A stretch of 64,000 nt of DNA from a virus. The stretch spans positions 1 through 64,000 of IMG/VR virus record IMGVR_UViG_3300042445_001170; one strand, given 5' to 3'. Numbering within the stretch: the first letter of the stretch is position 1; each line of letters begins with the position of its first letter. Shown here piece after piece: positions 1-64,000 of the stretch. A program made the translations under genes and the position numbers. The notes beneath the pieces were generated by a model, which saw only the letters and a program-made list of their open reading frames with translations, ran no database searches and had not been told where the DNA came from.

Positions 1-835
1 CGTTAGCCTTAGATGTGGCGTCTGCTGCTGCTGTAGCTTCGGCTGCTGCTTGAGCGGCGTTAGCCTTAGATGTGGCGTCTGCTGCTGCAGTTGAAACTGA
101 AGCTGCGTCGCCTGATACTCTAAGTGCTGCTTCTGCTGCTACCTTAGATGTGGCGTCTGCTGCTGCTGTAGCTTCGGCTGCAGACTGTGCTGCGTTAGCC
201 TTTGTAGTAGCATCTGTTGCTGCAGTTGAAACTGCTGCTGCGATATCTGTTGTTACTTGGGCTGAATTAGCCTTTGTTCCAAGAGCTGTTGTAATTGTTG
301 TTGTGTAGTTAGCGTCATCATTGATTGCTGCTGCTAATTCATTTAATGTATTAAGAAGTGCTGGTGCACCGTCTACTAATGAATCTACTGCAGTTGAAAT
401 TGCTGTGTTACGGTTTGAAACCTCTGTTGAGATTGCAGATGAAAGAGCTGCTGCTGCAGTAGCTTCGGCTGCTGCTTGAGCGGCGTTAGCCTTTGTAGTA
501 GCATCTGTTGCTGCTGCAGACTGTGCTGCGTTAGCCTTTGTAGTAGCATCTGTTGATGCTGCAGAGATTGCTGCAGACTGTGCTGCGTTAGCCTTAGATG
601 TTGCGTCTGCTGATGCTGTAGCTTCGGCTGCTGCTTGAGCGGCGTTAGCCTTAGATGTTGCGTCTGCTGCTGCAGTTGAAACTGAAGCTGCGTCGCCTGA
701 TACTCTAAGTGCTGCTTCTGCTGCTACCTTAGTAGTTGCATCTGTTGATGCTGCAGAGATTGCTGCAGACTGTGCTGCGTTAGCCTTAGATGTTGCGTCT
801 GCTGATGCTGTAGCTTCGGCTGCAGACTGTGCAGC
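1..835 (-). repeat. Internal coding repeats in the Ala-rich fibre gene
   Basis: Blocks such as gcgttagccttagatg, gtagcttcggctgc and gcgtcgcctgatactc recur several times, including near-identical long copies around 60-160 and 650-740. They encode the repeated Ala-rich shaft units. Such arrays can change copy number by recombination. Confidence 0.8.
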
Positions 836-1069
836 TGCTGCTGCGCCTGCTGCGTCAAATACGCCAGACTTTACAGAAAGCTTTCCAGCTCCGTTAACTT
901 CAAGCTGTGTGGATTCGACAGACTTTACAAGAGTCGCTCCGCCGACAAGATTGAGGATATAGCTATCTGCACCTGATTCGGTAAGTATGTTTTGGCCGTT
1001 GATTGTACCTGTTGTACCTTCAACAACAAGGCCTGATTTAATTCTAAAGTTTTTTACTACTGTTGCCAT
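1..1069 (-). CDS. Ala-rich tail-fibre-like structural protein (C-terminus beyond window)
   Basis: The frame starts at the ATG at 1069-1067 (MATVVKNFRIKSG) and stays open to the left edge, so at least 356 residues are present and the end is missing. The first ~75 residues look like a phage tail-fibre N-terminus; the rest is low-complexity Ala/Ser/Thr/Asp sequence with repeats of the type ATSKANAAQ and AAEATASAD, probably a long coiled-coil or fibrous shaft. It is the most downstream gene seen of a tail-gene cluster on the minus strand. A virion role is inferred from position and composition; no enzymatic domain is visible. Confidence 0.75.
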   Translation of the reverse strand, partial: MATVVKNFRIKSGLVVEGTTGTINGQNILTESGADSYILNLVGGATLVKSVESTQLEVNGAGKLSVKSGVFDAAGAAAAAQSAAEATASADATSKANAAQSAAISAASTDATTKVAAEAALRVSGDAASVSTAAADATSKANAAQAAAEATASADATSKANAAQSAAISAASTDATTKANAAQSAAATDATTKANAAQAAAEATAAAALSSAISTEVSNRNTAISTAVDSLVDGAPALLNTLNELAAAINDDANYTTTITTALGTKANSAQVTTDIAAAVSTAATDATTKANAAQSAAEATAAADATSKVAAEAALRVSGDAASVSTAAADATSKANAAQAAAEATAAADATSKAN

Positions 1070-1101
1070 TTATATGACTCCTCTTGTTGCTTTTTTTTTG
1101 C

Positions 1102-1653
1102 TTACGCCTTAATTGCGGTTCTATAATACTTAAAAGTAATAGATCCACCATTAGGGGTGACTCTTAGACTAATTATACCTGAATCTTCTTCAAATGTATA
1201 ACTAAATAATGAAGTATCTGTTGTCGAAACTATGTCTGACTCTGATACCAAAATATTTGTTCCATCGTGCATTGCTGTAATGTTTGAAGAGTAAACATCA
1301 ATTCCCTTTTTAACCTGTATCTTGTAGTGAACTGTTCTCCATGTGCTTTTTGCAAATGAATCTACGTTTGTAGCATTTTCAATGCCAGTTACTTCAAGAT
1401 CATTGTTTCCATCCAAACCTAGGAGCTCTGAAATGGTATCTGAGGTATTTGCAATTCCTTGGACGGCTGTAGAAAGAGTGTTGACTTTATATGTTAAAGA
1501 GTTTGAATCAGTTGAGTTAACTACACCAACTGCTGTCTCAAGAGCTTCAATTGCATCGTTTGCATCTGCGTGTTGCTGGGCGTGGCCCACCAATTCGCTT
1601 GAAGATGAGGGATTGCTGAGATTGTCTTTACTTGTTGGAAAAACCGTTGCCAT
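1102..1653 (-). CDS. phage tail/fibre structural protein
   Basis: 183 residues. Residues 20-40 carry SELVGHAQQHADANDAIEAL, a pattern often seen in phage tail-fibre and tail-tip proteins, followed by a probable short helix and a beta-rich C-terminal half ending in SITFKYYRTAIKA. A good ribosome site (GGAGG) precedes the ATG at 1653. It lies in the same orientation as the fibre gene downstream. Virion role inferred from context. Confidence 0.65.
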   Translation of the reverse strand: MATVFPTSKDNLSNPSSSSELVGHAQQHADANDAIEALETAVGVVNSTDSNSLTYKVNTLSTAVQGIANTSDTISELLGLDGNNDLEVTGIENATNVDSFAKSTWRTVHYKIQVKKGIDVYSSNITAMHDGTNILVSESDIVSTTDTSLFSYTFEEDSGIISLRVTPNGGSITFKYYRTAIKA

Positions 1654-1723
1654 TTATAAATCCTCCTGGCGGTGTTGCGTGTTATCTTATTATACCGTAT
1701 GTCTTTTATTCAAATTGCAATAT

Positions 1724-1954
1724 TTACCATTTTGATAGTGGGCATGTAGCTTTTGCAAGCTTTGTTTTTAATGGCATCACACATCCACACTGTTTGCATT
1801 GCTTGGTTAAATCTATAAGCTCTGGGCATGCCTTACATATATCATATCTTCTTGTTGCTTCCGCTTCCTCAACATATTCTGTATTAGGGTTTAGTATATC
1901 CCAAGGCCTTGTTTCGCCCAACTTTTCTTTATACTGTTGCCATTTACTGGTCAT
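1724..1954 (-). CDS. small zinc-ribbon-like protein
   Basis: 76 residues. The second half has CKACPEL...CKQCGCVMPLK...C, a Cys-rich zinc-binding pattern common in small phage proteins encoded among structural genes. The start overlaps the stop of the upstream gene by 4 nt (ATGA), so the two are translationally coupled. Function unknown. Confidence 0.65.
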   Translation of the reverse strand: MTSKWQQYKEKLGETRPWDILNPNTEYVEEAEATRRYDICKACPELIDLTKQCKQCGCVMPLKTKLAKATCPLSKW

Positions 1955-2325
1955 TCATAAACTCCTGGAATTATGAATTGGCCTCCTTGATATAGCCAGC
2001 CTTCTTCTGCTTTGTCTGCGTGTCTTTGGGCATCTAGGCTTACATGAACAATGGTTGGATCTGAGAGCATGATTGAGTATATTTTTTCATTTGATTTTAC
2101 CGTCTCTCCATCAAGATTAAATTCAAATATTCCTGGGCTTGTCTCCCCAATATCAGACACAACAGATGAATTTAAAAACTTTTCTGCTATCTCTGGGCTG
2201 ACTCCAATAAAAGATACAATTTCTCCATCTATAATTAAAGCCAATTGCATAGCGGTTCTACCAGAGGCAATCTGGGTAGCTTTGACTCCCTGAATAAACC
2301 AGTCTTCTTCATTTAAATTAATCAT
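1951..2325 (-). CDS. hypothetical protein in tail region
   Basis: 124 residues, acidic, no recognisable motif. The C-terminal part (about 95-124) resembles short sequences near tail-fibre assembly genes in which an aromatic/Gly-rich tail ends the protein. Coupled by overlap to the zinc-ribbon gene downstream. Could be a fibre chaperone or minor tail protein; this is only positional inference. Confidence 0.55.
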   Translation of the reverse strand: MINLNEEDWFIQGVKATQIASGRTAMQLALIIDGEIVSFIGVSPEIAEKFLNSSVVSDIGETSPGIFEFNLDGETVKSNEKIYSIMLSDPTIVHVSLDAQRHADKAEEGWLYQGGQFIIPGVYE

Positions 2326-2364
2326 AGTTTATTATACCCTTTATAGATTTGTGATGTCAATATC

Positions 2365-3921
2365 TTATGCATAGCATGTAGCTCTTGTTCCATCTGAGTT
2401 ATACCGAGCATCACAGTCACCTTCAGTATAACATGTTGAATAGTTTGAACTTGCTGAGTTGGTTACATCGTATGACTTACATGCATATTTACCAGTAGCG
2501 GTTTTACTAACATTTGGACAACAAGCATTTGAAGTTGTTCCGCTAAGTGAACCTGCTCTTGCAGATCCTCCAGCACAACATTCTGGAGCATAGTGGTAGC
2601 TCTGTGTTGGAGTTGTTGTGTAATTACATACACATGCTGCTGGTGGGGTATATGTGCAGGCTCTTGAATAATAGAATGGGCCATACTCAGTTCTAGTCTC
2701 TGTTGTGCAATTTGCATTTACCCAAGTTCTTGTTCTATTTGCCGCAGTACCAGCTTCAATTCCTGTTTCAGAACATGTTCCAGACCAAGTTATACTGTTA
2801 TACGTATATTCAGATCCTGCTTGCCATCCTGCTGTACATGTTGGTGTACATGCTCGTGATGTGGCATAGCTTCCATATTCAATCAAATTGTCTTCTGTGC
2901 AGTCTGAATATCTATATAGTCTATATCTCCAGCTGTACGTTCCAGCCTCAACGCTATTTACACAGCTTCCGCTCCATGTAGCTCCGCCATATGTCCAATC
3001 AGCATCTACCCATCCTGCTGTACAGCCTATAGTTATTGTTCCTGTTGCAGTTGCAGCAGATTTATTTGATACTGTAAGAGTTTTTTGTATTCCATATCCT
3101 TGATATAAAGCAGATCTTGGGTATACGCTAAAATAATTTCCTTCATTTCCATCTGCAATAGACCAAGTATAACTTAGCTGTGAAGAAGGCACATTTATTG
3201 TATCCTGTATACTGTTGCCATATTTTACAACGTCATATGAAGCTGCTCCTGGAGCGGCAGTCCATGAAATTAAAGCCTTTTTGTTTGTGTTTATTGGTGT
3301 AACCGAAACTGTGACTTGGCCAGAAGATCCTGATCCGCTAAATGTTAGACCAGATGGTGTAACTGAACCGTTATTTGTAGTTACGCTATATGTAGTTGCA
3401 TTTGTAGACGCAGTAAAGCTTCCGCTATAAGAAGTTCCGCTCTTTGCAATTGTTACAGATGTTGCTGATGGTGTCTCGGTAGCATCTGAGACTGTGACAG
3501 AAGAAACGGTAGGCAGAATAATTGTTCCAGAGTTTTGGCTTGCCGTGGTACTGCCTCTTAAATTTGTTGCAACAACGGTTACGCCAATTGTTGAATCTAT
3601 ATCGGCAATGACTGTTGTATATGTTGCAGAGGTGGCACCAGAAATATTTGTACTCCCACGCTTCCACTGATATGTATATGAAACTGGGGCATTTGCTGGA
3701 TCCATATTCCAGTTTCCTTGTACAGCCCAAACTGTTCCTACGGTTGGATATGTTGTGCCTGAATATGTGAGGGTAAGTCCTGAAGTTTTTGGTAAATTTG
3801 GATATGCAATCTGCCAGCCGTTGTTATAGACATAAGCTTTTTTTGCTGCCTCGATGCCTAACCCAGTGTGTATTCTTAGGGCTTTTGCTTCTTTCCAGTC
3901 TGAACCATCATTTATTTTCAT
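2365..3921 (-). CDS. large Ig-like, Cys-rich fibre/tail protein
   Basis: 518 residues. Residues ~45-135 contain an Ig-like segment (YQWKRGSTNISG...TYT). Middle residues ~140-290 look like further beta-sandwich repeats. Residues ~300-518 are unusually Cys-rich with a repeated CTAGW...W(S)G...C pattern. No signal peptide, so disulfides would form only after lysis. The final 60 residues have paired cysteines (CC). Likely a host-surface-binding virion protein encoded with the collagen-like fibre just upstream; binding partner unknown. Confidence 0.65.
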   Translation of the reverse strand: MKINDGSDWKEAKALRIHTGLGIEAAKKAYVYNNGWQIAYPNLPKTSGLTLTYSGTTYPTVGTVWAVQGNWNMDPANAPVSYTYQWKRGSTNISGATSATYTTVIADIDSTIGVTVVATNLRGSTTASQNSGTIILPTVSSVTVSDATETPSATSVTIAKSGTSYSGSFTASTNATTYSVTTNNGSVTPSGLTFSGSGSSGQVTVSVTPINTNKKALISWTAAPGAASYDVVKYGNSIQDTINVPSSQLSYTWSIADGNEGNYFSVYPRSALYQGYGIQKTLTVSNKSAATATGTITIGCTAGWVDADWTYGGATWSGSCVNSVEAGTYSWRYRLYRYSDCTEDNLIEYGSYATSRACTPTCTAGWQAGSEYTYNSITWSGTCSETGIEAGTAANRTRTWVNANCTTETRTEYGPFYYSRACTYTPPAACVCNYTTTPTQSYHYAPECCAGGSARAGSLSGTTSNACCPNVSKTATGKYACKSYDVTNSASSNYSTCYTEGDCDARYNSDGTRATCYA

Positions 3922-3928
3922 TTATATC

Positions 3929-6142
3929 CTAGTATTGTATATAAATATCTCCAGCAACCATGCCAGTAGTAGGTAGTGTGCCAGTATTATTATAGAATGT
4001 TTTTGCACCAGCAGAAATTGTTGCAGTTCCACCAAGTGAGACTGGTGTGCCATTAATTGTTATGCTTGAATTAGCAAGCTTAGCGTTAGTTATAGAAGAG
4101 TCTGCAAAAGATGATGCCTGAAGGTTTGTTATTGTATTATTTAATCCAGATATTGTCTTATTGGTTAATGTTTGTTCCCAGGACTCATTAATAATTTCTA
4201 GCTCTGTTCCGCCAAATACTTTTTTATGATACAGTCTTCCGCTTGTTGGGTTAACCGATATTTCTGCATATCCGTTTGTACCAGACCCTAAATGGAATCT
4301 ATTTCCAACATTGTATAAAGAACCTGCACTAAAACTGCCTTCAAGTACTGTTCCAGAAAGATCTGCCCATGAGGCAACTGTGCCATTTGTTGTTAAATAT
4401 TTGCCAGTATTATTTAATTGTGTTGGAAGTGCTGTTATTCCAGTTACTGTTGCACCAGAAAAATCTACTGTTCCAGTAAATACTGGTGAGGCTTTTGTTG
4501 CATAAGTTGATGCTGCGACTGATGTAGCCAATTTAGTGTCTAATGCTGTTTGGGTTGCAGTAGATATAGGTTTTAATAGATCTGTTGTATTGTCAACATT
4601 TCCTAAGCCAACCATTGTCTTTGTAATGCCACTCACTGTACCAGTAAATGTAGGTGAAGAAATTGGAGCATATGTTGATGCTGCGTCTGTTGAAGAAAGC
4701 TTAGTTCCTACTAATGTTGTTAACGCTGTTCCTGCTGTTTGATCTGAGGCAATATAATCTGAAATTTCCTTAAGTGTATCAAATGAGGCTGGTGCTGCAT
4801 TTACAACATTTGCTATAGCTGCTGTTATATCTGATGTTCTTGCAATTGTAGAAGGTATAACTGAGTCTAGAATTGTTCCGCTTGACACTCCAAGTCTTGC
4901 ATATCCTCCTGCCAAATCTGCGTCTGCCTCCATCACATATCCGTCTAATGTGTTTCCAAGACTAGATGATGTTAAATAAGTAGAATTTGCATATGTTAAC
5001 AGGTCGTCTGTTGCTTGATTTAAATTAACATAAACATCTGTGAATCTTTGGTTTGTTGCAGCTAGTGCTCGTGCGTCTGTAAAATAAAGATTTGTTGTGC
5101 CTTCTGATACTGCGTCTGTGTTTCCAGAAAAAGTTGAGCCTCCACCTGAGCCATCTGCTCCACGAGGAATAGTAAAGTTTAAAACAGCTGCTGAGGTTGT
5201 GCCAGCATTTGTAACTACTGCTGAGGAGCCAGCGGCTCCAGTTGTAACTGTTCCAATAGATATTGTTGCTGCAGAACCAGGCGCTCCAGTTGCTCCTGTT
5301 GCTCCTGTTGATCCTGTTGGGCCTGTTGGGCCAGTGTCTCCTGTGTCGCCTTTTAATCCTTGTGGTCCTGTTGCACCTGTAGCACCAGTTGCACCACGGG
5401 GGATAGTAAAATTAAATACTGCTGCTGTTGGGGTTCCAGAATTTACAATCGAAACAGAAGAGTCTGCATCTCCAGTTAAAACAGATCCCAATGTTATTGT
5501 TGAAGATCCTCCACCTGAAGATAAGCCTGACACTGCTGTAGAAATTGCATTATTTCTGTTTGTAACCTCTGTAGCAATTTTTGCATCAGTATATGAATTT
5601 ACAGATACTGTATTTGACTGTATAGCTGTATTAAGTTCTGCTTTAGCTGCGATAACTTTTGCGGAAGCATCGTCTGATGCTGCTGAAATTGCTTGAGCTT
5701 TTGCAGTTGCGATTGCAGTTGTAGTGGTAGCTGCCTGTGTTGCAATTGCATTGTTTCTATTTATTATTTCTGTTGCAATAGCTGAGGATATTGCAAGGGC
5801 GGCAGCGTCTATTGCCCTTTGATCTGTAAAATATTTATTTGTTGATCCTTCTGCAATTGAATTTGTAGTCAATGCAGCAATTGCTCCATTTAAATCAACG
5901 GAGGCAGAAATAGAGTCTGGAAGCTGTGATGTAGGAATTTTTCCGCTGGAGTTAAGTGTTGCCACTCCATTTGCTTCGCCTAACTTTAATGCATATGAGG
6001 TTGTGGAATTCCATCTAGAGCCGTTGCCAATTTTAAATTTTAGAGTGTCTGTTTCAATTCCCAATTCGCCAGAAAGCAAAATAGGGTTATTTGATACCCA
6101 ATTTGCCGCTGTGTCTCTTCTTAGTTGTATTCTTAATGCCAT
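3929..6142 (-). CDS. tail fibre with collagen-like repeats
   Basis: 737 residues from the ATG at 6142 (MALRIQLRRDTAANW). I prefer this start to the longer frame because GGGGG lies 10 nt upstream and the preceding gene stops just before it. The N-terminus resembles the Mtd-type fibre N-terminal domain found in many phages. A run of 13 Gly-X-Y triplets (GATGATGATGPQG... ...GAPG), encoded near 5279-5400, is collagen-like and flanked by two copies of NFTIPRGA. Long Ala/Ser/Thr coiled-coil and beta segments follow. A trimeric fibre is likely. Confidence 0.8.
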   Translation of the reverse strand: MALRIQLRRDTAANWVSNNPILLSGELGIETDTLKFKIGNGSRWNSTTSYALKLGEANGVATLNSSGKIPTSQLPDSISASVDLNGAIAALTTNSIAEGSTNKYFTDQRAIDAAALAISSAIATEIINRNNAIATQAATTTTAIATAKAQAISAASDDASAKVIAAKAELNTAIQSNTVSVNSYTDAKIATEVTNRNNAISTAVSGLSSGGGSSTITLGSVLTGDADSSVSIVNSGTPTAAVFNFTIPRGATGATGATGPQGLKGDTGDTGPTGPTGSTGATGATGAPGSAATISIGTVTTGAAGSSAVVTNAGTTSAAVLNFTIPRGADGSGGGSTFSGNTDAVSEGTTNLYFTDARALAATNQRFTDVYVNLNQATDDLLTYANSTYLTSSSLGNTLDGYVMEADADLAGGYARLGVSSGTILDSVIPSTIARTSDITAAIANVVNAAPASFDTLKEISDYIASDQTAGTALTTLVGTKLSSTDAASTYAPISSPTFTGTVSGITKTMVGLGNVDNTTDLLKPISTATQTALDTKLATSVAASTYATKASPVFTGTVDFSGATVTGITALPTQLNNTGKYLTTNGTVASWADLSGTVLEGSFSAGSLYNVGNRFHLGSGTNGYAEISVNPTSGRLYHKKVFGGTELEIINESWEQTLTNKTISGLNNTITNLQASSFADSSITNAKLANSSITINGTPVSLGGTATISAGAKTFYNNTGTLPTTGMVAGDIYIQY

Positions 6143-6143
6143 T

Positions 6144-6602
6144 TTATGAACCCCCTGCATCAACAATTATACCATCGATGTCTGCAGAGTTACCTCCCTC
6201 TAGAATTTGATCTTCTGCTTGCTGTATTTGTCCTTCAACGTTTCCGCCATCAAGTAATGTTTGGTCTGTTATAGATCCGCCATCATTTAGAGATGAAGCA
6301 GTTTGACCATCATAGCCAACTATGATAGGCAGAGTAACTCCTGGTGTGTCTTGAACGTTTGTTTCTTTAAATGTAATCTTGTTTTGTACATCAATTGTAT
6401 GTACATCTCCATCAAATGTATGGGTGTGCATATAGAATGGAGTTGGATCTGTGCTGGGTGGGGTCAATTCAACCCAAAGCAGTCCATTATATATTCTTAA
6501 GTTCTTCGTTACCGTATTAAAATAGATATCTCCAACTGTGGCTACGTCTGGATTCTCCATTGAGGTAAGAAGATTAAGGGCAACCTTCATCTGTCTGGAC
6601 AT
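6144..6602 (-). CDS. structural protein of the fibre cluster
   Basis: 152 residues. The N-terminus (MKVALNLLTSMENPDVATVGDIYF) shares the 'GDIYFNT..KNLRIYNG..W' pattern with its neighbour at 6607-7578, a motif typical of phage fibre modules. The C-terminal third is Gly/Asp/Gln-rich and repetitive (DGGNVEGQ..). It ends one base before the downstream fibre start. Virion component by context. Confidence 0.6.
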   Translation of the reverse strand: MSRQMKVALNLLTSMENPDVATVGDIYFNTVTKNLRIYNGLLWVELTPPSTDPTPFYMHTHTFDGDVHTIDVQNKITFKETNVQDTPGVTLPIIVGYDGQTASSLNDGGSITDQTLLDGGNVEGQIQQAEDQILEGGNSADIDGIIVDAGGS

Positions 6603-6606
6603 ACTG

Positions 6607-7578
6607 TTATCCTACAACTACTACTTTATATTCTCCAGCGGTTGGCGCTATTGCAAAATCTACTGTCACAACATTTGAGCTTGTTCTTTTTACATCTGCC
6701 TCAACTTGTGCAAATGGAGAAGCTGCTTCAAAAATTTGAACAGTTACATCAGTTGTGCCTAAGTTGTGAGTAATTGTATAAGATGTTGCAGATGCACCAA
6801 GTGTTTCTGCATACTTTCTAGCAATTGCATGATACGCTGTACCATTGTTTGTCAATGTCCATGTATCAGATGTCTCATTCCATAGGATTTCTACATCTGT
6901 TTCTAATCCACGCTCAACTGTAACTCCAGCATCTGTGGTTGGGGTTCCAGCAAAATTACTATTAAGCTTTACCTTATTATCTTCAATGTTAATCTGTGTT
7001 GTGTTTACAGAGTTAACTGTTCCAATTACATTTAGGTTTCCGCCAACTTGCAAGTTACCAGCAATTTCTACATTGTCTGGCAAGCCAATTGTTACAGCTG
7101 CATTATGTCCACTATTTGGTGAAACTGTAACTTCATTTGCTGTTCCAACAATTGTTGCTACATAGTCACCAGTTGTTTGTGAGTCTAGGGGTATAACTAA
7201 ATTATCTTCGCTTGCTGATGTTATTCTACCTTGCTGATCTACTGTAAATGTTGGAACTTTTGTAATAGAACCATATGTTCCTGCTGATACTGCGGTATCA
7301 TTTAATTTTATTGTGTGTGTTCCTGCTGCATCGCTGTATGTTGCAGTTAAACCTGTTCCGCCAACAACTGTCGAGCCAATTAAATCTTGAATTACTTCTT
7401 GTGAACCAGAGGTTGGTGTCCACTCTGTTCCATTATAGAAGTATAGTACGTGTGTGCCTGTATCAAAGTAAATCTGACCTGCAACTGGTGATGAAGGGGC
7501 TGACCCTAAATTCTGAATTCTAGCATTGAGTAGCTCATTCTTGTTGAGATCAATACTAACTAAAAACTTTTTTGCCAT
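6607..7578 (-). CDS. tail fibre / structural protein
   Basis: 323 residues. The N-terminus has a 'GQIYFDTGTHVLYFYNGTEW' element of a fibre module, followed by a beta-rich middle (residues ~90-220) and a C-terminal domain (~245-323) with SYTITHNLGTTDVTVQIF, a pattern typical of tail-fibre tip domains. Related to its neighbours at 6144-6602 and 7591-8025, which share the 'NHNLG/THNLG' element. A role in adsorption is inferred. Confidence 0.65.
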   Translation of the reverse strand: MAKKFLVSIDLNKNELLNARIQNLGSAPSSPVAGQIYFDTGTHVLYFYNGTEWTPTSGSQEVIQDLIGSTVVGGTGLTATYSDAAGTHTIKLNDTAVSAGTYGSITKVPTFTVDQQGRITSASEDNLVIPLDSQTTGDYVATIVGTANEVTVSPNSGHNAAVTIGLPDNVEIAGNLQVGGNLNVIGTVNSVNTTQINIEDNKVKLNSNFAGTPTTDAGVTVERGLETDVEILWNETSDTWTLTNNGTAYHAIARKYAETLGASATSYTITHNLGTTDVTVQIFEAASPFAQVEADVKRTSSNVVTVDFAIAPTAGEYKVVVVG

Positions 7579-7590
7579 TTTCTTTCTCCC

Positions 7591-8025
7591 TTATGACAGA
7601 TATGCTGTCCCTGAGAACGGTTGCGCCATTGTCAGTGTTATTTGATTAATACTATTATAGTCTATTCCAGTTTCTAGGATGTCCCCAGCGCTAGATTTGA
7701 CGGTTACGTTTGGGTGGAACCCAAGGTTGTGATTTATCTGAACTGAATAGACTCCAGAGACTGGCCCAGTTATTTGTGCCATTTCCCATGGATATGTCAA
7801 GGAAATTTGTTTATCCAAGATAAAGCTATTGTTTATATTCCAAGTATTTGTTGAAGCTTTTGGGCCCCAAAACCTTGTTGTGTTTGTATCAAAATAAAAG
7901 TCTCCTGGGACTCCAAGGGTGGCATCTGGATTTCCGCCTCCACTTATTATTGTTCTTCCAGGCGCTCCAGTAGACCTAACTACTACAAGTGGGTTATTTT
8001 CTGTAACTATTAATTTTGTTGCCAT
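7591..8025 (-). CDS. structural protein with short fibre-tip motif
   Basis: 144 residues. 'PGDFYFDTNTTRFWGP' near residue 40 and 'VQINHNLGFHPNVTV' near residue 97 match the module layout of the 323-residue neighbour, so this is a shorter paralogue. The start overlaps the stop of the upstream gene. Virion role inferred. Confidence 0.6.
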   Translation of the reverse strand: MATKLIVTENNPLVVVRSTGAPGRTIISGGGNPDATLGVPGDFYFDTNTTRFWGPKASTNTWNINNSFILDKQISLTYPWEMAQITGPVSGVYSVQINHNLGFHPNVTVKSSAGDILETGIDYNSINQITLTMAQPFSGTAYLS

Positions 8026-8369
8026 TACACTGTTACCGATCTATTCAATGTCATATATCCCTCTAGGAGCCTGGTCTTGTTTACACTTGGATCAACTAAT
8101 ACTAGGTCGTATGCGGATTTTGGGAAAAACATTTTGTTTGTTCTATCTGGAGATATAGAAATTTGTATTTTTCCTTCTACTGGACTTATTGTTAAGCCAT
8201 CTTGCTCTGTTAAAGTAAACGCTAGCTTTTTACCGCCTTGAGTATCTCTAACTTGAAGTTTTGCTGTGTGATTATGAAGTTGAATAGGTGTCTGATCTTC
8301 GTCTAGGTACTGGACCTCAAACGTAAACGTTGTATTTTGATCAACTTCAAAATTCTTTTGCGCTGCCAC
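8025..8369 (-). CDS. small beta-rich structural protein
   Basis: 114 residues, MAAQKNFEVDQNTTFTFEVQYLDEDQTPI..., predicted beta-sandwich. Such proteins are common next to phage baseplate and fibre genes. It is the first gene of the fibre operon after a terminator-like hairpin at 8381-8418. Function not recognised. Confidence 0.55.
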   Translation of the reverse strand: MAAQKNFEVDQNTTFTFEVQYLDEDQTPIQLHNHTAKLQVRDTQGGKKLAFTLTEQDGLTISPVEGKIQISISPDRTNKMFFPKSAYDLVLVDPSVNKTRLLEGYMTLNRSVTV

Positions 8370-8380
8370 ATTTACCCCTA

Positions 8381-8418
8381 AATTAGAAAAGCCCTTATGC
8401 CAATTTTAGCATAAAGGC
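8381..8418 (-). terminator. rho-independent terminator between holin-like gene and fibre operon
   Basis: GCCTTTATGC pairs with GCATAAGGGC across a short loop, followed on the minus strand by TTTTCTAATTT. It lies between the holin-like gene and the 114-residue structural gene. Confidence 0.6.
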
Positions 8419-8437
8419 GTTCCTAATCAACTATAAC

Positions 8438-8677
8438 TTAGGCTTTGTTGGTAAATCCAAAATTCTTATCATTTGGATTTAATGCCTTTAAAATTACGGG
8501 TGCTACTGCTGCCACTCCGCCAAGCAATAAATCTTTAGGATTTGTATTGCCTGTCATGTATAAAGCTAGCGCTGCTGAAAGAAATGCTCTTCCGTAGCTA
8601 GCCAATGCTGCTAGGATCTGTTCTTGCATAGTTACTTTCCCATCTTTATTTAAATCTGCTTTTGCAAATTTAGCCAT
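8438..8677 (-). CDS. holin-like membrane protein with EF-hand-type loop
   Basis: 79 residues. Residues 8-19 (DLNKDGKVTMQE) fit the canonical 12-residue EF-hand calcium loop (D,N,D,G,E at 1,3,5,6,12). Two hydrophobic helices follow (about 24-42 and 48-66), and the C-terminus is charged. Size, two membrane segments and location by tail genes suggest a holin; the calcium loop is an odd addition. AAGGAG precedes the ATG. A second candidate of the same style is encoded at 47211-47501. Confidence 0.6.
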   Translation of the reverse strand: MAKFAKADLNKDGKVTMQEQILAALASYGRAFLSAALALYMTGNTNPKDLLLGGVAAVAPVILKALNPNDKNFGFTNKA

Positions 8678-8693
8678 TTTATTATCTCCTTGT

Positions 8694-8730
8694 GGGCAAT
8701 TTGCCCTTGGAATTTTCGGCTGTGGCCGAA
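8694..8730 (-). other. tandem hairpins downstream of nrdJ
   Basis: GGGCAA-T-TTGCCC (8694-8706) and TTCGGC-TGTG-GCCGAA (8715-8730) form two perfect inverted repeats between nrdJ and the holin-like gene. No long T-run follows, so they may be a weak terminator, mRNA stabiliser or translational control element next to the holin-like gene's ribosome site. Confidence 0.45.
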
Positions 8731-8746
8731 TACTATAATTCTACCA

Positions 8747-10681
8747 CTATGCTGAAATATCTACAAGTTCGCAATTGCCGTCAGAGCTACAGGCGAGGGT
8801 GGCAGAGGGTGATGTTCCATCTTCTGTTTCATAGAAAGACAAGTCTTCCCAACGAATATTTTTGGGCATTTTTTCAACAAGAGCATCATACTCTTCTTTA
8901 GAAACTTCCTGGTATGGCGCCTGCTTGTATGTATGTTCTGAATGTGGAAGGAAAGAGATTCCAGAAACTTCATCAAAATTCTTATAAACCCAAGCCCCTA
9001 CCTCCATCCACTCATCTTCTTTTACGGAAACAGTAATTGATGGCTTATGTTCACACCAAGCACGTTGGTACACTAACCAAATGTTTAAATGGTCAATTGC
9101 TGTAAGATCATTTCTTACAATTGCTCCTTCTGGTGCTTTTACTGGAAACGAGAATACGTATGTGTCGTTTGGCTTCATTACGTCGTCTTCTACTGGGATT
9201 CCGACTTCCTTCAAGAAAGTTGAAATTGGATCTCCCTTTGACCCACGAACCGTACGAATGTAATATGGCGAATGCCATGGATGCATTCCAGAAGAAACTC
9301 CAACTAATTGAGAAACTGTTCCAGAGGGCTTTACGCATGTAATGGCTGCTGATTCGGGAATACCTATCTTGGAAGACTCTTCTCTATTTACTTCTCTTGC
9401 CTTTTCACGCAAAGTCATAAGAAATGCCTCAAGTGAAATTAGGTCCTCTTTACCAGACATAAACTTATGTCCAAATTGCCCAGTCAAAGAAACTCCAAGT
9501 AGTCGCTCTTCTTCTGTATTGTCTTTCCAAATTTTTCGTAAATACTTAAAGTCAGTTAGAGTTGACTGCCACGTACCAAGAATTGTTGCAAGCTCAACTT
9601 TACGCTGAATATCTTTCTTTGTATCATTTTCACGTAATACGACTTCTGAAAGGTTACAAAACTGGTAAGGACGTAAGATAATTTCTGAGCATGGGTTAGT
9701 TCCGTAGTGTATATCTGGATCTCTTCTTCCAAACTTTGCTGCTTGGGCCTGAGCTGCGGCCACATTATATATACCTCGTTCTCCCGACTTAGAGTCATAT
9801 AAAGATTTCCATTCTGCTATAAATTGTTCCATCTCTGGCTTGCGAGAATATGCAACAGAGTTATTTGATAGTGCACGTTGTGGGCTTTGCTCCCACCAAT
9901 TTCCAGATTTTGCTTGAGCCATTTCAATATCGTTAATGTTTGAAAGAGAAATCATTGCTGATCTGCGAACTCCACCTACTACAACAACTTCACCAATCTT
10001 GCACATAATGTCATGACACTCGATTGGCTTAAGGTTTCTTCCTGTGGCATTTTTAAACTTTGCAATTGTAAAATCAAATAGATTTACAAGTGGTTGTGGT
10101 CCTGAAGACCTTCCACCCATTGTCTTAAGTCTTGCGCCTGAAGGTCTAACTTTTGAAACATCAATTGCTGGAATGTGTCCAGTCCAAAGCAATGCAAGCA
10201 GTTCACGATATGCTTTTGCCCAGCCTTGTTTAGAATCTTCTACAACAATTACAGTATCTGACTTTTCTAGTTTTTCTGGTACTGGCGGTAGCTTATTAAT
10301 ATACTTATATTCTACCGAAAACCCTACGCCTGTTCCACACATCAGAACATACATTGTTTCATCAAATGATCGTGGTGAGTCAACTGGCAGAAAAGCACAA
10401 TTGTACCCAGCAACATTATCTCTTTCAAGTGCCGCTCCAGAAGTCATTACAGATCTCATGGACGGCATAACATTTCGTTGAAATACAAACTCTTTTAATT
10501 CCGCAACTAGCTTTTCATTTGGAATATAATTATGGTTTGTCTTTAAATGGTTAGTCATAAATGAAAAATATCTGTCTACTGTCTCTCCCCATGTTTCTCT
10601 ACGACCTTCTGCTTCTACCCATTTTGCATATCTAGATAAAGCAATAAAGTTTTCATAAGGGTTTTCAATAGTTTGTGACAT
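8747..10681 (-). CDS. nrdJ: adenosylcobalamin-dependent ribonucleotide reductase (class II)
   Basis: 644 residues. Converts ribonucleotides to deoxyribonucleotides for phage DNA synthesis, using a B12-derived thiyl radical and no oxygen. Visible landmarks: C95 in the VAGYNC region, MCGTGVGF near 115, NPCSEI...FCNLSE near 330-345 (active-site radical Cys and Glu), CVKPSGTVSQ near 450, and a C-terminal Cys pair (C631, C637) that is normally re-reduced by thioredoxin; a thioredoxin gene is present at 42589. It is close in layout to the monomeric Lactobacillus-type RTPR but shorter than the usual ~740 residues. Host must supply B12. Confidence 0.95.
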   Translation of the reverse strand: MSQTIENPYENFIALSRYAKWVEAEGRRETWGETVDRYFSFMTNHLKTNHNYIPNEKLVAELKEFVFQRNVMPSMRSVMTSGAALERDNVAGYNCAFLPVDSPRSFDETMYVLMCGTGVGFSVEYKYINKLPPVPEKLEKSDTVIVVEDSKQGWAKAYRELLALLWTGHIPAIDVSKVRPSGARLKTMGGRSSGPQPLVNLFDFTIAKFKNATGRNLKPIECHDIMCKIGEVVVVGGVRRSAMISLSNINDIEMAQAKSGNWWEQSPQRALSNNSVAYSRKPEMEQFIAEWKSLYDSKSGERGIYNVAAAQAQAAKFGRRDPDIHYGTNPCSEIILRPYQFCNLSEVVLRENDTKKDIQRKVELATILGTWQSTLTDFKYLRKIWKDNTEEERLLGVSLTGQFGHKFMSGKEDLISLEAFLMTLREKAREVNREESSKIGIPESAAITCVKPSGTVSQLVGVSSGMHPWHSPYYIRTVRGSKGDPISTFLKEVGIPVEDDVMKPNDTYVFSFPVKAPEGAIVRNDLTAIDHLNIWLVYQRAWCEHKPSITVSVKEDEWMEVGAWVYKNFDEVSGISFLPHSEHTYKQAPYQEVSKEEYDALVEKMPKNIRWEDLSFYETEDGTSPSATLACSSDGNCELVDISA

Positions 10682-10733
10682 TTATTATACGACCTTTTCT
10701 CCGCCTTGCGGTGCTAATTTTGAATGAAGTCCT

Positions 10734-10762
10734 AGTGTATCAAACTTTTATTTAATGGTCTA
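10734..10762 (-). promoter_or_regulatory. putative nrdJ promoter
   Basis: On the minus strand TAGACC, 17 nt, TACACT lies about 55 nt upstream of the nrdJ ATG. The leader holds a small CCGC/GCGG hairpin but is too short for a cobalamin riboswitch. Confidence 0.45.
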
Positions 10763-10820
10763 GGGGTAAAAAATACTTTTATAAGTATCAGTATGTGAGA
10801 TATAGTTTCAGTTAACTAAC

Positions 10821-10850
10821 TTGACAGTTACTTATATTCAATGCTATTCT
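10821..10850 (+). promoter_or_regulatory. sigma70-type promoter for lysozyme-like operon
   Basis: TTGACA (10821-10826), 18 nt, TATTCT with an extended TGC (10845-10850). It reads toward the secreted lysozyme-like gene, whose AGGAGG site is at 10870-10875. Confidence 0.65.
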
Positions 10851-10883
10851 TAGAGTTCGTTATCTCTATAGGAGGAAATGCCA

Positions 10884-11426
10884 ATGGAGAATATAAAACA
10901 ACAGTTTAGCGATTTGGTTCGTGACTGGACAATAATAGCAGTGACAACACTGTTTTTGTTTTCTGGAAGCCCAGCAAATGCTTTGACTGTAAAACCTTTA
11001 GTGAAAACTGAAGCCCAATTAAAGCAAGAAGTCTTAGATAGTTTTAGTAAAGAGATTTACAAGCCATCTGAGATGCTTACAGACGAAGAGTTAGTAACAT
11101 TACTTAAGACTGTAGGATTCGAAGGACTAGGCCTTAAGAAAGCATGGTCAATAGCAAAGCGTGAATCTAATGGAAGACCGCTTGCATATAACGGGAATAA
11201 GAATACAGGAGATAGTTCTTACGGATTGTTTCAGATAAACATGATTGGAAATCTTGGTCCTGCAAGACTTGAGAAATTTGATCTACAGAGTAACAAGGAG
11301 TTATTCGACCCAGTAACAAACGCAGAGATAACGTACTATATGACCAATGGCGGAAATGATTGGTCGGCTTGGAAGGGTATGACCCCAAGAGCTAAGGAAT
11401 TTTATTTAAAATTTCCGACAAAGTAA
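10884..11426 (+). CDS. secreted lysozyme / transglycosylase-like protein
   Basis: 180 residues from the ATG at 10884, which is 8 nt after GGAGG; an ATG at 10878 is too close to that site. Residues ~14-36 are a signal peptide (hydrophobic, then ANA). The C-terminal domain (~85-180) has AKRESNGRP, NTGDSSYGLFQINM and a W-rich end, the pattern of SLT/lysozyme-fold murein hydrolases with the catalytic Glu in the ESNGRP segment. It would act outside the membrane on peptidoglycan, either for lysis or wall remodelling. It opens a plus-strand operon driven by the promoter at 10821. Confidence 0.8.
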   Translation: MENIKQQFSDLVRDWTIIAVTTLFLFSGSPANALTVKPLVKTEAQLKQEVLDSFSKEIYKPSEMLTDEELVTLLKTVGFEGLGLKKAWSIAKRESNGRPLAYNGNKNTGDSSYGLFQINMIGNLGPARLEKFDLQSNKELFDPVTNAEITYYMTNGGNDWSAWKGMTPRAKEFYLKFPTK

Positions 11427-11436
11427 AGGAGATGGG

Positions 11437-11652
11437 ATGAGGGTACAATATGTATCAACTTACATCTCCATGTCAGAAGAAGGATTGGTTGAAAAGCTTT
11501 TATGCCCAGTAGACCAATCCCTTCTTTTTTCAAATCAAAACCTTTTAGATGAGGTATACTTATATTGCCTAGAGTGTGACTATAAAAAAGCACTTGGCTC
11601 AGCTAGCTATCAAAAAATAGTCGATGAGGTAAATAAACATAAAAATGTGTGA
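11437..11652 (+). CDS. small zinc-ribbon-like protein
   Basis: 71 residues with CPVDQ near 24 and CLECDYKK near 45, a two-knuckle metal-binding layout. GGAG precedes the ATG. The tail overlaps the next gene by 8 nt. Function unknown. Confidence 0.6.
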   Translation: MRVQYVSTYISMSEEGLVEKLLCPVDQSLLFSNQNLLDEVYLYCLECDYKKALGSASYQKIVDEVNKHKNV

Positions 11653-11755
11653 AGATAATTGTATTTGTAATTTAGAAAACGAATCGGCCCCAATGCGGGT
11701 AACCGATGCAATGGGTAGAGAGGCTTTTTGGTTAGATGCAGGAAGACCTGAATGA
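11645..11755 (+). CDS. small Cys-containing protein
   Basis: 36 residues (MCEDNCICNLENES...). Overlaps both neighbours (8 nt upstream, 20 nt downstream), which is typical of packed phage operons. Three cysteines near the N-terminus. Unknown function. Confidence 0.45.
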   Translation: MCEDNCICNLENESAPMRVTDAMGREAFWLDAGRPE

Positions 11756-11948
11756 AATAAATACCTCTGATTTAGAGGATAACCTTCCTATGGTAAATTA
11801 TATAATGTTACATAGGATATACGATTTGCTAACTCTGATGTCCAATAAAATTGTTGGTGGAGAAGACACGCAAAAAATGGTAGAATATCATAATAAGGGC
11901 TATCTACTAGGACCAGCCCCATCATTTAGACCAAACGAGGAAGAATAA
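11736..11948 (+). CDS. small acidic hypothetical protein
   Basis: 70 residues (MQEDLNEINTSDLEDNLPMV...). Acidic N-terminus, amphipathic middle, no motif. In the same operon as the lysozyme-like gene. Confidence 0.5.
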   Translation: MQEDLNEINTSDLEDNLPMVNYIMLHRIYDLLTLMSNKIVGGEDTQKMVEYHNKGYLLGPAPSFRPNEEE

Positions 11949-11949
11949 A

Positions 11950-12138
11950 ATGGAAAAAGAAAAAGTAGTACTTTTAATGCTTGAAAAATTAAATAACGAT
12001 ACAAGATTTGCTGGTGTGTCCAGCGGTGCAGATATTGCAGATGTTGAACAGCAGATTATTAAGAACCAGCCATTTTTGCAATGGCAGATGAACAACATGT
12101 ATGACACACTTGTTGAAAAAGGCGTAATTATTCCTTGA
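11950..12138 (+). CDS. small hypothetical protein
   Basis: 62 residues, helical, ending just before a perfect promoter. Starts 1 nt after the upstream stop with AGGAAG as ribosome site. No recognised domain. Confidence 0.55.
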   Translation: MEKEKVVLLMLEKLNNDTRFAGVSSGADIADVEQQIIKNQPFLQWQMNNMYDTLVEKGVIIP

Positions 12139-12163
12139 CATTGAATCTTTATTAACTTATAAT
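12135..12163 (+). promoter_or_regulatory. consensus sigma70 promoter for a small RNA
   Basis: TTGACA (12135-12140), exactly 17 nt, TATAAT (12158-12163): a perfect match to both hexamers, the strongest canonical promoter in the window. Confidence 0.85.
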
Positions 12164-12169
12164 AAAGTG

Positions 12170-12233
12170 TTGGTTGAGACTCGTCTCCCAATGGTAAAGC
12201 CCCCTTTTGGATCCGCCTCCATAGGGGGTTTTT
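12170..12233 (+). ncRNA. candidate phage small RNA (about 65 nt)
   Basis: Bounded by the perfect promoter just upstream and by a terminator hairpin CCCCCT/AGGGGG followed by TTTTT (12200-12233). It contains an imperfect GAGA/TCTC stem at 12176-12187 and no start codon with a useful reading frame. Not a tRNA and not a match to the actinobacterial 6C RNA as far as I can see. Confidence 0.6.
12197..12233 (+). terminator. rho-independent terminator of the small RNA
   Basis: Six-base-pair G/C stem CCCCCT...AGGGGG and a TTTTT tail. Confidence 0.75.
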
Positions 12234-12261
12234 ACGTGTCTGGTGGTATAATAATATTAAT

Positions 12262-12420
12262 ATGGCAAGGGATCATTTTTCACAAGCATCTAAGAATCCT
12301 AGGTATCAGAGTAGATTTTATACTCACGGGGAATCTAAAGAGTTCATGTCAGAAAGAAAGATTGAATTATTTTTCTCAAAAATATTTTCTAAATTAAAAA
12401 GAATAGTTGGTAAAAAGTAA
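12262..12420 (+). CDS. small basic protein
   Basis: 52 residues, strongly basic C-terminus (KLKRIVGKK). A TATAAT stands 9 nt upstream of the ATG, so the message may be leaderless. Its stop shares one base with the next gene's ATG (TAATG). Function unknown; possibly nucleic-acid binding. Confidence 0.5.
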   Translation: MARDHFSQASKNPRYQSRFYTHGESKEFMSERKIELFFSKIFSKLKRIVGKK

Positions 12421-13244
12421 TGTTTACAGACAATCCAAAGGTAGAACAAGTTGCAGAACAGGTCTGGATTTACAGAGGATTCATAACCCCAGAAGAAAAT
12501 GAAAATATCATGCGTTTAATGAGAGAGCATGAAGCTGCTTACAAAGATTCAAAAGATGCGTTTGTATTTAAAGATCAGTATATAGACTGGTACAAGGACA
12601 AGACTGGCCCATCAATGCCTGAGCTAAAACCAATATGGGACAGACTTTCAATGATGCTTTATCCAGAACACTACATTCATCCACAGCTATTTGTAAACGT
12701 AATGCGTCCTGGCGATGAAGGAATGTTTGTGCATGCTGATAGTCCAGGAATGAATATGGAGCATGACCTAACTCAGCTAGACAGATGGTCAACTTGCTGC
12801 AGATTAAGCCATGGAGTGGTTGCTTATATGGGAGACTACGAAGGCGGAGAAATATTTTATCCAAATATTGAAGCAGATGGAAGAATTAAAGATAGACCAG
12901 GAGATCCTGATGATTGCTTGCAGGTAGACGTAAGACCTGGAGATGTAGCAATCCATGGAGCAACTCATCCCTGGGAACATGGAGTAAGGAAAATAACAAG
13001 TGGGATTAGATTTGCATACTCTAACTTCTGCATGGAAAAGGAACACGCTCCAGGAACATACGAGCTATTTGATCCAGCCAAACATCCGTTTATGACAGAT
13101 CCAAAAGAAATCATAAACTGGAACAACACTGTTTATCCTGAAACAACTTTCTGCAAAAAGAAATGTATATGCGGGGACTCTGCTGACTTTCCTTATTGCG
13201 ACAACACTCATAAAGAAGTAAATAAACTTAAATATAAGAAGTAA
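12420..13244 (+). CDS. 2OG-Fe(II) oxygenase fused to a CDGSH iron-sulfur domain
   Basis: 274 residues. The first ~210 form a prolyl-4-hydroxylase-like double-stranded beta helix: H105 and D107 (FVHAD), H187 (PWEHGV) as iron ligands and R197 for 2-oxoglutarate. Residues 249-264 read CICGDSADFPYCDNTH, the CDGSH pattern C-x-C-x2-S-x3-P-x-C-D-x2-H that binds a 2Fe-2S cluster (C249, C251, C260, H264). Known for the families: hydroxylation of peptides or small molecules, and redox-active cluster. The fusion is unusual and suggests oxygen or redox sensing, or electron supply. Substrate unknown. Confidence 0.85.
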   Translation: MFTDNPKVEQVAEQVWIYRGFITPEENENIMRLMREHEAAYKDSKDAFVFKDQYIDWYKDKTGPSMPELKPIWDRLSMMLYPEHYIHPQLFVNVMRPGDEGMFVHADSPGMNMEHDLTQLDRWSTCCRLSHGVVAYMGDYEGGEIFYPNIEADGRIKDRPGDPDDCLQVDVRPGDVAIHGATHPWEHGVRKITSGIRFAYSNFCMEKEHAPGTYELFDPAKHPFMTDPKEIINWNNTVYPETTFCKKKCICGDSADFPYCDNTHKEVNKLKYKK

Positions 13245-13255
13245 TTGAGCATATA

Positions 13256-13387
13256 GTGCGAAAGTGCGAAAAGTGCGGCGGTAGAAGACATTTTCAAATG
13301 TTGTTAAAAGCCCTCAAAGGGCCATATAGCAATTTTAGAACATCTGATCTATCCCAAAGTATGCAAATCAATAAAAGAGGGTCTTAG
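13256..13387 (+). CDS. small protein with N-terminal CxxC (GTG start)
   Basis: 43 residues from a GTG (VRKCEKCGGRRHFQM...). The CxxCGG start resembles zinc-ribbon peptides. Fits the gap between two convincing genes without overlap, but the ribosome site is weak. Confidence 0.4.
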   Translation: MRKCEKCGGRRHFQMLLKALKGPYSNFRTSDLSQSMQINKRGS

Positions 13388-13388
13388 A

Positions 13389-14066
13389 ATGGCTTACAAG
13401 TCCTTTTATTATTTACAGATACCTAAAACAGGATCTAAATACTTCCTAAGCAACATGTACTCGCCATTGAAAGATGAGTTTAATAAACATGGCATTGAAT
13501 TTCTTAATATGTGGGATCAATATAGCAATCCTTTAATTATGGGGTGGCATCCAGAGATAGATAAAGATACATATGTAGCATCAACATTTAGAGATCCAGT
13601 AAAACAAATAGTCAGCAAGTATTGTGATCAATTTAAGTCAGCTAACAAATCAGAAACAAAATATTATAGCAATGATCTTCCAGATAAAGAAGCATTTATG
13701 CAGAATGTAAATCTATATGCCAACAATATGTCTAGATATCTAATTAGTCATTCAGATGTATATGGTAAAGATATATTGCAGTCAACTGAAATTAATATTA
13801 ATAGTGCAGTGCGGCGAAGTAAGAGAGTCAATAAATTCATATTAGAATCAACTAACCCAAATGACACAATGCAAAGTATATTACAGGATATGGATCTACC
13901 TGTTCCAAGTCACCTTGAAAAGGGTAAAGTCAACCATAAGATCAATGTAAACAATAGCTCTAGACTTTTATATGAGTCTTTGACCGCTGAAGAAGTTGAA
14001 GCAATTAGATCTATATCTGATATTGATGAGTATATATATAACTATGCAAAGGGATTAGATTCTTGA
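13389..14066 (+). CDS. sulfotransferase-family protein
   Basis: 225 residues. IPKTGS at 11-16 is the 5'-phosphosulfate-binding loop and STFRDPVKQIVSKY around 65-78 is the 3'-phosphate-binding segment of PAPS-dependent sulfotransferases. The remainder is helical with no known acceptor motif. It follows the oxygenase-CDGSH gene and faces further oxygenases, so it may act in the same modification pathway. The acceptor could be a host surface polymer, a virion protein or a small molecule; unknown. Confidence 0.75.
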   Translation: MAYKSFYYLQIPKTGSKYFLSNMYSPLKDEFNKHGIEFLNMWDQYSNPLIMGWHPEIDKDTYVASTFRDPVKQIVSKYCDQFKSANKSETKYYSNDLPDKEAFMQNVNLYANNMSRYLISHSDVYGKDILQSTEININSAVRRSKRVNKFILESTNPNDTMQSILQDMDLPVPSHLEKGKVNHKINVNNSSRLLYESLTAEEVEAIRSISDIDEYIYNYAKGLDS

Positions 14067-14194
14067 TCTATATCTTCATCTAGGTCGAAATCAAAAATTT
14101 CTACGTTTCCCGCCCAATTTAAGAATCTAGAAAGAAAAGATCCAGATAGAATTGCTATCGCAATTACACTCAAGCCAAACCATAACTTTTTCAT
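14042..14194 (-). CDS. small membrane-anchored acidic protein
   Basis: 50 residues from MKKLWFGLSVIAIAIL, preceded by AAGGAG; a longer frame would start inside tRNA-Ile and is rejected. One membrane helix (~4-22), then an acidic tail rich in D/E. Its 3' end overlaps the convergent sulfotransferase gene by 25 nt. Confidence 0.6.
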   Translation of the reverse strand: MKKLWFGLSVIAIAILSGSFLSRFLNWAGNVEIFDFDLDEDIDQESNPFA

Positions 14195-14205
14195 ATTACT
14201 CCTTG

Positions 14206-14280
14206 TAGGGATACTGGGATTTGAACCCAGAGTCGATTGTATATAAGACAATTGCTTTAACCAGATTAAGCTATATCCCC
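14206..14280 (-). tRNA. tRNA-Ile(TAT)
   Basis: 75-nt cloverleaf: acceptor GGGGATA/TATCCCT (first pair G-U), anticodon stem ATTGT/ACAAT with loop CTTATAT, T-arm CTGGG-TTCAAAT-CCCAG. Anticodon TAT reads AUA. CCA is not encoded. Confidence 0.9.
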
Positions 14281-14360
14281 TAGTTCATATAGATTTGCAG
14301 AATTATTCCGCATATATGTACTAGTATAGCTATAACACCTACCCAAATGATTGTCTTCAC
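14280..14360 (-). CDS. tiny membrane peptide (GTG start)
   Basis: 26 residues (VKTIIWVGVIAILVHICGI...), one hydrophobic helix. GTGA overlap with the upstream zinc-peptide gene; stop touches the 5' end of tRNA-Ile. Could be spurious. Confidence 0.35.
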   Translation of the reverse strand: MKTIIWVGVIAILVHICGIILQIYMN

Positions 14361-14479
14361 TTTCCCGCCTTTGTTTTTTGAACTAACTTTTCAATACAAT
14401 GTGTACAAAAATTTTCAAGTACGCCTTTAGAGTTAATACGCTCTACATACTTTGGGTTTTCGCAAAAATCACATTTCAT
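14357..14479 (-). CDS. small zinc-finger-like protein
   Basis: 40 residues with CDFCE near 3 and CTHC near 25, a treble-clef or ribbon-type metal site, and a basic C-terminus. In the gap between tRNA-Ile and an oxygenase gene. Confidence 0.6.
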   Translation of the reverse strand: MKCDFCENPKYVERINSKGVLENFCTHCIEKLVQKTKAGK

Positions 14480-14499
14480 GATATTAGTATACCATAATT

Positions 14500-15402
14500 C
14501 TAGTCAACTGCTTTAATTACACAAGTTATCTGATTTGGATTGCCACCATTACCAATTTCTTCTTTGGAATTAAATACTCTACACTGCCATATAAATTTAT
14601 CAAAAGATTCTTTTTCTTTTTCTTTAAGCAATGCTTCAAATTCTTCTTCTGACATAGAATTTTTCATATCAATAAAATCCTCTTTAAACATGGCTGTAAG
14701 GAATTGACGAACATAAAATTTATTACCGACAACTGGCATTACTGCATGATATAAGTCTGTTCTAAACAATAAGCCATCTCCTGCTTCCATCTTATACGTA
14801 ATAGGAGGATCTATCATGAGACACTTCTGCTCATTTCCGTCAGCATCTATATATGTAGACTCTTCGCCACTTTCTGTATCAATTAAAACAATTTCTCCAC
14901 CTTCATAGTCATCATTAGTGTAGATGTTAAAATTGAAAATATGTGGAGTTCCTCCAAACCATGGTCTTCTATCCTGGTGGTACTCCATTGAAAGCTTAAG
15001 CTTTTTGTCAGTGTTTTCTGATTCAAGTATCACAACATCAGCTGTACAGTAATTTGGATTAAACCTTGCTTCTTCCATAGATGTTGGAATATCTGAGCTC
15101 TCGCCAATTAAATCAAAGTAGTCTTGATTAAGATAATTTTCTTTGTATATTTTTATTGCATCCCAAAATATATCTAGGAACTCTCTTAGATAAACTCCGC
15201 CTTCATTTCTACAAACTTCGTAAGATGGATCAGTCCATGGATATGCTTTTGAATACTGTCCCCATGGTCTCCAGTCTTGCCATTGTCCAAACCATTGATC
15301 GTTATTTGTCTTGGAGCGAATAACAAAATCTTGTGTCGCTGCTGGGTCCTTTAAAACATTCTTAAAAAGTATTACATCTTTTGTTAAAAGCCTATGTTCC
15401 AT
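14500..15402 (-). CDS. 2OG-Fe(II) oxygenase
   Basis: 300 residues. Iron triad H142, D144 (YHQD) and H219 (DLYHA), with R232 positioned for 2-oxoglutarate. The core (about 115-240) has the DYEGGEI strand typical of prolyl-hydroxylase-like proteins. N-terminal ~100 residues are Trp-rich and C-terminal 60 are charged; both are unusual extensions that may bind the substrate. Neighbour of an SGNH-like gene and a third oxygenase. Confidence 0.85.
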   Translation of the reverse strand: MEHRLLTKDVILFKNVLKDPAATQDFVIRSKTNNDQWFGQWQDWRPWGQYSKAYPWTDPSYEVCRNEGGVYLREFLDIFWDAIKIYKENYLNQDYFDLIGESSDIPTSMEEARFNPNYCTADVVILESENTDKKLKLSMEYHQDRRPWFGGTPHIFNFNIYTNDDYEGGEIVLIDTESGEESTYIDADGNEQKCLMIDPPITYKMEAGDGLLFRTDLYHAVMPVVGNKFYVRQFLTAMFKEDFIDMKNSMSEEEFEALLKEKEKESFDKFIWQCRVFNSKEEIGNGGNPNQITCVIKAVD

Positions 15403-15438
15403 TTATTTATCCTCTTCTTTGTAAAGTTCTAAATACAA

Positions 15439-16113
15439 TTATATCACCACAGCTTTGCTTTCTTGTACTGCAACTTCAATGAACATATCGTACAGGTTTT
15501 GTGTTAATTCTTGGTTTAGTCCATCGACATCATGGCCTTTTGTTTTGTCACTAGAATCCAGGGTAAGTTCTTTAAGCCCCAATGCATCAAATATCTCTTT
15601 TTGAGTGATTACTCTTAGCCCAAGGGCCGAACCATACTCGTTTAGTGCGGCGCAAAATTCATTATTTTGCTGAAGACGTTCATCATAGGAGTATTCATCT
15701 ACTTCTTCCCAATACGGAATAATGTTCTCTTTAAACTGAGGATGTGGCTCTGCAAGTATCATCTGCGAGTTTGGAAAATATTGAATTAAAAAATCAACAT
15801 AGCGTTTGACACATTCAGCAGCATTTTTGTATTTAGGCAGTAGGTACTTTATGTCAATGTATCCAAACCAGGCTATTACTATGCCATCATCTTGGATTTC
15901 TGACCATCCTACTCTTCCCCCCTTTGGTTTTGGAGTTTCCATTAGTGAAGAGTATCGATTCATTTTTAAAAGATCGTATGGATTAAATTTCCAAGCTGAG
16001 TGTCCACCTTTACCCCAAGCTTTTAATTCAACTCTTGTTTCTTTATCAGTATAATGTTCAAATATTCTAGTTGACTGACAATCACCTATTAGGTATAATT
16101 TTTTAGATATCAC
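15439..16113 (-). CDS. SGNH/GDSL-hydrolase-like protein, nucleophile altered
   Basis: 224 residues. LIGDCQS at 8-14 aligns with block I (GDS) but has Cys in place of the usual Ser. Other shared pieces with the paralogue at 52691-53437: W-x-GYIDI(K/R), the (A/M)EP-x-PQF segment and a C-terminal helix. Family members act as esterases on acyl groups of glycans or lipids; this copy may use Cys, or be a binding protein. Located between two oxygenase genes. Confidence 0.65.
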   Translation of the reverse strand: MISKKLYLIGDCQSTRIFEHYTDKETRVELKAWGKGGHSAWKFNPYDLLKMNRYSSLMETPKPKGGRVGWSEIQDDGIVIAWFGYIDIKYLLPKYKNAAECVKRYVDFLIQYFPNSQMILAEPHPQFKENIIPYWEEVDEYSYDERLQQNNEFCAALNEYGSALGLRVITQKEIFDALGLKELTLDSSDKTKGHDVDGLNQELTQNLYDMFIEVAVQESKAVVI

Positions 16114-16222
16114 TTGATCTTAGGTCTTAGGTCTATATATATTAATTTATATGATTTACTGATTTACTGACCCCCCGACCCCCCTATTGGAAGTATACTA
16201 TTTAGAAATTCTATGTCAAGGA

Positions 16223-16921
16223 CTAGCTTAGCTTTAAATTCTTATCCTCAATAAAGTAATCTCTTCTCCAGGCTTTTCCAATGTCAGTATTTAGCCAATC
16301 AGTCGCAGTATAAATACTATTAATAGTTTTTGCAGACTCTTCATGAGCTCTATTAGATACTGCAATGCAGCTGTTTTCTTTACCTGATTTATTTGTAGGA
16401 TCAATAGGCAAATCTCTATCGTATAAGCTGAATGTGATGGTTCTCTTATTGTCAGTAGTTACAGGTGTAGCTCCATGTGGACATGAAGCAGCATGGATGA
16501 GAAGATCTCCCTTATGTGGCTTTACCGTCAAATTTTCTTCTGGGTAAAATACAATTCCGCCGTCCTCATTTGTTTCTGATAGGTATATAACAGCAGACCA
16601 TACTTTTGTATAAGGAGTTTCATCATCGGCTTCATTATCTCTATGTATACCAAACCATGTGTTTGCAGGAGTGTGCCAATGCAAGAAGTATTTTAGTTCC
16701 CAATTAAGATCTTTAAAAATTTCCTTTGCTTTGTCTTGTATTCCGTTATCTATTGCCGCCCCCAGAACTTCAATCTTGTCATAAGGCCTTACTTCTTTTT
16801 CGTCGTTATTAGATGAATACTCTGATGCCTTAAATGCTTCGTCAGCTGTTTCGTTGTCTAAAAATCCACGCCAAATATAAGAATGGTCACTTATTTTTTC
16901 AAAATTAGTAGTATCAAACAT
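16223..16921 (-). CDS. 2OG-Fe(II) oxygenase
   Basis: 232 residues. H93 and D95 (GIHRD), H149 (CPHGATP) and R160 (KRTITF) form the metal and co-substrate sites, with the EDGGIVFYP strand before the distal His. P4H-like fold. First gene of a three-gene minus-strand group (this gene, the SGNH-like gene and the 300-residue oxygenase). Confidence 0.85.
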   Translation of the reverse strand: MFDTTNFEKISDHSYIWRGFLDNETADEAFKASEYSSNNDEKEVRPYDKIEVLGAAIDNGIQDKAKEIFKDLNWELKYFLHWHTPANTWFGIHRDNEADDETPYTKVWSAVIYLSETNEDGGIVFYPEENLTVKPHKGDLLIHAASCPHGATPVTTDNKRTITFSLYDRDLPIDPTNKSGKENSCIAVSNRAHEESAKTINSIYTATDWLNTDIGKAWRRDYFIEDKNLKLS

Positions 16922-17214
16922 TTAGATCCCCCTATTAATAATTAATAATTAATTATATCACGAATAGATTCTGGTCGACTGCTATTTCAGATTTCATAAA
17001 ATGTTAATATATTTTTATTTTGTACGATACACACCTAAAAAGAAATCGGACATTTAGGATAGACCGCACATAATGAGCGTGTGCCTATGGGCAATGTGAT
17101 GCACTTCACAAAGTATTTTTTCAATTTGTCCCTAATGTCCGAATTTGGATTTGATAAATGTCAGACCCCCATGCTACGCTTATACTATAACAAACAAACG
17201 AAAGGAGTCAGACA
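16922..17214. promoter_or_regulatory. divergent control region at the left edge of the accessory block
   Basis: About 290 nt without a gene, separating minus-strand oxygenases from the plus-strand block. It holds an AT-rich stretch, an inverted repeat TCGGACATTTAGG (17046-17058) / CCTAATGTCCGA (17131-17142), and a CRP-type palindrome TGTGATGCACTTCACA (17095-17110) centred between the arms. Confidence 0.6.
17095..17186 (+). promoter_or_regulatory. accessory-block promoter 1 with CRP-type site
   Basis: CRP-type palindrome 17095-17110, 48 nt gap, TGTCAG 17159-17164. The hexamer at the standard 10-nt distance is poor (TACGCT, 17175); TATACT follows at 17181. This copy is therefore atypical. Confidence 0.6.
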
Positions 17215-17391
17215 ATGACTCAACTAAACGAAACACTATTCAGCACTATCGTGCATGACTTCCATAATGGCGGAGTCAAGTCCTCTTATGGACTATCTGC
17301 CTATGACCGCAAGGCTATGGTCAAGTACCTAATCTCTAGCCCTGCTTGCTACTGTATCGAGTGCGTGTGTGAGGTAACTCACACCGCATAA
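17215..17391 (+). CDS. small hypothetical protein
   Basis: 58 residues (MTQLNETLFSTIVHDF...), after a leader with AACGAAAGGAG. Four cysteines near the C-terminus (CYCIECVC). First gene of the accessory block. Its last codons contain the operator of the next promoter (TGTGAGGTAACTCACA), so coding and regulatory sequence overlap. Confidence 0.6.
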   Translation: MTQLNETLFSTIVHDFHNGGVKSSYGLSAYDRKAMVKYLISSPACYCIECVCEVTHTA

Positions 17392-17433
17392 GGTGCGTGT
17401 CGCCTTGATAATGTCAGACCTATACCCTATAAT
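17368..17433 (+). promoter_or_regulatory. accessory-block promoter 2 with CRP-type site
   Basis: TGTGAGGTAACTCACA 17368-17383, 28 nt gap, TGTCAG 17412-17417, 10 nt, TATAAT 17428-17433. Confidence 0.75.
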
Positions 17434-17468
17434 TCCATTATAACCAACTAACGAAAGAAGAACAGACA

Positions 17469-17621
17469 ATGACAATCACATACTCACTATGGGACGGCGC
17501 TCAACTACTAGGCGTGGACTTCACCGCTAATAGCGCAGACGAAATGAATAAGGCAGTAGCAGAACTACAAAAGGTTTCTAAGAATGTAGTAGCACACATG
17601 AGAAAGGTAACACAGAACTAA
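17469..17621 (+). CDS. small hypothetical protein
   Basis: 50 residues (MTITYSLWDGAQLLG...), preceded by AACGAAAGAAG. Stop overlaps the next ATG by one base (TAATG). Function unknown. Confidence 0.6.
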   Translation: MTITYSLWDGAQLLGVDFTANSADEMNKAVAELQKVSKNVVAHMRKVTQN

Positions 17622-17803
17622 TGTCATACGCATACTCATACCAAACTAATAGCGTGTCTAAGTGGGACACCATTCAGAGCGATGTCGCAGACGCATACGC
17701 CTACCTTGATGAAGAAGAAACAGAGCAACCCCCTGCTGATGATTTCGATGATGTAGACGATGAAGAATTAGCAAAAGTATTCGCACTAAGTTGGGATAAC
17801 TAA
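17621..17803 (+). CDS. small acidic protein
   Basis: 60 residues, strongly acidic C-terminal half (DDFDDVDDEEL). Coupled to the gene upstream. Acidic phage micro-proteins often bind host proteins or mimic DNA; no direct evidence here. Confidence 0.6.
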   Translation: MSYAYSYQTNSVSKWDTIQSDVADAYAYLDEEETEQPPADDFDDVDDEELAKVFALSWDN

Positions 17804-17805
17804 TA

Positions 17806-17943
17806 ATGGAACTACTACTAAATGACTACGGGCTAGAACTAGATACCTACATGGGCTCTCTATACCTACCTTGGCATACTATCGCTTTATCTACCGCCCT
17901 ACTAATCGCCTATAAGATTTATAAGAGAAAGAAGAGTAAGTAA
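17806..17943 (+). CDS. small single-span membrane protein
   Basis: 45 residues, one membrane helix (~24-37) and a basic tail KIYKRKKSK. Stop overlaps the next ATG. Confidence 0.55.
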   Translation: MELLLNDYGLELDTYMGSLYLPWHTIALSTALLIAYKIYKRKKSK

Positions 17944-18053
17944 TGACTACTAATCGCATACTAACTACGCTAGTCCAACTAGGTATCGGTATCCCCGCCC
18001 TACTTATGCTCCGTCTAGTAATTCGTGATCTAATTCATAATAAATTAGACTAG
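17943..18053 (+). CDS. small membrane peptide
   Basis: 36 residues (MTTNRILTTLVQLGIGIPALLML...), one hydrophobic helix. Translationally coupled to the membrane protein upstream; the two may work as a pair. Confidence 0.5.
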   Translation: MTTNRILTTLVQLGIGIPALLMLRLVIRDLIHNKLD

Positions 18054-18256
18054 CGCTACGGCGTGTCGGCTTGACAATGTCAAGCTGGCCCGCAAAGGCA
18101 CGGGGTCGGGCGTGTCGTTACGGATACGCTAAAAAACCCCTTGAATTTTGTGAGGTTTATCACAAAAAAGATTTATCAAAACACGGCGTGTCGTGTGGTA
18201 AATGTCAGTCCCCTCTGCTATAATTCCTACTATAACAACAACGAAAGGTCGTTAAA
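18054..18256. repeat. composite intergenic module
   Basis: Holds three copies of GGCGTGTCG (18060, 18109, 18185), a perfect 17-nt palindrome GCTTGACA-A-TGTCAAGC near 18069, a CCCG/CGGG hairpin, the CRP-type site and the promoter of the next gene. The same pieces return at 18806, 20096, 21355 and 23254. Confidence 0.7.
18149..18224 (+). promoter_or_regulatory. accessory-block promoter 3 with CRP-type site
   Basis: TGTGAGGTTTATCACA 18149-18164, 38 nt gap, TGTCAG 18203-18208, 10 nt with extended TGC, TATAAT 18219-18224. Confidence 0.8.
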
Positions 18257-18385
18257 ATGACACTTGAAGAATACAAGGCGCACGTTGAGGCGCAACGCAA
18301 GGCAAGCCTTCTAAAGGCTATCGCAACAATGTCAGAGGCTAATGCTACAATGTCCTCTCTATTCAATACTAAGGAGGCTAACTAA
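18257..18385 (+). CDS. small helical protein
   Basis: 42 residues (MTLEEYKAHVEAQRKA...), after CAACGAAAGG. Carries the promoter of the next gene inside its coding sequence. Function unknown. Confidence 0.55.
   Translation: MTLEEYKAHVEAQRKASLLKAIATMSEANATMSSLFNTKEAN
18330..18351 (+). promoter_or_regulatory. accessory-block promoter inside the 42-residue gene
   Basis: TGTCAG 18330-18335, 10 nt ending TGC, TACAAT 18346-18351. No CRP-type site upstream. May be fortuitous because it overlaps codons for TMSEANATM. Confidence 0.5.
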
Positions 18386-18507
18386 TGGGTTATGTAGAAA
18401 TCTTTCGCCTAGATGATGAGGGCGCTGGCTGGGTTGATTTATCAGAAGCAACACCAGATGAATTGTTTAACATTGAATTAGGATTACTAAATGAGGGGGC
18501 TCTCTAA
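18385..18507 (+). CDS. small acidic protein
   Basis: 40 residues (MGYVEIFRLDDEGAG...). AAGGAGG lies 7 nt before the ATG. Overlaps both neighbours by one base. Confidence 0.55.
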   Translation: MGYVEIFRLDDEGAGWVDLSEATPDELFNIELGLLNEGAL

Positions 18508-18704
18508 TGGAGAAAACACAATTTGAAAAAGATTTAGAAATCAAGGAAAGTTTTATTGATTTACTTAATGACATTTATCCAGAGGTAAAAATTGGATACT
18601 CTACTTTTACACCCGCCGAAATTCTAGAGTGTTGCGACCCTGTTGCTTTTGCAATCGGATTAGTTGAGCACGAGGATTACCTAGCAGAAATGGAAAACGA
18701 ATAA
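18507..18704 (+). CDS. small acidic protein
   Basis: 65 residues, acidic, helical. In a chain of four overlapping genes (18257-18805). No known domain. Confidence 0.6.
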   Translation: MEKTQFEKDLEIKESFIDLLNDIYPEVKIGYSTFTPAEILECCDPVAFAIGLVEHEDYLAEMENE

Positions 18705-18805
18705 TGGATAAAGATATTTTTGGATTTGCCGAGGCAATTAGAATTGACGATCTTAGCGATGAAGATTTTAAAATTGTCGAATTAATTTTTAAAGATTTTA
18801 AGTAG
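18704..18805 (+). CDS. small acidic protein
   Basis: 33 residues (MDKDIFGFAEAIRIDD...). Last gene of the overlapping chain; ends in front of a composite intergenic module. Confidence 0.45.
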   Translation: MDKDIFGFAEAIRIDDLSDEDFKIVELIFKDFK

Positions 18806-19058
18806 CTAGCGGCGTGTCGACTTGACAAAGTTGATGCGCCCCCATAAGCACGGGGTCGGGCGTGTCGTTACGACATTGTTATAAAATCCCGTGAAATTTG
18901 CGGCGTGTCGATTTGACAGACAAATCGGACATTTCGATGTGATTAGTATCACACGGCTTGAGCGTCTCAGTATTTGGAATTACTGGCTAGTAATGTGAAA
19001 ATGTCAGTAGGCTCGTGTATAATTCCATACATAACAACAAACGAAAGAAGGTCTGCCA
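18806..19058. repeat. composite intergenic module
   Basis: Three GGCGTGTCG copies (18811, 18859, 18902), a segment near-identical to 18093-18120 (gcacggggtcgggcgtgtcg), an inverted repeat CGATTTG-ACAGA-CAAATCG near 18909, a CRP-type site and a promoter. Confidence 0.7.
18938..19023 (+). promoter_or_regulatory. accessory-block promoter 4 with CRP-type site
   Basis: TGTGATTAGTATCACA 18938-18953, 48 nt gap, TGTCAG 19002-19007, 10 nt, TATAAT 19018-19023. Confidence 0.8.
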
Positions 19059-19265
19059 ATGGCTACCAAACTCTATACAATCGAAAGCCTACTTGTAGGA
19101 AAAAACTATCGCTCAAACTCTCGCCACTTTTCAGGCGAAATTGTTTCTGCTAAACCTCGTCCAGCAATTTGGTATGGCGATAAAACCGAAGCCTTTTTAA
19201 TTGAGGTTCGTACAGGCGGTCTGAGAAATAAATTCGCAACAATCGCAGTGAAGGTTGGTGAATAA
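19059..19265 (+). CDS. small basic beta-rich protein
   Basis: 68 residues. Leader AACGAAAGAAGG. Basic, beta-rich; no domain recognised. Confidence 0.6.
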   Translation: MATKLYTIESLLVGKNYRSNSRHFSGEIVSAKPRPAIWYGDKTEAFLIEVRTGGLRNKFATIAVKVGE

Positions 19266-19442
19266 ATGAAAAGTTTTTCATCTGATGTAATTGACCATAA
19301 TGAATTTTATCTAATTCACGATTTATTATTTTTCTGTTGTGATGAGCAACAATTCCGCCACTCTTGTAAAGCACACGGCGAAATGATGGGTTGCTACTAT
19401 TGCGAATTTGATTACTCAAAAGATTGCGAGTGTGAGGAATAA
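19266..19442 (+). CDS. small Cys-rich protein
   Basis: 58 residues with about eight Cys (CC, C, CYYC, C, CEC) and His, likely metal binding. ATG follows the upstream stop directly. Confidence 0.55.
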   Translation: MKSFSSDVIDHNEFYLIHDLLFFCCDEQQFRHSCKAHGEMMGCYYCEFDYSKDCECEE

Positions 19443-19579
19443 TGATAAACTCAGTAATGCGTATAGATTGTTCAGAGTGTAATTCTACTGGACTAATCTT
19501 TTTTGGCGATAACAATAATTTTGATGTCGAAACTTGCGATTGCGATTTTGGCAAAGAGCAAGATTTATTTTTTAACTAA
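19442..19579 (+). CDS. small zinc-binding-type protein
   Basis: 45 residues with CSECN and CDCD motifs. One-base overlap with the gene upstream. Confidence 0.55.
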   Translation: MINSVMRIDCSECNSTGLIFFGDNNNFDVETCDCDFGKEQDLFFN

Positions 19580-19594
19580 CGAAAGGGAAAACCT

Positions 19595-19801
19595 ATGTAC
19601 CAAATAACTGTTGCCTACGATAGCAAGCCTATCCATTTCAACAAGAACTATACAGACGCTCTTGAAGCGTTTACCGCATTTCTTTCATTTACTGATTGGG
19701 GATTTGCTAACGAATACTCAACTGTAAATCTAATGACCCCAACTGGGAAAATGTATACTAAATTATTTTATCGTGAAGGTCGAAAGGTTGTAACAAAATG
19801 A
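19595..19801 (+). CDS. small hypothetical protein
   Basis: 68 residues, alpha/beta, after AACGAAAGGG. Stop overlaps the start of the next gene. Confidence 0.6.
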   Translation: MYQITVAYDSKPIHFNKNYTDALEAFTAFLSFTDWGFANEYSTVNLMTPTGKMYTKLFYREGRKVVTK

Positions 19802-19989
19802 TGACTCGTAAAGACTATGTCGCAACGGCAGAAATTCTAAAGTATGCCAGCAACAAAACTCACCCCGCTGTATTTTCTAAAATTGTAAATGATTTTGCTG
19901 AAATGTTTGCGGTTGATAATCCGAGATTTGATGTAAAACGATTTCATGAGGCGAGTGGATACAATGTTCCTAACTTCAGTTCAAGATAA
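19798..19989 (+). CDS. small hypothetical protein
   Basis: 63 residues (MMTRKDYVATAEILKYA...), helical. ATGATG gives two adjacent starts (19798, 19801). Similar short proteins are common in actinophages, function unknown. Confidence 0.6.
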   Translation: MMTRKDYVATAEILKYASNKTHPAVFSKIVNDFAEMFAVDNPRFDVKRFHEASGYNVPNFSSR

Positions 19990-20095
19990 AGTAAAGCGAA
20001 TTCAGGAATTGCGTCGCAGTAATGCGGCGCAACCTGTTCGCAATAAGAAAAAATATAATCGCAAGATCAAACATAAGAATAAATATTCAGAGTAG
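19964..20095 (+). CDS. small highly basic protein
   Basis: 43 residues; about 17 are Lys or Arg, mostly in the second half (NKKKYNRKIKHKNKY). Overlaps the previous gene by 26 nt in another frame. Likely nucleic-acid binding. Confidence 0.5.
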   Translation: MFLTSVQDKVKRIQELRRSNAAQPVRNKKKYNRKIKHKNKYSE

Positions 20096-20244
20096 CGCAT
20101 AACTATGCAGCTGCCCTCTCTTTTGTGGGGGGTCCAGTGTGAATTACGTCACATTTTAAAAATACCCTGAAAATTCGGCGTGTCGATTTTGATCTGTCAG
20201 TCCATTCTGCTATACTTGCCACTTAACCAACGAAAGGCTAACTA
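20096..20244. repeat. composite intergenic module
   Basis: Contains the CRP-type palindrome (20138-20153), the shared element ACCCTGAAAATT, one GGCGTGTCG (20177-20185) and a promoter. Confidence 0.65.
20138..20216 (+). promoter_or_regulatory. accessory-block promoter 5 with CRP-type site
   Basis: TGTGAATTACGTCACA 20138-20153, 41 nt gap (out of phase with most others), TGTCAG 20195-20200, 10 nt, TATACT 20211-20216. Confidence 0.75.
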
Positions 20245-20454
20245 ATGGATAATTTTACTGTTGCTTGCTTGAACTATGAAATTTGTGGCGCTCAAGAAAC
20301 TTTTGATAACGATGCAGAATATGAAATTTATGGCGATGACTATATTTGTGCTGAATGCTATGCATCTGAGGAAATGGAATTCTTTGAAACTATAGGCTGG
20401 TCTGATAGCGATGCTCTTGCTTCCGCTGGCCACGGTATGGATGAGGATTACTAA
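20245..20454 (+). CDS. small acidic Cys-containing protein
   Basis: 69 residues, acidic, with C-x-CAEC spacing in the middle (CAECYAS). Leader CAACGAAAGG. Unknown function. Confidence 0.6.
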   Translation: MDNFTVACLNYEICGAQETFDNDAEYEIYGDDYICAECYASEEMEFFETIGWSDSDALASAGHGMDEDY

Positions 20455-20456
20455 GA

Positions 20457-20478
20457 TGTCAGTGGTCCCCGTTATAAT
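20457..20478 (+). promoter_or_regulatory. accessory-block promoter 6, leaderless
   Basis: TGTCAG 20457-20462, 10 nt, TATAAT 20473-20478; the ATG at 20486 is where transcription would begin, so no 5' leader is expected. No CRP-type site. Confidence 0.7.
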
Positions 20479-20485
20479 TACCCCT

Positions 20486-21205
20486 ATGAAACTGAAACGT
20501 TCTAATGATAGAAAGGTGGCCAACCTTGTCACAAAAAATGGAAAGCAAGCCGCAATTGCCAATACTTTCGGATTACCTGCTGGAAAAGCTTACTCGTGCC
20601 CTGGTGCCACTAGTATTTGTGAAAGCGTTTGCTATGCAGGAAAACTCGAAAAGTTATTCCCTGGAGTAAAAACTAATCTGCTTCATAACTGGGCCCTGCT
20701 TAAAGACGCCGATAGCGAAACTATGGTCTCTCTTCTAAATGAAATGATTGTAGAATTCAAGGCAGATTGTGTTAAGAAAGACGCTCCTCAATTATTCCGT
20801 ATCCACTGGGACGGGGATTTCTTTAGCGATACTTATGCATATGCCTGGAAGACTGTTATCAACACACACGCTGATATTCAATTTTGGGTCTACACACGTG
20901 TAAAGTCTGCAGCGCTTATTCTTAAGGATATATCTAATCTGTCACTGTATTATTCTACGGATGATGATAATAAAGATATTGCTCATGATTTAAAACTAAC
21001 TAATGGCATTCGTCTTGCCTACCTAGGTAAAACATTTGCTGCAACCGAAGACACAATGAAGGAGTTAACTGGCAAGCCTGGTGCTAAGTGTCCTGAGAAT
21101 AATAAAAGCATTCCTCTTATCTCTAGCAATGGGTCCGCCTGCGTATCGTGTGGATTGTGCGTATACGGTAAAGCGGATATTAGATTTTCTGCGAGTAAAA
21201 AATAA
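20486..21205 (+). CDS. GP88-like phage protein
   Basis: 239 residues from MKLKRSNDRKVANLV. The longer upstream frame would overlap the previous gene and is rejected because the promoter's hexamer ends 7 nt before this ATG. Motifs: SCPGATSICESVCYAGK near 45-60, FRIHWDGDFFS near 115, FWVYTRV near 145 and a C-terminal CVSCGLCVYG; this layout matches the GP88 family of actinophage proteins, whose function is not established. The Cys groups suggest a metal or iron-sulfur site. Confidence 0.75.
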   Translation: MKLKRSNDRKVANLVTKNGKQAAIANTFGLPAGKAYSCPGATSICESVCYAGKLEKLFPGVKTNLLHNWALLKDADSETMVSLLNEMIVEFKADCVKKDAPQLFRIHWDGDFFSDTYAYAWKTVINTHADIQFWVYTRVKSAALILKDISNLSLYYSTDDDNKDIAHDLKLTNGIRLAYLGKTFAATEDTMKELTGKPGAKCPENNKSIPLISSNGSACVSCGLCVYGKADIRFSASKK

Positions 21206-21354
21206 TGATAGACATTCTCGGATCCTTGATCGGAATCATATTAATTTGTTTTTTGTGCTCACCAATTGTGTTGGCCGTGTACATGTGGAATGGGGCCAAG
21301 ATAGATAGCGATGGTGACGGGAAAGAAGATTTGCCTAATCGTTGGGATAGGTAA
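21205..21354 (+). CDS. small membrane protein with Ca-binding-like loop
   Basis: 49 residues: one membrane helix (~5-27) followed by KIDSDGDGKEDLPNRW, a DxDxDG calcium-loop-like motif as in thrombospondin type-3 or dockerin repeats. ATG overlaps the upstream stop. Confidence 0.55.
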   Translation: MIDILGSLIGIILICFLCSPIVLAVYMWNGAKIDSDGDGKEDLPNRWDR

Positions 21355-21385
21355 CGGCGTGTCGAGTTGACAATTGTCAGCTCGG

Positions 21386-21408
21386 CCCCCAATATTGTGG
21401 GGGTTTTT
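21386..21408 (+). terminator. rho-independent terminator
   Basis: CCCCC-AATATTGT-GGGGG followed by TTTTT. Confidence 0.75.
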
Positions 21409-21434
21409 CCACAGGCTTACGAGAGTTATCCACA
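21405..21434 (+). other. DnaA-box-like pair
   Basis: TTTTCCACA (21405-21413) and TTATCCACA (21426-21434), the latter identical to the classical DnaA box. Confidence 0.45.
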
Positions 21435-21447
21435 GACCCTGAAAATT

Positions 21448-21518
21448 TGTGATTAATCTCACAAAAGCTGCGACACGCCGAGAATGGATTAGGTAATGTC
21501 AGTGGCCTATGCTAAAAT
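21448..21518 (+). promoter_or_regulatory. accessory-block promoter 7 with CRP-type site
   Basis: TGTGATTAATCTCACA 21448-21463, 33 nt gap, TGTCAG 21497-21502, 10 nt ending TGC, TAAAAT 21513-21518. Confidence 0.75.
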
Positions 21519-21547
21519 ACTCTTATACCAACAACGAAAGGTAAGTT

Positions 21548-21772
21548 ATGTCTAATCTAATGAAAGTTCCACACACAGTTGAGTTCGAGGCAGTTATTGA
21601 CTTGGATAAAATTCCTTCACACTTGCTTCCTGCGCTAGTTTCTATGGATGCTGATTCTATTGAAAAAATGTGCAAAGGCGCAACACTACACGCACTTGGA
21701 ATGTCAAATGTAATTCCACTTGCTAATGAAAATAACACTTGGGCTGAAGTAACAATTAAGGGGAATAACTAA
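21548..21772 (+). CDS. small hypothetical protein
   Basis: 74 residues, after AACGAAAGG. Beta strand then helix; no motif. Overlaps the next ATG by one base. Confidence 0.6.
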   Translation: MSNLMKVPHTVEFEAVIDLDKIPSHLLPALVSMDADSIEKMCKGATLHALGMSNVIPLANENNTWAEVTIKGNN

Positions 21773-22038
21773 TGGGATACACAACAGCAGTAAGTCTATC
21801 TGAAGAATTAGATTTAGAAGTAGCACTAGGCTATCACTTACAAGGCAATCATTACCCGCCCGTTCCCCTCTCAATGGTCGAGCCTTGCATCGAGGCTATT
21901 GACGCTTATTGGGAAGAAGATTTTGATCGAGCAATCGAAATGCCTGAAGGCGTATCTTATAAAGGTCAAACTCACGCACCTGCTTGGGCTATTGTCGAGC
22001 AGCACCACTTGGACGCTTGGCTACCTGAAAGTGACTAA
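21772..22038 (+). CDS. small acidic protein
   Basis: 88 residues, acidic and aromatic. Its last codons overlap a CRP-type half-site pair (22030-22045). Confidence 0.6.
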   Translation: MGYTTAVSLSEELDLEVALGYHLQGNHYPPVPLSMVEPCIEAIDAYWEEDFDRAIEMPEGVSYKGQTHAPAWAIVEQHHLDAWLPESD

Positions 22039-22105
22039 GGTCACACAATAACTTTCTCAAATACTGAGATAGGGCTAGACTAATGTCAGACCCCAATGCT
22101 ATACT
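22030..22105 (+). promoter_or_regulatory. accessory-block promoter 8 with near-match CRP-type site
   Basis: AGTGACTAAGGTCACA 22030-22045 (one mismatch), 38 nt gap, TGTCAG 22084-22089, 10 nt ending TGC, TATACT 22100-22105. Confidence 0.7.
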
Positions 22106-22134
22106 ACCAACCTAACAAAGAAAAGAGGCAATAA

Positions 22135-22317
22135 ATGACAATAGATAATCAACTCTATCAGGTCGGAGATTTATTCACCACCCTGAAGTCAAAGAAAACT
22201 GGTGTGATTAAGGAAATCCACCCACAGGCATCTGGCTCGGTGCGTGTGCTACTAGAAATGCCAACGAAGGAAACTCGTTGGACTTCGGTATCCGCTAAGA
22301 CACTACTAGGCGCATAA
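22135..22317 (+). CDS. small beta-rich protein
   Basis: 60 residues (YQVGDLFTTLKSKKTGVIKEI...), SH3- or KOW-like beta pattern, basic. Possibly nucleic-acid binding; not proven. Confidence 0.6.
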   Translation: MTIDNQLYQVGDLFTTLKSKKTGVIKEIHPQASGSVRVLLEMPTKETRWTSVSAKTLLGA

Positions 22318-22395
22318 CCTAAATCGAAACAGGGACAGTTTAGGAAAGTATCTAGTCCAATGTCGTAAGTAAGAACTTTCCTCCCTTCGGGGAAA

Positions 22396-22417
22396 TGTCA
22401 GACCCCCCTGCTATACT
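22396..22417 (+). promoter_or_regulatory. accessory-block promoter 9
   Basis: TGTCAG 22396-22401, 10 nt ending TGC, TATACT 22412-22417. No CRP-type site; a CCC-TTCG-GGG hairpin lies directly upstream. Confidence 0.7.
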
Positions 22418-22452
22418 ATCCATAACAACAACCAACCAACGAAAGGCACACA

Positions 22453-22869
22453 ATGTCAAGAGCAATCACAGTAAAGGTGGCAACACCAAAGGTAATTAAG
22501 GCACTAGAAACTCGTCTAGCAACACTAGAAAAAGACTATGCTTCACAAGAAGCAAACGAAGCAAAGTTCCAAAAGAAGCACGAAGCGTGGAAAAAGGAAA
22601 TTGGTAAGTGGGCTATCGCTAACTTCTCAAAGTCCGAGAACCTTCGCACAAACTATCGTTCTTGGAACAAAACGCTAAATGTTGATTTTGACATCATTGT
22701 AAGTGAGAAGGAGTTTCCGCTAGAGCCTGAGAAGGACTACGAAACAATCCATCAGCACACTTATCGTGAGATGAAAGAGGACATCACAAATGCCCTAACA
22801 ATTCTCAAGATGACAGATGAGGAAACAGTAAATGCTTCTACAATGAAGCAGATTGCTAAGTATCTCTAA
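22453..22869 (+). CDS. helical hypothetical protein
   Basis: 138 residues, Lys/Glu-rich with a probable coiled coil at ~15-55. Leader CCAACGAAAGG. No recognised family. Confidence 0.65.
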   Translation: MSRAITVKVATPKVIKALETRLATLEKDYASQEANEAKFQKKHEAWKKEIGKWAIANFSKSENLRTNYRSWNKTLNVDFDIIVSEKEFPLEPEKDYETIHQHTYREMKEDITNALTILKMTDEETVNASTMKQIAKYL

Positions 22870-22992
22870 ATAATTTGGGGGGCAGAACTAAAGTCCTGAA
22901 CCCAATCGTTCTCGCATAACGCTAAATTGCGAACGACCTGAGTAAGTCGCCAAACTGCTCTCCTTCGGGAAACTACTAACAAAGGTAATACA

Positions 22993-23253
22993 ATGGCAAA
23001 TCGTTTCAGAGTAGAAATCTACGATGCAAACAAACTTAATGACATCACGATTTATTCGGATCAAGGTGTTGATAAAGAATACTTAACTGAATTAGTATTC
23101 AGCAACATCAGAAACTTTAGCGGAAAAATTAACGCTTATGTTTTTGATAACGTGAAGAAAAAGAAAACAACTGCAATGTTTCTTGATGAGAGCACAGTTG
23201 AATTTAATAAGAACTTAATTAAAAATGCGACAAAGGTAGAGGTGGGGATTTAA
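22993..23253 (+). CDS. small hypothetical protein
   Basis: 86 residues, alpha/beta, basic patch VKKKKTT. Preceded by AAAGG. The 123-nt gap upstream contains short hairpins but no TGTCAG promoter, so it is probably read through from the 138-residue gene. Confidence 0.6.
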   Translation: MANRFRVEIYDANKLNDITIYSDQGVDKEYLTELVFSNIRNFSGKINAYVFDNVKKKKTTAMFLDESTVEFNKNLIKNATKVEVGI

Positions 23254-23284
23254 TCCCCAGCTCGGCCCCCGCTTTTGAGGGGTT
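23244..23284 (+). terminator. tandem hairpins, probable terminator
   Basis: GGGGAT-TTA-ATCCCC overlapping the stop codon, then CCCC-GCTTTTGA-GGGG followed by TT only. Confidence 0.5.
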
Positions 23285-23314
23285 ATCCACAGCGTTACGA
23301 CAACCTGTGGAAAA
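23283..23314. other. DnaA-box-like inverted pair
   Basis: TTATCCACA (23283-23291) and TGTGGAAAA (23306-23314, complement TTTTCCACA) face each other across 14 nt. Confidence 0.4.
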
Positions 23315-23325
23315 CCCTGAAAATT

Positions 23326-23401
23326 TGTGAGAATGATCACACCGCACAATTCGGACAAATGACTATCTAATCTAGACAATGTCAGTGCCACCTGTTATAC
23401 T
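23326..23401 (+). promoter_or_regulatory. accessory-block promoter 10 with CRP-type site
   Basis: TGTGAGAATGATCACA 23326-23341, 38 nt gap, TGTCAG 23380-23385, 10 nt, TATACT 23396-23401. Confidence 0.8.
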
Positions 23402-23431
23402 TACAACTAATCAAACGAAAGGTAAAAAATA

Positions 23432-24436
23432 ATGGCTCATAATCTAGAAATGGAAAACGGCGAAGTTGCTTTCGCTCTCCGTGGCGCACCTGCTTGGCAC
23501 AATCTAGCAAATCGCATCTTCACACAAGATGAAGAAGTAACTACACAATCTATGCTTGAAGAAGCAAAGTTGGCTAATTGGAATGTTCGTCTATCTCCAA
23601 TAACTGAGCACATTCCAGAATCTTGGAATGATGTTTCTACTGCATCTCTTGTCATTCGTGATAACCCATTCAATGGCGGAACTGATGTTCTTGCAACTGT
23701 CGGTAAGCGTTACAAGCCTGTGCAGAATGAAGAACTATTTGCATTCGCTGATGCAATTCACGATGCCAATGCTGATTGCCGTTGGGAATCTGCTGGCTCA
23801 CTCAAAAAGGGCAAAGTTGTTTTCGGTACTGTGGACATTCCTCGCACAATGGTGCTTGACCCACAAGGCGCTAACGATGAAACTAAACTCTATCTAATTG
23901 TTTGGACATCTCATGACGGGTCTGTTGCCGTTCAGGCAGCCGTTACACCTGTTCGTGTTGTTTGCCAAAACACACTTAACCTTGCAATGAAGAATGCTAA
24001 GCAATCTTTCAAGATTCGCCATACGCAATCTGTTGAAGGTCGCATTCAGGTTGCTCGTGAAACTCTTGGGCTTGCTCTTGGTTATTTCGATGAGTTTGAA
24101 GTTGAAGCAAAGGCGCTTTACTCTCAGGCAATTACTGATGCTGAATTCTCTAAGTTGATTCAGACAATTTATCCTAAGCCTGAAAAAGATGCTAAGGGTG
24201 CAATCAAGAAGTGGGAAAACAAAGTTGTCCTGCTTGACGATTTGTATCACAACTCACCAACTAATGCTAACATCAAGGGAACAAAGTGGGGCGCATTCAA
24301 TGCACTTACTGAGCGCCTTGATTACTATCGTTCAGGTCGTGGCAATGGTGAAACTCTTATGGCGGGTGCATCAGGATTTGACCCTGTTCTAACTGCTGAG
24401 AAAAACAAAATCAAGAAATTGGTTTCTGCTTTCTAA
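23432..24436 (+). CDS. DUF932 (TIGR03299-type) phage/plasmid protein
   Basis: 334 residues. The N-terminus (ENGEVAFALRGAPAWHNLA), the GKRYKPVQNEELF segment and VTPVRVVCQNTLNLA in the middle are the signature of DUF932, a family spread in phages and plasmids; biochemical function not established. It is the largest gene of the accessory block and has its own promoter and operator, so it is probably strongly expressed. Confidence 0.85.
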   Translation: MAHNLEMENGEVAFALRGAPAWHNLANRIFTQDEEVTTQSMLEEAKLANWNVRLSPITEHIPESWNDVSTASLVIRDNPFNGGTDVLATVGKRYKPVQNEELFAFADAIHDANADCRWESAGSLKKGKVVFGTVDIPRTMVLDPQGANDETKLYLIVWTSHDGSVAVQAAVTPVRVVCQNTLNLAMKNAKQSFKIRHTQSVEGRIQVARETLGLALGYFDEFEVEAKALYSQAITDAEFSKLIQTIYPKPEKDAKGAIKKWENKVVLLDDLYHNSPTNANIKGTKWGAFNALTERLDYYRSGRGNGETLMAGASGFDPVLTAEKNKIKKLVSAF

Positions 24437-24482
24437 TTAAAAAAATCCTGAGCATGATTTAAAACTGCTCACATTTTTTATT

Positions 24483-24556
24483 GGTCTGTTAGCTCAGTTG
24501 GTTAGAGCGCTACCCTGTCACGGTAGAGGTCGACGGTTCAAGTCCGTTACAGATCG
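24483..24556 (+). tRNA. tRNA-Asp(GTC)
   Basis: 74-nt cloverleaf: acceptor GGTCTGT/ACAGATC, D-arm AGCTCAGTTGGTTAGAGC, anticodon stem CTACC/GGTAG with loop CTGTCAC, T-arm TTCAAGT. The only plus-strand tRNA. CCA not encoded. Confidence 0.92.
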
Positions 24557-24588
24557 CAAAATGCCCCCAATAGTAAGGGAGCAAAAAG

Positions 24589-24653
24589 TGTGTTACGAGT
24601 CACAAAACAATTCCCTGGAATCTATTGTATATGTCAGTGGGTTCGTGTACAAT
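24589..24653 (+). promoter_or_regulatory. accessory-block promoter 11 with near-match CRP-type site
   Basis: TGTGTTACGAGTCACA 24589-24604 (one mismatch), 27 nt gap, TGTCAG 24632-24637, 10 nt, TACAAT 24648-24653. Confidence 0.7.
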
Positions 24654-24681
24654 ACTCCTATAACCTAACGAAAGAGGTAAA

Positions 24682-25110
24682 ATGTCACGAGAACGCAGAA
24701 CGGGATACACAGGCAATGTATTAGATGGCGAGAAGCTTGCCAAAATTGCTAATGACATCTACAACATTCAGTATACTGGTGGTGCAAGTAATTGCACGGT
24801 AGACAACCTATTACTAATTGAACTAGAAGAAAAAAATGTATTTGGGGATCCAAAGTATGCAGTAATATGCTCAGAAGGTGTTGGCTGGGAACAAGATGAA
24901 TATGGTTGCCTAGAAATACCTACAAACATTGGCGCTATGGGTCTATGGAATGGAAGAGTCTTTATCTCAGTAGAGACTGTTAAGTCTTGTCAGACTATAT
25001 TTACCAAGGAAGTATCAGAATACATTAGAACCTTTGGGTCCCGCCTGGATTCAAATTGCTCCCTATGGCAGTCCAAAATGTCAGTGGCACCTGCTACAAT
25101 ACTCGCATGA
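24682..25110 (+). CDS. hypothetical protein
   Basis: 142 residues, mixed alpha/beta with a central WEQDEYGCLEIP stretch. Its 3' end overlaps the start and the leaderless promoter of the next gene. No known domain. Confidence 0.6.
   Translation: MSRERRTGYTGNVLDGEKLAKIANDIYNIQYTGGASNCTVDNLLLIELEEKNVFGDPKYAVICSEGVGWEQDEYGCLEIPTNIGAMGLWNGRVFISVETVKSCQTIFTKEVSEYIRTFGSRLDSNCSLWQSKMSVAPATILA
25079..25100 (+). promoter_or_regulatory. accessory-block promoter 12, leaderless
   Basis: TGTCAG 25079-25084, 10 nt ending TGC, TACAAT 25095-25100; the ATG at 25107 falls at the expected start of transcription. Confidence 0.65.
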
Positions 25111-25763
25111 CCAACGAACTAGTATCAAGTAAATATACATTTGTCTGCGACCCAGATGAATGTGATTGTCTAATTGAATTAACATCATCTGACGGGTTTG
25201 GATTCCCATCAGGTGTGACAGAACTCACATGTCCATGTGGCCGTAAGACTACCTTATTGTCAGTGGAGCATGCTACAATTGCACCAACAACAACGAAAGA
25301 GGAACAAATGGAAACAACAACACCTGCAGTAACCGTCCCTGATACATACAACTCAAATTTATTGGTTACCTATAAAGTAATCCGTGGCTATTCAGATGCA
25401 GAATATGCAACTGATAAGGTTGCATCTATTGAGTGGGACTTACATAATGGACGTCAATCACAAAAGCGTGTAACCACTCTCCTATCTCAAATTGATGCCG
25501 TCAAAGATATCATTACTGAATCATATGCTGATTCAAGCGACCAAGAAACACTTCAAGCAATTGCTGAAGCGCTAGACATTTCTCTAACACGAGAAGTTGA
25601 GTGGTCTGCAACAATTGAAGTTAGCGGAACATTAACAATTGATTTACTTGAAAGCACAGTTGATGATGTCGAACAAGAAATCTACGACAATCTTTATGTT
25701 GACTCACAAAACGGTCAGATTGAAATCGTTGACACTGAAGTTACGAATGTGCGTGAAAACTAA
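25107..25763 (+). CDS. two-part protein with zinc-ribbon-like N-terminus and possible internal start
   Basis: 218 residues from MTNELVSSKYTFVCD. I reject the longer frame because the promoter's expected start site coincides with this ATG. Residues 1-60 have CDPDECDC...CPCGRK, a zinc-ribbon layout; residues 68-218 are acidic alpha/beta. A second promoter with its own CRP-type site and an AACGAAAGAGG site lies in frame at 25214-25308 and would give a 151-residue product starting METTTPAVTV. Function unknown. Confidence 0.65.
   Translation: MTNELVSSKYTFVCDPDECDCLIELTSSDGFGFPSGVTELTCPCGRKTTLLSVEHATIAPTTTKEEQMETTTPAVTVPDTYNSNLLVTYKVIRGYSDAEYATDKVASIEWDLHNGRQSQKRVTTLLSQIDAVKDIITESYADSSDQETLQAIAEALDISLTREVEWSATIEVSGTLTIDLLESTVDDVEQEIYDNLYVDSQNGQIEIVDTEVTNVREN
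25214..25279 (+). promoter_or_regulatory. accessory-block promoter 13 with CRP-type site, inside a gene
   Basis: TGTGACAGAACTCACA 25214-25229, 28 nt gap, TGTCAG 25258-25263, 10 nt ending TGC, TACAAT 25274-25279, then AACAACGAAAGAGG and the in-frame ATG at 25308. Confidence 0.75.
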
Positions 25764-25975
25764 TGTACTTTGAACTTACCGCTCCCGATAGGTTGTCCAT
25801 GGAGATGGCCTATTGGGATGCACAAATCACAGGGCTTGACCCTGAAGCAATGTCACCGTTGACTTTCAACATCGGAACTGGTAGTATTGAGAAAGTAAGT
25901 CGTATTCGTGATAAGTATAACTTGACAGAGTCCTACTGGTCAGATAAAGAAGCGACAGGATACAAGGAGAGATAA
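25763..25975 (+). CDS. small hypothetical protein
   Basis: 70 residues, one-base overlap with both neighbours. No motif. Confidence 0.6.
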   Translation: MYFELTAPDRLSMEMAYWDAQITGLDPEAMSPLTFNIGTGSIEKVSRIRDKYNLTESYWSDKEATGYKER

Positions 25976-26121
25976 TGTCAGATTATAAAGATGGTTTTAC
26001 AGACGGGTATAAGTTTGCTCGTGAAGAACTAATGGAAAAGTTAGCAGAGATTGATATTGCTGACATTGACTCTTGGATTCTTGACCGTCTTTCAGAGATG
26101 ATTGAAGGTAATCAACTGTGA
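25975..26121 (+). CDS. small acidic helical protein
   Basis: 48 residues (MSDYKDGFTDGYKFAREEL...). AAGGAG precedes it; overlaps both neighbours. Confidence 0.6.
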   Translation: MSDYKDGFTDGYKFAREELMEKLAEIDIADIDSWILDRLSEMIEGNQL

Positions 26122-26309
26122 TGGCTGAGTGGCTTAAGTGTGATCAATGTGCAGCACAAGCTATGTGGGAAGCAAAGAAAGACGCTATGTCTCTTTATTT
26201 CTGCGGACATCATAAGAATGCACAGGGCGAGTCTCTTGTGGACTGGGCCCATGAAATGGTACAATTACTCAACTACGAAAAAGAACACCAACTAGAAACG
26301 GCGGAATAA
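26121..26309 (+). CDS. small zinc-finger protein, DUF7455-like
   Basis: 62 residues with CDQCAAQA at the start and FCGHH in the middle, the CxxC...CxHH pattern of a small actinobacterial/actinophage family. A GTG at 26118 is an alternative start. Confidence 0.65.
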   Translation: MAEWLKCDQCAAQAMWEAKKDAMSLYFCGHHKNAQGESLVDWAHEMVQLLNYEKEHQLETAE

Positions 26310-26310
26310 A

Positions 26311-26679
26311 ATGGGCGACAGAGCAAACTTTGGATTTAAAGATTCCAAGGACAATATTGTATTTCTATATGGACACTGGGCGGGGCACCGAATGCTAGAG
26401 AACCTAGCGGATGCTGTAGGCGCTGCAGAGCCACGTTGGCAGGACGAATCATATGCAACACGTATTGCTATCTCACAATTAATTAAAGACGAATGGGCTA
26501 GCGAAACAGGGTGGGGCATTACAGTAAATGAATTAGCAGACAATGAGCACAAGGTCCCTATTATCGATTGGAAGAACCAAACGTTTACATTAATGGAAGA
26601 GGACCTGAAGACGGTTGTATTTAGTACAACACTGGATGCATTTGTAACTAAGTATTCCAGTCAACCAAGTATGGTATAA
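26311..26679 (+). CDS. hypothetical protein
   Basis: 122 residues. GDRANFGFKDSKDNIVFLYGHWAG at the N-terminus is a pattern seen in small phage proteins; function unknown. Last gene before a non-coding stretch. Confidence 0.6.
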   Translation: MGDRANFGFKDSKDNIVFLYGHWAGHRMLENLADAVGAAEPRWQDESYATRIAISQLIKDEWASETGWGITVNELADNEHKVPIIDWKNQTFTLMEEDLKTVVFSTTLDAFVTKYSSQPSMV

Positions 26680-26837
26680 TTAATCCAGGACCTATGGTCT
26701 TGGTTTTAATACAGAAATGAAATGGTGCGTCTAACTAGTCTACGGGCCAGGCGCTAAGTAAAGCGGTTTATTTCTTTCGTTGGAAATCTAGCAGCCATAT
26801 TCATAACCCCCCAGCTAATCCTGGGGGGTATTCTTTT
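26675..26837 (+). ncRNA. candidate non-coding RNA
   Basis: The 374 nt between 26680 and 27053 lack a gene. A TGG-TATAAT extended -10 (26675-26680) is followed by ~120 nt without a useful reading frame and then a strong terminator, which together suggest a stand-alone transcript of about 150 nt, although it may simply be a trailer of the upstream gene. Confidence 0.4.
26807..26837 (+). terminator. strong rho-independent terminator
   Basis: CCCCCCAG-CTAATC-CTGGGGGG followed by TATTCTTTT. Confidence 0.85.
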
Positions 26838-26902
26838 GCCCACAAAAGATATGAGGGTATCAGATCTCTTTTAAGAAGTCAATATAAAATACCCTGAAAA
26901 TT

Positions 26903-27026
26903 TGTGATCTTGACCACAAACCTAACAATAGATTAATTAAACCTAACAAGCTTTCGATCAAACCTAACAATGTGGTCCAATTCACACAGCATATGTATTC
27001 CATTTGTCAGTGGTCTAGTCTATAAT
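26903..27026 (+). promoter_or_regulatory. accessory-block promoter 14 with two near-match CRP-type sites
   Basis: TGTGATCTTGACCACA 26903-26918 and TGTGGTCCAATTCACA 26971-26986 (one mismatch each); 18 nt from the second to TGTCAG 27005-27010, 10 nt, TATAAT 27021-27026. Three AAACCTAACAA repeats lie between (26917-26970). Confidence 0.7.
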
Positions 27027-27053
27027 TAGAACATATCAACGAAAGGATATAAA

Positions 27054-27797
27054 ATGCCAAACTGGGTATTCAACGGATTAACTATTGAGGGTAATCCTGA
27101 GCAAGTTAAGTCTTTAATTACACAGATGAATAAGCCATTTATTTATTCAATTACTCCTGTTGGAGATTTAGCATATGATGTCAAGCAGACTAAGTATGTT
27201 AATCCTATCTTTGCTTTTCATAATATCTATTCATATAGAGATGCTGGTATTACTGATGAACAGTATCATTCTCAACCGCCCCATAATCCTGATACAACAA
27301 TGAAGGATTGGTTTAAGTTTGAGACCAATGATTGGTACAACTTCAATGTCCGTGAGTGGGGCACTAAATGGGATGTAGCCGTATCTGAGGATGATAAGTA
27401 TCCTGATACTACTATTGAGGAAGCCGAAAATGGCGAGAACTATGTAGTCCACTATAACTTTAATACTGCTTGGTCTCGTCCAATGAATGCTTTAATTAAA
27501 CTATCATCTCAATACCCAACATTACTATTTACTTTATCATATGAGGAAGAAACAGGTTGGGGTGGGGAATGTGAGTTCCTTCGTGGAGAAGTTATCTCAG
27601 AATCAGAATATGACAACATGTGCCGTGATTGTGATGCAACAGACCAAATGGAATACTGCGAAAATGACTGTGGTGAAATCTGTGGCAACTGCAACTGGCT
27701 TGGTGAGGCTGACCTAGAGGCTGTAGCAAAATGTCAGACCCATGCTATATACTTGGAAACTAAAGTACCCGAATATCGAAAGGCGGAGGTAAAATGA
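27054..27797 (+). CDS. Api92/DUF1281-like phage protein
   Basis: 247 residues. MPNWVFNGLTIEGNPEQV is the typical start of the Api92-like ferredoxin-fold family (DUF1281), with W-rich middle (NFNVREWGTKWDV) and a FLSYEEETGWGGE-type segment. The C-terminal 50 residues add a Cys-rich tail (CRDCDAT...CENDCGEICGNC). Function of the family unknown. Carries the next gene's promoter in its last codons. Confidence 0.75.
   Translation: MPNWVFNGLTIEGNPEQVKSLITQMNKPFIYSITPVGDLAYDVKQTKYVNPIFAFHNIYSYRDAGITDEQYHSQPPHNPDTTMKDWFKFETNDWYNFNVREWGTKWDVAVSEDDKYPDTTIEEAENGENYVVHYNFNTAWSRPMNALIKLSSQYPTLLFTLSYEEETGWGGECEFLRGEVISESEYDNMCRDCDATDQMEYCENDCGEICGNCNWLGEADLEAVAKCQTHAIYLETKVPEYRKAEVK
27732..27753 (+). promoter_or_regulatory. 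accessory-block promoter 15, inside a gene
   Basis: TGTCAG 27732-27737, 10 nt, TATACT 27748-27753; leader ends CGAAAGGCGG. Confidence 0.6.
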
Positions 27798-28024
27798 GTT
27801 TTCTAGAGAACGAAAACCAAATGGTAATAGATGCAACATATTCAGAGATTGGCGAAATGCTAGTTGAAGATTGGGTTAATTCTAATTTAGATGAAGGTCA
27901 GATGTATGCAGATTTTAGATTTGCAGAAATGTCAGATAGCAATTATCTAAAGGGCAGATTTAATCAGTTCTATGATTTAAATGAAGGCGACCAGTATTAC
28001 CTAGAATGGAATGAGGAACTATGA
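27794..28024 (+). CDS. small acidic protein
   Basis: 76 residues, acidic and aromatic. Overlaps the upstream gene by 4 nt and the next by 4 nt. Confidence 0.6.
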   Translation: MSFLENENQMVIDATYSEIGEMLVEDWVNSNLDEGQMYADFRFAEMSDSNYLKGRFNQFYDLNEGDQYYLEWNEEL

Positions 28025-28200
28025 TGTTAGGTTATTCTAAAACAGATCTAGATGAAATGATTAACTCGGTCCATGATGCTAAATTGTTTTACATTAGAAA
28101 TTCAGATGTTGAGCAAGTTGACCAAGACCCTTTAGTTGAAGGCTTATTAAAAACAAATGACTTTCTTCAAGGTCTATGGGCAGAAGGGTATTTTGACTAA
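28021..28200 (+). CDS. small acidic protein
   Basis: 59 residues (MMLGYSKTDLDEMINSV...). ATGA overlap with the gene upstream, one-base overlap with the next. Confidence 0.55.
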   Translation: MMLGYSKTDLDEMINSVHDAKLFYIRNSDVEQVDQDPLVEGLLKTNDFLQGLWAEGYFD

Positions 28201-28310
28201 TGCATAAACATCATTGGGAATGTGATGATGTACCAGGATACTTTTATTGTGCCTGCGGAGTAATGGCTATTCATAATAGAGAAACGGGAGAGAAGGATAT
28301 TCATGACTAA
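28200..28310 (+). CDS. small His/Cys protein
   Basis: 36 residues (MHKHHWECDDVPGYFYCACG...), a possible metal-binding zinc knuckle. Overlaps the next gene by 8 nt. Confidence 0.5.
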   Translation: MHKHHWECDDVPGYFYCACGVMAIHNRETGEKDIHD

Positions 28311-28512
28311 ATCATCAGTGTTCCTAGAATACATGAAACTTCATTTGATCAGTCTTAACCAGGATTGGGAAGATGCTAAAAATGGAGCACCTTTGAAGGA
28401 TGATGAATATGACCCTTCAGATGATTACTTTGAAGGAGCAATTGCAGCAACAGAACATTTATTGTCAGTGGCAACTGATATAATGAACTCTACTAACGAA
28501 AGGTATGAATAA
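28303..28512 (+). CDS. small hypothetical protein
   Basis: 69 residues, helical. The next gene's promoter lies in its last 50 nt. Confidence 0.6.
   Translation: MTKSSVFLEYMKLHLISLNQDWEDAKNGAPLKDDEYDPSDDYFEGAIAATEHLLSVATDIMNSTNERYE
28463..28484 (+). promoter_or_regulatory. accessory-block promoter 16, inside a gene
   Basis: TGTCAG 28463-28468, 10 nt, TATAAT 28479-28484; leader with AACGAAAGG. Confidence 0.65.
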
Positions 28513-28790
28513 TGGATATGACTATGGAAGACATTGGGCTCCCGCCCCATTTGCAACGTATGGTTAATGCTGGAGTATCAGGTCTTGATATCATGCATGG
28601 AGAACTAAAGAATCTAATGCTTATGGCTGAGCAAGAACTAGCAAGCGCTTTAGAACAAGAAGAAATATCAGAAGAGGCAATGGACTCTATGGTCCGCACC
28701 GAATGTGAAGGTCGACTAGACGCCTTGGTAGAACTTTACCAATTAACTTATCAATTATCATTTGCGATTGGAGCACGGGATGAAGCCTGA
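28512..28790 (+). CDS. helical hypothetical protein
   Basis: 92 residues, acidic, Leu/Met-rich helices. No motif. Confidence 0.6.
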   Translation: MDMTMEDIGLPPHLQRMVNAGVSGLDIMHGELKNLMLMAEQELASALEQEEISEEAMDSMVRTECEGRLDALVELYQLTYQLSFAIGARDEA

Positions 28791-29100
28791 AGATAAAGAC
28801 AAACTAAATGAATGCTTAAAGATTCTTGACACTACTGACCTTGGTCTCTCCATGGTATGGCTGTGGACGTGGTCGACTATTAATAACATCCTAGACGATG
28901 AAACGTACAAGGCCAAGGTGACACAGGACCAGATGTGGGACAACCTCTGTGAGGCTGTAGAGGCAGGCCACGGGTTCTCTCTGGAGTACGGGGCGGAACA
29001 ACATCAGGACGATGTACTTGAATGGATGACTAATCGTGACTACATTGTGGACACAATGTGGGAGGAAGAAGAGGATGAAGACGAAGATGAAGATGAGTGA
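28780..29100 (+). CDS. acidic protein with poly-Asp/Glu tail
   Basis: 106 residues from the ATG at 28780 (GGAG 8 nt upstream); a TTG at 28762 is less likely. The last 12 residues are nearly all D/E. Overlaps the previous gene by 11 nt. Function unknown. Confidence 0.55.
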   Translation: MKPEDKDKLNECLKILDTTDLGLSMVWLWTWSTINNILDDETYKAKVTQDQMWDNLCEAVEAGHGFSLEYGAEQHQDDVLEWMTNRDYIVDTMWEEEEDEDEDEDE

Positions 29101-29233
29101 CGCATACCTGAATGATCAATTAAATACAGCACAAAAGCTTTTGTGGGGCGGGTCCGAAACAGAAAACATTGAAGCCCATAACATCATTGCTAAATTAATT
29201 AAAGATCGTATTGAACAAGCGGATCTTTTGTAA
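29093..29233 (+). CDS. small helical protein
   Basis: 46 residues (MSDAYLNDQLNTAQ...). Overlaps the upstream gene's stop by 8 nt; a longer upstream frame is rejected because it runs opposite the acidic-tail codons. Confidence 0.5.
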   Translation: MSDAYLNDQLNTAQKLLWGGSETENIEAHNIIAKLIKDRIEQADLL

Positions 29234-29281
29234 GGGCCAAATTCGGCGGTTACGACACAATTTAATAAACTCCTGAAACTA

Positions 29282-29310
29282 TTTACAAAATTGGAAATAG
29301 TTGATATACT
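29282..29310 (+). promoter_or_regulatory. sigma70-type promoter
   Basis: TTTACA (29282-29287), 17 nt, TATACT (29305-29310). Unlike the block's other promoters it lacks TGTCAG. Confidence 0.7.
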
Positions 29311-29341
29311 GAATAAAACATCTCTTGAAAGGGGATTCAAA

Positions 29342-29491
29342 ATGGCAACAAAGCGTGAATATCTAAAGTCACAGGGCATCACAGTCGGCGTACGTGGTCG
29401 CTTCTCAGGCGCAGCAAAGGTAGCTCTAGCGGAGGCGGTAGCCAAGGGCGTTACATTTACTGCAGAAACTCCAGCCAACAAGGCTAAGTAG
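29342..29491 (+). CDS. small basic protein, possibly Lsr2-tail-like
   Basis: 49 residues (MATKREYLKSQGITVGVRGRF...). AAAGGGG precedes the ATG. The 'QGITVGVRGR' stretch recalls the AT-hook-like RGR element of the Lsr2 DNA-binding domain, but the protein is too short to be sure. It is a one-gene transcript with its own canonical promoter and strong terminator. Confidence 0.55.
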   Translation: MATKREYLKSQGITVGVRGRFSGAAKVALAEAVAKGVTFTAETPANKAK

Positions 29492-29499
29492 TCCAGGGT

Positions 29500-29543
29500 G
29501 GAGGTCAGGGCTTCGTTCGTCCTTGACCTCCTCTCTTATTTTT
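29500..29543 (+). terminator. rho-independent terminator
   Basis: GGAGGTCA...TGACCTCC stem with a T-rich tail (TCTCTTATTTTT). Confidence 0.85.
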
Positions 29544-29573
29544 GGTACAATTAACAGTTAGGCGGAGGCGGAT

Positions 29574-29948
29574 ATGAAAACACAAGAAACAAAAGTAGCA
29601 GAATCATTAGTTAATCTAATGGATGACCATTGGTTTAATCCAACAATATTTGGTCGATACTTGGCGGAACAGCCATTATATACAATTGACCGAATTATGG
29701 AAATGGTCGTATCAGTTATATCAGAACAAGCAAAGATATATGATGTACAGTTAAATAGAGGTACATCTACTGAAGGTCTAATGTTAGCCAATGAACTGAA
29801 TGAATGTATCAAGGCATATCAGCAAGATAACAACTTAGTTAATCTTAAGTTGCCGTCCCGTTCTTACAAAGTAAAACGGGAGGAACCAGCAGAAAGAACA
29901 TATCAATTTGGATGGCGGGAAGAGAAAGATCCATTCAGTCAACCATAA
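29574..29948 (+). CDS. hypothetical protein
   Basis: 124 residues, helical N-terminal two-thirds, basic/aromatic C-terminus (YQFGWREEKDPF). GGAGG precedes the ATG. Last plus-strand gene before the convergent junction. Confidence 0.6.
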   Translation: MKTQETKVAESLVNLMDDHWFNPTIFGRYLAEQPLYTIDRIMEMVVSVISEQAKIYDVQLNRGTSTEGLMLANELNECIKAYQQDNNLVNLKLPSRSYKVKREEPAERTYQFGWREEKDPFSQP

Positions 29949-30007
29949 GGCATATACCAATGAATAGATGAATGCCTGGTTAGATAGATAAACATATCTA
30001 GCCCAAA

Positions 30008-30040
30008 TTATCCACAGGGTTATCCACATCCTGTGGATTT
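30008..30040. other. DnaA-box-like cluster
   Basis: Two direct TTATCCACA boxes 12 nt apart and an imperfect reverse box. Confidence 0.5.
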
Positions 30041-30065
30041 TTTGTATGCTGTGGGCATGAGGGCA

Positions 30066-30138
30066 AAATTTTCTATTTACGACAGAGGATCCAAATCCCT
30101 GAAATTTCTAGCTCATGGGCCAAATTTTCTATTTACGA
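30066..30138 (+). repeat. 17-bp direct repeat
   Basis: AAATTTTCTATTTACGA at 30066-30082 and 30122-30138, 56 nt apart. Confidence 0.8.
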
Positions 30139-30407
30139 AGCCTTGACAAAAATCCCTGAAAATGCTACACAATAATGTCTAAATGATTTATTATACATAT
30201 TAAATGTCGACAAATGTGTAGAGAATATGGCAGAATATGGGAAAATTCCTCATGAAATCTATTGACAAATATGGATCAATATGCTGCTATATGTGTCCGA
30301 ATTGTCCTATTGACATTACGTTAAGTATATGGGAGGATGTTCCATTAGACATATATGTTTAGATAGATATAACTATAGTATATGACATGCTATCTATAGT
30401 ATAAATT

Positions 30408-30437
30408 CTCCACTATGCTCCACTTTACTCCACTATA
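30408..30437 (+). repeat. three tandem 10-bp repeats
   Basis: CTCCACTATG, CTCCACTTTA and CTCCACTATA stand head to tail. Confidence 0.8.
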
Positions 30438-30497
30438 TAAGCCTCTAGGAGGCTATTAGAGGCTGGAGAAATGGGAGGGGGATATAGGAGTTAGGAT

Positions 30498-30914
30498 CTA
30501 ATTGCCACGTATGTTGGCATTGTAATATGTGCCTCCACCAGCATCAAATTCAAGCAATGTGTCTGAATCTAATTGATAGTTTGCAGATCCACCTCTATTA
30601 AAACTAATATCAACATTATATTCATCTGAAGATGGGTCATATTCATATTCAATATCTCCCATACTAGATCCAATCGATCCAGATGCTCCCATCTCTTCAA
30701 TATCGTCTAAGTCCTGTTCATCTATATCGGTTATATCTACATTAAGCTCATCAGCAGCGTTTATTACGTCTTCCCACCGATTTTCATCAAAATTAGAATA
30801 TAGGTAATCAGCGTCTTCTAGATCTATATTAAATCTTTCAGAAATAGCAATAATCTCTTGCTCTTTATCATATTCGACTGCCTTAATTACATCAGCAATT
30901 AGGATCTTTTTCAT
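30498..30914 (-). CDS. acidic hypothetical protein
   Basis: 138 residues, strongly acidic; residues 1-75 helical, 80-138 Gly/Ser/Tyr-rich with a repetitive acidic pattern. Last gene on the minus strand before the junction. Function unknown. Confidence 0.6.
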   Translation of the reverse strand: MKKILIADVIKAVEYDKEQEIIAISERFNIDLEDADYLYSNFDENRWEDVINAADELNVDITDIDEQDLDDIEEMGASGSIGSSMGDIEYEYDPSSDEYNVDISFNRGGSANYQLDSDTLLEFDAGGGTYYNANIRGN

Positions 30915-30916
30915 GG

Positions 30917-31099
30917 TTATTTACAGCTAACGCAGTAATATGGAGCACGAAGGTTTTCTGGAGCAGTGTATCCAGATCGAGCACATTTATGGCATGTAGC
31001 CTTAATTAGATTAGATTGTTCTATATCAAAGGTAAATGATCTTGTATAGTACAGTTTAGTAACGTACCACGTTATTAGTATTGCTAGTATAGTTATCAT
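30917..31099 (-). CDS. membrane-anchored zinc-ribbon protein
   Basis: 60 residues: membrane helix at 2-18, then CHKCARSG...YYCVSCK, a four-Cys zinc site. Function unknown. Confidence 0.6.
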   Translation of the reverse strand: MITILAILITWYVTKLYYTRSFTFDIEQSNLIKATCHKCARSGYTAPENLRAPYYCVSCK

Positions 31100-31111
31100 T
31101 GTTCTATTGTA

Positions 31112-31393
31112 TCATTTCTTCTTGGTTCTATTGAAGACATCTCTTAATAGTTCTATTGGTGAGGTTAGGACTTCTTCTTCCAGCCCGCCGTGTTTGTGCA
31201 ATATCTTGAGTAGGATCCCCGCTAGGAATAGATCATCAGCAAATGCCATCCATGGGAATAGTATATCAAATGGGTCAATTGGGACAGATAGGTACATAAC
31301 GCACAATATGGCTATCACCTTGATATGAATAGGGGACCTATCAAATTGAGCCCTGTAAGGCTTAAATAAAGCATTTAGTCGTTGTTTTAACAT
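31112..31393 (-). CDS. DUF1232 (YkvA-like) membrane protein
   Basis: 93 residues. LSVPIDPFDILFPWMAFADD in the middle is the DUF1232 pattern (SPIDLIPD...DD). Known only as a small membrane-associated family. It starts where transcription from the promoter at 31402-31430 would begin, so it is probably leaderless. Confidence 0.7.
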   Translation of the reverse strand: MLKQRLNALFKPYRAQFDRSPIHIKVIAILCVMYLSVPIDPFDILFPWMAFADDLFLAGILLKILHKHGGLEEEVLTSPIELLRDVFNRTKKK

Positions 31394-31401
31394 GTAGCCT
31401 T

Positions 31402-31430
31402 ATTGTAGCATTTAGGTCAGGTACTGACAA
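31402..31430 (-). promoter_or_regulatory. sigma70 promoter, leaderless
   Basis: On the minus strand TTGTCA, 17 nt ending TGC, TACAAT; the ATG at 31393 lies 8-9 nt after the hexamer. Confidence 0.65.
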
Positions 31431-31498
31431 TAGGGGTTCTTATTTTCCGCTTCACTAATTGCGATCTATATTAGACTATATAATCCTAGTCAACTACT

Positions 31499-31702
31499 TT
31501 AGCAACTATGTGTTAATCCACATACGGTGCATTTACTGTCTACGACAACGCAATCATCACACCAATCTGGTGCATTCTTCCAAGATGGATCAAGCTTTTC
31601 TTTATTCAGACAATCTTGGCATACAGTTTCTTTAAATGTCTTTACAGATAGATTCTCATCTTCAAACTCTATATATGCTTCTAGGTTATCTAATATGCTC
31701 AT
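31499..31702 (-). CDS. small zinc-ribbon protein
   Basis: 67 residues with CQDC, CDDC and CTVC...C groups, likely two zinc sites. ATGA overlap with the gene upstream. Confidence 0.6.
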   Translation of the reverse strand: MSILDNLEAYIEFEDENLSVKTFKETVCQDCLNKEKLDPSWKNAPDWCDDCVVVDSKCTVCGLTHSC

Positions 31703-31863
31703 TTTTGTAACCTCTTTTGTATACTCTCAGCTTCTTCAATTGTCTTCTGTATAGCAAGCTGAAAGGACTTGCACATCTTACATAAATCAAGCATTTCTGG
31801 GTAATTGGCCCAGGCTGCTCTATTTGTCTCTATAGAGCATGTATTGCACATTGGTGTATCCAT
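31699..31863 (-). CDS. small zinc-finger-like protein
   Basis: 54 residues (MDTPMCNTCSIETNR...CKMCK...), CxxC pairs then a helix. Overlaps the next gene by 4 nt. Confidence 0.55.
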   Translation of the reverse strand: MDTPMCNTCSIETNRAAWANYPEMLDLCKMCKSFQLAIQKTIEEAESIQKRLQK

Positions 31864-31917
31864 TGAAGTTCTTTCTCTAATAAAGGGAAAGCTCCCTTAT
31901 AGAACTATTATACACCT

Positions 31918-32202
31918 TCAGGCTTCCCCGCCTTCATCGTGCCCCAGAGGGCCATCACTCACGCCATATCTATCTGGATCATCCAGTATCTCTTGCAGTA
32001 GCCCCACAGGCACATTGTGGCCAGCCTTAATATGCTCTCTTATATGAGTGATCAAATGTCCATCATCATGTATCTCTTCAGACAATGAAAACAATGAGTA
32101 CTCATCTGTACGTTCATTCAGCCAACATGCTTGACACTCTATCCATCCACCAACATGTGGATAAATATAGATATCGCTGTCAGAAAATCTGGCGTATGCC
32201 AT
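31918..32202 (-). CDS. hypothetical actinophage protein
   Basis: 94 residues. MAYARFSDSDIYIYPHVGGWIECQAC is a start seen in many small actinophage proteins; acidic C-terminus, one Cys pair. Function unknown. One-base overlap with the upstream stop. Confidence 0.65.
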   Translation of the reverse strand: MAYARFSDSDIYIYPHVGGWIECQACWLNERTDEYSLFSLSEEIHDDGHLITHIREHIKAGHNVPVGLLQEILDDPDRYGVSDGPLGHDEGGEA

Positions 32203-32303
32203 TACATTGCTTTCTTTATCTTATTAATTGCTTTACGAAACTTGATATATCTAATTGGATTCTTCCAAAATTTAAGCGGAAGCTTTACTATCTTTTTTGC
32301 CAT
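32202..32303 (-). CDS. very basic micro-protein
   Basis: 33 residues, about 13 Lys/Arg (MAKKIVKLPLKFWKNPIRYI...). A perfect TAAGGAGG site precedes it. Could be antimicrobial-like or nucleic-acid binding; unknown. Confidence 0.55.
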   Translation of the reverse strand: MAKKIVKLPLKFWKNPIRYIKFRKAINKIKKAM

Positions 32304-32313
32304 TGTATCCTCC

Positions 32314-32541
32314 TTATAAATGTATCTTATTCACAGGCTCTTTGGACCAGTGTATGTATGATTTAATATAAACTACAGCATAAGCAATGGCTGAAAATAT
32401 AAACCCGTATTGTTTAGTTATTAAAGCATATGTTATCCATAGACATTCATTAAATAGAAGAACAAACCATCCCCATTTATCTTTTCTGCCTACGAAATAT
32501 ATACCCGCTACACCAATTACTGCCAATATCCATGACCACAT
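32314..32541 (-). CDS. small multi-span membrane protein
   Basis: 75 residues with three hydrophobic helices and a W-rich N-terminus (MWSWILAVIGVAG...). Resembles short actinophage membrane proteins of unknown role. Confidence 0.6.
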   Translation of the reverse strand: MWSWILAVIGVAGIYFVGRKDKWGWFVLLFNECLWITYALITKQYGFIFSAIAYAVVYIKSYIHWSKEPVNKIHL

Positions 32542-32666
32542 GTTATACCCTTATCGTTAGATATCTATTATAGCATTAAATATGTCAACGTAGTTGACTG
32601 GGATCTCTCTACCGCCGCCGATTTCACTAATTGGGATCAATATTGTGTAATATAGTTAATTTACTA

Positions 32667-32897
32667 TTAAGCTTCAGGTGAAGGAGTCGGACCTTCGTTA
32701 TCAGGTTCGGAACCTGGAGTACTGCCGTTATACGAACCTGAAATATTCTTCGGAATAATTCGCTTAATCTCGTAGCAACAGTCTGGGCATTCGCCCTTAT
32801 ACAACCAATTACCTGAATCTAAGACAACCATTTCGGTCAATCTGCCTGAAACATTTTTCTTGCATAGAACACAAAATGCGTCCAGCTTTATAGTCAT
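32667..32897 (-). CDS. small zinc-ribbon protein with Pro/Gly tail
   Basis: 76 residues: CVLCKKN near 9 and CPDCCYE near 38 form a zinc ribbon (DUF5679-like spacing); the last 20 residues are a flexible G/P/S/E tail. Confidence 0.6.
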   Translation of the reverse strand: MTIKLDAFCVLCKKNVSGRLTEMVVLDSGNWLYKGECPDCCYEIKRIIPKNISGSYNGSTPGSEPDNEGPTPSPEA

Positions 32898-33028
32898 TCT
32901 TCTAGAAGATGTTCATTTTCTTTAAAAGCTTTTAGAATAGCTTCTCTAAGCTTATCATTCTTTAGTGCATTATGTGTACCATTACATTCTGGATACGCAT
33001 CTGATAAGCCACATTTACATAGCGCCAT
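32894..33028 (-). CDS. mini CDGSH iron-sulfur protein
   Basis: 44 residues. CKCGLSDAYPECNGTH at 4-19 fits C-x-C-x2-S-x3-P-x-C-x-G-x-H, the CDGSH 2Fe-2S motif with Asp replaced by Asn. Only a short helix follows, so this is close to the minimal domain. Overlaps both neighbours by a few bases. Probably a redox or iron-sulfur carrier; one of three CDGSH domains in the window. Confidence 0.75.
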   Translation of the reverse strand: MALCKCGLSDAYPECNGTHNALKNDKLREAILKAFKENEHLLEE

Positions 33029-33296
33029 TTGTTTCAGCCTCTCTTAGCCACTGATCTTCCCATAACCCCATAAGCGATTCGTTACCAATATCATCAAAGT
33101 AGTAACGCTTATTTACAGGATTAAAGGTCCAGCCGTACCATCTATCACCTTCAGACCATGTTAGATTAGTTGGGCCTTCCTCTTTGTACTCTGACAGTCT
33201 ACGTAGCAATTCATCATTCTCATGAACAACAGCCTCAATTGCCTCTCTAAGGCGTTTAGGCCTCATGAGATATTTCTCTACAAAATTAAACAACAT
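33015..33296 (-). CDS. hypothetical protein
   Basis: 93 residues: basic helical start, then a W-rich, beta segment (WYGWTFNPVNKRYYFDD). Overlaps the CDGSH gene by 14 nt. Confidence 0.6.
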   Translation of the reverse strand: MLFNFVEKYLMRPKRLREAIEAVVHENDELLRRLSEYKEEGPTNLTWSEGDRWYGWTFNPVNKRYYFDDIGNESLMGLWEDQWLREAETNGAM

Positions 33297-33304
33297 ATTA
33301 TCTC

Positions 33305-33490
33305 CTAGTATGGCCCATATGCATTAAAATGAAGGTATGAATATACCTTATCCGTATTACCTGATTGTATCAGCTCCATAGGTATGCCGTCAAGGGCTGT
33401 GTTGTGTCCGTATAGCCATTTTAAAGCATTTCCTACGTTGTCTCCCACAATAGAAAATAGCATATCTACGATCTCATCTGTTTTATTCAT
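33305..33490 (-). CDS. MbcA/ParS/Xre-antitoxin-C-like protein
   Basis: 61 residues. ALKWLYGHNTALDGIPMELI followed by a Gly/Asp turn and V-x3-L fits the DUF2384 toxin-binding domain of Xre/MbcA-type antitoxins. There is no N-terminal HTH and no RES-type toxin beside it, so it may be a stand-alone antitoxin that blocks a host system. Confidence 0.6.
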   Translation of the reverse strand: MNKTDEIVDMLFSIVGDNVGNALKWLYGHNTALDGIPMELIQSGNTDKVYSYLHFNAYGPY

Positions 33491-33765
33491 TTTGGATCTT
33501 TAATTGGCGACTTATCTAAACTAAAATAATTAGTTTGATGTCCAAACTTCATCTTATTTAATCTTTTATTGATAGCCCGCCACATTCCCCATTCTGTGTA
33601 TGCAAGCCCGCCTTTACAAGCTGCTCCCCAGTAGCCGTCATTTGGCCCATCGCCCATTTGATACCATTTTTGAATATCCCAAAATCTAGCCCTTGGACCA
33701 TATTTCCAATCACGGTGAACTTTGATTATATATGCTGGACGATCTACAGATTTCTTTTTGCTCAT
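33487..33765 (-). CDS. basic hypothetical protein
   Basis: 92 residues, basic, W/Y-rich (RFWDIQKWYQMGDGPNDGYWG). ATGA overlaps on both sides. Unknown. Confidence 0.6.
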   Translation of the reverse strand: MSKKKSVDRPAYIIKVHRDWKYGPRARFWDIQKWYQMGDGPNDGYWGAACKGGLAYTEWGMWRAINKRLNKMKFGHQTNYFSLDKSPIKDPK

Positions 33766-33947
33766 CCTAACTCCTTCTCAATAGCCTGAATAACTTCTTT
33801 AACAGGAACACAGCAATGACCTTTTTTGTCTAAAAAATTACACAATTCCACTACTGCACGAAGGGCTCGCATAGATTGTGGGTCACCGTTGTAATAAGCA
33901 ACATCTAATCTGCGGTTAATTTCAATTAGCAATTCATCGTATGTCAT
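33762..33947 (-). CDS. small hypothetical protein
   Basis: 61 residues from MTYDELLIEINRRLD; the preceding GGAG is at suitable distance. Central helix and CCVPV. ATG overlaps the upstream stop. Confidence 0.55.
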   Translation of the reverse strand: MTYDELLIEINRRLDVAYYNGDPQSMRALRAVVELCNFLDKKGHCCVPVKEVIQAIEKELG

Positions 33948-34162
33948 CATTGCTCCATCATAGCATTTATACCCTTGATTACACAAGTGTCTATGCCATC
34001 TCCATATCTATGGGTAAACTTTTTACCTACCCTCCATAGCTGATCGTCTTCTATGATTAAATAGTCATTGATTGAATCAGGATCTGTATCTCCTGCAACC
34101 CGCCCAATGTGGTATGTCTTAATTAGCCTATCGTTAACGTATATTGGAATGTGTATTGGCAT
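33947..34162 (-). CDS. small hypothetical protein with SD inside tRNA-Gln
   Basis: 71 residues from MPIHIPIYVNDRLIK. The only good ribosome site is GGGGGAGAG, which is the 3' acceptor strand of tRNA-Gln. A longer frame would start within the tRNA and is rejected. Confidence 0.55.
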   Translation of the reverse strand: MPIHIPIYVNDRLIKTYHIGRVAGDTDPDSINDYLIIEDDQLWRVGKKFTHRYGDGIDTCVIKGINAMMEQ

Positions 34163-34163
34163 G

Positions 34164-34234
34164 CTCTCCCCCAAGGATTCGAACCTCAATAGCCAGGACC
34201 AAAACCTGGAGTCCTACCGTTAGACGAGAGGAGA
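34164..34234 (-). tRNA. tRNA-Gln(TTG)
   Basis: 71 nt: acceptor TCTCCTC/GGGGAGA, anticodon stem CCAGG/CCTGG with loop TTTTGGT, T-arm with TTCGAAT. Confidence 0.9.
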
Positions 34235-34239
34235 CTATG

Positions 34240-34322
34240 CGGAAACAATAGGATTCGAACCTATGGATCTTTCAATCTACGATTTAGCAAACCGTTGCAT
34301 TCGACCACTCTGCCATATTTCC
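34240..34322 (-). tRNA. tRNA-Ser(GCT)
   Basis: 83 nt, class II with extra arm: acceptor GGAAATA/TGTTTCC, anticodon stem ACGGT/ATCGT, loop TTGCTAA, T-arm TTCGAAT. Confidence 0.88.
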
Positions 34323-34483
34323 TTGTGTCGGGTCAGTTTATAGATTCCACACTGTAAGGCCTTTAACCGAGTCCCCCGACGAGACCGTACAGTAGACTCC
34401 TAGTTGCCCCTGTAGTTTGCGTAAACAGAAAGCTAACTTTTCGTAGCTACCGAAAGTTCCTACTGCCATACAAACGTTTCCCG
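34323..34483. ncRNA. structured spacer in the tRNA array
   Basis: 161 nt without tRNA fold or gene. Contains GTCGGG...CCCGAC as a long-range stem (~34328-34381) and a hairpin AACTTT...AAAGTT (~34434-34457). Confidence 0.3.
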
Positions 34484-34554
34484 CACCGTCTCTAGGAGTC
34501 GAACCTAGGCTTGCCGCTTTGGAGACGGCAGTGCTACCATAACACTTAGACGAT
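34484..34554 (-). tRNA. tRNA-Trp(CCA)
   Basis: 71 nt: acceptor ATCGTCT/AGACGGT, anticodon stem GCCGT/GCGGC with loop CTCCAAA, T-arm CTAGG-TTCGACT-CCTAG. Confidence 0.88.
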
Positions 34555-34685
34555 ATGTGATCAATAGGTCTACGAGCAGACTAACCTAATGATCGTGATA
34601 TATGAGGATTTACTATCGCTCGTTGTCCTCCAGTTGTCCCCGTCGGGAGTCAGTCTCAATTACCTGAAACTCAACTTTAATATCG
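34555..34685. ncRNA. structured spacer in the tRNA array
   Basis: 131 nt, no tRNA fold. ACGAGC...GCTCGT and GAGGA...TCCTC inverted repeats. Confidence 0.25.
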
Positions 34686-34759
34686 TACATCAGGTAGGAG
34701 TTGAACCTACAACAATTAGTTCCTAAGACTAACGCCTCTACCAGTTGGGCTACTGACGC
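34686..34759 (-). tRNA. tRNA-Leu(TAG), short variable arm
   Basis: 74 nt: acceptor GCGTCAG/CTGATGT, anticodon stem TTAGT/ACTAA with loop CTTAGGA, T-arm GTAGG-TTCAACT-CCTAC. Anticodon TAG reads CUA. The variable loop is only ~5 nt, unlike the long arm expected of bacterial Leu tRNAs. Confidence 0.75.
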
Positions 34760-34929
34760 AAATGCTAGCCACGACTTGGGTTCTTAACCTAAACCATCTG
34801 CTAGCTGTTATACCTAGTTACGACCACAGAGCCTATCCATCAGCCTGAACGCCTTCATAAGATGCAGGTAACAGTGCTAAGTTCGGTATAACTATCTCCG
34901 TACAGGTTGTTCAGACCTTATACTTTGAG
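34760..34929. ncRNA. structured spacer in the tRNA array
   Basis: 170 nt, no tRNA fold. A perfect 8-bp stem GTTATACC/GGTATAAC encloses ~75 nt (about 34805-34892). Confidence 0.3.
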
Positions 34930-35004
34930 TGGCGGATATGGGATTTGAACCCATGACCTAAAGCTTATGAGGCTTTCGAGCTAACCGAACTGCTCTAATC
35001 CGCT
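34930..35004 (-). tRNA. tRNA-Met(CAT)
   Basis: 75 nt: anticodon stem AAAGC/GCTTT with loop CTCATAA, T-arm ATGGG-TTCAAAT-CCCAT. The first acceptor pair is A-C, so unpaired as in initiators, but the anticodon stem lacks the GGG/C run. Confidence 0.82.
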
Positions 35005-35043
35005 GTGGAGATTAAGTATAGTACAGAACTAAATCCCTGTCAA

Positions 35044-35340
35044 CTATATTTGAATTGCCATTACACTCTTGGCATTAAGTAATAGATACTTAGTGTTGTC
35101 ATCATCTTCAACTTCCGTCCCAGAATGCTCTGGATAAAGGATTACATCTCCCACATTGATTCCGCCAATCGGGATCAGGTCGCCCTTGTAGTTGTATTCA
35201 CCTTCGCCCATGCTAATTACTGTAGCTTTATTTGGGCCTTGATCTGAGAACGTGGCAGATAGCACTAAGCCTGTAGCCGTTGTCTTTTCGCCTGTTTCAA
35301 TCTTCTTGATAAGCAACATTCCACCTATAGGTTTAATCAT
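35044..35340 (-). CDS. groES: GroES-like co-chaperonin
   Basis: 98 residues. KPIGGMLLIKKIETGEKTTA..G, VISMGEGEY and GDVILYPEHSGTEVE are typical of Cpn10. Phage co-chaperonins (as T4 gp31) cap host GroEL for capsid folding. The mobile loop (~15-35) is present. Confidence 0.88.
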   Translation of the reverse strand: MIKPIGGMLLIKKIETGEKTTATGLVLSATFSDQGPNKATVISMGEGEYNYKGDLIPIGGINVGDVILYPEHSGTEVEDDDNTKYLLLNAKSVMAIQI

Positions 35341-35456
35341 TGTCTATGCCTTTTCTTATTTCCATAACGAGCCTTGACTTCTGCCTTAGCTTTATCTACA
35401 ATAGATTGCGTTAAAACATCTACATTAAATTCATCATCAAACTGCTGTTCGTTCAT
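35337..35456 (-). CDS. small hypothetical protein
   Basis: 39 residues, acidic start and basic end (ARYGNKKRHRQ). ATGA overlap with groES. Confidence 0.5.
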   Translation of the reverse strand: MNEQQFDDEFNVDVLTQSIVDKAKAEVKARYGNKKRHRQ

Positions 35457-35553
35457 CTGGATCCTTTTCCCATGTAAGTTTTCCATCTTTATATACAGGC
35501 CAATATCCTAATGAACGCCAGTCCATTTTCATAATCTTTGGCTCTCTTGGCAT
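35437..35553 (-). CDS. small hypothetical protein
   Basis: 38 residues (MPREPKIMKMDWRSLGYWP...). Overlaps the next gene by 20 nt. Confidence 0.5.
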   Translation of the reverse strand: MPREPKIMKMDWRSLGYWPVYKDGKLTWEKDPDERTAV

Positions 35554-35563
35554 ACCACACACC

Positions 35564-36193
35564 TTAACCACGCATATATGGAAACAGTATGTAAGAGTAT
35601 AAATCATAGTTATCAAGAAGTGCTGGGTTGTCAGCCATATTACCTAAATTCATCTTCATAAGTGTCTTGTAATCAACCGTTATCATCATTGCTGGCTCTT
35701 TTTGATTTATATTTCCATACTGGTCTACTGATGGGAATGTTCCAGTAATGCATGCAGAGGCATTCTTATCCCACACTATTTCTTTATACTCAGTAAGGAT
35801 AGCAATCATATCTCTTTGACCACCACGAATTCTTGAGTCTTTGAATAAGTTATCAGAGATTGGAAACTTTACGAGTACGCAATCAGATTTACTATAACTT
35901 ACGTAGACATCTACATCTAACTCAGACTGAACATTTTTTCTAAATTCCTTAATGGGGTCTTTATTTTCATTCTTTGGATCTTCTAATACAGACTGAACTT
36001 CTTTTGCTGTTGTCTCAACAATCTTTTCTTTTTCTACTGTTGGTGGAAGTGTAGCACCAATTGCAATAAAAAGAATTGTGGGCAGAACTACTGCAAATGC
36101 CAGTAGTGATTTAGAGATAGTCTTTCTTTTAACAATTGCTACAACCATAGCAATTAAACTTAGTAGGTACAGAATAATAAATAAATCCGACAT
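35564..36193 (-). CDS. two-span membrane protein with extracytoplasmic domain
   Basis: 209 residues: membrane helices at ~4-21 and ~28-49, then a soluble domain (~60-209) with a coiled-coil start and beta core. No family recognised. Has its own promoter at 36244-36272. Confidence 0.6.
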   Translation of the reverse strand: MSDLFIILYLLSLIAMVVAIVKRKTISKSLLAFAVVLPTILFIAIGATLPPTVEKEKIVETTAKEVQSVLEDPKNENKDPIKEFRKNVQSELDVDVYVSYSKSDCVLVKFPISDNLFKDSRIRGGQRDMIAILTEYKEIVWDKNASACITGTFPSVDQYGNINQKEPAMMITVDYKTLMKMNLGNMADNPALLDNYDLYSYILFPYMRG

Positions 36194-36243
36194 TTTAATC
36201 CTTTGTTTAGATACATTGTCCGCCCGACCCTGTATATACCTAA

Positions 36244-36272
36244 AGTATACTATATATGATGGGACCCGTCAA
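36244..36272 (-). promoter_or_regulatory. sigma70-type promoter
   Basis: On the minus strand TTGACG, 17 nt, TATACT, reading to the membrane-protein gene. The remaining ~130 nt to 36400 show nothing clear. Confidence 0.65.
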
Positions 36273-36399
36273 TAGTCTTTTGGCCCGCCTGACTCTCATG
36301 ATACTGTAAATGAAAATCCATTAGCTGATACGTGACCGCACAGAAGCATATTGAACAATGTGTGAGCCATTGGGACTTATCTTCCCAGGCTTTAGCCAA

Positions 36400-36492
36400 C
36401 TACTTGTTGCCCCTTAATTTCTTATACTCTTTAATAAAAGCAACTATGGTCACTATCAATACAAACACACACATAATAAAATAAAGGATCAT
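36400..36492 (-). CDS. tiny membrane peptide
   Basis: 30 residues, one helix then a basic tail (KEYKKLRGNK). ATGA overlap with the oxygenase upstream. Confidence 0.45.
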   Translation of the reverse strand: MILYFIMCVFVLIVTIVAFIKEYKKLRGNK

Positions 36493-37100
36493 AGGAATTC
36501 ACCAGTAAAATTAACATTTGCGCTTAATCTAAATTGAGATGTATGGGGGTAGCTCCAACTATGAAACCTATCTGAGTAGAAAATGGCGCATGCTCCAGCT
36601 TTAGGGTGTATCTCTTTAATTATACTAAGATCTTCTACCGTTGTCTTTTTGCCATCGTACATCTTGTTGTAAAGGGTTGTAGGGCCTTCTGAGTCATTGA
36701 TATAGTACATGAAAGAGAACCCTCCGAACCTTCCATTAAGGTCTGTATGGATGGGAAGAGTCCTTTGATCGCTATTTTTTACTGTTAGGTTGACTCTTAC
36801 TCTTAAAAATTTATCAACACGAATCTTATACTTATCTGCAAAGGCATTCAATATCTCTGATAAGATAGGGGTAGATAGACTTGGCATTCCTAGAATTGAC
36901 TTATCTCCAAGAAGTATCAATCCATCCTGTGTTTGATCGGTATCTATACCAGATAGTCCATCAGTTTCTGCCCCAACAGTTTCCTGCATATAGTAGGGCA
37001 TATTCATAAATATTTTTTTATATTTCTCTATTTGTTCTTTGCTAAATATGTCTTCATCATAGATATACCCTGGGTCTACCAAAAGGTGTTCGTTGCTCAT
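36489..37100 (-). CDS. 2OG-Fe(II) oxygenase
   Basis: 203 residues. H118 and D120 (IHTD), H180 or H186 (RFHSWSYPH) and R191 (FRLSANV). Short version of the P4H-like fold. Substrate unknown. Confidence 0.85.
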   Translation of the reverse strand: MSNEHLLVDPGYIYDEDIFSKEQIEKYKKIFMNMPYYMQETVGAETDGLSGIDTDQTQDGLILLGDKSILGMPSLSTPILSEILNAFADKYKIRVDKFLRVRVNLTVKNSDQRTLPIHTDLNGRFGGFSFMYYINDSEGPTTLYNKMYDGKKTTVEDLSIIKEIHPKAGACAIFYSDRFHSWSYPHTSQFRLSANVNFTGEFL

Positions 37101-37137
37101 GTATATATCCTACTATTTCTATTAGTTTATTGCAATA

Positions 37138-37275
37138 CTAGCTGACGTAAAAGTTTCTCATATGAGTCTTACATACGGAAATTATTGTTGCCCCTAGCTG
37201 ATCCCAGTAAATACCTGGCTCACTACAAAAATGACATTTGTCATCGTATGGCTTATTAACATCAGTCGTGTTCAT
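37138..37275 (-). CDS. small zinc-binding-type protein
   Basis: 45 residues from MNTTDVNKPYDDKCHFC, with CHFC and CKTH. Preferred over a longer frame that would overlap the upstream gene by 68 nt; GGAG lies upstream. Confidence 0.55.
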   Translation of the reverse strand: MNTTDVNKPYDDKCHFCSEPGIYWDQLGATIISVCKTHMRNFYVS

Positions 37276-37483
37276 ATCTATCTTTAATTCTCCTCCACCT
37301 TCCCCATTGGGTAGGTACATCGAGTCCAATATACTCCTGGCCAGTTTCTAAGTCAATAAGAAGCCATTTCCCAGGAGCTTTTGTATGAATTGTTAAGTTA
37401 ACAGCCTCTTCAAATTCGTGAACTTCTGCTCCTTGATACATTTTAGGTAAAAAGGTATAGACATTGTTAAGTAATTTTCTCAT
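37262..37483 (-). CDS. hypothetical protein
   Basis: 73 residues, alpha/beta (GKWLLIDLETGQEYIGLDVP). No motif. Confidence 0.55.
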   Translation of the reverse strand: MRKLLNNVYTFLPKMYQGAEVHEFEEAVNLTIHTKAPGKWLLIDLETGQEYIGLDVPTQWGRWRRIKDRYEHD

Positions 37484-37504
37484 ACAGATACTATTATATC
37501 TTAT

Positions 37505-37648
37505 TTAAACTGCTAATTCCCTTGGTAACATTATTTCGCATTTGTCACAGTAATCATAAATAGATCCAGTGTACGGACATTGCCCAGCTTCAATTAAATT
37601 ATGCCCATTAAAATAACATTTAATTCTGTTAAAGTAATGACTAATCAT
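37505..37648 (-). CDS. small Cys-containing protein
   Basis: 47 residues from MISHYFNRIKCYF, with CPYTGSIYDYCDKC. Start overlaps the end of the CDGSH gene. Confidence 0.55.
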   Translation of the reverse strand: MISHYFNRIKCYFNGHNLIEAGQCPYTGSIYDYCDKCEIMLPRELAV

Positions 37649-37772
37649 CTTGCTTTTCTTTATCCCAAGGCGGAGGTTCAACTGGAGGTCTGCCGTGTGA
37701 CCCATCGCATACTGGATAGGACAAAGACCTACCGCATTGACACATTACTACTGCTGGATATTTGGTAGCCAT
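37641..37772 (-). CDS. CDGSH iron-sulfur protein in the ahp operon
   Basis: 43 residues. MCQCGRSLSYPVCDGSH at 10-26 is an exact CDGSH motif. Ligands C11, C13, C22 and H26. A proline-rich acidic tail follows. Starts on the stop of ahpD (TAATG), so the three redox genes are coupled. Likely a small 2Fe-2S redox partner. Confidence 0.85.
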   Translation of the reverse strand: MATKYPAVVMCQCGRSLSYPVCDGSHGRPPVEPPPWDKEKQDD

Positions 37773-38284
37773 TATGCTGAAAGTATCTTTGATAAAGCGT
37801 TAATTGTTGCAGATATTCTACCGATATCTCTTAACTGCTCCACTGTGTACCCCTCTTCTTTTAATGTCTCATAATGTGCTTTTACACAAAAATGACACTT
37901 TCCTATAATAGATGAGGCTAGCGAGTAGGCTTCAAACTTTGCCTTTGTAGTTCCGCCATGAGTTGCAATAGCATTCATTCTTAGCTGTGCTGGCAATCCT
38001 TTAAGATTTGCATCGTCTGCCATTTCTATAAATGGATACCAAACATTATTTTGTGCCATGATTGCGCCAGCAGTAAGGGCTGCATTTTTTTCAACTTCGT
38101 CCGTTGCATTTGCAACAATAAAAGTTAGCAACTTAGAATTGCCAGTAGAAAAAGCAGCAGCTATTGAAAGATACAATGCATGTTCTGGATCAATAGTTGA
38201 TCTGTTTATCACAGCATCAAGATTTAATCTAATATCTTTTGCATACTCTGGAAGATTTTCGTTTAGCTGTCCTACCCAAGACAT
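37772..38284 (-). CDS. ahpD: alkyl hydroperoxidase AhpD-like
   Basis: 170 residues. E118, C130, C133 and H137 (ECxxCxxxH layout; KCHFCVKAH) coincide with the mycobacterial AhpD active site. AhpD reduces AhpC and has weak peroxidase activity. Directly downstream of ahpC with overlapping ends. Confidence 0.92.
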   Translation of the reverse strand: MSWVGQLNENLPEYAKDIRLNLDAVINRSTIDPEHALYLSIAAAFSTGNSKLLTFIVANATDEVEKNAALTAGAIMAQNNVWYPFIEMADDANLKGLPAQLRMNAIATHGGTTKAKFEAYSLASSIIGKCHFCVKAHYETLKEEGYTVEQLRDIGRISATINALSKILSA

Positions 38285-38820
38285 TATAGCGTTTCTCCGC
38301 CAAGAGGTCTATTGCATGCACAAAGCTCACCAGTTTGGAGGGCATCTAGAACACGCAATGCTTCTCCTGCATTACGACCTACATCTAAGTTGTTGCATGT
38401 TACATGCTGAATAATGTTATCTGGATCTATAATAAATGTTGCACGGTATGTGACGCCAGATGAGTGATGTACTCCTAGATCGTTTGCTAAAGCGTGTGAT
38501 GTGTCTGCAAAAGACCATGAGTTAGTTTTCTTAAGATCTTCATGGGCATTTCTCCATGCAATTTTGCAGAACTCATTGTCCACTGATCCAGTCATAAGCA
38601 CTGCATCTCTGTCATTAAAGTCATTTACTAATGCATCGTAGGCAACAATTTCTGTTGGGCAAACAAATGTAAAATCTTTTGGATAGAAAGCAATGATCTT
38701 CCATTTTCCTGGGAATGAGTCTTGTGTCAACACTTCAAATGAGCTATCTTCATAAGATAAAGCCCCTGGCTTAACTCCAGTTACTGCGAAGTTGCCTAAT
38801 TTCTCTCCTACTGTTTTCAT
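38284..38820 (-). CDS. ahpC: peroxiredoxin AhpC
   Basis: 178 residues. Peroxidatic C54 in FVCPTEI, C-terminal CAC (C167, C169) for resolution. Actinobacterial-type AhpC that reduces hydroperoxides. First main gene of ahpC-ahpD-CDGSH; it likely protects the infected host cell from oxidants. Rare in phages. Confidence 0.92.
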   Translation of the reverse strand: MKTVGEKLGNFAVTGVKPGALSYEDSSFEVLTQDSFPGKWKIIAFYPKDFTFVCPTEIVAYDALVNDFNDRDAVLMTGSVDNEFCKIAWRNAHEDLKKTNSWSFADTSHALANDLGVHHSSGVTYRATFIIDPDNIIQHVTCNNLDVGRNAGEALRVLDALQTGELCACNRPLGGETL

Positions 38821-38906
38821 ATTACTACCGAATCTAATACAATGTCTACAGCATCATCCAATGATGTAGTGTGTTCTTTGGAACAATTACCGCATTCTTT
38901 ACACAC
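38817..38906 (-). CDS. tiny Cys-containing peptide (GTG start)
   Basis: 29 residues (VCKECGNCSKEH...), CxxCxxC then an acidic helix. Overlaps the ahpC start. Confidence 0.4.
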   Translation of the reverse strand: MCKECGNCSKEHTTSLDDAVDIVLDSVVI

Positions 38907-38908
38907 GG

Positions 38909-39115
38909 TTAAACTTTCTTTCTGCCGCTTTTCTTTGGAGGTCTAGGTACTAAGCTAGTCTCTCTTCGTATCCCATGTTTATTTGTATCAATCTTAACAC
39001 CTTGTCTTGGATACCTTTTAGGTGTACTTGTGCTTGTGACAGCACCAGCTGGTGCACCAGCATTTGCTGGTGGCACCATGCCAGTACCATCTTCTTTTTT
39101 TAAACTATCTGACAC
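38909..39115 (-). CDS. small basic Pro/Ala-rich protein (GTG start)
   Basis: 68 residues, disordered, basic C-terminus (RPPKKSGRKKV). The GTG overlaps the upstream stop. Confidence 0.5.
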   Translation of the reverse strand: MSDSLKKEDGTGMVPPANAGAPAGAVTSTSTPKRYPRQGVKIDTNKHGIRRETSLVPRPPKKSGRKKV

Positions 39116-39246
39116 TAATCTATGTCCTGTCCATTTGCGCCTTTTGGCTCTGACATTTCGTGTGTCGATGATTCTTCTATTTCCACAGACATCATTCCTG
39201 ACGCTGATCCAATAGAGTTAGACTGACAACCGCATTCAATACACAT
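39115..39246 (-). CDS. small acidic Cys-containing protein
   Basis: 43 residues (MCIECGCQSNSIGSA...). Overlaps both neighbours by 1 nt. Confidence 0.5.
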   Translation of the reverse strand: MCIECGCQSNSIGSASGMMSVEIEESSTHEMSEPKGANGQDID

Positions 39247-39425
39247 TAGTTGCAGTTCTCACAATCTTTTATTGCACATTCGGCATCGCCTCTTGTGTCT
39301 CTAGTGCATTCTGCTCCAGACTTAGCTGGGGCTGCAACTGGTGCAACTGCAGGTGTTGCTACTACTGCGGCTACTGCTGCTTCTACTGATGCAGCAACAA
39401 CTTCTTCTTTATCAAATAGACCCAT
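39246..39425 (-). CDS. Ala/Val-rich protein with Cys tail
   Basis: 59 residues: acidic start, Ala-Val-rich middle and C-terminal C...C...CENCN. Confidence 0.5.
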   Translation of the reverse strand: MGLFDKEEVVAASVEAAVAAVVATPAVAPVAAPAKSGAECTRDTRGDAECAIKDCENCN

Positions 39426-39427
39426 TT

Positions 39428-39577
39428 TTACTTTGGGCCCTGTGCTGATGCTTGGTTAGAAACATCTGTTGCTGGAAATGCGGCTGCTGGCGCCTCTGTG
39501 TAGTTCTCTGTTGCCCATGGTGATGATCCTGCTGGCTTTGTTTCATTAAATCCTTTTAAATCTTTTCCGTCTGACAT
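39428..39577 (-). CDS. small disordered protein
   Basis: 49 residues, Ala/Pro/Ser-rich. In the chain of small genes leading to ahpC. Confidence 0.45.
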   Translation of the reverse strand: MSDGKDLKGFNETKPAGSSPWATENYTEAPAAAFPATDVSNQASAQGPK

Positions 39578-39658
39578 GTTGTGCTCCTATAGGTTATTTA
39601 TTTAAACGGGACTAGTATTCCGCTTATGGATCTATTATAGCATTTGGTTGATTAAAAC

Positions 39659-40453
39659 CTACTCGTTGCTATTTTCCCAGCCATACCATGGCTTTACTCC
39701 ACTATCAGATTTATTGTCCAAGACTATGCCCTTTGAGACAGATTCCTCTAGCATTTCTTTTGTTATTTCCACTTCTGTTTCATACATTGGCCTTACTCTA
39801 GGCCTCATCTTGTCCCGCTCATGATAAAGGAATGAAATCATATTAATTCTTTCGCCAGACTCAACTTTTTTTACTCCATGTGGTAGGCTGTAGTCGCCTT
39901 CAAAAAAGACTAAGGTTCCTGTTTTTGGCTTATATTCAAAATCTTGGAATGGGAAAAACAGCTCCCCACCAGTATACTCTTCATTTAAATATAAAAGTGC
40001 CGCTCTATCTTCGTATTCATGCTCTCTTATTTTAAGCCCGCCTTCTGAATCAACATAGTGGTTGTCCATGTGAAGCTTATTTTCTGCTCCTGGCTTCATG
40101 TGACTATAAAACATGCTTTTTGCAACAAATGGAGTTCCATAGAAATCTGAAACCGCTTTAACCATTGAAACCGATATCAATTGAAATAGATCTAGGCTTA
40201 AATCATATGCTGGGTCACCAGTATATTTAGAAACATATTCGTATGGGGTAACGGCATTTCCAGACAATCCGCCAGATATATATTGATTATGCGGTGTCAC
40301 TGTAAGGTATTGATTTTGTATTGCTGTTAGCATTTTTGCTGTATGTGGTGATATAAAGTTTTCAACAACATGTATTTTATCAAAATAAGTTTTTACTTCT
40401 TTAAAGTAATATCTATCTGGGTCCTCAAGAAAAGGTCTATCTTGATCTAACAT
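39659..40453 (-). CDS. 2OG-Fe(II) oxygenase
   Basis: 264 residues from MLDQDRPFLED, preceded by GAGGAA; a longer start would overlap the upstream gene. H128 and D130 (KLHMDNH), H192 (LPHGV), R202 (ERINM), with YTGGELFFP between. P4H-like. Substrate unknown. Confidence 0.87.
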   Translation of the reverse strand: MLDQDRPFLEDPDRYYFKEVKTYFDKIHVVENFISPHTAKMLTAIQNQYLTVTPHNQYISGGLSGNAVTPYEYVSKYTGDPAYDLSLDLFQLISVSMVKAVSDFYGTPFVAKSMFYSHMKPGAENKLHMDNHYVDSEGGLKIREHEYEDRAALLYLNEEYTGGELFFPFQDFEYKPKTGTLVFFEGDYSLPHGVKKVESGERINMISFLYHERDKMRPRVRPMYETEVEITKEMLEESVSKGIVLDNKSDSGVKPWYGWENSNE

Positions 40454-40455
40454 AT

Positions 40456-40704
40456 TTATTCCTCTATCTGTGCCCATGGCGTTGCTCTATGCATGCCAGA
40501 ATATTTACAAGGGCAAGCAATTCTGAATGGCCCTTCGAACTTAAGTCTTGTTTTAATATCAATTTGAGTTAAGCAGTCTGGACATATAAAAGTTGCAGAT
40601 ATCCAGTGCCCAGCTATCGGGTTATTTTCTTCTGTTTCTTTTTTATACTTTTCGTTTAGTTCAACTGCTAGCTTAACTTGACTTTCAAGACTATCTTTTT
40701 TCAA
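40456..40704 (-). CDS. zinc-binding-type protein (TTG start)
   Basis: 82 residues: helical start, CPDC and CPCKYS. The TTG start overlaps the upstream stop; function unknown. Confidence 0.55.
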   Translation of the reverse strand: MKKDSLESQVKLAVELNEKYKKETEENNPIAGHWISATFICPDCLTQIDIKTRLKFEGPFRIACPCKYSGMHRATPWAQIEE

Positions 40705-40820
40705 TTTTTATACTTTTCGTTATAATGTTCCTTACAGATCTCTATCATTTTAGAATCTGTCGTGGTTATATACTTAGGCTCTTGTTCACAATCTTTAATC
40801 TCACAAGTGTTGCTAATCAT
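40701..40820 (-). CDS. small Cys/His protein
   Basis: 39 residues (MISNTCEIKDCEQE...CKEHY), one metal site likely. Confidence 0.5.
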   Translation of the reverse strand: MISNTCEIKDCEQEPKYITTTDSKMIEICKEHYNEKYKN

Positions 40821-40823
40821 TAA

Positions 40824-40964
40824 TTACTTTGAACCTTGTGCTTTCTGTCCACGGTAACCAGTTTTTTTAATATTCATTGATCCTGGCTTTTTTTGACCGC
40901 TGGCGTATGTGGCAGCCTGTCTTTGTGCTAATGCACGTTGCATTTTTTCTAAATGTTTTCCCAT
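40824..40964 (-). CDS. small basic protein
   Basis: 46 residues, basic, Gln/Ala-rich, C-terminus GYRGQKAQGSK. Overlaps the stop of the upstream gene. Confidence 0.5.
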   Translation of the reverse strand: MGKHLEKMQRALAQRQAATYASGQKKPGSMNIKKTGYRGQKAQGSK

Positions 40965-41182
40965 TATTTAACCTTATGTCCAAACTTTGACCAAAGTCTT
41001 TCATGTAAAAAATAACCGATCATTTCGCATGCCGTGTAAATAATAGCAAATGTACCAGCATACTCCCAATGAGCTTCGCCAGTTATAGCCTTTTCAAAGA
41101 AATAGACCATCGTGCCAACAAATCCAATATGAACTGCTGGCCAAGTAATTGACTTATATAAACTTCTTTTGTTTGATTCCAT
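40964..41182 (-). CDS. DUF2061-like membrane protein
   Basis: 72 residues, two membrane helices, ending FLHERLWSKFGHK, the DUF2061 end motif. Function unknown. Confidence 0.7.
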   Translation of the reverse strand: MESNKRSLYKSITWPAVHIGFVGTMVYFFEKAITGEAHWEYAGTFAIIYTACEMIGYFLHERLWSKFGHKVK

Positions 41183-41207
41183 AATCCAATTCTATCATTT
41201 AAGTATT

Positions 41208-41237
41208 AAAGGGGCAAGACCTAAGTCCTGCCCCTTT
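41208..41237. terminator. strong, possibly bidirectional terminator
   Basis: AAAGGGGCA-GAC...GTC-TGCCCCTTT stem. Separates the secreted-protein gene from downstream genes. Confidence 0.75.
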
Positions 41238-41249
41238 AATTGAAGCTAT

Positions 41250-42350
41250 TTACTTCTTTAATGCTACCTTCAACTTAGGGAACTTCTTGTTCCACTTAGT
41301 TGCAAGCGCATTGTATTCCGCCTTGTACTTTGCTGCTGCTGTTGCAGTAGCAAGATCCGATGCAACCTTTGCGGTTACTGTTGCTGAGTCAGATGCTGCC
41401 TTTGCGTCTGCAAGTGCCTTATCTGCTGCAACCTTATCGGCTGCACGTCCAGCCTTTTCTGCTGCAAGAACATTAGCTGCTGCTTGTGCATCAAGTGCAC
41501 GTCCAGCCTTTTCTGCTGCAAGCTGTGCAGTAAGAGTTGCAACTGTTCCATTAAGATCAGATACTGTGAATGCAGCCTGTGCTGCCTTAACTGGTGCTGT
41601 AAGACCAGTTACTGTTGCTGCTGATGAAGCACCTGTTACTACTACTGTAACTGTTCCTGCTACGCCAACTGCTAATGAGGCTGTCTTAGAGCCTGCTACT
41701 AGTGTTGTGTCTGCAGTTGCTTCTGCTGTTGTTGATGTAACGAGTGTCTTTGTAACTGTTCCATCAGAGAATGTTGAACCAATTACTGTTGCTGTAATTG
41801 TTTCTCCTGTCAGAATTGCGTTACCAAAAACGTCTGATGCTGACACTGTGATTGTAGGGATTGTTCCAACTGCTGATGCTGCTGGCACTGCAACTGCAAC
41901 ATTTGATGCTGCTCCTGCTGTTCCCTTGATGTATACGACTGTTGAATATCCGCCGTTAGTAATTGTAACTGTTCCAACCTTTACGCTTGTTGTATAAGCG
42001 TAAACTGTTAGCGCTGAGCCAGCAGAAGTTACTGAGAGTGTTGATACACCTGACGCAATTGTCTTTGGTGCATCTGTTGTGTGTAGAGCAGTTACAAGCT
42101 TAATTGTATCTGATGCTACAAAAGATACTACTGTTCCAGTATCTGCTGTTGCTGCTAATGCCACAGATGTTCCAGATGTGATCTGGTTAGCTGAAGGTAC
42201 CGCCACTGTTGCAGGCGCTGCAGATGTTGTTGCGTTAGTTACTGTTGCTACTGTAACGGCTAAAGGTGCTGCCGAAACTGGTGCTACAGAAACGCTGATG
42301 ATTGCTAGAGCTGCAGCAGTAACAATCGATAGTTTCTTAAATGACTTCAT
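41250..42350 (-). CDS. secreted Ig-like, Ala-rich protein
   Basis: 366 residues. Residues 1-28 are a signal peptide (KKLSIVTAAALAIISVSVAPVSA). Residues ~30-260 are Thr/Val-rich beta repeats of a bacterial Ig-like type, ~265-335 an Ala/Lys coiled coil with a repeated AEKAGRA unit, and the end is basic (WNKKFPKLKVALKK). It looks like a host surface protein rather than a virion part; it could alter the host envelope. Confidence 0.7.
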   Translation of the reverse strand: MKSFKKLSIVTAAALAIISVSVAPVSAAPLAVTVATVTNATTSAAPATVAVPSANQITSGTSVALAATADTGTVVSFVASDTIKLVTALHTTDAPKTIASGVSTLSVTSAGSALTVYAYTTSVKVGTVTITNGGYSTVVYIKGTAGAASNVAVAVPAASAVGTIPTITVSASDVFGNAILTGETITATVIGSTFSDGTVTKTLVTSTTAEATADTTLVAGSKTASLAVGVAGTVTVVVTGASSAATVTGLTAPVKAAQAAFTVSDLNGTVATLTAQLAAEKAGRALDAQAAANVLAAEKAGRAADKVAADKALADAKAASDSATVTAKVASDLATATAAAKYKAEYNALATKWNKKFPKLKVALKK

Positions 42351-42397
42351 TTAATTTATTCTCCTTATTTCCTCTGCCTCTTGATGAGAACAGAAAT

Positions 42398-42598
42398 TTA
42401 GTTTAGTTCTATTACTTTTACTTGGAATGAGCACGGATCTCCGCCTTCATCCCATTCTTGCATTTCTTCTTCTGTCATTGGCGGACCATCATGTGTATTA
42501 CAAAATACATCTGATATCCAGCCTCTGTCATAACCATTCTTGAGCCATATTTCAAACTCTACATGATTAATGTATCCTTCATCAGGGTCTAGATCCAT
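42398..42598 (-). CDS. hypothetical actinophage protein
   Basis: 66 residues, acidic. VFCNTHDGPPMTEEE and GGDPC are typical of a small, uncharacterised actinobacterial/phage family. Overlaps thioredoxin by 10 nt. Confidence 0.65.
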   Translation of the reverse strand: MDLDPDEGYINHVEFEIWLKNGYDRGWISDVFCNTHDGPPMTEEEMQEWDEGGDPCSFQVKVIELN

Positions 42599-42891
42599 TC
42601 TGAAAGCTCCTCTAAAATGAGATGCTTAGGCTTGGCGCCAACAATAGTTTTAATTGGCTTCCCAGACTTAAATAGTACCATATACGGGATAGTGGTTACA
42701 GAGTATTCTGCTGACTTGATGGGATTCTCATCAACATTTAACTTTCCAATCCATAATCCACGCTCATTTGATATCTCGTCTAGTATTGGAGATACCTTTT
42801 TGCATGGACCACACCATGGGGCCCAAAAGTCGATAAGAACTAAGTTGTGTGACTCAAGAACTTTATCAAAACTTTCATCTGTAACGATCAA
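42589..42891 (-). CDS. thioredoxin
   Basis: 100 residues with WCGPC at 26-30 and the cis-Pro segment TTIPYMV near 70. Reduces disulfides; probable partner for NrdJ's C-terminal Cys pair and for peroxiredoxin. Confidence 0.93.
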   Translation of the reverse strand: MIVTDESFDKVLESHNLVLIDFWAPWCGPCKKVSPILDEISNERGLWIGKLNVDENPIKSAEYSVTTIPYMVLFKSGKPIKTIVGAKPKHLILEELSEWI

Positions 42892-42892
42892 C

Positions 42893-43102
42893 TTACTCTC
42901 CCTTTAATTCATCCGCTGCTTTATTAAATTTATTCATAAATGTTTGGATTACCCAAACTGCGGTTTCTCCTGCATTAACTGACATCGCTTTTGAAGCATC
43001 TTCAGTTCTATCTTCGATAGCAAGGGCGTTGTACCATTTCTGGTACAACTCCTCACCAATCTCTTTAATAATTTCTTCAAGTACGGTTAGCTTGTTATCC
43101 AT
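42893..43102 (-). CDS. small helical protein
   Basis: 69 residues, acidic and helical. Overlaps the subtilase gene's stop by 8 nt. Confidence 0.55.
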   Translation of the reverse strand: MDNKLTVLEEIIKEIGEELYQKWYNALAIEDRTEDASKAMSVNAGETAVWVIQTFMNKFNKAADELKGE

Positions 43103-44240
43103 TTAGTCGTGCTAACTGCGCTGATTTATATGCAGCAAGTTTATCTGCTGCTGCTTTTACTGTAGCATCATATTCTGCTTGTGCTACTGCAATCGCTTTG
43201 TCAATCTCAGCCTTTAAAGCTGTCTGTGCTGCAGCTTTTGCTGCTGCATCTGCTGCTGCTTTTTGTGCAGCAAGTTCTGCTGGTGTGGGGCCAACTGCAA
43301 CAGGCTTGTATGCAAGTGCTCCGTTGATATTGATCAGTTTATTAAACTTACCCTGTCTTCCAACTGTAGAAGATGTAGTTGAACGAAAAGCATTTAGCAA
43401 TTGATCATATGTATATGAAGGATTTGCTGACTTTAGCTGAATCCATTGGGCTCCCGCTACTTGAATTGAAGCAGATGATCCTGAGATATTTTTTGCAACG
43501 TTACCAACTCCAGGAACTGTAAAGAAGCCTGGTGCAAAGAAATCTAGCTTTTCAGTGTCATTATTGCTATTAACTGAAATTTCATTTTGCTGGTCTACAT
43601 AACCGACAGAAATTGATTCATCTAAACATGCTGGCCAATCGATGCGCTTGTAGTCACGGCCATTTCCTGAAGGGAAAAAGGTTGGAATACCAATAGAAAT
43701 CAAATCTTTAACCGACTGCTGTGTTGTTGGAGTTTTTGGACAGTAGTCAGTTCCTACTGGACCAAGATTATGCATTCCTTGAGACATTGTGACGGCTTGA
43801 ATATTGTACTTAGAAGCATTGGCCTTTACCCAGTTAAGTGCATTGTACACTGCTGCTTCGCCAGCATTTTGTCTCATTCCAGTTGCTGTGTTACCAATAA
43901 TCTTAATAAAAACAATATTTACGTTTGGGTTTGTTTTTACAAAAACAGATGTCATGAGTGTTCCGTGATCAAATCCGCCAAGAGCTATTAGGTTTGCAGG
44001 CATTGAAGCCGCACCCTTGCCCTCCATAAATGATTGTCCATTTGGACATGTTGTCCACTCTAGAATACAAACTTCTTGAATAATTTTACCTTGAAATGCT
44101 GGTAGCGATGTGTCAATTGCTGTATCTAGAACAGCAACTGCTGGTGTTGAACCTGTACGGTTCTGTAGTCCCGCTGCATGAGCGGTTGTAGGTACTGCTA
44201 GTGTGATTGCGATTAACGCAGCTATTAGTTTTTTATTCAT
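43095..44240 (-). CDS. secreted subtilisin-family serine protease
   Basis: 381 residues. Signal peptide 1-22. Asp in AVLDTAID (~39), His in FDHGTLM (~92), Asn of SGNG near 194 and Ser in ISGSSASIQVAGAQW (~250) form the S8 site. Residues ~320-381 are an Ala/Lys coiled-coil tail resembling that of the secreted Ig-like protein. It would act outside the cell or at the wall. Confidence 0.85.
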   Translation of the reverse strand: MNKKLIAALIAITLAVPTTAHAAGLQNRTGSTPAVAVLDTAIDTSLPAFQGKIIQEVCILEWTTCPNGQSFMEGKGAASMPANLIALGGFDHGTLMTSVFVKTNPNVNIVFIKIIGNTATGMRQNAGEAAVYNALNWVKANASKYNIQAVTMSQGMHNLGPVGTDYCPKTPTTQQSVKDLISIGIPTFFPSGNGRDYKRIDWPACLDESISVGYVDQQNEISVNSNNDTEKLDFFAPGFFTVPGVGNVAKNISGSSASIQVAGAQWIQLKSANPSYTYDQLLNAFRSTTSSTVGRQGKFNKLININGALAYKPVAVGPTPAELAAQKAAADAAAKAAAQTALKAEIDKAIAVAQAEYDATVKAAADKLAAYKSAQLARLNG

Positions 44241-44270
44241 GCCTTAATTCTACTAAATATCAGCAGGATG

Positions 44271-44450
44271 TCAAGGGGTTTCTGTGGTTCTTTTATACCA
44301 TTTTCCGCTATCTAGCGATTCTGTAGGCTGCATTGGAGCCATTCCTTGTGTTTCTAATAAATTAGATATACTTAAAGTAAGCAACTCAATATGCATTTCC
44401 ATTCTAACAACAGTCAGTTCAAGCTGCCTTAATCTTTCCGACTTTCTCAT
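44271..44450 (-). CDS. small helical protein
   Basis: 59 residues, leucine-rich helix (RLRQLELTVVRMEMHIELL), possibly coiled coil. Overlaps the upstream stop. Confidence 0.55.
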   Translation of the reverse strand: MRKSERLRQLELTVVRMEMHIELLTLSISNLLETQGMAPMQPTESLDSGKWYKRTTETP

Positions 44451-44803
44451 TCCTGTATCTCTCTATCTAGTAGTGTTGGTGCTGTTGCCATGCTTCCGCA
44501 GTTGGCACATTCCATATCAAGAAAGTATGTTGCTATTTCAAACTCTTCAAATATAACCTTTACGTTCCAGATGTTACATCCGCATGGACATAAATGTGTT
44601 GGAGCCCCTCTTAAATCCATTGCATGATCATAGTTTTCTGGCTTAAGATCCATAATGTCTATAGGGTATTTTCTTTGTTGGGACTGCTCTTCTATCTCTT
44701 CTAATTTATTTATATAATAAATTCCAACACTGTACCTAGCTTTTACCCACTTAATTGCAGATATGATTGAAAAAGCTATAAGTATGTACGCAACAGTCTT
44801 CAT
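44447..44803 (-). CDS. membrane-anchored zinc-binding protein
   Basis: 118 residues: N-terminal membrane helix (~3-18), coiled segment, then CPCGC and MECANCGS. Confidence 0.6.
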   Translation of the reverse strand: MKTVAYILIAFSIISAIKWVKARYSVGIYYINKLEEIEEQSQQRKYPIDIMDLKPENYDHAMDLRGAPTHLCPCGCNIWNVKVIFEEFEIATYFLDMECANCGSMATAPTLLDREIQE

Positions 44804-44817
44804 GAATCAATTATACA

Positions 44818-45375
44818 CTAAACTTGAATATATGTATAGGGTGCTGCCACGCTCATATTAAACTCAGTTGCTGCTTCTAATGCCGCCTTTAGGCGTAAGC
44901 GTGGATTCTTCTGATTCTTAGTAGCGTATAAAGCTCCTAGGGCTATCATTCCACCGCTACCTTCTGCCATATAGTTTACAACATTTTCTCCAACATGAAA
45001 GTCTTCATCTATAGTAAAGATTCTTCCGCATACACCGACAATAAAAATTCCACCAGTATCTTCTTCTGATGAGGAGCCAATGCTTCCATATCCATTATCC
45101 TTAAACGCAGCTTTAACTGAATCAATAAATTTAGTTCTCATAAATTTATCTAGGCCAGAATTTGTTTTTGTTGGAGTATACTTTGGTGGTGTCCAAGAAT
45201 ACTGTAGTATTTGTCCCATGCGAAACGAGTCTGTAAAAGCAACTCCGTATTGCCCAACTTTAAAAACCTTTGGTTCTTTTCGTGACAGGATCCACCCAGT
45301 TTTATCATCTGATGCGGCATGGTCTGATCCCATGTAGACGACACCATTTTGGGCAATAGCAACAATACAAGTCAT
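44818..45375 (-). CDS. proteasome-type Ntn hydrolase (HslV/beta-subunit-like)
   Basis: 185 residues. After Met removal the N-terminus is Thr1, with Asp17 and Lys32 (SDHA...RKEPKVF) and a GSGG-x4-GAL segment near 138, as in 20S beta subunits and HslV. It would form a threonine-protease chamber, or a related self-processing amidohydrolase. No ATPase or alpha subunit is in the window; it may mix with host subunits. Exceptional in phage genomes. Confidence 0.8.
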   Translation of the reverse strand: MTCIVAIAQNGVVYMGSDHAASDDKTGWILSRKEPKVFKVGQYGVAFTDSFRMGQILQYSWTPPKYTPTKTNSGLDKFMRTKFIDSVKAAFKDNGYGSIGSSSEEDTGGIFIVGVCGRIFTIDEDFHVGENVVNYMAEGSGGMIALGALYATKNQKNPRLRLKAALEAATEFNMSVAAPYTYIQV

Positions 45376-45407
45376 GCTATTAGTATACTATTTCTATATT
45401 TGTAGGG

Positions 45408-45716
45408 CTAGTCCTCATTGGAATGAATTTCTATATGTGTCAATTTAAGCATAGTTCCCTCTAGCTCTGCCTTTACCTGAATTAATTCCTGCAAGGCTTC
45501 AAAATATTTATCTTTCCATTCATTCAGATCTTTCTCTAATTTATAGAGCTTAATCTGAAGGTCCTTAATTTCTAATAAGAGCTGATCGTGTGCTTTGTCT
45601 GCTAATTGTGCAATTTTATCTTTTTTTACTCGCCTAGAGTTCACCCACGCAGTAAATACACCACTTATAGATGCAGCGAACAGAGTTATTAATATCTGAA
45701 TTATAGAGATCTTCAT
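45408..45716 (-). CDS. membrane-anchored coiled-coil protein
   Basis: 102 residues: N-terminal membrane helix (~5-24), then a long heptad-like coiled coil. The layout resembles inner-membrane spanins of lysis systems, but this is uncertain. Confidence 0.55.
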   Translation of the reverse strand: MKISIIQILITLFAASISGVFTAWVNSRRVKKDKIAQLADKAHDQLLLEIKDLQIKLYKLEKDLNEWKDKYFEALQELIQVKAELEGTMLKLTHIEIHSNED

Positions 45717-45746
45717 TATACCTATAATTATACCTTATTATTTATG

Positions 45747-45983
45747 TTAAATTAATAACTCAGATGCCGTTATGTCTAGTCCGATATACTTCTTTTTTGC
45801 AATATATTCTTTAACATGCTCAGCGCCATATTGTCTGCCAGCCAAAATAATTATCCATCTTGGCTCAATTTTATTTTCCGTACAGGATTTGCAAAGAAGT
45901 AAATTAATTGGCATAAGCAATGATTTTTTTGCAGCGAGCTCATTCTTGCTCTTATTACATGAGTAACATAAAACTTTATCCAT
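45747..45983 (-). CDS. zinc-ribbon protein
   Basis: 78 residues from MDKVLCYSC, with CYSC and CKSC. A longer start overlaps the upstream gene by more than 30 nt and is less likely. Confidence 0.6.
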   Translation of the reverse strand: MDKVLCYSCNKSKNELAAKKSLLMPINLLLCKSCTENKIEPRWIIILAGRQYGAEHVKEYIAKKKYIGLDITASELLI

Positions 45984-46296
45984 TATTTTTTCCCCCAGGC
46001 TTTCCTTCAAGCTCTACTCTAACACCATATGATTCCAAAATATTTTTTACCATTTCTACATACTCTATAACTCTGACTCTCATTGAGCCGTCGTATTGTG
46101 CAAAATTATCTTCGTAAAGCCTTATTGCTAGGAACTCTGGATACTTTACAATGTCCATCTGCAAGTTGCCGTCTGGCTTTTTCAGCTCCCTTATTTTAAG
46201 TGCCATGTCCTTATTATAAAATGTTGGCTTATTTGGTTCACCAGTCCACTCATTGACACCGTATTTAAAATGATCTTTATTCTTATCAATAAACAT
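45976..46296 (-). CDS. hypothetical protein
   Basis: 106 residues, mostly helical C-terminal half (VRVIEYVEMVKNILESYG). Overlaps whiB by 11 nt. Confidence 0.6.
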   Translation of the reverse strand: MFIDKNKDHFKYGVNEWTGEPNKPTFYNKDMALKIRELKKPDGNLQMDIVKYPEFLAIRLYEDNFAQYDGSMRVRVIEYVEMVKNILESYGVRVELEGKPGGKNNG

Positions 46297-46597
46297 GCTT
46301 TTCCTTTATTCTTTTCCATACTTCTTTTGTCTTATGTGCATTTCTAACTTTGTCATGAGACCCAGAATTTAAATAAACTCCACCCCATACTCCATAATCA
46401 CTATTTGATACCCCGCTGTCATAGCATAACTTAATGACTGGGCACGATAGGCATGCCTCGTCTATGCTTTTTGCTATATTGACATCTGCTTCATACTTAT
46501 CAAAAAAAAGATTAGTGTCCATTCCCAAGCAAAGGGCTAGCTTGTACCAATCTAAATTATCTTCATCTACATTTAAACTATTTAAAATATTTGACAT
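46286..46597 (-). CDS. WhiB-family transcription regulator
   Basis: 103 residues from MSNILNSLNVDED; an earlier start would overlap the previous gene by 86 nt. C23, C49, C52 and C58 (C...CLSCPVIKLC) bind a 4Fe-4S cluster, and YGVWGG at 68-73 is the WhiB turn. Phage WhiB proteins typically act with the host sigma factor. Actinobacteria-specific. Confidence 0.92.
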   Translation of the reverse strand: MSNILNSLNVDEDNLDWYKLALCLGMDTNLFFDKYEADVNIAKSIDEACLSCPVIKLCYDSGVSNSDYGVWGGVYLNSGSHDKVRNAHKTKEVWKRIKEKHVY

Positions 46598-46811
46598 ATC
46601 GTTTTGGCAGTTCCCAGATTCCTTCACGGCTGACAGAAATCTTTTCTGCCTTACCCCAAGCATCTTTCCTATACATGCCTTTTACATCAGTATAGCCGCC
46701 ACTATCTTTTTTCCAAATTACAAGATCATAGTTATTCCAAAACGATTCTTGTAACTTTGTTTGAGATCTTTTAATAAAAACCTCAACACCTTTCTCCGTT
46801 AGATGTAACAA
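46578..46811 (-). CDS. hypothetical protein (TTG start)
   Basis: 77 residues from a TTG at 46811 preceded by AAAGG; longer frames run through tRNA-Leu and tRNA-Asn and are rejected. Basic, W/Y-rich. Overlaps whiB by 20 nt. Confidence 0.5.
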   Translation of the reverse strand: MLHLTEKGVEVFIKRSQTKLQESFWNNYDLVIWKKDSGGYTDVKGMYRKDAWGKAEKISVSREGIWELPKRYVKYFK

Positions 46812-46831
46812 ATTACTTTTACCTTTTCTAG

Positions 46832-46913
46832 TACCCGAAGTCGGACTTGAACCGACATGCGATGAAGCAACAAATTTTAAGTCTGTCGTGTATACCGATT
46901 CCACCATTCGGGC
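46832..46913 (-). tRNA. tRNA-Leu(TAA)
   Basis: 82 nt, class II: acceptor GCCCGAA/TTCGGGT, anticodon stem ACAGA/TTTGT with loop CTTAAAA, long extra arm, T-arm TTCAAGT. Confidence 0.9.
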
Positions 46914-46918
46914 GTACG

Positions 46919-46991
46919 CTGGTCCACCAGGTCTCGATCCTGGGACATCCAAATTAACAGTTTGGCGCTCTACCAACTGAGCTATGGACCA
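46919..46991 (-). tRNA. tRNA-Asn(GTT)
   Basis: 73 nt: acceptor TGGTCCA/TGGACCA, anticodon stem CCAAA/TTTGG with loop CTGTTAA. Confidence 0.92.
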
Positions 46992-47051
46992 CTACGCACA
47001 AAACCGCTGTACTATGTAAGTATACACGGGAAACAGCGGGTTTGTCAACGA

Positions 47052-47195
47052 CTATTTAGTTGTTATTTTAACGATATTAACTTTTTTAATTTCGTCATCT
47101 ATATTAAAAATATCATGAATATATTCTGATGCATCTTCGGTATTAAAGGCTTCTACTTCAACCTCAACATCTAATTTAATGCGATATTTATTCAT
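47052..47195 (-). CDS. small acidic protein
   Basis: 47 residues (MNKYRIKLDVEVEVEAFNTED...), beta-alpha-beta. Unknown. Confidence 0.55.
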   Translation of the reverse strand: MNKYRIKLDVEVEVEAFNTEDASEYIHDIFNIDDEIKKVNIVKITTK

Positions 47196-47210
47196 AGTAT
47201 AATTATATCA

Positions 47211-47501
47211 TTACTTAGTAGCTTTTTTATCTACTGCTGAAAATGCTGCATTAATTTCTGCTACAGTTAATTTGCCATCATCTAGGAAACCTCGTGCAAG
47301 CCTTTCAACTACGGTGGCAACGCCAAGAGTCCCAGCTAATATTACTGCTTTAGCTGTGCTAATTCCTACTACTGCACCTGCTCCAATTACTGATAATCCA
47401 GATGCTGCAAATACTGCAATTATTCGCATAATAATATTATTAATGCTTGCAATTGCTCCTGATCCTACCTGTGTTGGCTCTTCAATATATGCCTTTGCCA
47501 T
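47211..47501 (-). CDS. holin-like membrane protein
   Basis: 96 residues, Ala/Gly-rich with two membrane helices (~25-45, 48-68) and a degenerate calcium-loop-like LDDGKLTVAEIN end. Same design as the 79-residue protein at 8438-8677, but with the order reversed. A lysis role is suggested by position near other lysis-type genes. Confidence 0.6.
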   Translation of the reverse strand: MAKAYIEEPTQVGSGAIASINNIIMRIIAVFAASGLSVIGAGAVVGISTAKAVILAGTLGVATVVERLARGFLDDGKLTVAEINAAFSAVDKKATK

Positions 47502-47503
47502 TT

Positions 47504-47683
47504 TTAATCCTCTCTATTTCTGATCGGACTTGTAATTATCCAAAGAGCAGTAGTTGCCATGATTCCATAACCAACTACAGTCTTTGCACTTCCGTCCAGA
47601 ACTACCCAAGCAATAAACATACCGAGAAGCGTCCATGCTTGGTCTACCATATCTTTTAGGATATTCTTTATTATTCTTACCAT
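47504..47683 (-). CDS. small membrane protein, possible holin
   Basis: 59 residues, basic start, two hydrophobic stretches (TLLGMFIAWVVL, GYGIMATTALWI). Overlaps the end of the PA14 protein gene by 7 nt and is followed by the holin-like gene. Together they may form a holin pair. Confidence 0.6.
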   Translation of the reverse strand: MVRIIKNILKDMVDQAWTLLGMFIAWVVLDGSAKTVVGYGIMATTALWIITSPIRNRED

Positions 47684-50133
47684 CTTCTTCCTCCTCGTGA
47701 ACCTGGTGAATTGGCTCCTGAGCCTCCACCAGAACTTCCTCCGCCTCCTGTGCCACCCCCTGTGGCTCCTCCTGTGGCAACTGCTGCTGCGTTAATTGCA
47801 GCACCTGCTGCAACTACTGTTGCTACAACCATATCGGTTGCCTCTTCTCTTTCTTCATCTGACATATCTGCGCCCACGCTACCTAATGCCTGTAATGCTG
47901 CACCTGGATCTGAAAAAGCTGTCTCTAATAATGCTCCTGGGTCCTGAAGCAACTCAACCTTTGCTGCCGTTTCCGCTGTAATCACAACGGCATTTCCATT
48001 TTCATCCTGTCTAGTTTCTACTGGTGTAGCAGGTGGTAAATCTTTATATTCAATTCCAGATGATTGGATTTGTTGTGCAGTAACAGCCTGTCCTGACTCT
48101 AATGCCTTTTCAATTAATACTGCCGCAACTTCTGTCTTTTGATCTTTTGTTAATTCTTTTCCCGATTCGGTAGCTTTTTTAGCATCTTCAATTGCTTTAT
48201 CTTTAGCTGCCTGCTCTGCTTCTTTAGCTGCTTTTTCTGCTGCTATCTTGTCCTCAGCTGCCTGCTTTTTATCTGCTTCTGCTTTAGCGTTAGCTTCTTC
48301 TTGTGCTTTCTTTTCTGCTTCTGCCTTTGCTATTGCTTCTTCATTAGCCTTCTTTTCCGCTTCTAGCTTAGCATCAGCCTCTGCTTTTTCTTTTGCAGCC
48401 TGCTCTGCAGCTAATTTTTCTGCTTCTGCTTTCTCAGCATCAGCTTTTGCTTGAGCATCTTTTTCTGCTTGAATTCTTGCTTCTTCTTCTGCTTTAGCTT
48501 TTGCAGCTTCTGCTTCTTTTGCAGCTTGCTCTGCAGCTATACGTGCATCTTCTGCAGCTTTAGCTTCTGCTGCTGCCTTTTCTTGTGCAGCTTTTTGTGC
48601 AGCAATTGCTGCTTCTGCTGCAATTCTATTTGCTTCAGCTTGTGCTGCTAACTCTGCTGCTCTTGCTGCTCTTGCTTCTGCTGCTGCAGCTTCTTGAGCT
48701 GCTTGGGCTGCTGCTTCTTCTGCAGCTCTTTGTGCAGCTAACGCTGCTGCTGCAGCTGCTGCTTGCGCTGCTGCTTGTTGCTCTGCATAATAATTTGTAG
48801 TAACCTGAGCAGCATTTGTCATTGCAGTTACTGCTTCATCAACCTTTGTTGCTGCTGTATTTGCAAGAGTATTTGCCGCTTGAACTGTTGCTGTTGCAGT
48901 TTCTGTTAGCTGAGTTAATGTAACCACCTCAACTGCTTTAACTTCAGTCTTATCAACAACTACTGCCTCTGCTGCAGTTTTTTGAGTAGTTAACGTATTA
49001 AGAACTGTAGTGTCATTATTAAGAGTTGTTTGTGCTGTAGCAACCGCTGCAACCAACACTGGATCTTTTGTTATTATTGTAGTTGCAAATGCTCCCTGTG
49101 TTGGGGTTGTGAAATATCCAGTTCCATCTGCTCTTGTTATTCCATAACCAAGTATGACCTGTGATCCTCCACCGTTTTCGTAATACCAGATTACAAAGTC
49201 CTGCTGCTTATCTGTAGTTGTATTGTAAGTTGGAGAATACTGACTCCAGCCACCACCCTTATCAATCCACTCATTTATTGCAAGCTGTCCATCTATATAC
49301 ATCTTTGCGCCATCGTCTGAATGTATGGCATACTTTACTGCCACGGCTTCTTCTGGAACAGTAATAGTTCCTTCAAATTTAACAATTACATTATCTACCC
49401 GTCCAGAGTTAAGAACTTGTCCACTGCCAAAAGTATGAGCAACATATGGAACTGTAGTAGTTGAAAGCGGTGTAGCATTTTCTGCTGGGATAGCTGGAGA
49501 TGCACCTCCAGGTGAGGCATAAGTTGTTGCATTAACCCCATTGGTTGTTGTCTCTACAGCTGAATTATCTGCAGCAGTTTGAGCTGCAGTTAAATTAACC
49601 ACGTCTGTGGCAACCACAGCAGTTTGCGATTCAACCTGTTGAGTAACTGTATTTAAATTAGTTTGAGCAGTATTAAGATTTGTTGTCGCCTGTGCAACTA
49701 CTGCAGTTTGTGATTCAACTGCTACCTGAGCTGTTGCTGCAACTGTTACAGCTGTTGTGGCAGACTCTATTGCTGTTGTGGCTTCTTGAACCTTGACTGT
49801 AGCATCTGCAACTGCTGTTGCAATAGGTTCTTGTGTTGTAGCAATTGTTGCTGCCTGTTGAGGTGTTGTGTCAGGAACATTTGCTTGAACTGTTGCTATG
49901 ATCGCATTGCCTTGAGTCTGAGCTGCTGCCTGCAATGTATCTGCTGCTGCTTCAACCTTATCTGCAACTATCTCAACTGTAATAGGAGTGGTTGCTGTGG
50001 CGGTATCTGAAGAAGGATTTGCTGGAGTTACTTGAACTGTTGGCTCATCAGCATTTGCTATACTGGGCCCAAAAAGGAAAAGCCAGCCGATAATAAAAAG
50101 GCTGGTTAAAAAATACTGTAACTTTCTAGTCAA
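47677..50133 (-). CDS. large secreted PA14/coiled-coil protein
   Basis: 818 residues. Signal peptide 1-28. Residues ~30-200 are Ala/Thr-rich helices. About 205-330 is a PA14-like domain (HSDDGAKMYIDGQLAIN, YENGGG), which usually binds carbohydrates. About 440-700 is a long Ala/Glu/Lys coiled coil of TolA type, and the C-terminus is Gly-rich and basic. Could be a virion spike or a secreted adhesin; the signal peptide favours host-surface export. Confidence 0.75.
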   Translation of the reverse strand: MTRKLQYFLTSLFIIGWLFLFGPSIANADEPTVQVTPANPSSDTATATTPITVEIVADKVEAAADTLQAAAQTQGNAIIATVQANVPDTTPQQAATIATTQEPIATAVADATVKVQEATTAIESATTAVTVAATAQVAVESQTAVVAQATTNLNTAQTNLNTVTQQVESQTAVVATDVVNLTAAQTAADNSAVETTTNGVNATTYASPGGASPAIPAENATPLSTTTVPYVAHTFGSGQVLNSGRVDNVIVKFEGTITVPEEAVAVKYAIHSDDGAKMYIDGQLAINEWIDKGGGWSQYSPTYNTTTDKQQDFVIWYYENGGGSQVILGYGITRADGTGYFTTPTQGAFATTIITKDPVLVAAVATAQTTLNNDTTVLNTLTTQKTAAEAVVVDKTEVKAVEVVTLTQLTETATATVQAANTLANTAATKVDEAVTAMTNAAQVTTNYYAEQQAAAQAAAAAAALAAQRAAEEAAAQAAQEAAAAEARAARAAELAAQAEANRIAAEAAIAAQKAAQEKAAAEAKAAEDARIAAEQAAKEAEAAKAKAEEEARIQAEKDAQAKADAEKAEAEKLAAEQAAKEKAEADAKLEAEKKANEEAIAKAEAEKKAQEEANAKAEADKKQAAEDKIAAEKAAKEAEQAAKDKAIEDAKKATESGKELTKDQKTEVAAVLIEKALESGQAVTAQQIQSSGIEYKDLPPATPVETRQDENGNAVVITAETAAKVELLQDPGALLETAFSDPGAALQALGSVGADMSDEEREEATDMVVATVVAAGAAINAAAVATGGATGGGTGGGGSSGGGSGANSPGSRGGRRW

Positions 50134-50199
50134 TTAGGATCTCCTAAGTAATGCAATATTTTTGCTTACTTAGTAATTATAGCAGAATGTTAGTTTAAA

Positions 50200-50388
50200 C
50201 TACTTAGGATTATCTGTTTTATAAAATCCATTACCTTTAAACTGTATGCCAAATGGTGTAAAGTGTCTAGTCATTTCAGACTCGCATTCTACACATGTAT
50301 ATCCTGGATCGTCATCAACAATAGACCTATGCACTGACATTGTTGCATGTGCATCGTCGTATGAGCATTTGTATTCGTATACTGGCAT
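50200..50388 (-). CDS. FmdB-type zinc-ribbon protein
   Basis: 62 residues: MPVYEYKC at the start and CVECESEM...HFTPFGI match the FmdB/CxxC regulatory ribbon (PF09723). Confidence 0.75.
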   Translation of the reverse strand: MPVYEYKCSYDDAHATMSVHRSIVDDDPGYTCVECESEMTRHFTPFGIQFKGNGFYKTDNPK

Positions 50389-50442
50389 AAGATAATCCCT
50401 TAATTTTAGTAGGCAGTTTTTGGACGTACCCAGGTCTCAATG

Positions 50443-50859
50443 TTATTTGATCTTTAGTATTTTGGGTTGTTTTTCTTTAGGTAGATTTCTGATTACACGG
50501 ATATGTAGCATACCGTCTTTTAGCTCTACACTTGAAACTTCCATGTATTCACTGAGTTCAAAGATCCTTGTAAACTTACGTGCAGCAATTCCTTTATGGA
50601 CAACTTCTCCATCTGTTACTGACGTAATTTCTCCTGTTATCCATAGACTTCCGTCCTCAATTGATACAGTTAGATCTTCTCTTGTGAATCCAGCAACTGC
50701 CAGCGATAGCTGGTAGTTGTCATCGTCTAGTTTTAATAAATCATACGGCGGAAAAGCTGTATTGTTTACCTTGCTTAGACTGTTAAAACGTTCCAACTCT
50801 CGGTTGAAACCAATAAAAAATGGATCCTTGAAAAGATCCATGGCGAATTGTGTTACCAT
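50443..50859 (-). CDS. small heat-shock protein Hsp20/IbpA-like
   Basis: 138 residues. FPPYDLLKLDDDNYQLSLAV then AGFTREDL and the C-terminal alpha-crystallin segment. Holdase chaperone, as in other large phages. Confidence 0.85.
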   Translation of the reverse strand: MVTQFAMDLFKDPFFIGFNRELERFNSLSKVNNTAFPPYDLLKLDDDNYQLSLAVAGFTREDLTVSIEDGSLWITGEITSVTDGEVVHKGIAARKFTRIFELSEYMEVSSVELKDGMLHIRVIRNLPKEKQPKILKIK

Positions 50860-50945
50860 TTTTGCTCCTTTTAAGCGAGTTAAATTAGTACCCCCTATAG
50901 GCAGGTACTGATCTATTATATCATTTAGACAACCAAGATTGCAAG

Positions 50946-51353
50946 TTATTTTTTAGACTTTGCTCTTGCTTTGGCAAGTGCTTCAAAGTCCTTTACTTTA
51001 GTGTCTCCCAAGTATCCCCAAGCATATCCATCTGCAATCATTTGTTCGTTTACTGATACTGTCTGGTCGTCAATAAATAGCCAACCTAAGATTCTTCCAT
51101 ACTTCTCGGAAGAGTCCATCTTTTCAGTTTTTATTTTTACAGACTTGGAATCCTTTAATTTATACTTTAAGTATTCCTTTGCTTCAAGCCCTAGCTTTTT
51201 TTCTGCCAGATCTTTTGTTCTTGATTCTGGCGTATCGATTCCAGCAAGTCTTACTCTAGATGCAAATAGTATGTCAAAGCCTAGATCGATGAGGACATCA
51301 ATTGTATCCCCATCGACTACACCTTCTACTTTTCTAACATAATATTCGTACAT
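50946..51353 (-). CDS. thermonuclease (staphylococcal-nuclease-like)
   Basis: 135 residues: VVDGDTIDV, RLAGIDTPES and KYGRILGWLF with the active Arg and Asp/Glu positions of SNase. Possible host DNA degradation or DNA repair. Overlaps the endolysin stop by 1 nt. Confidence 0.85.
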   Translation of the reverse strand: MYEYYVRKVEGVVDGDTIDVLIDLGFDILFASRVRLAGIDTPESRTKDLAEKKLGLEAKEYLKYKLKDSKSVKIKTEKMDSSEKYGRILGWLFIDDQTVSVNEQMIADGYAWGYLGDTKVKDFEALAKARAKSKK

Positions 51354-51964
51354 TACTTAATCTTCTTAGGTGCTACTTTTTTTGCAGCTGGCTTAACTGT
51401 TGCTGCTTTCTTTACTGGTGCGGGTGCCAACTTATTTAAAAGAGGTGCATTTTCTTCTCCAGCATATACTGGTCTACCCCAACCAACAACTGCATTAAGT
51501 AGTTTCTTCTTGTTGTCCTTCACATACGCACGAGTTTTTTCAACACACATTCCGCCATTGCGCTGATCTCCTTTTGCTGTTCCAGAAGTATTTCCTTCAA
51601 TAACCTGAATTGTTCCGTCTCCATTATTTTTAATGCATAGACCAACATGCGAAATTCGATTTACGCCATCATCTGGAAAATCAAAATAGATCCAGTCACC
51701 CGCCTGTGGGTCATCATTACGTGCATCTGACCAACGTCCTTCTTTCTTAAACTGATCAGAAGCTGCTACTGTTGATGCTGACTTTGGAAACTTTGCTACA
51801 CCAGCTGTGAAAGCGCACCAAGAAACGAACGATTGACACCATGGCTGGAAGTTAACCTTCATCCATGCACCATACTTTGTTTCATTGTCTTTTGGACCTT
51901 CAATTGTTCCAATTTCTTTTTTTGCAACTTCGATGATTGCCTCTAAACTTCCTTTTGCTGCCAT
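51353..51964 (-). CDS. CHAP-domain endolysin
   Basis: 203 residues. Cys in PWCQSFVSW (~43), His in ISHVGLC (~105), Asn/Glu in IEGNTSG (~125) form the CHAP amidase/endopeptidase site; C-terminal 30 residues are a basic Ala/Pro/Lys wall-binding-type tail. No signal peptide, so holin-dependent. Confidence 0.85.
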   Translation of the reverse strand: MAAKGSLEAIIEVAKKEIGTIEGPKDNETKYGAWMKVNFQPWCQSFVSWCAFTAGVAKFPKSASTVAASDQFKKEGRWSDARNDDPQAGDWIYFDFPDDGVNRISHVGLCIKNNGDGTIQVIEGNTSGTAKGDQRNGGMCVEKTRAYVKDNKKKLLNAVVGWGRPVYAGEENAPLLNKLAPAPVKKAATVKPAAKKVAPKKIK

Positions 51965-51977
51965 TTTATTTCTCCTA

Positions 51978-52661
51978 TTATCTACTTAGATTATTTACAT
52001 GTAAAATTGATAGTGTTTCTATATTTACATGCTCTGGTACCATTAAAGCCCATCTAATTGCATCTGCTACATCTTCTGGGTTTAAACAATTATTCCTATC
52101 ACGATCACCACGGCTATTTACATTGCCTGGTGCTATCTCTGTTACTCTAATATTCTTGTCAAACAATTCAAATCTCAATATCTCTGCAAGCGCTACTTCT
52201 GCATGCTTTGCAACTGTGTAGCTGCTTCCTCCACGATAAACAAAGTGGCCTGCCATTGATGTAATTAATACAACATTGCCTCCACCATTTTTTATCATTG
52301 ATGGCGCTACAGTTTTTGTCATATTCATTGCGCCAACAACATTTAAATCATAAGCTTTTTTCCAGTTGTCAACATCATCATTTAATATGTTGTTAGGCAA
52401 ATTAAATCCACCACCTGCGTTATTAACCAATGCATCTATTTTTTTGTCGTAGATATATTTACTAAACTTTGCTACTTCTATATTATTAGTAATGTCCATT
52501 TGATAGACCTCTATATTGTCTGACTCTATGGACTTAAGCTCATCTATACTTCTTGCAATTGCTATAACATGAAAATTATTTTCTGCAAGCAGCCTTGCTG
52601 TTGCCTTGCCTATGCCAAAGGAGGCTCCAGTCACTACTACGGTCTTCTTTAAATTTTCCAT
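51978..52661 (-). CDS. short-chain dehydrogenase/reductase
   Basis: 227 residues. TGASFGIG at 12-19, NNAGG near 80, Ser in ITSMAG and YTVAK as catalytic set. Classical SDR of the YdfG/fabG type. Substrate unknown; could supply a nucleotide sugar or oxidise a small molecule. Confidence 0.88.
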   Translation of the reverse strand: MENLKKTVVVTGASFGIGKATARLLAENNFHVIAIARSIDELKSIESDNIEVYQMDITNNIEVAKFSKYIYDKKIDALVNNAGGGFNLPNNILNDDVDNWKKAYDLNVVGAMNMTKTVAPSMIKNGGGNVVLITSMAGHFVYRGGSSYTVAKHAEVALAEILRFELFDKNIRVTEIAPGNVNSRGDRDRNNCLNPEDVADAIRWALMVPEHVNIETLSILHVNNLSR

Positions 52662-52690
52662 AAATCCCAGTATACCATTTCTATTAATTA

Positions 52691-53437
52691 TTATATAGTC
52701 TTTGCTATATGCTTGACTATCTTTTCATAGTACTTTTGAGTCATATGGTCATTTAATAAAATCTTTAAAGGTTTTTTAGGCTGCATGTATGGCTCAATCA
52801 TGTCTGTACCTAGTATTTCGTCTACCCTTATAGGGGCCTCCAGCCCTCTTTCTAAGCATTGTTTTCTAAGCTCCTCTACAAACACTAGGTGCTGTTCATA
52901 TCTCCGCTCAAACTCAATGTCTGGGTCACTTGAATTTATTCTCCACCCATTAGTTATGATGCATATAAACTGTGGCAGTGGTTCCATAAATACTATACGG
53001 CATTTATCAAACTTATTTAAAACATTATCCATGTATTGAGATACTACATCTGCAGCAGATTTATAATTATTTAGATGTGTTTGTGGTAGCCAATTTCTAA
53101 TGTCTATGTATCCAAGCCAAGGTATAACAACATTTCCATCCTGATTCCAATTATCAAGAATATATTTCTGTGTTCCGCTTGCAAAGTTTTCAAAATCATA
53201 ATTAAGGGCAGATCGTCCTGGATGTGAGGACATCCATATTTTTATATCTGAGTCTTCATACATTCTTAATGAGTCTCTAAGCCAAACTTCGTTACCGTTT
53301 TCTATGTATCTGGTTACGTAATTCTGATCGGAGTCTTTAAACTCCAACGCAACGTTCTCTCTAAGAAAAACATCTGGCACACAGTTGCCAAGCTTTGCTG
53401 TGTGTGAGTCTCCAACTATTAATATATTTCTCATCAT
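52691..53437 (-). CDS. SGNH/GDSL-hydrolase-like protein
   Basis: 248 residues. IVGDSHT at 7-13 is block I with Ser; WLGYIDIR near 112 and FMEPLPQF near 150 are shared with the paralogue at 15439-16113, which has Cys in place of Ser. May act on acetyl or acyl groups. Confidence 0.7.
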   Translation of the reverse strand: MMRNILIVGDSHTAKLGNCVPDVFLRENVALEFKDSDQNYVTRYIENGNEVWLRDSLRMYEDSDIKIWMSSHPGRSALNYDFENFASGTQKYILDNWNQDGNVVIPWLGYIDIRNWLPQTHLNNYKSAADVVSQYMDNVLNKFDKCRIVFMEPLPQFICIITNGWRINSSDPDIEFERRYEQHLVFVEELRKQCLERGLEAPIRVDEILGTDMIEPYMQPKKPLKILLNDHMTQKYYEKIVKHIAKTI

Positions 53438-53457
53438 ATCTCCATTATACTATTTTG

Positions 53458-53530
53458 TGTCCCCAGATGGTATCGAACCATCGACCCGCAGATTAAAAGT
53501 CTGCTGCTCTACCAGCTGAGCTATAGGAAC
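53458..53530 (-). tRNA. tRNA-Lys(TTT)
   Basis: 73 nt: acceptor GTTCCTA/TGGGGAC, anticodon stem GCAGA/TCTGC with loop CTTTTAA. Confidence 0.92.
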
Positions 53531-53531
53531 G

Positions 53532-53603
53532 TACCCCTGGCTGGGATCGAACCAGCGACCTACAGATTAGAAGTCTGTTGCTCTTCCGCTGAGCTACAAA
53601 GGT
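53532..53603 (-). tRNA. tRNA-Arg(TCT)
   Basis: 72 nt: acceptor ACCTTTG/CAGGGGT, anticodon stem ACAGA/TCTGT with loop CTTCTAA. Confidence 0.92.
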
Positions 53604-53604
53604 G

Positions 53605-53678
53605 TGCAACAGGTAGGACTTGAACCTACGATTACCGAATTATGAGTTCGGGGCTTTAACCAACTAAGCTACTGTTGC
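53605..53678 (-). tRNA. tRNA-Met(CAT), elongator-type
   Basis: 74 nt: acceptor GCAACAG/CTGTTGC, anticodon stem CCGAA/TTCGG with loop CTCATAA. Second CAT tRNA of the window. Confidence 0.9.
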
Positions 53679-53703
53679 CTAGTTGAAAGTATACCTAATA
53701 TAC

Positions 53704-53937
53704 TTAATTTTTGTCAATAGATTGTTCGACTATTTGCTGCACATACTCAGAAAAATGTTTTCTAATTGATCCCATTGGTCTTGACCCAAAAGACTCCCAG
53801 AGTCTTTTATACTCAACAATATTTGAAAATGTTGTTGGGCACACTACAGTTCCATTATACTCCCTAAGTACGGTTGGTAGCGGAACATGCTTGCTGCAGC
53901 ACTTACACTCTTTTGCTTTTTCTTGGTATTCGCTCAT
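53704..53937 (-). CDS. small Cys-containing protein
   Basis: 77 residues with CKCCSKH at the start, a zinc-type site, then a helical basic part. Overlaps the terminase stop by 4 nt. Confidence 0.6.
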   Translation of the reverse strand: MSEYQEKAKECKCCSKHVPLPTVLREYNGTVVCPTTFSNIVEYKRLWESFGSRPMGSIRKHFSEYVQQIVEQSIDKN

Positions 53938-55736
53938 ATTATTTGCATCCTGTCCATTGCTTCTCTTAAGTCTTCAGGCATTCTTGGCGCCCTAATCATA
54001 TTATAACTTGTTGTTTCAGGATCATCTTTTGATCCAAAATCATTATCGTAACTCATTGATTCATATGTATGTATATTTATCTCTTGGTTATTATCAAACT
54101 TTGTTCTGCTTATTGAATTAAATATAGCGCCACATGTAGCATCTGCTAAGTCCTTAGAGCCTTTTCTTGGGTGGTCCACCCTGTCTCTCATAATTCTAAG
54201 CTGGCAGAGTTCGTCAATAAGCAAAGGTATATGTGGGCCAATCAATCTTTCTTCCGCAACGATCATAGCCATATCATCATAATGTTTTTTAGCGACAGAC
54301 AGAATCTCTGTATTGATGCCATATTGTTTTAGTTGTTGCATCATATCATGAGAGTTCCATCTGTCAAAGGTACATACTGCTATATTGAATCCCCTTGTTT
54401 TAAGAGACAGAATATAGTCTTTTACTTCAGTAAAATCTACAGATTTATCTGGGGTCGGGGTCCAGTATCTAACAGCGTCAATCTCCACAATTGGAGCAGG
54501 CTGTGAATATGTGTCTGTTACTTTAACATTGACCCACCTATTAACGTGTGCCATAGTAACGGCACAATGGTCATGCTTCTGCGCTAAGTCTACATGGATA
54601 TAATATTTTTTATCTGGGTCTGGAAGAAACCACTCCTCCAGTCTTCCAAATGTATCTACTGCTATTTGTCCTACGCTAAAAGCTTTTTCTACTTTTTCTC
54701 TTGATTTAAAAAATGCATCAACTGCGTCAGGTGGCATGCAAGCAAATCTTGATAAAGCGTCTGTTGGGTTTGTATAGAAGGCTGTCTTAAAGTCATCAAT
54801 TTTTCTAACTGGGTTGATCTCCCAAGTCGGGCGCTTAATAGCATATACTTTAGGTATCTTGTAAGATATGATATGGTCTTCTTCCCACTGTATTTCAAAC
54901 TCATTGCCATCCGTCCCATCAGGAATCTCTTCATACATTTTAAACTTATGTTCCCTGATTACCGTTTCCTTTTCGCCAATTACAGCATCATATCTTTGCT
55001 GAATATAATCATTCTTAAATCTAGGAAATGAAAGCAATATAACTTTGCCAAAATCTGGGAAACGTGAGTCAACGGATGCCCTGTACATGTCATAAACTGC
55101 ACTACCAGTTTTTGCTTGATCATGGCCAGTTGTATTTTCAATTGCAAATCCAGATATCTCGTCAAGAATAACAACTATAACGTTGTATCCTTCCCACGCC
55201 TCTCTTTCCGAGTGCCCAGAGTGAACTGTGATTGCCTTGTCAAACTGTATTTCAGATGCCTTTGCATAGTATTTACCAACAAACCATGGAGACTTGTCTA
55301 TTCGGCTTCTAAAGCCTTTAAAAAACACATTGCTTGCTTGCTGCGAGTTTATAGCAATATTAATTATATCAATTGAGTCACCAGGAGGCTTGCCATAATA
55401 TGTTGCTGGGTCTTTTAAACATAGTAGTAAATAAACTATGTAGGCTACAGCAATTGTTGAGCAATAATCTTTTCCAGAGCCTTTACCTAATTGTGCTACA
55501 ACTTCATTAGCGGTTTGTTTAAATCTAATAGCACCTTCTTCTTCACCAAATAATTTTTTTAGCGTAGACTCTTTATAAATCTGAGAGCTTTTTTCAATTA
55601 AAGTATACTGATACTCTGATAGGGGCGGCAAGCCCAAGTAGTTTGGATCATTTACAAATGTCCTTAAATCTACTGGCTTTTCTTCAAACTCTTCACCGTC
55701 CAGAATATCTATTAAGTCAGAAAAATCAAAGGTCAT
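53934..55736 (-). CDS. terL: terminase large subunit
   Basis: 600 residues. Walker A GKGSGKD at 84-90, Walker B VIVVILDE at 186-193, and a C-terminal RNase-H-like nuclease with D383 (HVDLAQ), D458 (CTFDRW) and a late DLADA Asp near 553. Packages DNA with the small terminase encoded upstream. Overlaps the upstream gene by 4 nt. Confidence 0.95.
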   Translation of the reverse strand: MTFDFSDLIDILDGEEFEEKPVDLRTFVNDPNYLGLPPLSEYQYTLIEKSSQIYKESTLKKLFGEEEGAIRFKQTANEVVAQLGKGSGKDYCSTIAVAYIVYLLLCLKDPATYYGKPPGDSIDIINIAINSQQASNVFFKGFRSRIDKSPWFVGKYYAKASEIQFDKAITVHSGHSEREAWEGYNVIVVILDEISGFAIENTTGHDQAKTGSAVYDMYRASVDSRFPDFGKVILLSFPRFKNDYIQQRYDAVIGEKETVIREHKFKMYEEIPDGTDGNEFEIQWEEDHIISYKIPKVYAIKRPTWEINPVRKIDDFKTAFYTNPTDALSRFACMPPDAVDAFFKSREKVEKAFSVGQIAVDTFGRLEEWFLPDPDKKYYIHVDLAQKHDHCAVTMAHVNRWVNVKVTDTYSQPAPIVEIDAVRYWTPTPDKSVDFTEVKDYILSLKTRGFNIAVCTFDRWNSHDMMQQLKQYGINTEILSVAKKHYDDMAMIVAEERLIGPHIPLLIDELCQLRIMRDRVDHPRKGSKDLADATCGAIFNSISRTKFDNNQEINIHTYESMSYDNDFGSKDDPETTSYNMIRAPRMPEDLREAMDRMQII

Positions 55737-56326
55737 TTTACACCCAATGGGACATCAATATATACAAAAATTTTATTAGAGTGTGTATATCTTATATCAC
55801 TCTCTAAGGCCAGCACCTCATGAGATATGTCTGATCTATGAATTAGCATATCACCCTTTTCTGGTTTGTATTGCATTCCAATCTCTGGGTACGATATCTC
55901 TGCGCCATCATAATCATTAAAATAAAATATAACGCCATGGGTAGTATATTCAGCTGGGTATACGGTATCGCCCTCTTTTACACTTAAGTTAGCTTCAAGC
56001 AAATGAATTGAGTCATGGTTATCTTTATGAAGATTCCATGTCTGGCCTTTTATAAATTTTACAAGGCTAAGGTTTTCTCCAAGATAAAAATCTTTTTTTA
56101 AAATAGATTTTAAATGGTTGTGCACTGGGAGTAAATGGCTTATTTGTTTCTTGGTAGATTTATACCAATCTCTTTCAAACCACATGTTGTCTGGGACGCT
56201 ACTTGCAACACCAGTAATAGAATCACAATCCTGATCAGAAATAAATTTTTTATACACCCATATGCCATCACTTAATTTTTTAAAATTGTCTACGCTTGCA
56301 GAAAATGGAAATGTATTAGACAGCAT
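55733..56326 (-). CDS. 2OG-Fe(II) oxygenase
   Basis: 197 residues. H100 and D102 (LHKDNH), H169 (ISHEVL), R179 (RYTHSN). An oxygenase gene wedged between the two terminase genes is an odd location. Confidence 0.85.
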   Translation of the reverse strand: MLSNTFPFSASVDNFKKLSDGIWVYKKFISDQDCDSITGVASSVPDNMWFERDWYKSTKKQISHLLPVHNHLKSILKKDFYLGENLSLVKFIKGQTWNLHKDNHDSIHLLEANLSVKEGDTVYPAEYTTHGVIFYFNDYDGAEISYPEIGMQYKPEKGDMLIHRSDISHEVLALESDIRYTHSNKIFVYIDVPLGVK

Positions 56327-56852
56327 CTGACTCGTGAATCAGAACGCTCTCAACAATACCTGTTATTTGAGATAATCTTTTTGCAACATCTAGTTTGCAT
56401 TTAGGGCACCCAGCAGTCACTTCTTTTAGGATTCCAACAAGGATGTCTTGCTTCCTTTCAGTTTCGGCAATTTGAGATGCAATCTGAGTATTCTCAAGAA
56501 CTCCGACTGACTGTAGCATTGCTATTCTTTTTGTTTCAATGTCTGCAATTAATTTAAGGGCGCCAGCCTTTACACTAAGCTGTCCCTGTGTATCAGCATC
56601 TTCTACTGTTTTCCAGGCTTCTTTAATTAACATTGCATAATGCTCATCCGCACCAGATATTGCCTCTCTTGCACGGTCTCTTAAGTTGGTATCATTATGG
56701 ACCACGGACTTCCATTCATCAACATACTCAAGAACCTCTTTTCTAGAGAATCCAGTAAGTGTTGCTATTTGTGTTGCCGAGTTACCCTTTAATAATTCCT
56801 GAACAACCTTGTTCATTCTGTCAAAGTGTACGGCAGGCTCTAATTCGCTCAT
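56316..56852 (-). CDS. putative terminase small subunit
   Basis: 178 residues: N-terminal helix-turn-helix (~22-45, NSATQIATLTGFSRKEV), long helical middle, then a C-terminal CPKC. Position next to terL and the HTH fit terS; an intervening oxygenase gene lies between them. Confidence 0.65.
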   Translation of the reverse strand: MSELEPAVHFDRMNKVVQELLKGNSATQIATLTGFSRKEVLEYVDEWKSVVHNDTNLRDRAREAISGADEHYAMLIKEAWKTVEDADTQGQLSVKAGALKLIADIETKRIAMLQSVGVLENTQIASQIAETERKQDILVGILKEVTAGCPKCKLDVAKRLSQITGIVESVLIHESDAV

Positions 56853-56879
56853 ATATAAATTATACCATGTTTTAGTTGA

Positions 56880-57206
56880 CTAAGACTTATTGGCAATTTT
56901 AAGAAGAATCAGATACCCAATTAAATCATCTATGTCATTATCTCCTGGAAAAGCTTGATCATTTTGAATCCTATTTAGCTTATCATCAATACGAACTCTA
57001 ATCTGCTCTGTTGAATCCGCCTTTGAAAATATACGGATTGGATCAAGAGCAGAGTTGCCATAGGACACATTTTTTTTAATTAGCATTTCTGCCATCTCTA
57101 AGCACTCTACAATTATCTTATGTCCAGAAGGAGCATCTGTTGCTATTAGCTGTAGGTCTGTTATCCAAGCCTGGTATCCGCCAGCCTTGTTTGGATAATC
57201 TGTCAT
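56880..57206 (-). CDS. Nmad1/DUF1599-like protein
   Basis: 108 residues. NVSYGNSALDPIRIFS, then RIDDKLNRI and DDLIGYL match a small nucleotide-modification-associated family. Could be related to nucleotide or DNA base modification. Confidence 0.65.
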   Translation of the reverse strand: MTDYPNKAGGYQAWITDLQLIATDAPSGHKIIVECLEMAEMLIKKNVSYGNSALDPIRIFSKADSTEQIRVRIDDKLNRIQNDQAFPGDNDIDDLIGYLILLKIANKS

Positions 57207-57207
57207 T

Positions 57208-57741
57208 TTATTCCTTTGGCTTTAATACTGCAATGAACTGCTCATTATTGTTTAGATCAGTATTTGTAGTTAGTATGTCAATGATAAAATATCTTTCGAG
57301 AATTGTCAAGATGTCTTTATTTCCATCATCCATGAGTCTGCGTCCGTGAACCACAAATCTGTTTGACATATTAACAATATCTTCTAGGTATGGAACTAGG
57401 TACTCTTCTTCAATATGGTCTAGTACAGAAAGAGCAAGTATCGCATCAAACTTTTTTGTCTTTAAGCTATCCCAGTCAGATGTGTATTTTACCCTAGATT
57501 TATCAAATAGTCCATCAAAGTTGTCTACAAGATCTACAACATTGGGTATATCGTATGCTGTTACATGGTTGAATGTCTGAAGAATAGAGTCTAGGTTTCT
57601 TCCAACTCCCGCACCAAATTCAAGAGCAGATTTTCCTTCTCTCATTGCATCAATAACTTCATTGTATACAGAGGTTTTGTTTAGCTCAGTAAAATAATCT
57701 ATGCCATTTTGCCCAACAAGAGCATCCCAAAAATCTTTCAT
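57208..57741 (-). CDS. SAM-dependent methyltransferase-like protein
   Basis: 177 residues. LEFGAGVGRN near 40-49 is the SAM-binding loop; DAILALSVLDHIEEE near 104-118 fits motif 4. Substrate unknown. Confidence 0.75.
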   Translation of the reverse strand: MKDFWDALVGQNGIDYFTELNKTSVYNEVIDAMREGKSALEFGAGVGRNLDSILQTFNHVTAYDIPNVVDLVDNFDGLFDKSRVKYTSDWDSLKTKKFDAILALSVLDHIEEEYLVPYLEDIVNMSNRFVVHGRRLMDDGNKDILTILERYFIIDILTTNTDLNNNEQFIAVLKPKE

Positions 57742-57884
57742 TTTTTTCTAACCAACCCGAATTCCTGTAAATATCTCTGTATAGTCATAGCAGAGACCCC
57801 GCATTCTTTTCCTATTTCAGTAACAGTTTTCTTTTGAACAATATATTTTCTATACAGCCAATCTTTACTTTGATATAATTTCAT
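57738..57884 (-). CDS. small helix-turn-helix protein
   Basis: 48 residues: KKTVTEIGKECGVSAMTIQR is a clear HTH, basic. It could be a regulator or a relic of a homing endonuclease. Confidence 0.6.
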   Translation of the reverse strand: MKLYQSKDWLYRKYIVQKKTVTEIGKECGVSAMTIQRYLQEFGLVRKK

Positions 57885-58447
57885 CTTTTTGTAAGCACCT
57901 GGTTGCTGTAGTGTGCTATGCCAAAACTATCTGCAACATCAAAATCTGAAATCTGTAGGGAATACTTTTTATTAAAGTAGTCTACAGTTCTTTGCTTACG
58001 CATATTCCTTAATTGATTCTTGTACCATGAGTCTGCATACCCTGGGTTTGCCAACCTTATTGCAGACTTTTCATCTTTTGTAGGATTTTTGTTGCCAATG
58101 TAGGCCTGCCATGCGGATGGGCTAATGGTGATAACCTTAGCGCCAGTAGACATTAGCTCAGCAATAACAACTCCATAGACATATGATAATTTTATCACAG
58201 CATCAGGTGATCTGACAAGTATGGCACCTTCAACTACTATATAATCACTCTTAAGCTCATCTAACATCATTGCCATTTTATTTTTTGCATCGTAAATTTT
58301 TTCATATATGTCTTCACCGACTAGGTTGATCTTACCCCACTTAAGAGGTACATCGCCTTCCATTAAACAAAAGGCTATAGAGTTTGTTGAAGCATCTATG
58401 CCCAAAACCCTATTTGCTTTTGTTTTTACAAGGCTAGCTAATTTCAT
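57881..58447 (-). CDS. RuvC-like Holliday junction resolvase
   Basis: 188 residues. GIDASTNS at 16-23, VVEGAI near 71, and a C-terminal DVADSFGIA (~170) give the acidic RNase-H-fold catalytic set. Resolves recombination intermediates before packaging. Confidence 0.8.
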   Translation of the reverse strand: MKLASLVKTKANRVLGIDASTNSIAFCLMEGDVPLKWGKINLVGEDIYEKIYDAKNKMAMMLDELKSDYIVVEGAILVRSPDAVIKLSYVYGVVIAELMSTGAKVITISPSAWQAYIGNKNPTKDEKSAIRLANPGYADSWYKNQLRNMRKQRTVDYFNKKYSLQISDFDVADSFGIAHYSNQVLTKR

Positions 58448-58712
58448 CGAGGATGTCCTGCAATAACTTTCTGGCCTTGGAGTTAGTCTCTTTTAGACAT
58501 GAAGAGCAAATGTCGTCTGAATTATATCTGCTTAGCTGCGATTTACATTTTTTGCAAAGTCTTACTGCGCCCTTTTTGATAGCCTTTTTCTCATAATACT
58601 TTTGCATAATTCTTTTATTAGTTGCAACTCGGCAACATTCGTCAGAACAATACTTTTGATTATGTGTTTTTGAATCAAACTCTTTGGCACATTCGGTATT
58701 AGCGCAAATCAT
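58434..58712 (-). CDS. zinc-ribbon protein
   Basis: 92 residues with C..C near 3-8, CSDEC near 22 and CKKC...CSSC; two zinc knuckles. Overlaps both neighbours. Confidence 0.6.
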   Translation of the reverse strand: MICANTECAKEFDSKTHNQKYCSDECCRVATNKRIMQKYYEKKAIKKGAVRLCKKCKSQLSRYNSDDICSSCLKETNSKARKLLQDILDEIS

Positions 58713-59500
58713 ATTTTGGGCACCTTATATAAATCTATTTCAACTGTACCGACTGGACCAGACTTGTCATAGCAAGCTTTTTTAACTGGGCAATACGTGC
58801 AAGGCATCTTAGACTTTGTAGATCCTGCTGGCCTTACTGGAAGTTCTCCATTTTTAAAGTTATCCCAGACTTGCTCCATCCATGCGAAAGCTTCTTCAAT
58901 TATTGCCTTGTTCTTTTCATTCATTGAAATTGGAATAATTAATATCTCTTGGGTGTTCTTGTTTTCATATAGAAAGAACCCCTCTTTAGCATTCTTTAGC
59001 TTCATATAGGTTAACAGCTGAAGCATGTGGTTAGCTGATGACTTCATCTCCGACTGTCTGGTATCCCAAACCTCTTGCTTTGCCGTTTTAATTTCACCAA
59101 TTACAGTTTCGCCATCATACTCCATAATTAGATCGATAAACCCTCTGATAGGTGGATATTCGTTAACAATCTCTTCTTCCTCAGCTTTCCACTCAGGCAT
59201 TGTGCTGATGAGCTTCTGGAGTCTTTCGTGGGCCTGTGTGCCTTGAGCCATGTTTGCAACTGCTACGGCGTCATTATCATCAATAAATACAGCACCAGAA
59301 AAAGCCATGTACCAATATCTTGGGCATGTGCCATGACCGTATCCAAGGGAGCTTGGGCTAAATGACTTCTTGGTCATCTCTCCATCTGCTCTTTTGGTAT
59401 TGCGATAAGACTCATCAAGTAATGCAGCAAATTTTTCTGGGTCGAAGAATTTTCCAGTGTGCTTTTTAAACTTAAGGTTCTTTACAATATCTCTAGCCAT
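58709..59500 (-). CDS. Cas4/RecB-like PD-(D/E)XK exonuclease
   Basis: 263 residues. GFIDLIMEYDGETVIGEIKT carries the D...ExK motif near 118-137; a Cys at TCPRYW and a C-terminal CTYCPVKKAC suggest the Cas4-type 4Fe-4S clamp. Probably acts with RecA in recombination. Confidence 0.8.
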   Translation of the reverse strand: MARDIVKNLKFKKHTGKFFDPEKFAALLDESYRNTKRADGEMTKKSFSPSSLGYGHGTCPRYWYMAFSGAVFIDDNDAVAVANMAQGTQAHERLQKLISTMPEWKAEEEEIVNEYPPIRGFIDLIMEYDGETVIGEIKTAKQEVWDTRQSEMKSSANHMLQLLTYMKLKNAKEGFFLYENKNTQEILIIPISMNEKNKAIIEEAFAWMEQVWDNFKNGELPVRPAGSTKSKMPCTYCPVKKACYDKSGPVGTVEIDLYKVPKI

Positions 59501-59839
59501 TTATGAGTTATACCTAACGACATACTTAAGTGCATCTACAAGTTTGTCTATGGACTCCTTTACTGAGTAATATACATTTTTCTTATTGTTATTTACGGTT
59601 CCTGCTTTGTCCTTAGCAATTGTTGAATATACTGAAGACATCACTGCAAACTTAGTAGACATAGCCTGAAGCTCCATTATAAGCATTGGGGCCTTTGCTG
59701 ATGGTACATCTGGAGTCATTAGTAGCTTAACAACAATAGCAAGTGCCTTATCAAGATGCTCATCTTGCATATATTCATGCAGATCATTGAACTCAGTGAT
59801 ATCACTAATTAGTTGAAGTGTATTTTTATCTTCCGCCAT
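59501..59839 (-). CDS. hypothetical protein
   Basis: 112 residues from MAEDKNTLQLISDI; AAAGG precedes it. Helical, no motif. In the recombination cluster. Confidence 0.6.
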   Translation of the reverse strand: MAEDKNTLQLISDITEFNDLHEYMQDEHLDKALAIVVKLLMTPDVPSAKAPMLIMELQAMSTKFAVMSSVYSTIAKDKAGTVNNNKKNVYYSVKESIDKLVDALKYVVRYNS

Positions 59840-59930
59840 CTTTAATCCTTTTGTCCCACTTGTCAATGAATAGCCCAATTGGGTACCCTAATGTAAATCC
59901 TACCATTAATCCTAAAAGAAAGATAGTCAT
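59826..59930 (-). CDS. tiny membrane peptide
   Basis: 34 residues, one membrane helix then a basic tail (DKWDKRIKDGGR). Overlaps the next gene by 14 nt. Confidence 0.5.
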   Translation of the reverse strand: MTIFLLGLMVGFTLGYPIGLFIDKWDKRIKDGGR

Positions 59931-60898
59931 CTTAATCTTCCGTCAACATATATATGATTTTCTTTTGCAACTTCAACTTTAATTGAAGGGTTTACATCTT
60001 GCCACACGGTTCCTTCAATACGAACTTCACGGTCATATATTCCAGTAGAAACCTTTGCCTGCACATCTTCATCTACTAAACGCAGCCATTCTTCTTCACC
60101 ATACTTGGCAATACCATCTGCCCATTCTTGTGATCCTGGGTAGTCCCACTGTGCAAAAACTCTTACAAAAACTTTTTTGTTTCCTTCGGTTACTGCTTTT
60201 GCTGAATGGAAATATGGTATTCCTGATGGGAATACTGTGACGTCGCCTACACCTGGCTTATATGTAACAACATTTGGGATCTCATCAATTTCATTTAAGA
60301 ATTCCACTTCTCCACCAGTATAGTCATCATTCACGTATATCGTGATTGTGATAATCTGCTGGGCTCTTGGCTGACCAACTCTGTGCTTATGTGCGTCAGT
60401 GTGAAACGTAATTGCAAGATTTTTCTCTGCATGTATGTCGTGCTTTAAAACCTCAATGACTGAGTAGTGCATTCTTGTTGAGCCAGGTCCATTAAGCTCC
60501 CAATTATCAATATACTCTGGCCAGTATCCAGACTCTGACCACTCATTAATATAGTCATCAAAAACTATTTTAAATATAGAATACAGCTTTTCTCTGAAGT
60601 CATATAGAAACTTAATGTTTTCATCTTCAATTACATTTGGTCTATGCTTAAAATTAAAAAATGTCTTTTTGCCAAATGTATGCCATGGGACCCATTTATT
60701 TATAGGCGAATTATCTCTTTGCTCTATCGGTAGAGTTCCATGATTGTCTCCTCTTGTCGAGTCTTCCTCATGCACAATCTCAAACTCACTAGTATCATTT
60801 TCATATAAGTCCATTAAGTCATAAAACCTCTTTAGCTCATTTTTATCAAAAAGATCTCTATATATAACAACCTGCGGCATAACCTGATATTTATTCAT
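59927..60898 (-). CDS. 2OG-Fe(II) oxygenase
   Basis: 323 residues, the longest of the seven. H166 and D168 (FHTDAH), H231 (YFHSAK), R246 (VFVRVFAQW), with YTGGEVEF between. The C-terminal ~70 residues are an extra domain of unknown role. Confidence 0.85.
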   Translation of the reverse strand: MNKYQVMPQVVIYRDLFDKNELKRFYDLMDLYENDTSEFEIVHEEDSTRGDNHGTLPIEQRDNSPINKWVPWHTFGKKTFFNFKHRPNVIEDENIKFLYDFREKLYSIFKIVFDDYINEWSESGYWPEYIDNWELNGPGSTRMHYSVIEVLKHDIHAEKNLAITFHTDAHKHRVGQPRAQQIITITIYVNDDYTGGEVEFLNEIDEIPNVVTYKPGVGDVTVFPSGIPYFHSAKAVTEGNKKVFVRVFAQWDYPGSQEWADGIAKYGEEEWLRLVDEDVQAKVSTGIYDREVRIEGTVWQDVNPSIKVEVAKENHIYVDGRLR

Positions 60899-61196
60899 TG
60901 TGTTCCTCCCAGAACTGTATTAACTCTTCTAAAACCGACCACTCTATTATTCCCAGCCTAACCTTAGACTCAGAACCAATAATAATTTTTAGCGCTGGGT
61001 GCATGTCCCTGTTTACCTTAAAGGTATCTGTGCATATCTTTGCCCAGTTATCTTTATTCAAAGTAAAAGAAACGCCAGCTTCTTTATAGTCTACAAGGAA
61101 TTGCTTCCACTGTGCATCACCCTTTTGATAGTCACCTCTACCAGAATTTTTTTGTGCTTTTGCGCCATCTCTTTTAACTTCAGCTCTCTCAGACAT
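60891..61196 (-). CDS. Hjc-like PD-(D/E)XK nuclease
   Basis: 101 residues. NSGRGDYQKGDAQWKQFLVD then YK and a W-rich helix match archaeal Hjc-type or short Holliday-junction nucleases. A second resolvase candidate beside the RuvC-like gene. Confidence 0.65.
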   Translation of the reverse strand: MSERAEVKRDGAKAQKNSGRGDYQKGDAQWKQFLVDYKEAGVSFTLNKDNWAKICTDTFKVNRDMHPALKIIIGSESKVRLGIIEWSVLEELIQFWEEHNE

Positions 61197-61393
61197 TATC
61201 CAACCGAATACCTTGTCTCATGTCCATCTTTACATTTCCAATACATTTCCATTGTTTGATTATTAAATTGATATGTATCAACATATAAATCACACTTAGA
61301 ACAGGGTCTCATTTGTTCTATAACTTCAACCCTTTCATCAAGAGGCACTGTTTCAATAGTAGATTTGCTTAAAAACTCATCAAGATTTGGCAC
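61196..61393 (-). CDS. zinc-binding-type protein (GTG start)
   Basis: 65 residues from a GTG at 61393 preceded by GAGGA. CSKC near 30 and CKDGH near 54. Overlaps recA by 14 nt. Confidence 0.55.
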   Translation of the reverse strand: MPNLDEFLSKSTIETVPLDERVEVIEQMRPCSKCDLYVDTYQFNNQTMEMYWKCKDGHETRYSVG

Positions 61394-62384
61394 TGATATC
61401 CTCAATTAGACTGTCAACAACCTCTGGGTTATCACGTAAATATTGAACTGCCTTTGCACGTCCTTGAAGTCTTTCTCCATTAACAGTATACCAAGCGCCG
61501 CCCTTTTCAATTGCTCCGACCATTTCTGCAACATCAAGAGTTTCCCCAACTAAGTCTACTCCTAGTGAGTCTCCTTGGTAGTAGAAATCGTATTGTCCAG
61601 ATAAGTTAGGGGGGCCGAGCTTGTTGTAATCAATAATCCAATTGACTGGTCTGCCAACCCTTTGTTCAATAATTTTGTCACCGACCCTAATGCCAGCTTT
61701 GATAGCATTAGCCTCAGCCTCAGAAGACCAAAGCTTAATGACGGTGGAAGAGAAGAACTTGACTGCCATTCCTCCTGTCGGTATATGGGAGGCATGCATA
61801 GATCCAAACTGATTTCTCTGTTGTGAGATGAGTACCAATAATGTGTTCTTGTTTGCATAGTTTAACATTTTGACTGCGTGAGTCATATCCTTTGCTTCAG
61901 CGCCGATTTGCTTTGTGTCTTGCAAATCTTTCATTTCATTTCCATCTTTTTCAAAATAAATAGCTGGCAAGAGTGCTGAAATAGAATCAACAACAATAAT
62001 ATCTACACCAGCATCCATTAGCTTTGTTGCTACATCGACCATATCGTTAACGGTTTTTGCTGGTGAGTAAATAAGGGAAGAAGAATCTACTCCAAGCATT
62101 TCTGCCCATGACTGATCGTACGATGCCTCTGCATCAATCCACGCACAAGTTTTACCTTCTTTTTGTGCGAGGGCAATCATCTGCAAACAAAATGAAGACT
62201 TTCCTGCAGATTTGTTTCCCCAAACAAGAACTTGTCTACCATAGCCTAATCCACCTTTGAGGGCCATGTTTAAGCCAATGCTAGGTGTCTTTTGCTTTTC
62301 AACTTTTACATCTTGTGCTGCTTTTACTCTTGCTCTTGTTTTTGGATCTAATCCCGCTAGGATGTCATCAATCGCTATAGTCAT
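61380..62384 (-). CDS. recA: RecA-like recombinase
   Basis: 334 residues. Walker A GNKSAGKS at 56-63, IIVVDSIS Walker B near 130, and the L2/core segments typical of RecA. Phage recombination and replication fork repair. Confidence 0.92.
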   Translation of the reverse strand: MTIAIDDILAGLDPKTRARVKAAQDVKVEKQKTPSIGLNMALKGGLGYGRQVLVWGNKSAGKSSFCLQMIALAQKEGKTCAWIDAEASYDQSWAEMLGVDSSSLIYSPAKTVNDMVDVATKLMDAGVDIIVVDSISALLPAIYFEKDGNEMKDLQDTKQIGAEAKDMTHAVKMLNYANKNTLLVLISQQRNQFGSMHASHIPTGGMAVKFFSSTVIKLWSSEAEANAIKAGIRVGDKIIEQRVGRPVNWIIDYNKLGPPNLSGQYDFYYQGDSLGVDLVGETLDVAEMVGAIEKGGAWYTVNGERLQGRAKAVQYLRDNPEVVDSLIEDISAKS

Positions 62385-62416
62385 TTATTGTCTCTCTCTT
62401 TGATACAATTATATCA

Positions 62417-62806
62417 TTAAAATAAATTGCCGTGAAGCTTTGGTCTAGCCTTATTTTTTTCCATTTTTTTAAACAAAACTTCGTCAAGGCTGTGTTCTAC
62501 GAATCCGCCATTTCTCATTGATGCATAAAGATCAAGAGTTCTAATTAAGATGTCAACCATCTCTTCTACAATTTCTTCCGACCCTTTATTTTTTCTAATA
62601 GCCTCCAGCACCTCTGTTACTTCAGAATGCACTAATGCCAACTTATTCCCAAACACATCAAAGTTTTTTGGTTGATCCCAAAAACCTTTTTCAATTGCAG
62701 TTTCATGAAGCAGCGCAGAAAGAACATCAAGTCCATAATCTGTTGCTAGCTCTATTTCTTTATTCGAAACTTTCAATGAGCTGGTTGTTATTAAACCCTG
62801 ATCCAT
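62417..62806 (-). CDS. MazG-like nucleotide pyrophosphohydrolase
   Basis: 129 residues. KLALVHSEVTEVLEAIRK then EMVDILIRTLDL gives the ExxE...ExxD metal set. Known for MazG: dNTP/ppGpp hydrolysis; in phages it may blunt host stress signalling. Confidence 0.75.
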   Translation of the reverse strand: MDQGLITTSSLKVSNKEIELATDYGLDVLSALLHETAIEKGFWDQPKNFDVFGNKLALVHSEVTEVLEAIRKNKGSEEIVEEMVDILIRTLDLYASMRNGGFVEHSLDEVLFKKMEKNKARPKLHGNLF

Positions 62807-62993
62807 CTTTATCCTTTAGTTTAAATTTAAAAGATTGACTATCTGAATCGTAATCAACCTGCAACTCCTTATCTTCTGTTGCTGCATCAATAAATGATGC
62901 TGAGGGAATAGATATTTCTTTTTGAACTTCTAAAATTGCCACTAAAATCTTTGAAACATTTAGAGATGCAAAAATATCCTGCTCTTCTGTCAT
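62760..62993 (-). CDS. small paralogue family member A
   Basis: 77 residues. The NVSKILVAILEVQKEISIP stretch and a C-terminal beta part match the two larger neighbours (62990-63418, 63405-63764). Function unknown. Overlaps the MazG-like gene. Confidence 0.6.
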   Translation of the reverse strand: MTEEQDIFASLNVSKILVAILEVQKEISIPSASFIDAATEDKELQVDYDSDSQSFKFKLKDKDGSGFNNNQLIESFE

Positions 62994-63418
62994 TTAATTT
63001 CTCCTTGAACTGGCTTAATGCTATGGACGTTCCATGGCCTTCTAATTGAAAAGAAACCCATTGTTTCTCTTTTTTTCTGAGCCTCGATGCCATCTTCATG
63101 GCTGACTAGGTTCATTGAAACTTTATCTGTTTGGGGGTCAAACTTAACAACAACGTGTCCGCCTAGATCTTTGATGTAATCAAAAAAATCTGGGTCGTAT
63201 GGGTTTACTGCTGTGTCATTAGGAGGCAAGTCATACTTATTTAAATGAGTAACCTGATCTCTATCAAAAACAACCTCTCCAAAATTTTGAAATATCAAGG
63301 TTAGCAATGAAGATGCGTTCAGTCTATGAAAGAAATCTTCAACCTCATTGCTTCTTCTTTCGCATTCTTCTCTGCTTACTGTTACTCCGTCATCCATAAA
63401 GACATCATGAGTGTGCAT
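62990..63418 (-). CDS. small paralogue family member B
   Basis: 142 residues from MHTHDVFMDDGV; AGGTGG precedes it. Residues ~30-125 align with member C (NASSLLTLIFQNFG versus NASNMLTAILKTAG, FDYIKDLGGHV versus MDYIKENGGYV). Confidence 0.6.
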   Translation of the reverse strand: MHTHDVFMDDGVTVSREECERRSNEVEDFFHRLNASSLLTLIFQNFGEVVFDRDQVTHLNKYDLPPNDTAVNPYDPDFFDYIKDLGGHVVVKFDPQTDKVSMNLVSHEDGIEAQKKRETMGFFSIRRPWNVHSIKPVQGEIK

Positions 63419-63764
63419 ATTGGTTCCACCTAGCTCTCGTACAAACATAACCCATGTCACCTATTTGACCAAGGGTTCTTTCTCCTTCTTCTTTTGACAC
63501 TAACTTTAATTTAAATTTATCTCCATCAACAATAGTTACATTTACGTAACCACCATTTTCTTTAATGTAGTCCATAAATGTATCTACATAAGTTGACTCT
63601 GCATTTAGATCCATTAGATCTTCTGGCTTTTGATACTTTAGAATTCCTTCAAGCTCTGCAATTGGGATCTCTACTGGACCAGCGGTTTTTAAAATTGCAG
63701 TAAGCATGTTAGAGGCATTAAGCCTACCCATTACTTGCTGCAGTAAATTTTGTTCTTCTACCAT
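63405..63764 (-). CDS. small paralogue family member C
   Basis: 119 residues. Shares LNAS(N/S)-x-LT-I, a Pro-rich loop, DYIK(E/D)xGG-x-V and LVSxE(D/E)G with member B. Alpha/beta. Likely duplications. Confidence 0.6.
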   Translation of the reverse strand: MVEEQNLLQQVMGRLNASNMLTAILKTAGPVEIPIAELEGILKYQKPEDLMDLNAESTYVDTFMDYIKENGGYVNVTIVDGDKFKLKLVSKEEGERTLGQIGDMGYVCTRARWNQYAHS

Positions 63765-64000
63765 TTTTTTATAACACCTTCATCTTGAACCCATTTTTCA
63801 TTTGGATCGTTTCTTATAAAATATTGCAATACATCGTTTGTAATGCAAGCATGACAACTGCACTTATCGCTATGCGAACCAATATGTGGAATTATTCTAG
63901 ATAGCACATCCTTGATTAAAATTTCAGAAGTATATTCATGAAAATTAGTATCCATTCTTCCAGCAAGTACAAATTTTAATGCAGAAATATAACCATCTAA
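63758..64000 (-). CDS. Cys/His protein, N-terminus beyond window
   Basis: The frame stays open to the right edge, and the upstream codons (ISALKFVLAGRM) look coding, so I treat it as cut off; an ATG at 63955 would give 65 residues. Contains CSCHAC. Unknown function. Confidence 0.55.
   Translation of the reverse strand, partial: LDGYISALKFVLAGRMDTNFHEYTSEILIKDVLSRIIPHIGSHSDKCSCHACITNDVLQYFIRNDPNEKWVQDEGVIKKW

Follow-up and report, generated by a model that had tools for sequence, protein, structure and literature searches.

The window, the whole 64,000-nt stretch of DNA that was analysed, encodes a phage 2OG-Fe(II) oxygenase of predicted prolyl 4-hydroxylase (P4H) fold that carries a minimal CDGSH-type module at its C-terminus. 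The pair of domains is conserved within its family, recurs in viral contigs in several arrangements, and occurs both as fused frames and as separate adjoining genes. We propose, at a probability of roughly 40%, that the protein exemplifies a recurrent viral theme in which the module serves the iron of the oxygenase. The gene and its parts are as follows:

12420-13244, + strand: fusion gene, 274 aa, prolyl-hydroxylase-like 2OG-Fe(II) oxygenase with a C-terminal CDGSH-type module (ORF, conservation, profile, model)
12420-13064, + strand: 2OG oxygenase core, ~residues 1-215, with iron ligands H105, D107 and H187 and putative 2OG-binding R197 (alignment, model)
13161-13214, + strand: CDGSH-type module, residues 248-265, with C249, C251, C260 and H264; reads CDNTH (Pfam, conservation)

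Core and module of the fusion protein

Against the 2OG families of Pfam the fusion protein scored at best E 0.08, short of the gathering score, and PF13640 was reached at E 0.01 by 7 of 26 aligned sequences (the fusion and relatives of 32-99% identity). A 2OG profile built without the fusion family matched the protein at E 2.5e-13 in a one-sequence search. A first AlphaFold model, made from 9 alignment rows, had a pLDDT of 58.6, and its best 50 PDB rows were all 2OG enzymes; a second model from 26 rows reached a pLDDT of 77.8 and a pTM of 0.80, with prolyl 4-hydroxylases as its best solved matches (Z 13.9). H105, D107, H187 and R197 are invariant in all 26 aligned sequences; R197, a basic residue ~10 residues after the distal histidine, is a putative 2OG contact. 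Weak by Pfam but clear by modelled fold, the core is a P4H-like 2OG-Fe(II) oxygenase with a double-stranded beta-helix, which bears out the prolyl-hydroxylase-like core that the sequence-only reading had built around these four residues.

That reading had also placed a CDGSH motif with all its ligands after the core. The module, CICGDSADFPYCDNTH, does hold all four ligands in CDGSH spacing (C-x-C-x8-C-x3-H), but it reads CDNTH, with asparagine replacing glycine at position 15. Pfam zf-CDGSH matched residues 248-265 at E 2.5e-5 and 24.9 bits, below the gathering cut-off of 29.5 bits, over profile positions 31-48 of 48, and CDGSH matches in a PDB sequence search were weak (E 0.57 and 0.27). A CDGSH-type DNA pattern occurred once in the 64,000 nt, as compared to none in 100 shuffles.

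Two overlapping searches of viral contigs recovered the fusion family at 24 and 38 loci, with 68-99% identity; at one of these (L060) the gene is interrupted by the contig end. The eight named residues of core and module are invariant in every one of the 23 distinct full-length proteins of the family, and their codons vary synonymously at each site. The sequence-only reading had staked itself on conservation of the C-terminal residues, and these held: CxCGxSxxxPxCDNTH is retained in 88 of 88 readable family ORFs (a redundant set), and S7, P11, D14 and T16 of the module are kept in all 23 distinct proteins. Within the family, pN/pS is 0.068 in the module, 0.121 in the core, 0.256 in the linker and 0.398 in the tail; the seven residues just before the module are invariant (pN/pS 0), and the module is next lowest in the protein. 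These data indicate very strong purifying selection on the module.

The conservation of the fusion across many samples rules out coincidence or an assembly error as its source. Genome contigs gave no sign of a cellular origin for it: 160 stretches matched a pattern and none encoded a relative. A narrower phage-type motif matched two stretches of cellular genome contigs; we take one of these to encode a tandem-motif protein and the other a ferredoxin-like/DUF1271-type protein. Cellular fusions with other 2OG families may nevertheless exist. Of 15 loci compared, 13 have a lysozyme-like gene and small ORFs upstream of the fusion. At 12135-12234 (+ strand) of the window, a perfect sigma-70-like promoter (12/12) precedes a 67-nt element that includes a terminator hairpin. 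Promoter and element precede the fusion in 12 distinct sequences, with an invariant loop (GGATCCGCCTC) and slight covariation; the element is possibly a small RNA or an attenuator.

As defined in the portions of PMC3174974 covered, a CDGSH domain comprises a 17-residue module together with an N-strand, a P motif and a beta-sandwich, all of which the module is said to require (PMC3174974). The fusion module has the ligands C2, C4, C13 and H17 as well as S/T7, P11, D14 and S/T/A16. At position 15, a universally conserved glycine in CDGSH domains, all 23 family proteins have N262; among the matches listed, 87 viral modules have G (64), N (19), E (2) or S (2) there. Position 1, a hydrophobic residue that ends the N-strand, is K248 in the fusion, no P motif (GP-Phi-X-Phi) lies near the module, and the family members were scored as bare. 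In the second AlphaFold model (a monomer), residues 247-274, with the CDGSH part, have low confidence (pLDDT <50). Among the matches listed, 80 of the 87 non-redundant viral modules are bare, with neither a P nor a tandem motif, and in 50 of these 80 the motif is preceded by no more than 12 residues. Mostly lacking a recognisable P motif, and often too short for an N-strand, these modules are not canonical CDGSH domains; judged by sequence, the viral module is a bare CDGSH-type module and not a member of CDGSH types 1-7.

The same missing elements, together with the stated need for a beta-sandwich, would favour a module that holds no [2Fe-2S] cluster and is instead a knuckle around zinc or mononuclear iron that would mediate contacts to a substrate, to a partner or within a dimer. 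We regard such a knuckle as unlikely, since the family keeps the cluster-geometry positions S7, P11, D14 and T16 throughout, beyond what a generic Cys3His site needs.

CDGSH modules and 2OG oxygenases in viral contigs

A search for the fusion in viral contigs, as the sequence-only reading had proposed, revealed that the pairing recurs in many phages. A broad CDGSH DNA pattern found at least 116 motif places, at least 87 of them non-redundant. A narrower CDNTH pattern, which unlike the broad one is biased towards the fusion family, found 83 stretches; the 80 listed as loci comprise 36 of the fusion family, 18 N-terminal CDGSH-2OG fusions, 6 N-terminal CDGSH-JmjC-like fusions and 20 others. Among the matches listed, at the loci newly added by the two scans (L061-L175 and L189-L234), all 35 distinct-context CDGSH frames of at least 180 aa are of 2OG (32) or JmjC-pattern (3) type. 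Pfam identified 2OG-FeII_Oxy_3 in five of seven representatives and JmjC_2 in two. The CDGSH position is C-terminal in the family of 12420-13244 and N-terminal in others. This repeated pairing in several arrangements suggests that the motif services the oxygenase; the sampled arrays are partly homologous, so independent events are fewer than these counts.

Where 2OG genes stand in tandem arrays, such as the six of L062 and the nine of L162, most mini-CDGSH motifs begin 4-13 nt after a 2OG gene. A 39-aa mini-CDGSH gene of L062 shares 4 nt with the 2OG gene on each side; the product of the 2OG gene after it matches residues 26-284 of a fused CDGSH-2OG frame (L134) at 87% identity. The window enzyme's unfused relatives, the best of them at 34-47% identity, end before the module; in L174 a mini-CDGSH comes after one of them (40.5% identity), in the order of the window fusion. 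When the CDGSH label is mapped onto a tree of 58 2OG rows, 7 changes are needed, of which starred branches force at least 5; the tree is a quick one with long branches, on which gains are not distinguishable from losses.

We compared the immediate neighbours of CDGSH places with those of other genes. At the 60 CDGSH places with a close upstream neighbour (27 of 87 among the matches listed have none), that neighbour is a 2OG gene in 25, as compared to 116 of 1009 other genes at the same loci (Fisher 1.3e-8); set against 116 of the 671 genes in 2OG-bearing loci, the value is 2.5e-5. The 25 places form 12 clusters of the upstream gene. By distance, 22 of 71 unfused CDGSH modules lie within 500 bp of a 2OG gene, against a random mean of 16.4 (16 of 500 random sets as high), and 28 and 33 of 71 do so at 1 and 2 kb (0 of 500 random sets as high). 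Because the excess at 500 bp is only mild, the immediate-neighbour test is the stronger one.

The converse comparison took query rows from CDGSH loci and scanned unfused relatives outside the CDGSH scans. A CDGSH module lies within 1.5 kb at 9 of 64 such loci (5 of 30 by clusters), and there is none at 55 of 64; density is 9 in 221 kb inside that distance vs 1 in 323 kb outside it (P 0.002, uncorrected for redundancy). The 55 loci indicate that the module is an optional partner and that the enzyme can do without it. Some viral CDGSH modules adjoin unrelated genes (AhpD, HIT-like and others). A mini-CDGSH directly follows one gene each in L068, L154 and L156, where the C-terminus of that gene is, judged by its motif, presumably HIT-family-like; in L067, L076 and relatives, a C-terminal CDGSH sits on a ~110-aa viral protein.

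The sequence-only reading had called the joining of the two folds unusual in a phage, and searches of cultured phages and of the literature agree with it. The fusion protein, a 24-kb piece of the window and a mini-CDGSH query (short queries being weak) had no match in cultured phages. An N-terminal CDGSH-2OG fusion matched 35 records, none covering 80% of the query, and none of the 20 matches listed began before query residue 60, so that only the 2OG part was matched. PHROGs and NCBIfam gave no family for the fusion, and the CDGSH/2OG pairing was not found in the portions of the open-licence literature searched; a term search of PMC5859297 gave 0 occurrences of phage, virus, fused, fusion and oxygenase.

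The window phage is tailed and 2OG-rich, with a terminase and 10 PF13640 places. Further oxygenase and mini-CDGSH genes are:

14500-15402, - strand: 2OG oxygenase gene near the fusion
16223-16921, - strand: 2OG oxygenase gene near the fusion
32894-33028, - strand: second stand-alone mini-CDGSH, 44 aa, CNGTH variant
36489-37100, - strand: 2OG oxygenase near the AhpC/AhpD/mini-CDGSH cassette
37641-37772, - strand: stand-alone mini-CDGSH, 43 aa, above the Pfam cut-off, start overlapping the AhpD stop by one base (Pfam, ORF)
37772-38284, - strand: AhpD-like alkylhydroperoxidase (CMD family)
38284-38820, - strand: AhpC-like peroxiredoxin
39659-40477, - strand: 2OG oxygenase near the same cassette

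The cassette runs AhpC, AhpD and 43-aa mini-CDGSH with stop/start overlap (37641-38820, - strand), and an AhpD-like gene, judged by shared C-terminal sequence, also precedes a mini-CDGSH in L083, L104, L107, L123 and L145. The CNGTH mini-CDGSH overlaps the ORF that follows it (32667-33028, - strand), which has a weak DUF5679 match (E 0.0077). The neighbours at 13389-14066 (+ strand) and 15439-16113 (- strand), presumably sulfotransferase-like and SGNH-like by their motifs, had no significant match in Pfam or NCBIfam. At 3929-6166 (- strand) lies a tail-fibre-like protein with a collagen-like Gly-X-Y stretch (phrog_1806), a candidate hydroxylase substrate. Eight records with fusion relatives have 11, 8, 7, 11, 14, 9, 1 and 1 PF13640 places (the two with a single place being 41 and 36 kb), and at least one CDGSH place each, with two or three in five of them. 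Outside the window, six clustered PF13640 places at 102331-107513 (- strand) of G000 are a tandem 2OG oxygenase array with no CDGSH place nearby.

Possible roles of the module

Our preferred explanation is that these modules serve 2OG-type oxygenases, fused at either end or encoded as overlapping or abutting mini-protein genes. The module would bind a [2Fe-2S] cluster, and the tethered cluster would keep the neighbouring mononuclear iron ferrous. The sequence-only reading had suggested that a labile cluster could either feed electrons in this way or sense redox state. In animal hydroxylases, ascorbate re-reduces the ferric enzyme. Here, the module would most likely take an electron from flavins or thiols and hand it to oxygenase that uncoupled turnover has left in the ferric state. 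MitoNEET, as described in the part of PMC9490426 covered, has a potential of ~-30 mV and accepts electrons from FMNH2 (PMC9490426), properties that could suit the re-reduction of a ferric oxygenase.

Alternatively, the module could be a metallochaperone that supplies the oxygenase, or other iron proteins of the phage, with Fe(II) or a cluster. Known CDGSH proteins have labile clusters, many iron enzymes are encoded by the window phage, as its PF13640 places attest, and stand-alone mini-CDGSH proteins exist; but a module permanently joined to a single enzyme is better placed to help that enzyme than to make deliveries, and we think chaperoning rather unlikely. Less probable still is a redox or oxygen sensor, in which oxygenase activity would be turned on or off as the cluster is lost or reduced: the peroxide-defence pair AhpC and AhpD precedes the coupled mini-CDGSH in the window, as a sensor might lead one to expect, but a single, specific allosteric contact is hard to square with repeated pairing to different 2OG families and at either terminus. 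Neutral hitchhiking, in which small genes are reshuffled within arrays and fuse by accident, would fit the relatedness of many sampled arrays and the 55 unfused relatives with no neighbouring CDGSH, but it is already disfavoured by the selection on the module, and the exclusively 2OG-type large CDGSH partners among the matches listed also make it very improbable.

A bolder form of the preferred explanation, which we hold to be possible but doubtful, is that bare ~20-residue CDGSH peptides are detachable plug-in [2Fe-2S] cofactors for 2OG oxygenases, acting in cis or in trans. If so, they would rank with the smallest iron-sulfur proteins, and they would let 2OG enzymes keep working in cells that lack ascorbate. 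To our knowledge, 2OG oxygenase upkeep in bacteria that lack ascorbate has been little studied, and the recurrent viral pairing would suggest that these enzymes have a redox or iron partner of their own. The fusion and mini-CDGSH proteins are small and directly expressible, and the mini-CDGSH proteins would offer a test of the minimal protein for a [2Fe-2S] cluster, as against the stated need for a beta-sandwich.

Comparison with known systems

Chlamydomonas P4H-1, Bacillus anthracis P4H, PHD2 and PBCV-1 vCPH resemble the fusion in predicted fold (Z 12.7-13.9) and share its HxD...H...R residues, at 8-19% sequence identity among the matches listed; unlike them, the fusion has an additional C-terminal CDGSH-type module. 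Rieske non-haem iron oxygenases offer a parallel to the proposed arrangement, with a [2Fe-2S] domain serving a mononuclear iron oxygenase site. The Rieske cluster, however, has Cys2His2 ligation in a different fold, whereas the fusion module has Cys3His spacing. Moreover, 2OG enzymes draw electrons from 2OG, so that the module would have at most a rescue role, unlike its Rieske counterpart.

Among CDGSH proteins, CISD types 1-7, as set out in the portions of PMC3174974 covered, share with the fusion three cysteines and one histidine in identical spacing, along with S7, P11, D14 and T16. The CDGSH fusions described there involve a glutamate synthase domain or DUF1271 and not 2OG enzymes (PMC3174974): types 5 and 7 are joined to these partners, whereas the module of the phage fusion sits on a 2OG enzyme instead.

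Follow-up and report, generated by a model that had tools for sequence, protein, structure and literature searches.

Peroxide-reductase and CDGSH genes of the locus

The window analysed here is a stretch of 64,000 nucleotides from a viral record identified as a 112-kb actinophage by its WhiB gene and by a terminase ~63% identical to those of Streptomyces phages. The host is an actinobacterium, probably an aquatic one. The window carries the following features.

12420-13244, + strand: 2OG-Fe(II) oxygenase with a C-terminal CDGSH domain (CDNTH), ending in CICGDSADFPYCDNTH
32667-32897, - strand: DUF5679-like zinc-ribbon gene behind mini-CDGSH 2 (PF18930, 0.0077, below cut-off)
32894-33028, - strand: mini-CDGSH 2, 44 aa, CKCGLSDAYPECNGTH, CNGTH variant (PF09360, 1.6e-5, below cut-off)
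36489-37100, - strand: 2OG-Fe(II) oxygenase-like protein, 0.5 kb downstream of mini-CDGSH 1 (PF13640, 7e-5, below cut-off; phrog_274, 1.8e-21)
37505-37648, - strand: small Cys protein, 47 aa (GHNL..CPYTG..YDYCDKC), 8-nt overlap with mini-CDGSH 1
37641-37772, - strand: mini-CDGSH 1, 43 aa, CQCGRSLSYPVCDGSH, 1-nt overlap with the ahpD stop (PF09360, 3.1e-8)
37772-38284, - strand: ahpD, CxxC alkylhydroperoxidase/AhpC reductant, 170 aa (PF02627, 1.2e-8)
38284-38820, - strand: ahpC, 2-Cys peroxiredoxin, 178 aa, PxxxTxxC54 and C167/C169 (PF00578, 1.7e-22)
38817-38906, - strand: Cys-rich microORF, 29 aa (VCKECGNCSKEH...), GTG start, stop overlapping the ahpC ATG
39659-40477, - strand: 2OG-Fe(II) oxygenase, 0.8 kb upstream of ahpC (PF13640, 1.6e-10)
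42589-42891, - strand: phage thioredoxin (WCGPC), TTG start (PF00085, 4.5e-26)
46286-46663, - strand: WhiB, a marker of actinobacterial hosts and itself an Fe-S protein (PF02467, 2.3e-10)

The 29-residue microORF, the thioredoxin and WhiB were missed in a preliminary description of this DNA. Variants of the microORF recur in many phages, some with an ATG start (pN/pS 0.38), and it is also found where ahpCD is absent.

AhpC scores 80 bits against PF00578 (cut-off 26) and has the layout of a 2-Cys peroxiredoxin, with the peroxidatic cysteine in PxxxTxxC and a C-terminal resolving cysteine. Residues P47, T51, C54, C167 and C169 are invariant in 11 diverse viral sequences, and ahpC has a pN/pS of 0.10. 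Against TIGR03137, the NCBIfam equivalog for the AhpF-dependent type, AhpC reaches 110 bits where the curated cut-off is 272, and we make no claim that it belongs to that subtype. AhpD passes PF02627 (35.2 bits, cut-off 23) and carries the CMD-family active site, its catalytic residues E118, C130, C133 and H137 being invariant in the viral set; pN/pS is 0.156. Its full-length match to TIGR00777 (1e-33, 116.7 bits) lies below the curated NCBIfam cut-off of 191.95. The best PDB matches of both proteins come from Mycobacterium tuberculosis: 2bmx for AhpC (7e-44), and 1gu9 (3e-29) and 1me5 for AhpD.

By sequence, the pair is of the ordinary bacterial type, and the preliminary description is supported in placing a complete, conserved alkyl-hydroperoxide gene pair in a phage. 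The M. tuberculosis system has the same catalytic residues, with identical AhpD numbering, and ahpC likewise lies directly upstream of ahpD. The phage pair differs in being phage-borne with a 1-nt gene overlap, in a CHFC rather than CSHC motif in AhpD, and in scoring below the NCBIfam curated cut-offs. The closest cellular relatives found were betaproteobacterial ahpC-ahpD operons (AhpD identity 48-59%), in a scan with two peptide patterns that may miss nearer actinobacterial relatives. In these operons ahpC is upstream in 79 of 80, usually separated from ahpD by ~58-80 bp.

The two stand-alone mini-CDGSH genes of the preliminary description are real, each encoding all four ligands, and its stop-start coupling was also borne out: the ahpC/ahpD and ahpD/mini-CDGSH 1 junctions are both 1-nt TAATG overlaps. 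Its count of three CDGSH domains in 64 kb holds for the ligands, since all three domains keep the three Cys and one His. It does not hold at the PF09360 cut-off of 29.5 bits, which is passed by mini-CDGSH 1 (34.2 bits) and missed, with ligands intact, by mini-CDGSH 2 (25.5 bits) and the oxygenase-fused domain (24.9 bits). The canonical CDGSH sequence is found only in mini-CDGSH 1; the other two read CNGTH and CDNTH. Like mitoNEET/CISD and the bacterial and archaeal CDGSH [2Fe-2S] proteins (3tbn, 3tbm, 3tbo), the phage proteins have the pattern C-x-C-x2-S-x3-P-x-C-D-G-S-H. Compared with the CISD family, the minis, at 43-44 aa, cover just the final 19-20 of the 48 positions in the profile (29-47 for mini-CDGSH 1, 29-48 across the matches), and the N-terminal half is missing. 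Selection on the motif block is strongly purifying (pN/pS 0.06; whole gene 0.28) and the gene is found again in numerous contigs, so the ORF is beyond chance. An AlphaFold model of the 43-mer, at pLDDT 61, was uninformative. The mini-CDGSH proteins are putative small [2Fe-2S]-type redox or iron-handling proteins, whose cluster binding and role are predicted.

Mini-CDGSH 2 shares 4 nt with the DUF5679-like gene and lies 4.7 kb downstream of ahpD; its orthologues lie 1.2-4.1 kb downstream in five other viral contigs (L068, L004, L214, L228, L166). A homologue of the DUF5679-like ribbon stands behind CDGSH 1 in relatives, giving the order ahpC-ahpD-CDGSH-ribbon (L010, L011, L018, L170). Of the 59 groups of phage CDGSH genes, 10 have a homologue of the 47-aa Cys protein nearby.

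Distribution of ahpCD and CDGSH genes

AhpC and AhpD are widespread in IMG/VR, each in at least 597 viral contigs, and because the 3' neighbours differ greatly between these contigs we regard ahpCD as a cassette. At a fixed position, some relatives have it and others do not. WhiB is over its cut-off in 27 of 36 AhpCD records, and in several contigs (L013, L017, L020) a Dps-like gene, identified by eye, adjoins ahpCD. No match to AhpD was found in 50,697 records of annotated isolate phages, nor was mini-CDGSH matched in annotated isolate phages. Isolate-phage AhpC matches were set aside: they reach at most ~36% identity across most of their length, and several resemble bacterial contamination.

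Minimal CDGSH domains are also widespread in viral contigs. The association with ahpCD is partial. The 1-nt CDGSH/ahpD overlap is conserved across the branch of the window, and in an unrelated phage (L595) there is an independent 16-nt overlap between a CDGSH stop and the ahpD start. A third arrangement, with CDGSH one gene later and so two genes after ahpD, is seen in L082 and L207. Most AhpCD phages, however, lack CDGSH: among 35 records picked for AhpC/AhpD, any CDGSH was found in 8, directly behind ahpD in 5, and CDGSH lies within 4 kb of ahpD in only 2 of the 26 AhpD clusters from viruses, the unrelated phage being one. In close relatives either of the two, CDGSH or ahpCD, can occur by itself at this locus (L179/L178 and L068), and CDGSH lay within 6 kb of ahpD at 0 of 80 bacterial loci, the betaproteobacterial operons included, so a bacterial origin of the ahpD-CDGSH order was rejected. 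These counts do not support CDGSH as a "dedicated" partner of the peroxidase.

AhpC occurred in 10 of 50 CDGSH phages and in 0 of 50 random ones (p=0.001, lineage not controlled). Among terminase relatives, CDGSH was present in 3 of 26, all AhpC-positive. AhpC was absent in 15 of 26, which says little because most of those records are fragments.

The preliminary description had called the system new for phages as far as known. Oxidative-stress genes are published for more than 10% of freshwater phages, with ferritin, SOD, glutathione peroxidase, thioredoxin and glutaredoxin named, and the term "ahpc" is absent from the main text of that paper (PMC6802176). Those phages resemble the present one in their ROS-mitigation genes and in including many WhiB actinophages. 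A viral ahpC has been published in Microcystis viruses (PMC12542629). A literature search restricted to freely available papers other than preprints yielded none that describes an ahpC-ahpD pair or a CDGSH protein in phages.

CDGSH domains and 2OG-Fe(II) oxygenases

The oxygenase at 12420-13244 has an invariant facial triad with its arginine (H105 and D107 of HxD, H187, R197). Its model (pTM 0.78) has the double-stranded beta-helix fold, the PDB fold matches being Fe(II)/2OG enzymes (best E 4e-6, TM 0.4-0.5). The CDGSH tail falls below pLDDT 50, and its placement relative to the active site therefore cannot be read from the model. All 37 relatives at 70% identity or more, fetched by the oxygenase part alone, keep the fusion, and four distinct types of CDGSH-oxygenase fusion occur in phages.

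PF13640 was found in 31 of 50 CDGSH records compared with 5 of 50 random ones (p=7e-8). In six loci that had been picked for CDGSH, a free CDGSH motif is followed at 20-75 bp by a relative of the fused oxygenase (L221, L274, L230, L290, L235, L215). CDGSH and oxygenase genes were within 1 kb of each other in 21 of 59 cases against 13.7 expected in these oxygenase-rich loci (P ~0.001); at 300 bp or 3 kb there was no significant excess over local expectation. This local control weakened closeness as strong proof of a link. Phage CDGSH domains are tied to 2OG-Fe(II) oxygenases at least as well as to ahpCD.

Proposed role of the locus in infection

We lean towards reading the locus as a peroxide-defence cassette, AhpC-AhpD, with a small and mobile accessory module of Fe-S redox/iron type next to it. 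We infer the peroxidase activity of the phage pair and its electron donor from sequence. AhpC and AhpD would form a phage-borne peroxide defence during infection of the actinobacterial host, in which C54 of AhpC would reduce peroxide and C130/C133 of AhpD would then reduce the resulting disulfide. AhpD could draw its electrons from host dihydrolipoamide/Lpd or from thioredoxin, of which the phage encodes one, a possible donor; AhpD could also be a weak peroxidase by itself. The pair would protect the cell during infection, and with it the phage's many iron enzymes that are sensitive to oxygen and peroxide (2OG-Fe(II) oxygenases, WhiB). Because most related viruses lack the tiny gene, mini-CDGSH looks like an optional accessory and no fixed part of the peroxidase. 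Lying in the same accessory region and coupled to ahpD in this branch, it would probably aid, or gain from, the shared redox state without being a required subunit of AhpCD.

The CDGSH micro-domains might instead serve the oxygenases as redox or iron partners, re-reducing the active site or supplying iron, and closeness to ahpCD would then reflect a common use of Fe(II) enzymes within a single accessory region. We hold this possible but doubtful: the stable fusion, the four fusion types, the short spacing at the CDGSH-chosen loci and the enrichment of PF13640 argue for it, whereas adjacency is just mildly over local expectation, 19 of 50 CDGSH records have no PF13640, and distant oxygenases mostly have no CDGSH (within 1 kb in 5 of 43). 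We consider it unlikely that mini-CDGSH genuinely belongs to the peroxide system, with a [2Fe-2S] cluster that passes electrons to AhpD/AhpC or senses peroxide and tunes the system. The ahpD overlap kept across the branch, its independent counterpart in the unrelated phage, the third arrangement and the enrichment of AhpC in CDGSH phages all favour such a role, and the overlap in two unrelated lineages together with that arrangement suggests that the link to ahpD may be functional. Set against this are the many AhpCD phages without CDGSH, the occurrence of each part alone at the same locus and the lack of bacterial precedent; moreover, one-electron transfer from [2Fe-2S] to a CxxC disulfide would require a dedicated mechanism, and we know of none for AhpD. 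It is decidedly improbable that CDGSH, the ribbon and the other small Cys ORFs are hitch-hikers in an accidental ahpCD neighbourhood. Small Cys genes (CPxTG, DUF5679, the 29-aa ORF) do cluster and shuffle there, and ahpCD comes and goes, but strong selection on the CDGSH motif, the independent ahpD overlap and the stable oxygenase fusion are at odds with mere hitch-hiking.

The distribution shows that WhiB actinophages commonly carry, as a conserved cassette, both genes of a bacterial peroxide-reductase pair; isolated phages lack it as far as tested. We raise tentatively that micro-CDGSH Fe-S domains, some of only 24-45 aa, may be an undescribed phage class: swappable redox/iron modules that serve enzymes of iron and thiol redox chemistry. 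They would be attached to 2OG-Fe(II) oxygenases or encoded next to them, and on at least two independent occasions would have become translationally coupled to AhpD. Should the micro-domains bind clusters, they would rank with the smallest Fe-S proteins in nature and would offer a handle on why these phages retain so many 2OG-Fe(II) oxygenases.

CDGSH domains and the ahpC-ahpD pair in the window

The two mini-CDGSH proteins, as well as ahpD and ahpC, were confirmed on the minus strand where the preliminary description had placed them. They are listed here with the fused oxygenase.

37641-37772, minus strand: mini-CDGSH 1, 43 aa, contains CQCGRSLSYPVCDGSH
32894-33028, minus strand: mini-CDGSH 2, 44 aa, contains CKCGLSDAYPECNGTH
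37772-38284, minus strand: ahpD, 170 aa
38284-38820, minus strand: ahpC, 178 aa
12420-13244, plus strand: fused oxygenase (2OG-Fe(II) oxygenase with CDGSH domain), C-terminal end CICGDSADFPYCDNTH

Among the three CDGSH domains, zf-CDGSH scores above the Pfam cut-off in the 43-aa protein only, which aligns with just positions 29-47 of the 48 in the profile. The 44-aa protein and the oxygenase domain keep all four ligands and score under the cut-off. The mini-CDGSH gene beside ahpD is a real gene, because 11 DNA variants show a pN/pS of 0.06 in the motif block (0.28 for the whole gene). Behind mini-CDGSH 2, the C-terminal tail of a DUF5679-like ORF (32667-32897, minus strand) runs through a predicted tRNA-Arg(ccg) at 32671-32742 (minus strand); its homologues elsewhere stop short of this tail.

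A TAATG overlap is found at both the ahpC-ahpD and the ahpD-CDGSH junction, and the same overlap joins ahpC to ahpD in nearly all viral loci. Judged by sequence, AhpC and AhpD are both intact: T51, C54, C167 and C169 of AhpC and E118, C130, C133 and H137 of AhpD are invariant in the viral set, down to 66-70% identity, and pooled pN/pS is 0.10 and 0.156, respectively. The top relatives of solved structure are the AhpC (7e-44) and AhpD (3e-29) of M. tuberculosis. Both proteins score far under the NCBIfam curated cut-offs and therefore represent distinct branches. One scan each of viral contigs gave at least 597 relatives for AhpD and at least 597 for AhpC, while AhpD had no match among 50,697 annotated phage records. 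Viral AhpDs of greater divergence occur in contigs of up to 343 kb. Among cellular sequences, the nearest relatives that a scan by two short patterns detected are betaproteobacterial ahpC-ahpD operons (48-59% identity); this does not settle the donor.

Divergence within the pair is mixed in some contigs, with AhpC at 70% identity and AhpD at 86-92% (or AhpC at 94% and AhpD at 66-69%); the loci that show it are L014, L017, L021 and L074 versus L099, L100, L102 and L105. Given these unequal identities within one contig, the two halves look as though swapped independently among phages. Genes 3' of viral ahpCD, named by eye, are very diverse (IMPDH-like, 2OG oxygenases, Dps-like, SDR, HAD-like). 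A 29-aa Cys-rich microORF (CxxCGxCxxEH; 38817-38906, minus strand), which begins with GTG and overlaps the start of ahpC with its stop codon, is conserved in many phages, some of them lacking ahpCD.

Linkage of mini-CDGSH to ahpCD

The link between CDGSH and ahpCD is limited. Among 35 records picked by AhpC/AhpD and length, a CDGSH of any kind is present in 8, in 5 of them immediately after ahpD; five extra records, added because they carry CDGSH, lie outside this count. CDGSH lies within 4 kb of AhpD in 2/26 viral AhpD clusters and within 6 kb in none of 80 bacterial ahpD loci. In L178 and L179 the same 68-aa upstream gene adjoins the same CDGSH without ahpCD between them, and AhpC lies ~16 kb from CDGSH in the L179 record (G007). 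In L068 the zinc-ribbon gene directly follows ahpD, with CDGSH absent between.

Two arrangements speak against pure accident. In L595 (record IMGVR_UViG_3300002161_000828, G068) the end of a CDGSH ORF (3867-4074) overlaps the first 16 nt of ahpD (4059-4565), whose product is 56% identical to the window AhpD; ahpC lies ~1.9 kb upstream. This phage is unrelated to that of the window; it encodes HNH and class II aldolase proteins and lacks any match to the oxygenase family PF13640. In L082 and L207 another CDGSH lies two genes behind ahpD. The proposal of a dedicated iron-sulfur partner is weakened by the counts, although the recurrence of the overlap in L595 favors it. A better description is a phage-specific micro-CDGSH module, optional yet repeatedly recruited.

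CDGSH proteins and 2OG-Fe(II) oxygenases

A strict DNA pattern found the CDGSH motif in at least 119 viral stretches. Among the matches listed, the proteins span 24 to ~300 aa: some are stand-alone micro-proteins, some (~72 aa) carry a small domain at the N terminus, and others are fused to an oxygenase. One family of 67-73 aa in other phages (L209, L220, L250, L266, L267, L281, L286, L291, L293) joins a C-terminal CDGSH to a small, beta-rich-looking N-terminal domain. The shortest proteins, 24-34 aa (L191, L195, L203, L205, L260, L262), belong to a different phage group and mostly lie behind a conserved 80-aa gene (MSKRKGVSLRKEHKS...).

The commonest neighbor family within 1.5 kb of CDGSH is the 2OG-Fe(II) oxygenase (24/59 groups when fusions are counted); 10/59 have a small CPxTG Cys protein nearby and 5/59 have AhpC/AhpD. 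PF13640 occurs in 31/50 CDGSH records versus 5/50 random ones (Fisher p=7e-8) and AhpC in 10/50 versus 0/50 (p=0.001), neither corrected for phage lineage. Under a local control adjacency is modest: an oxygenase lies within 1 kb in 21/59 groups versus 13.7 expected (P about 0.001), and adjacency of the 59 groups at 300 bp or 3 kb is not significant. At several loci, chosen for CDGSH, an oxygenase of the same subfamily as the fused one lies 20-75 bp behind a free motif.

The fusion is the clearest of these results. With relatives gathered using the oxygenase part alone, a C-terminal CDGSH tail with all ligands is found in 37/37 at ≥70% identity and in 0/43 at 38-50% identity, 5 of these 43 having a free CDGSH within 1 kb. 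The facial triad is present, and the fused oxygenase is predicted to adopt the expected fold. Seven or more proteins of the window are 2OG-Fe(II) oxygenases or resemble them (12420-16921, 36489-40477, 55733-60898), with further candidates elsewhere in the genome (L593:18298-19965, L594:1-3882).

Phage type and proposed function

The window covers bases 1-64000 of a 112,167 bp IMG/VR record. Because it has a WhiB gene (PF02467, 2e-10) and a terminase ~63% identical to those of Streptomyces phages, e.g. Gilson and Francob, we regard the virus as an actinophage; WhiB is above cut-off in 27/36 AhpCD-bearing records. Likeness to published WhiB actinophages (PMC6802176) makes a freshwater origin likely. 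GroES (Cpn10, 6.7e-19) and Hsp20 (5.5e-17) genes (35044-35340 and 50443-50859, minus strand) add to a stress-protein theme.

The peroxide defense with a dedicated iron-sulfur partner had been proposed as new for phages. Phage oxidative-stress genes as such are already known (PMC6802176), and Microcystis viruses carry ahpC (PMC12542629). The literature searched yielded no phage ahpC-ahpD cassette and no phage CDGSH micro-proteins.

Of the mechanism we propose, the observed part consists of the order and overlaps of the genes, the intactness of their key residues, the selection acting on them and their distribution. In mycobacteria AhpC reduces peroxides and AhpD re-reduces AhpC, and by analogy the phage proteins would do the same. 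AhpD would draw its electrons from lipoamide/Lpd of the host or from a thioredoxin; a phage thioredoxin gene lies at 42589-42891. The AhpC-AhpD pair would protect Fe(II) enzymes, Fe-S enzymes and the cell during infection; survival in grazers is a role proposed for similar phage genes (PMC6802176). For the mini-CDGSH, the most likely role is in redox or iron handling with a bound [2Fe-2S] cluster, and its putative client may be AhpD, an oxygenase, or neither.
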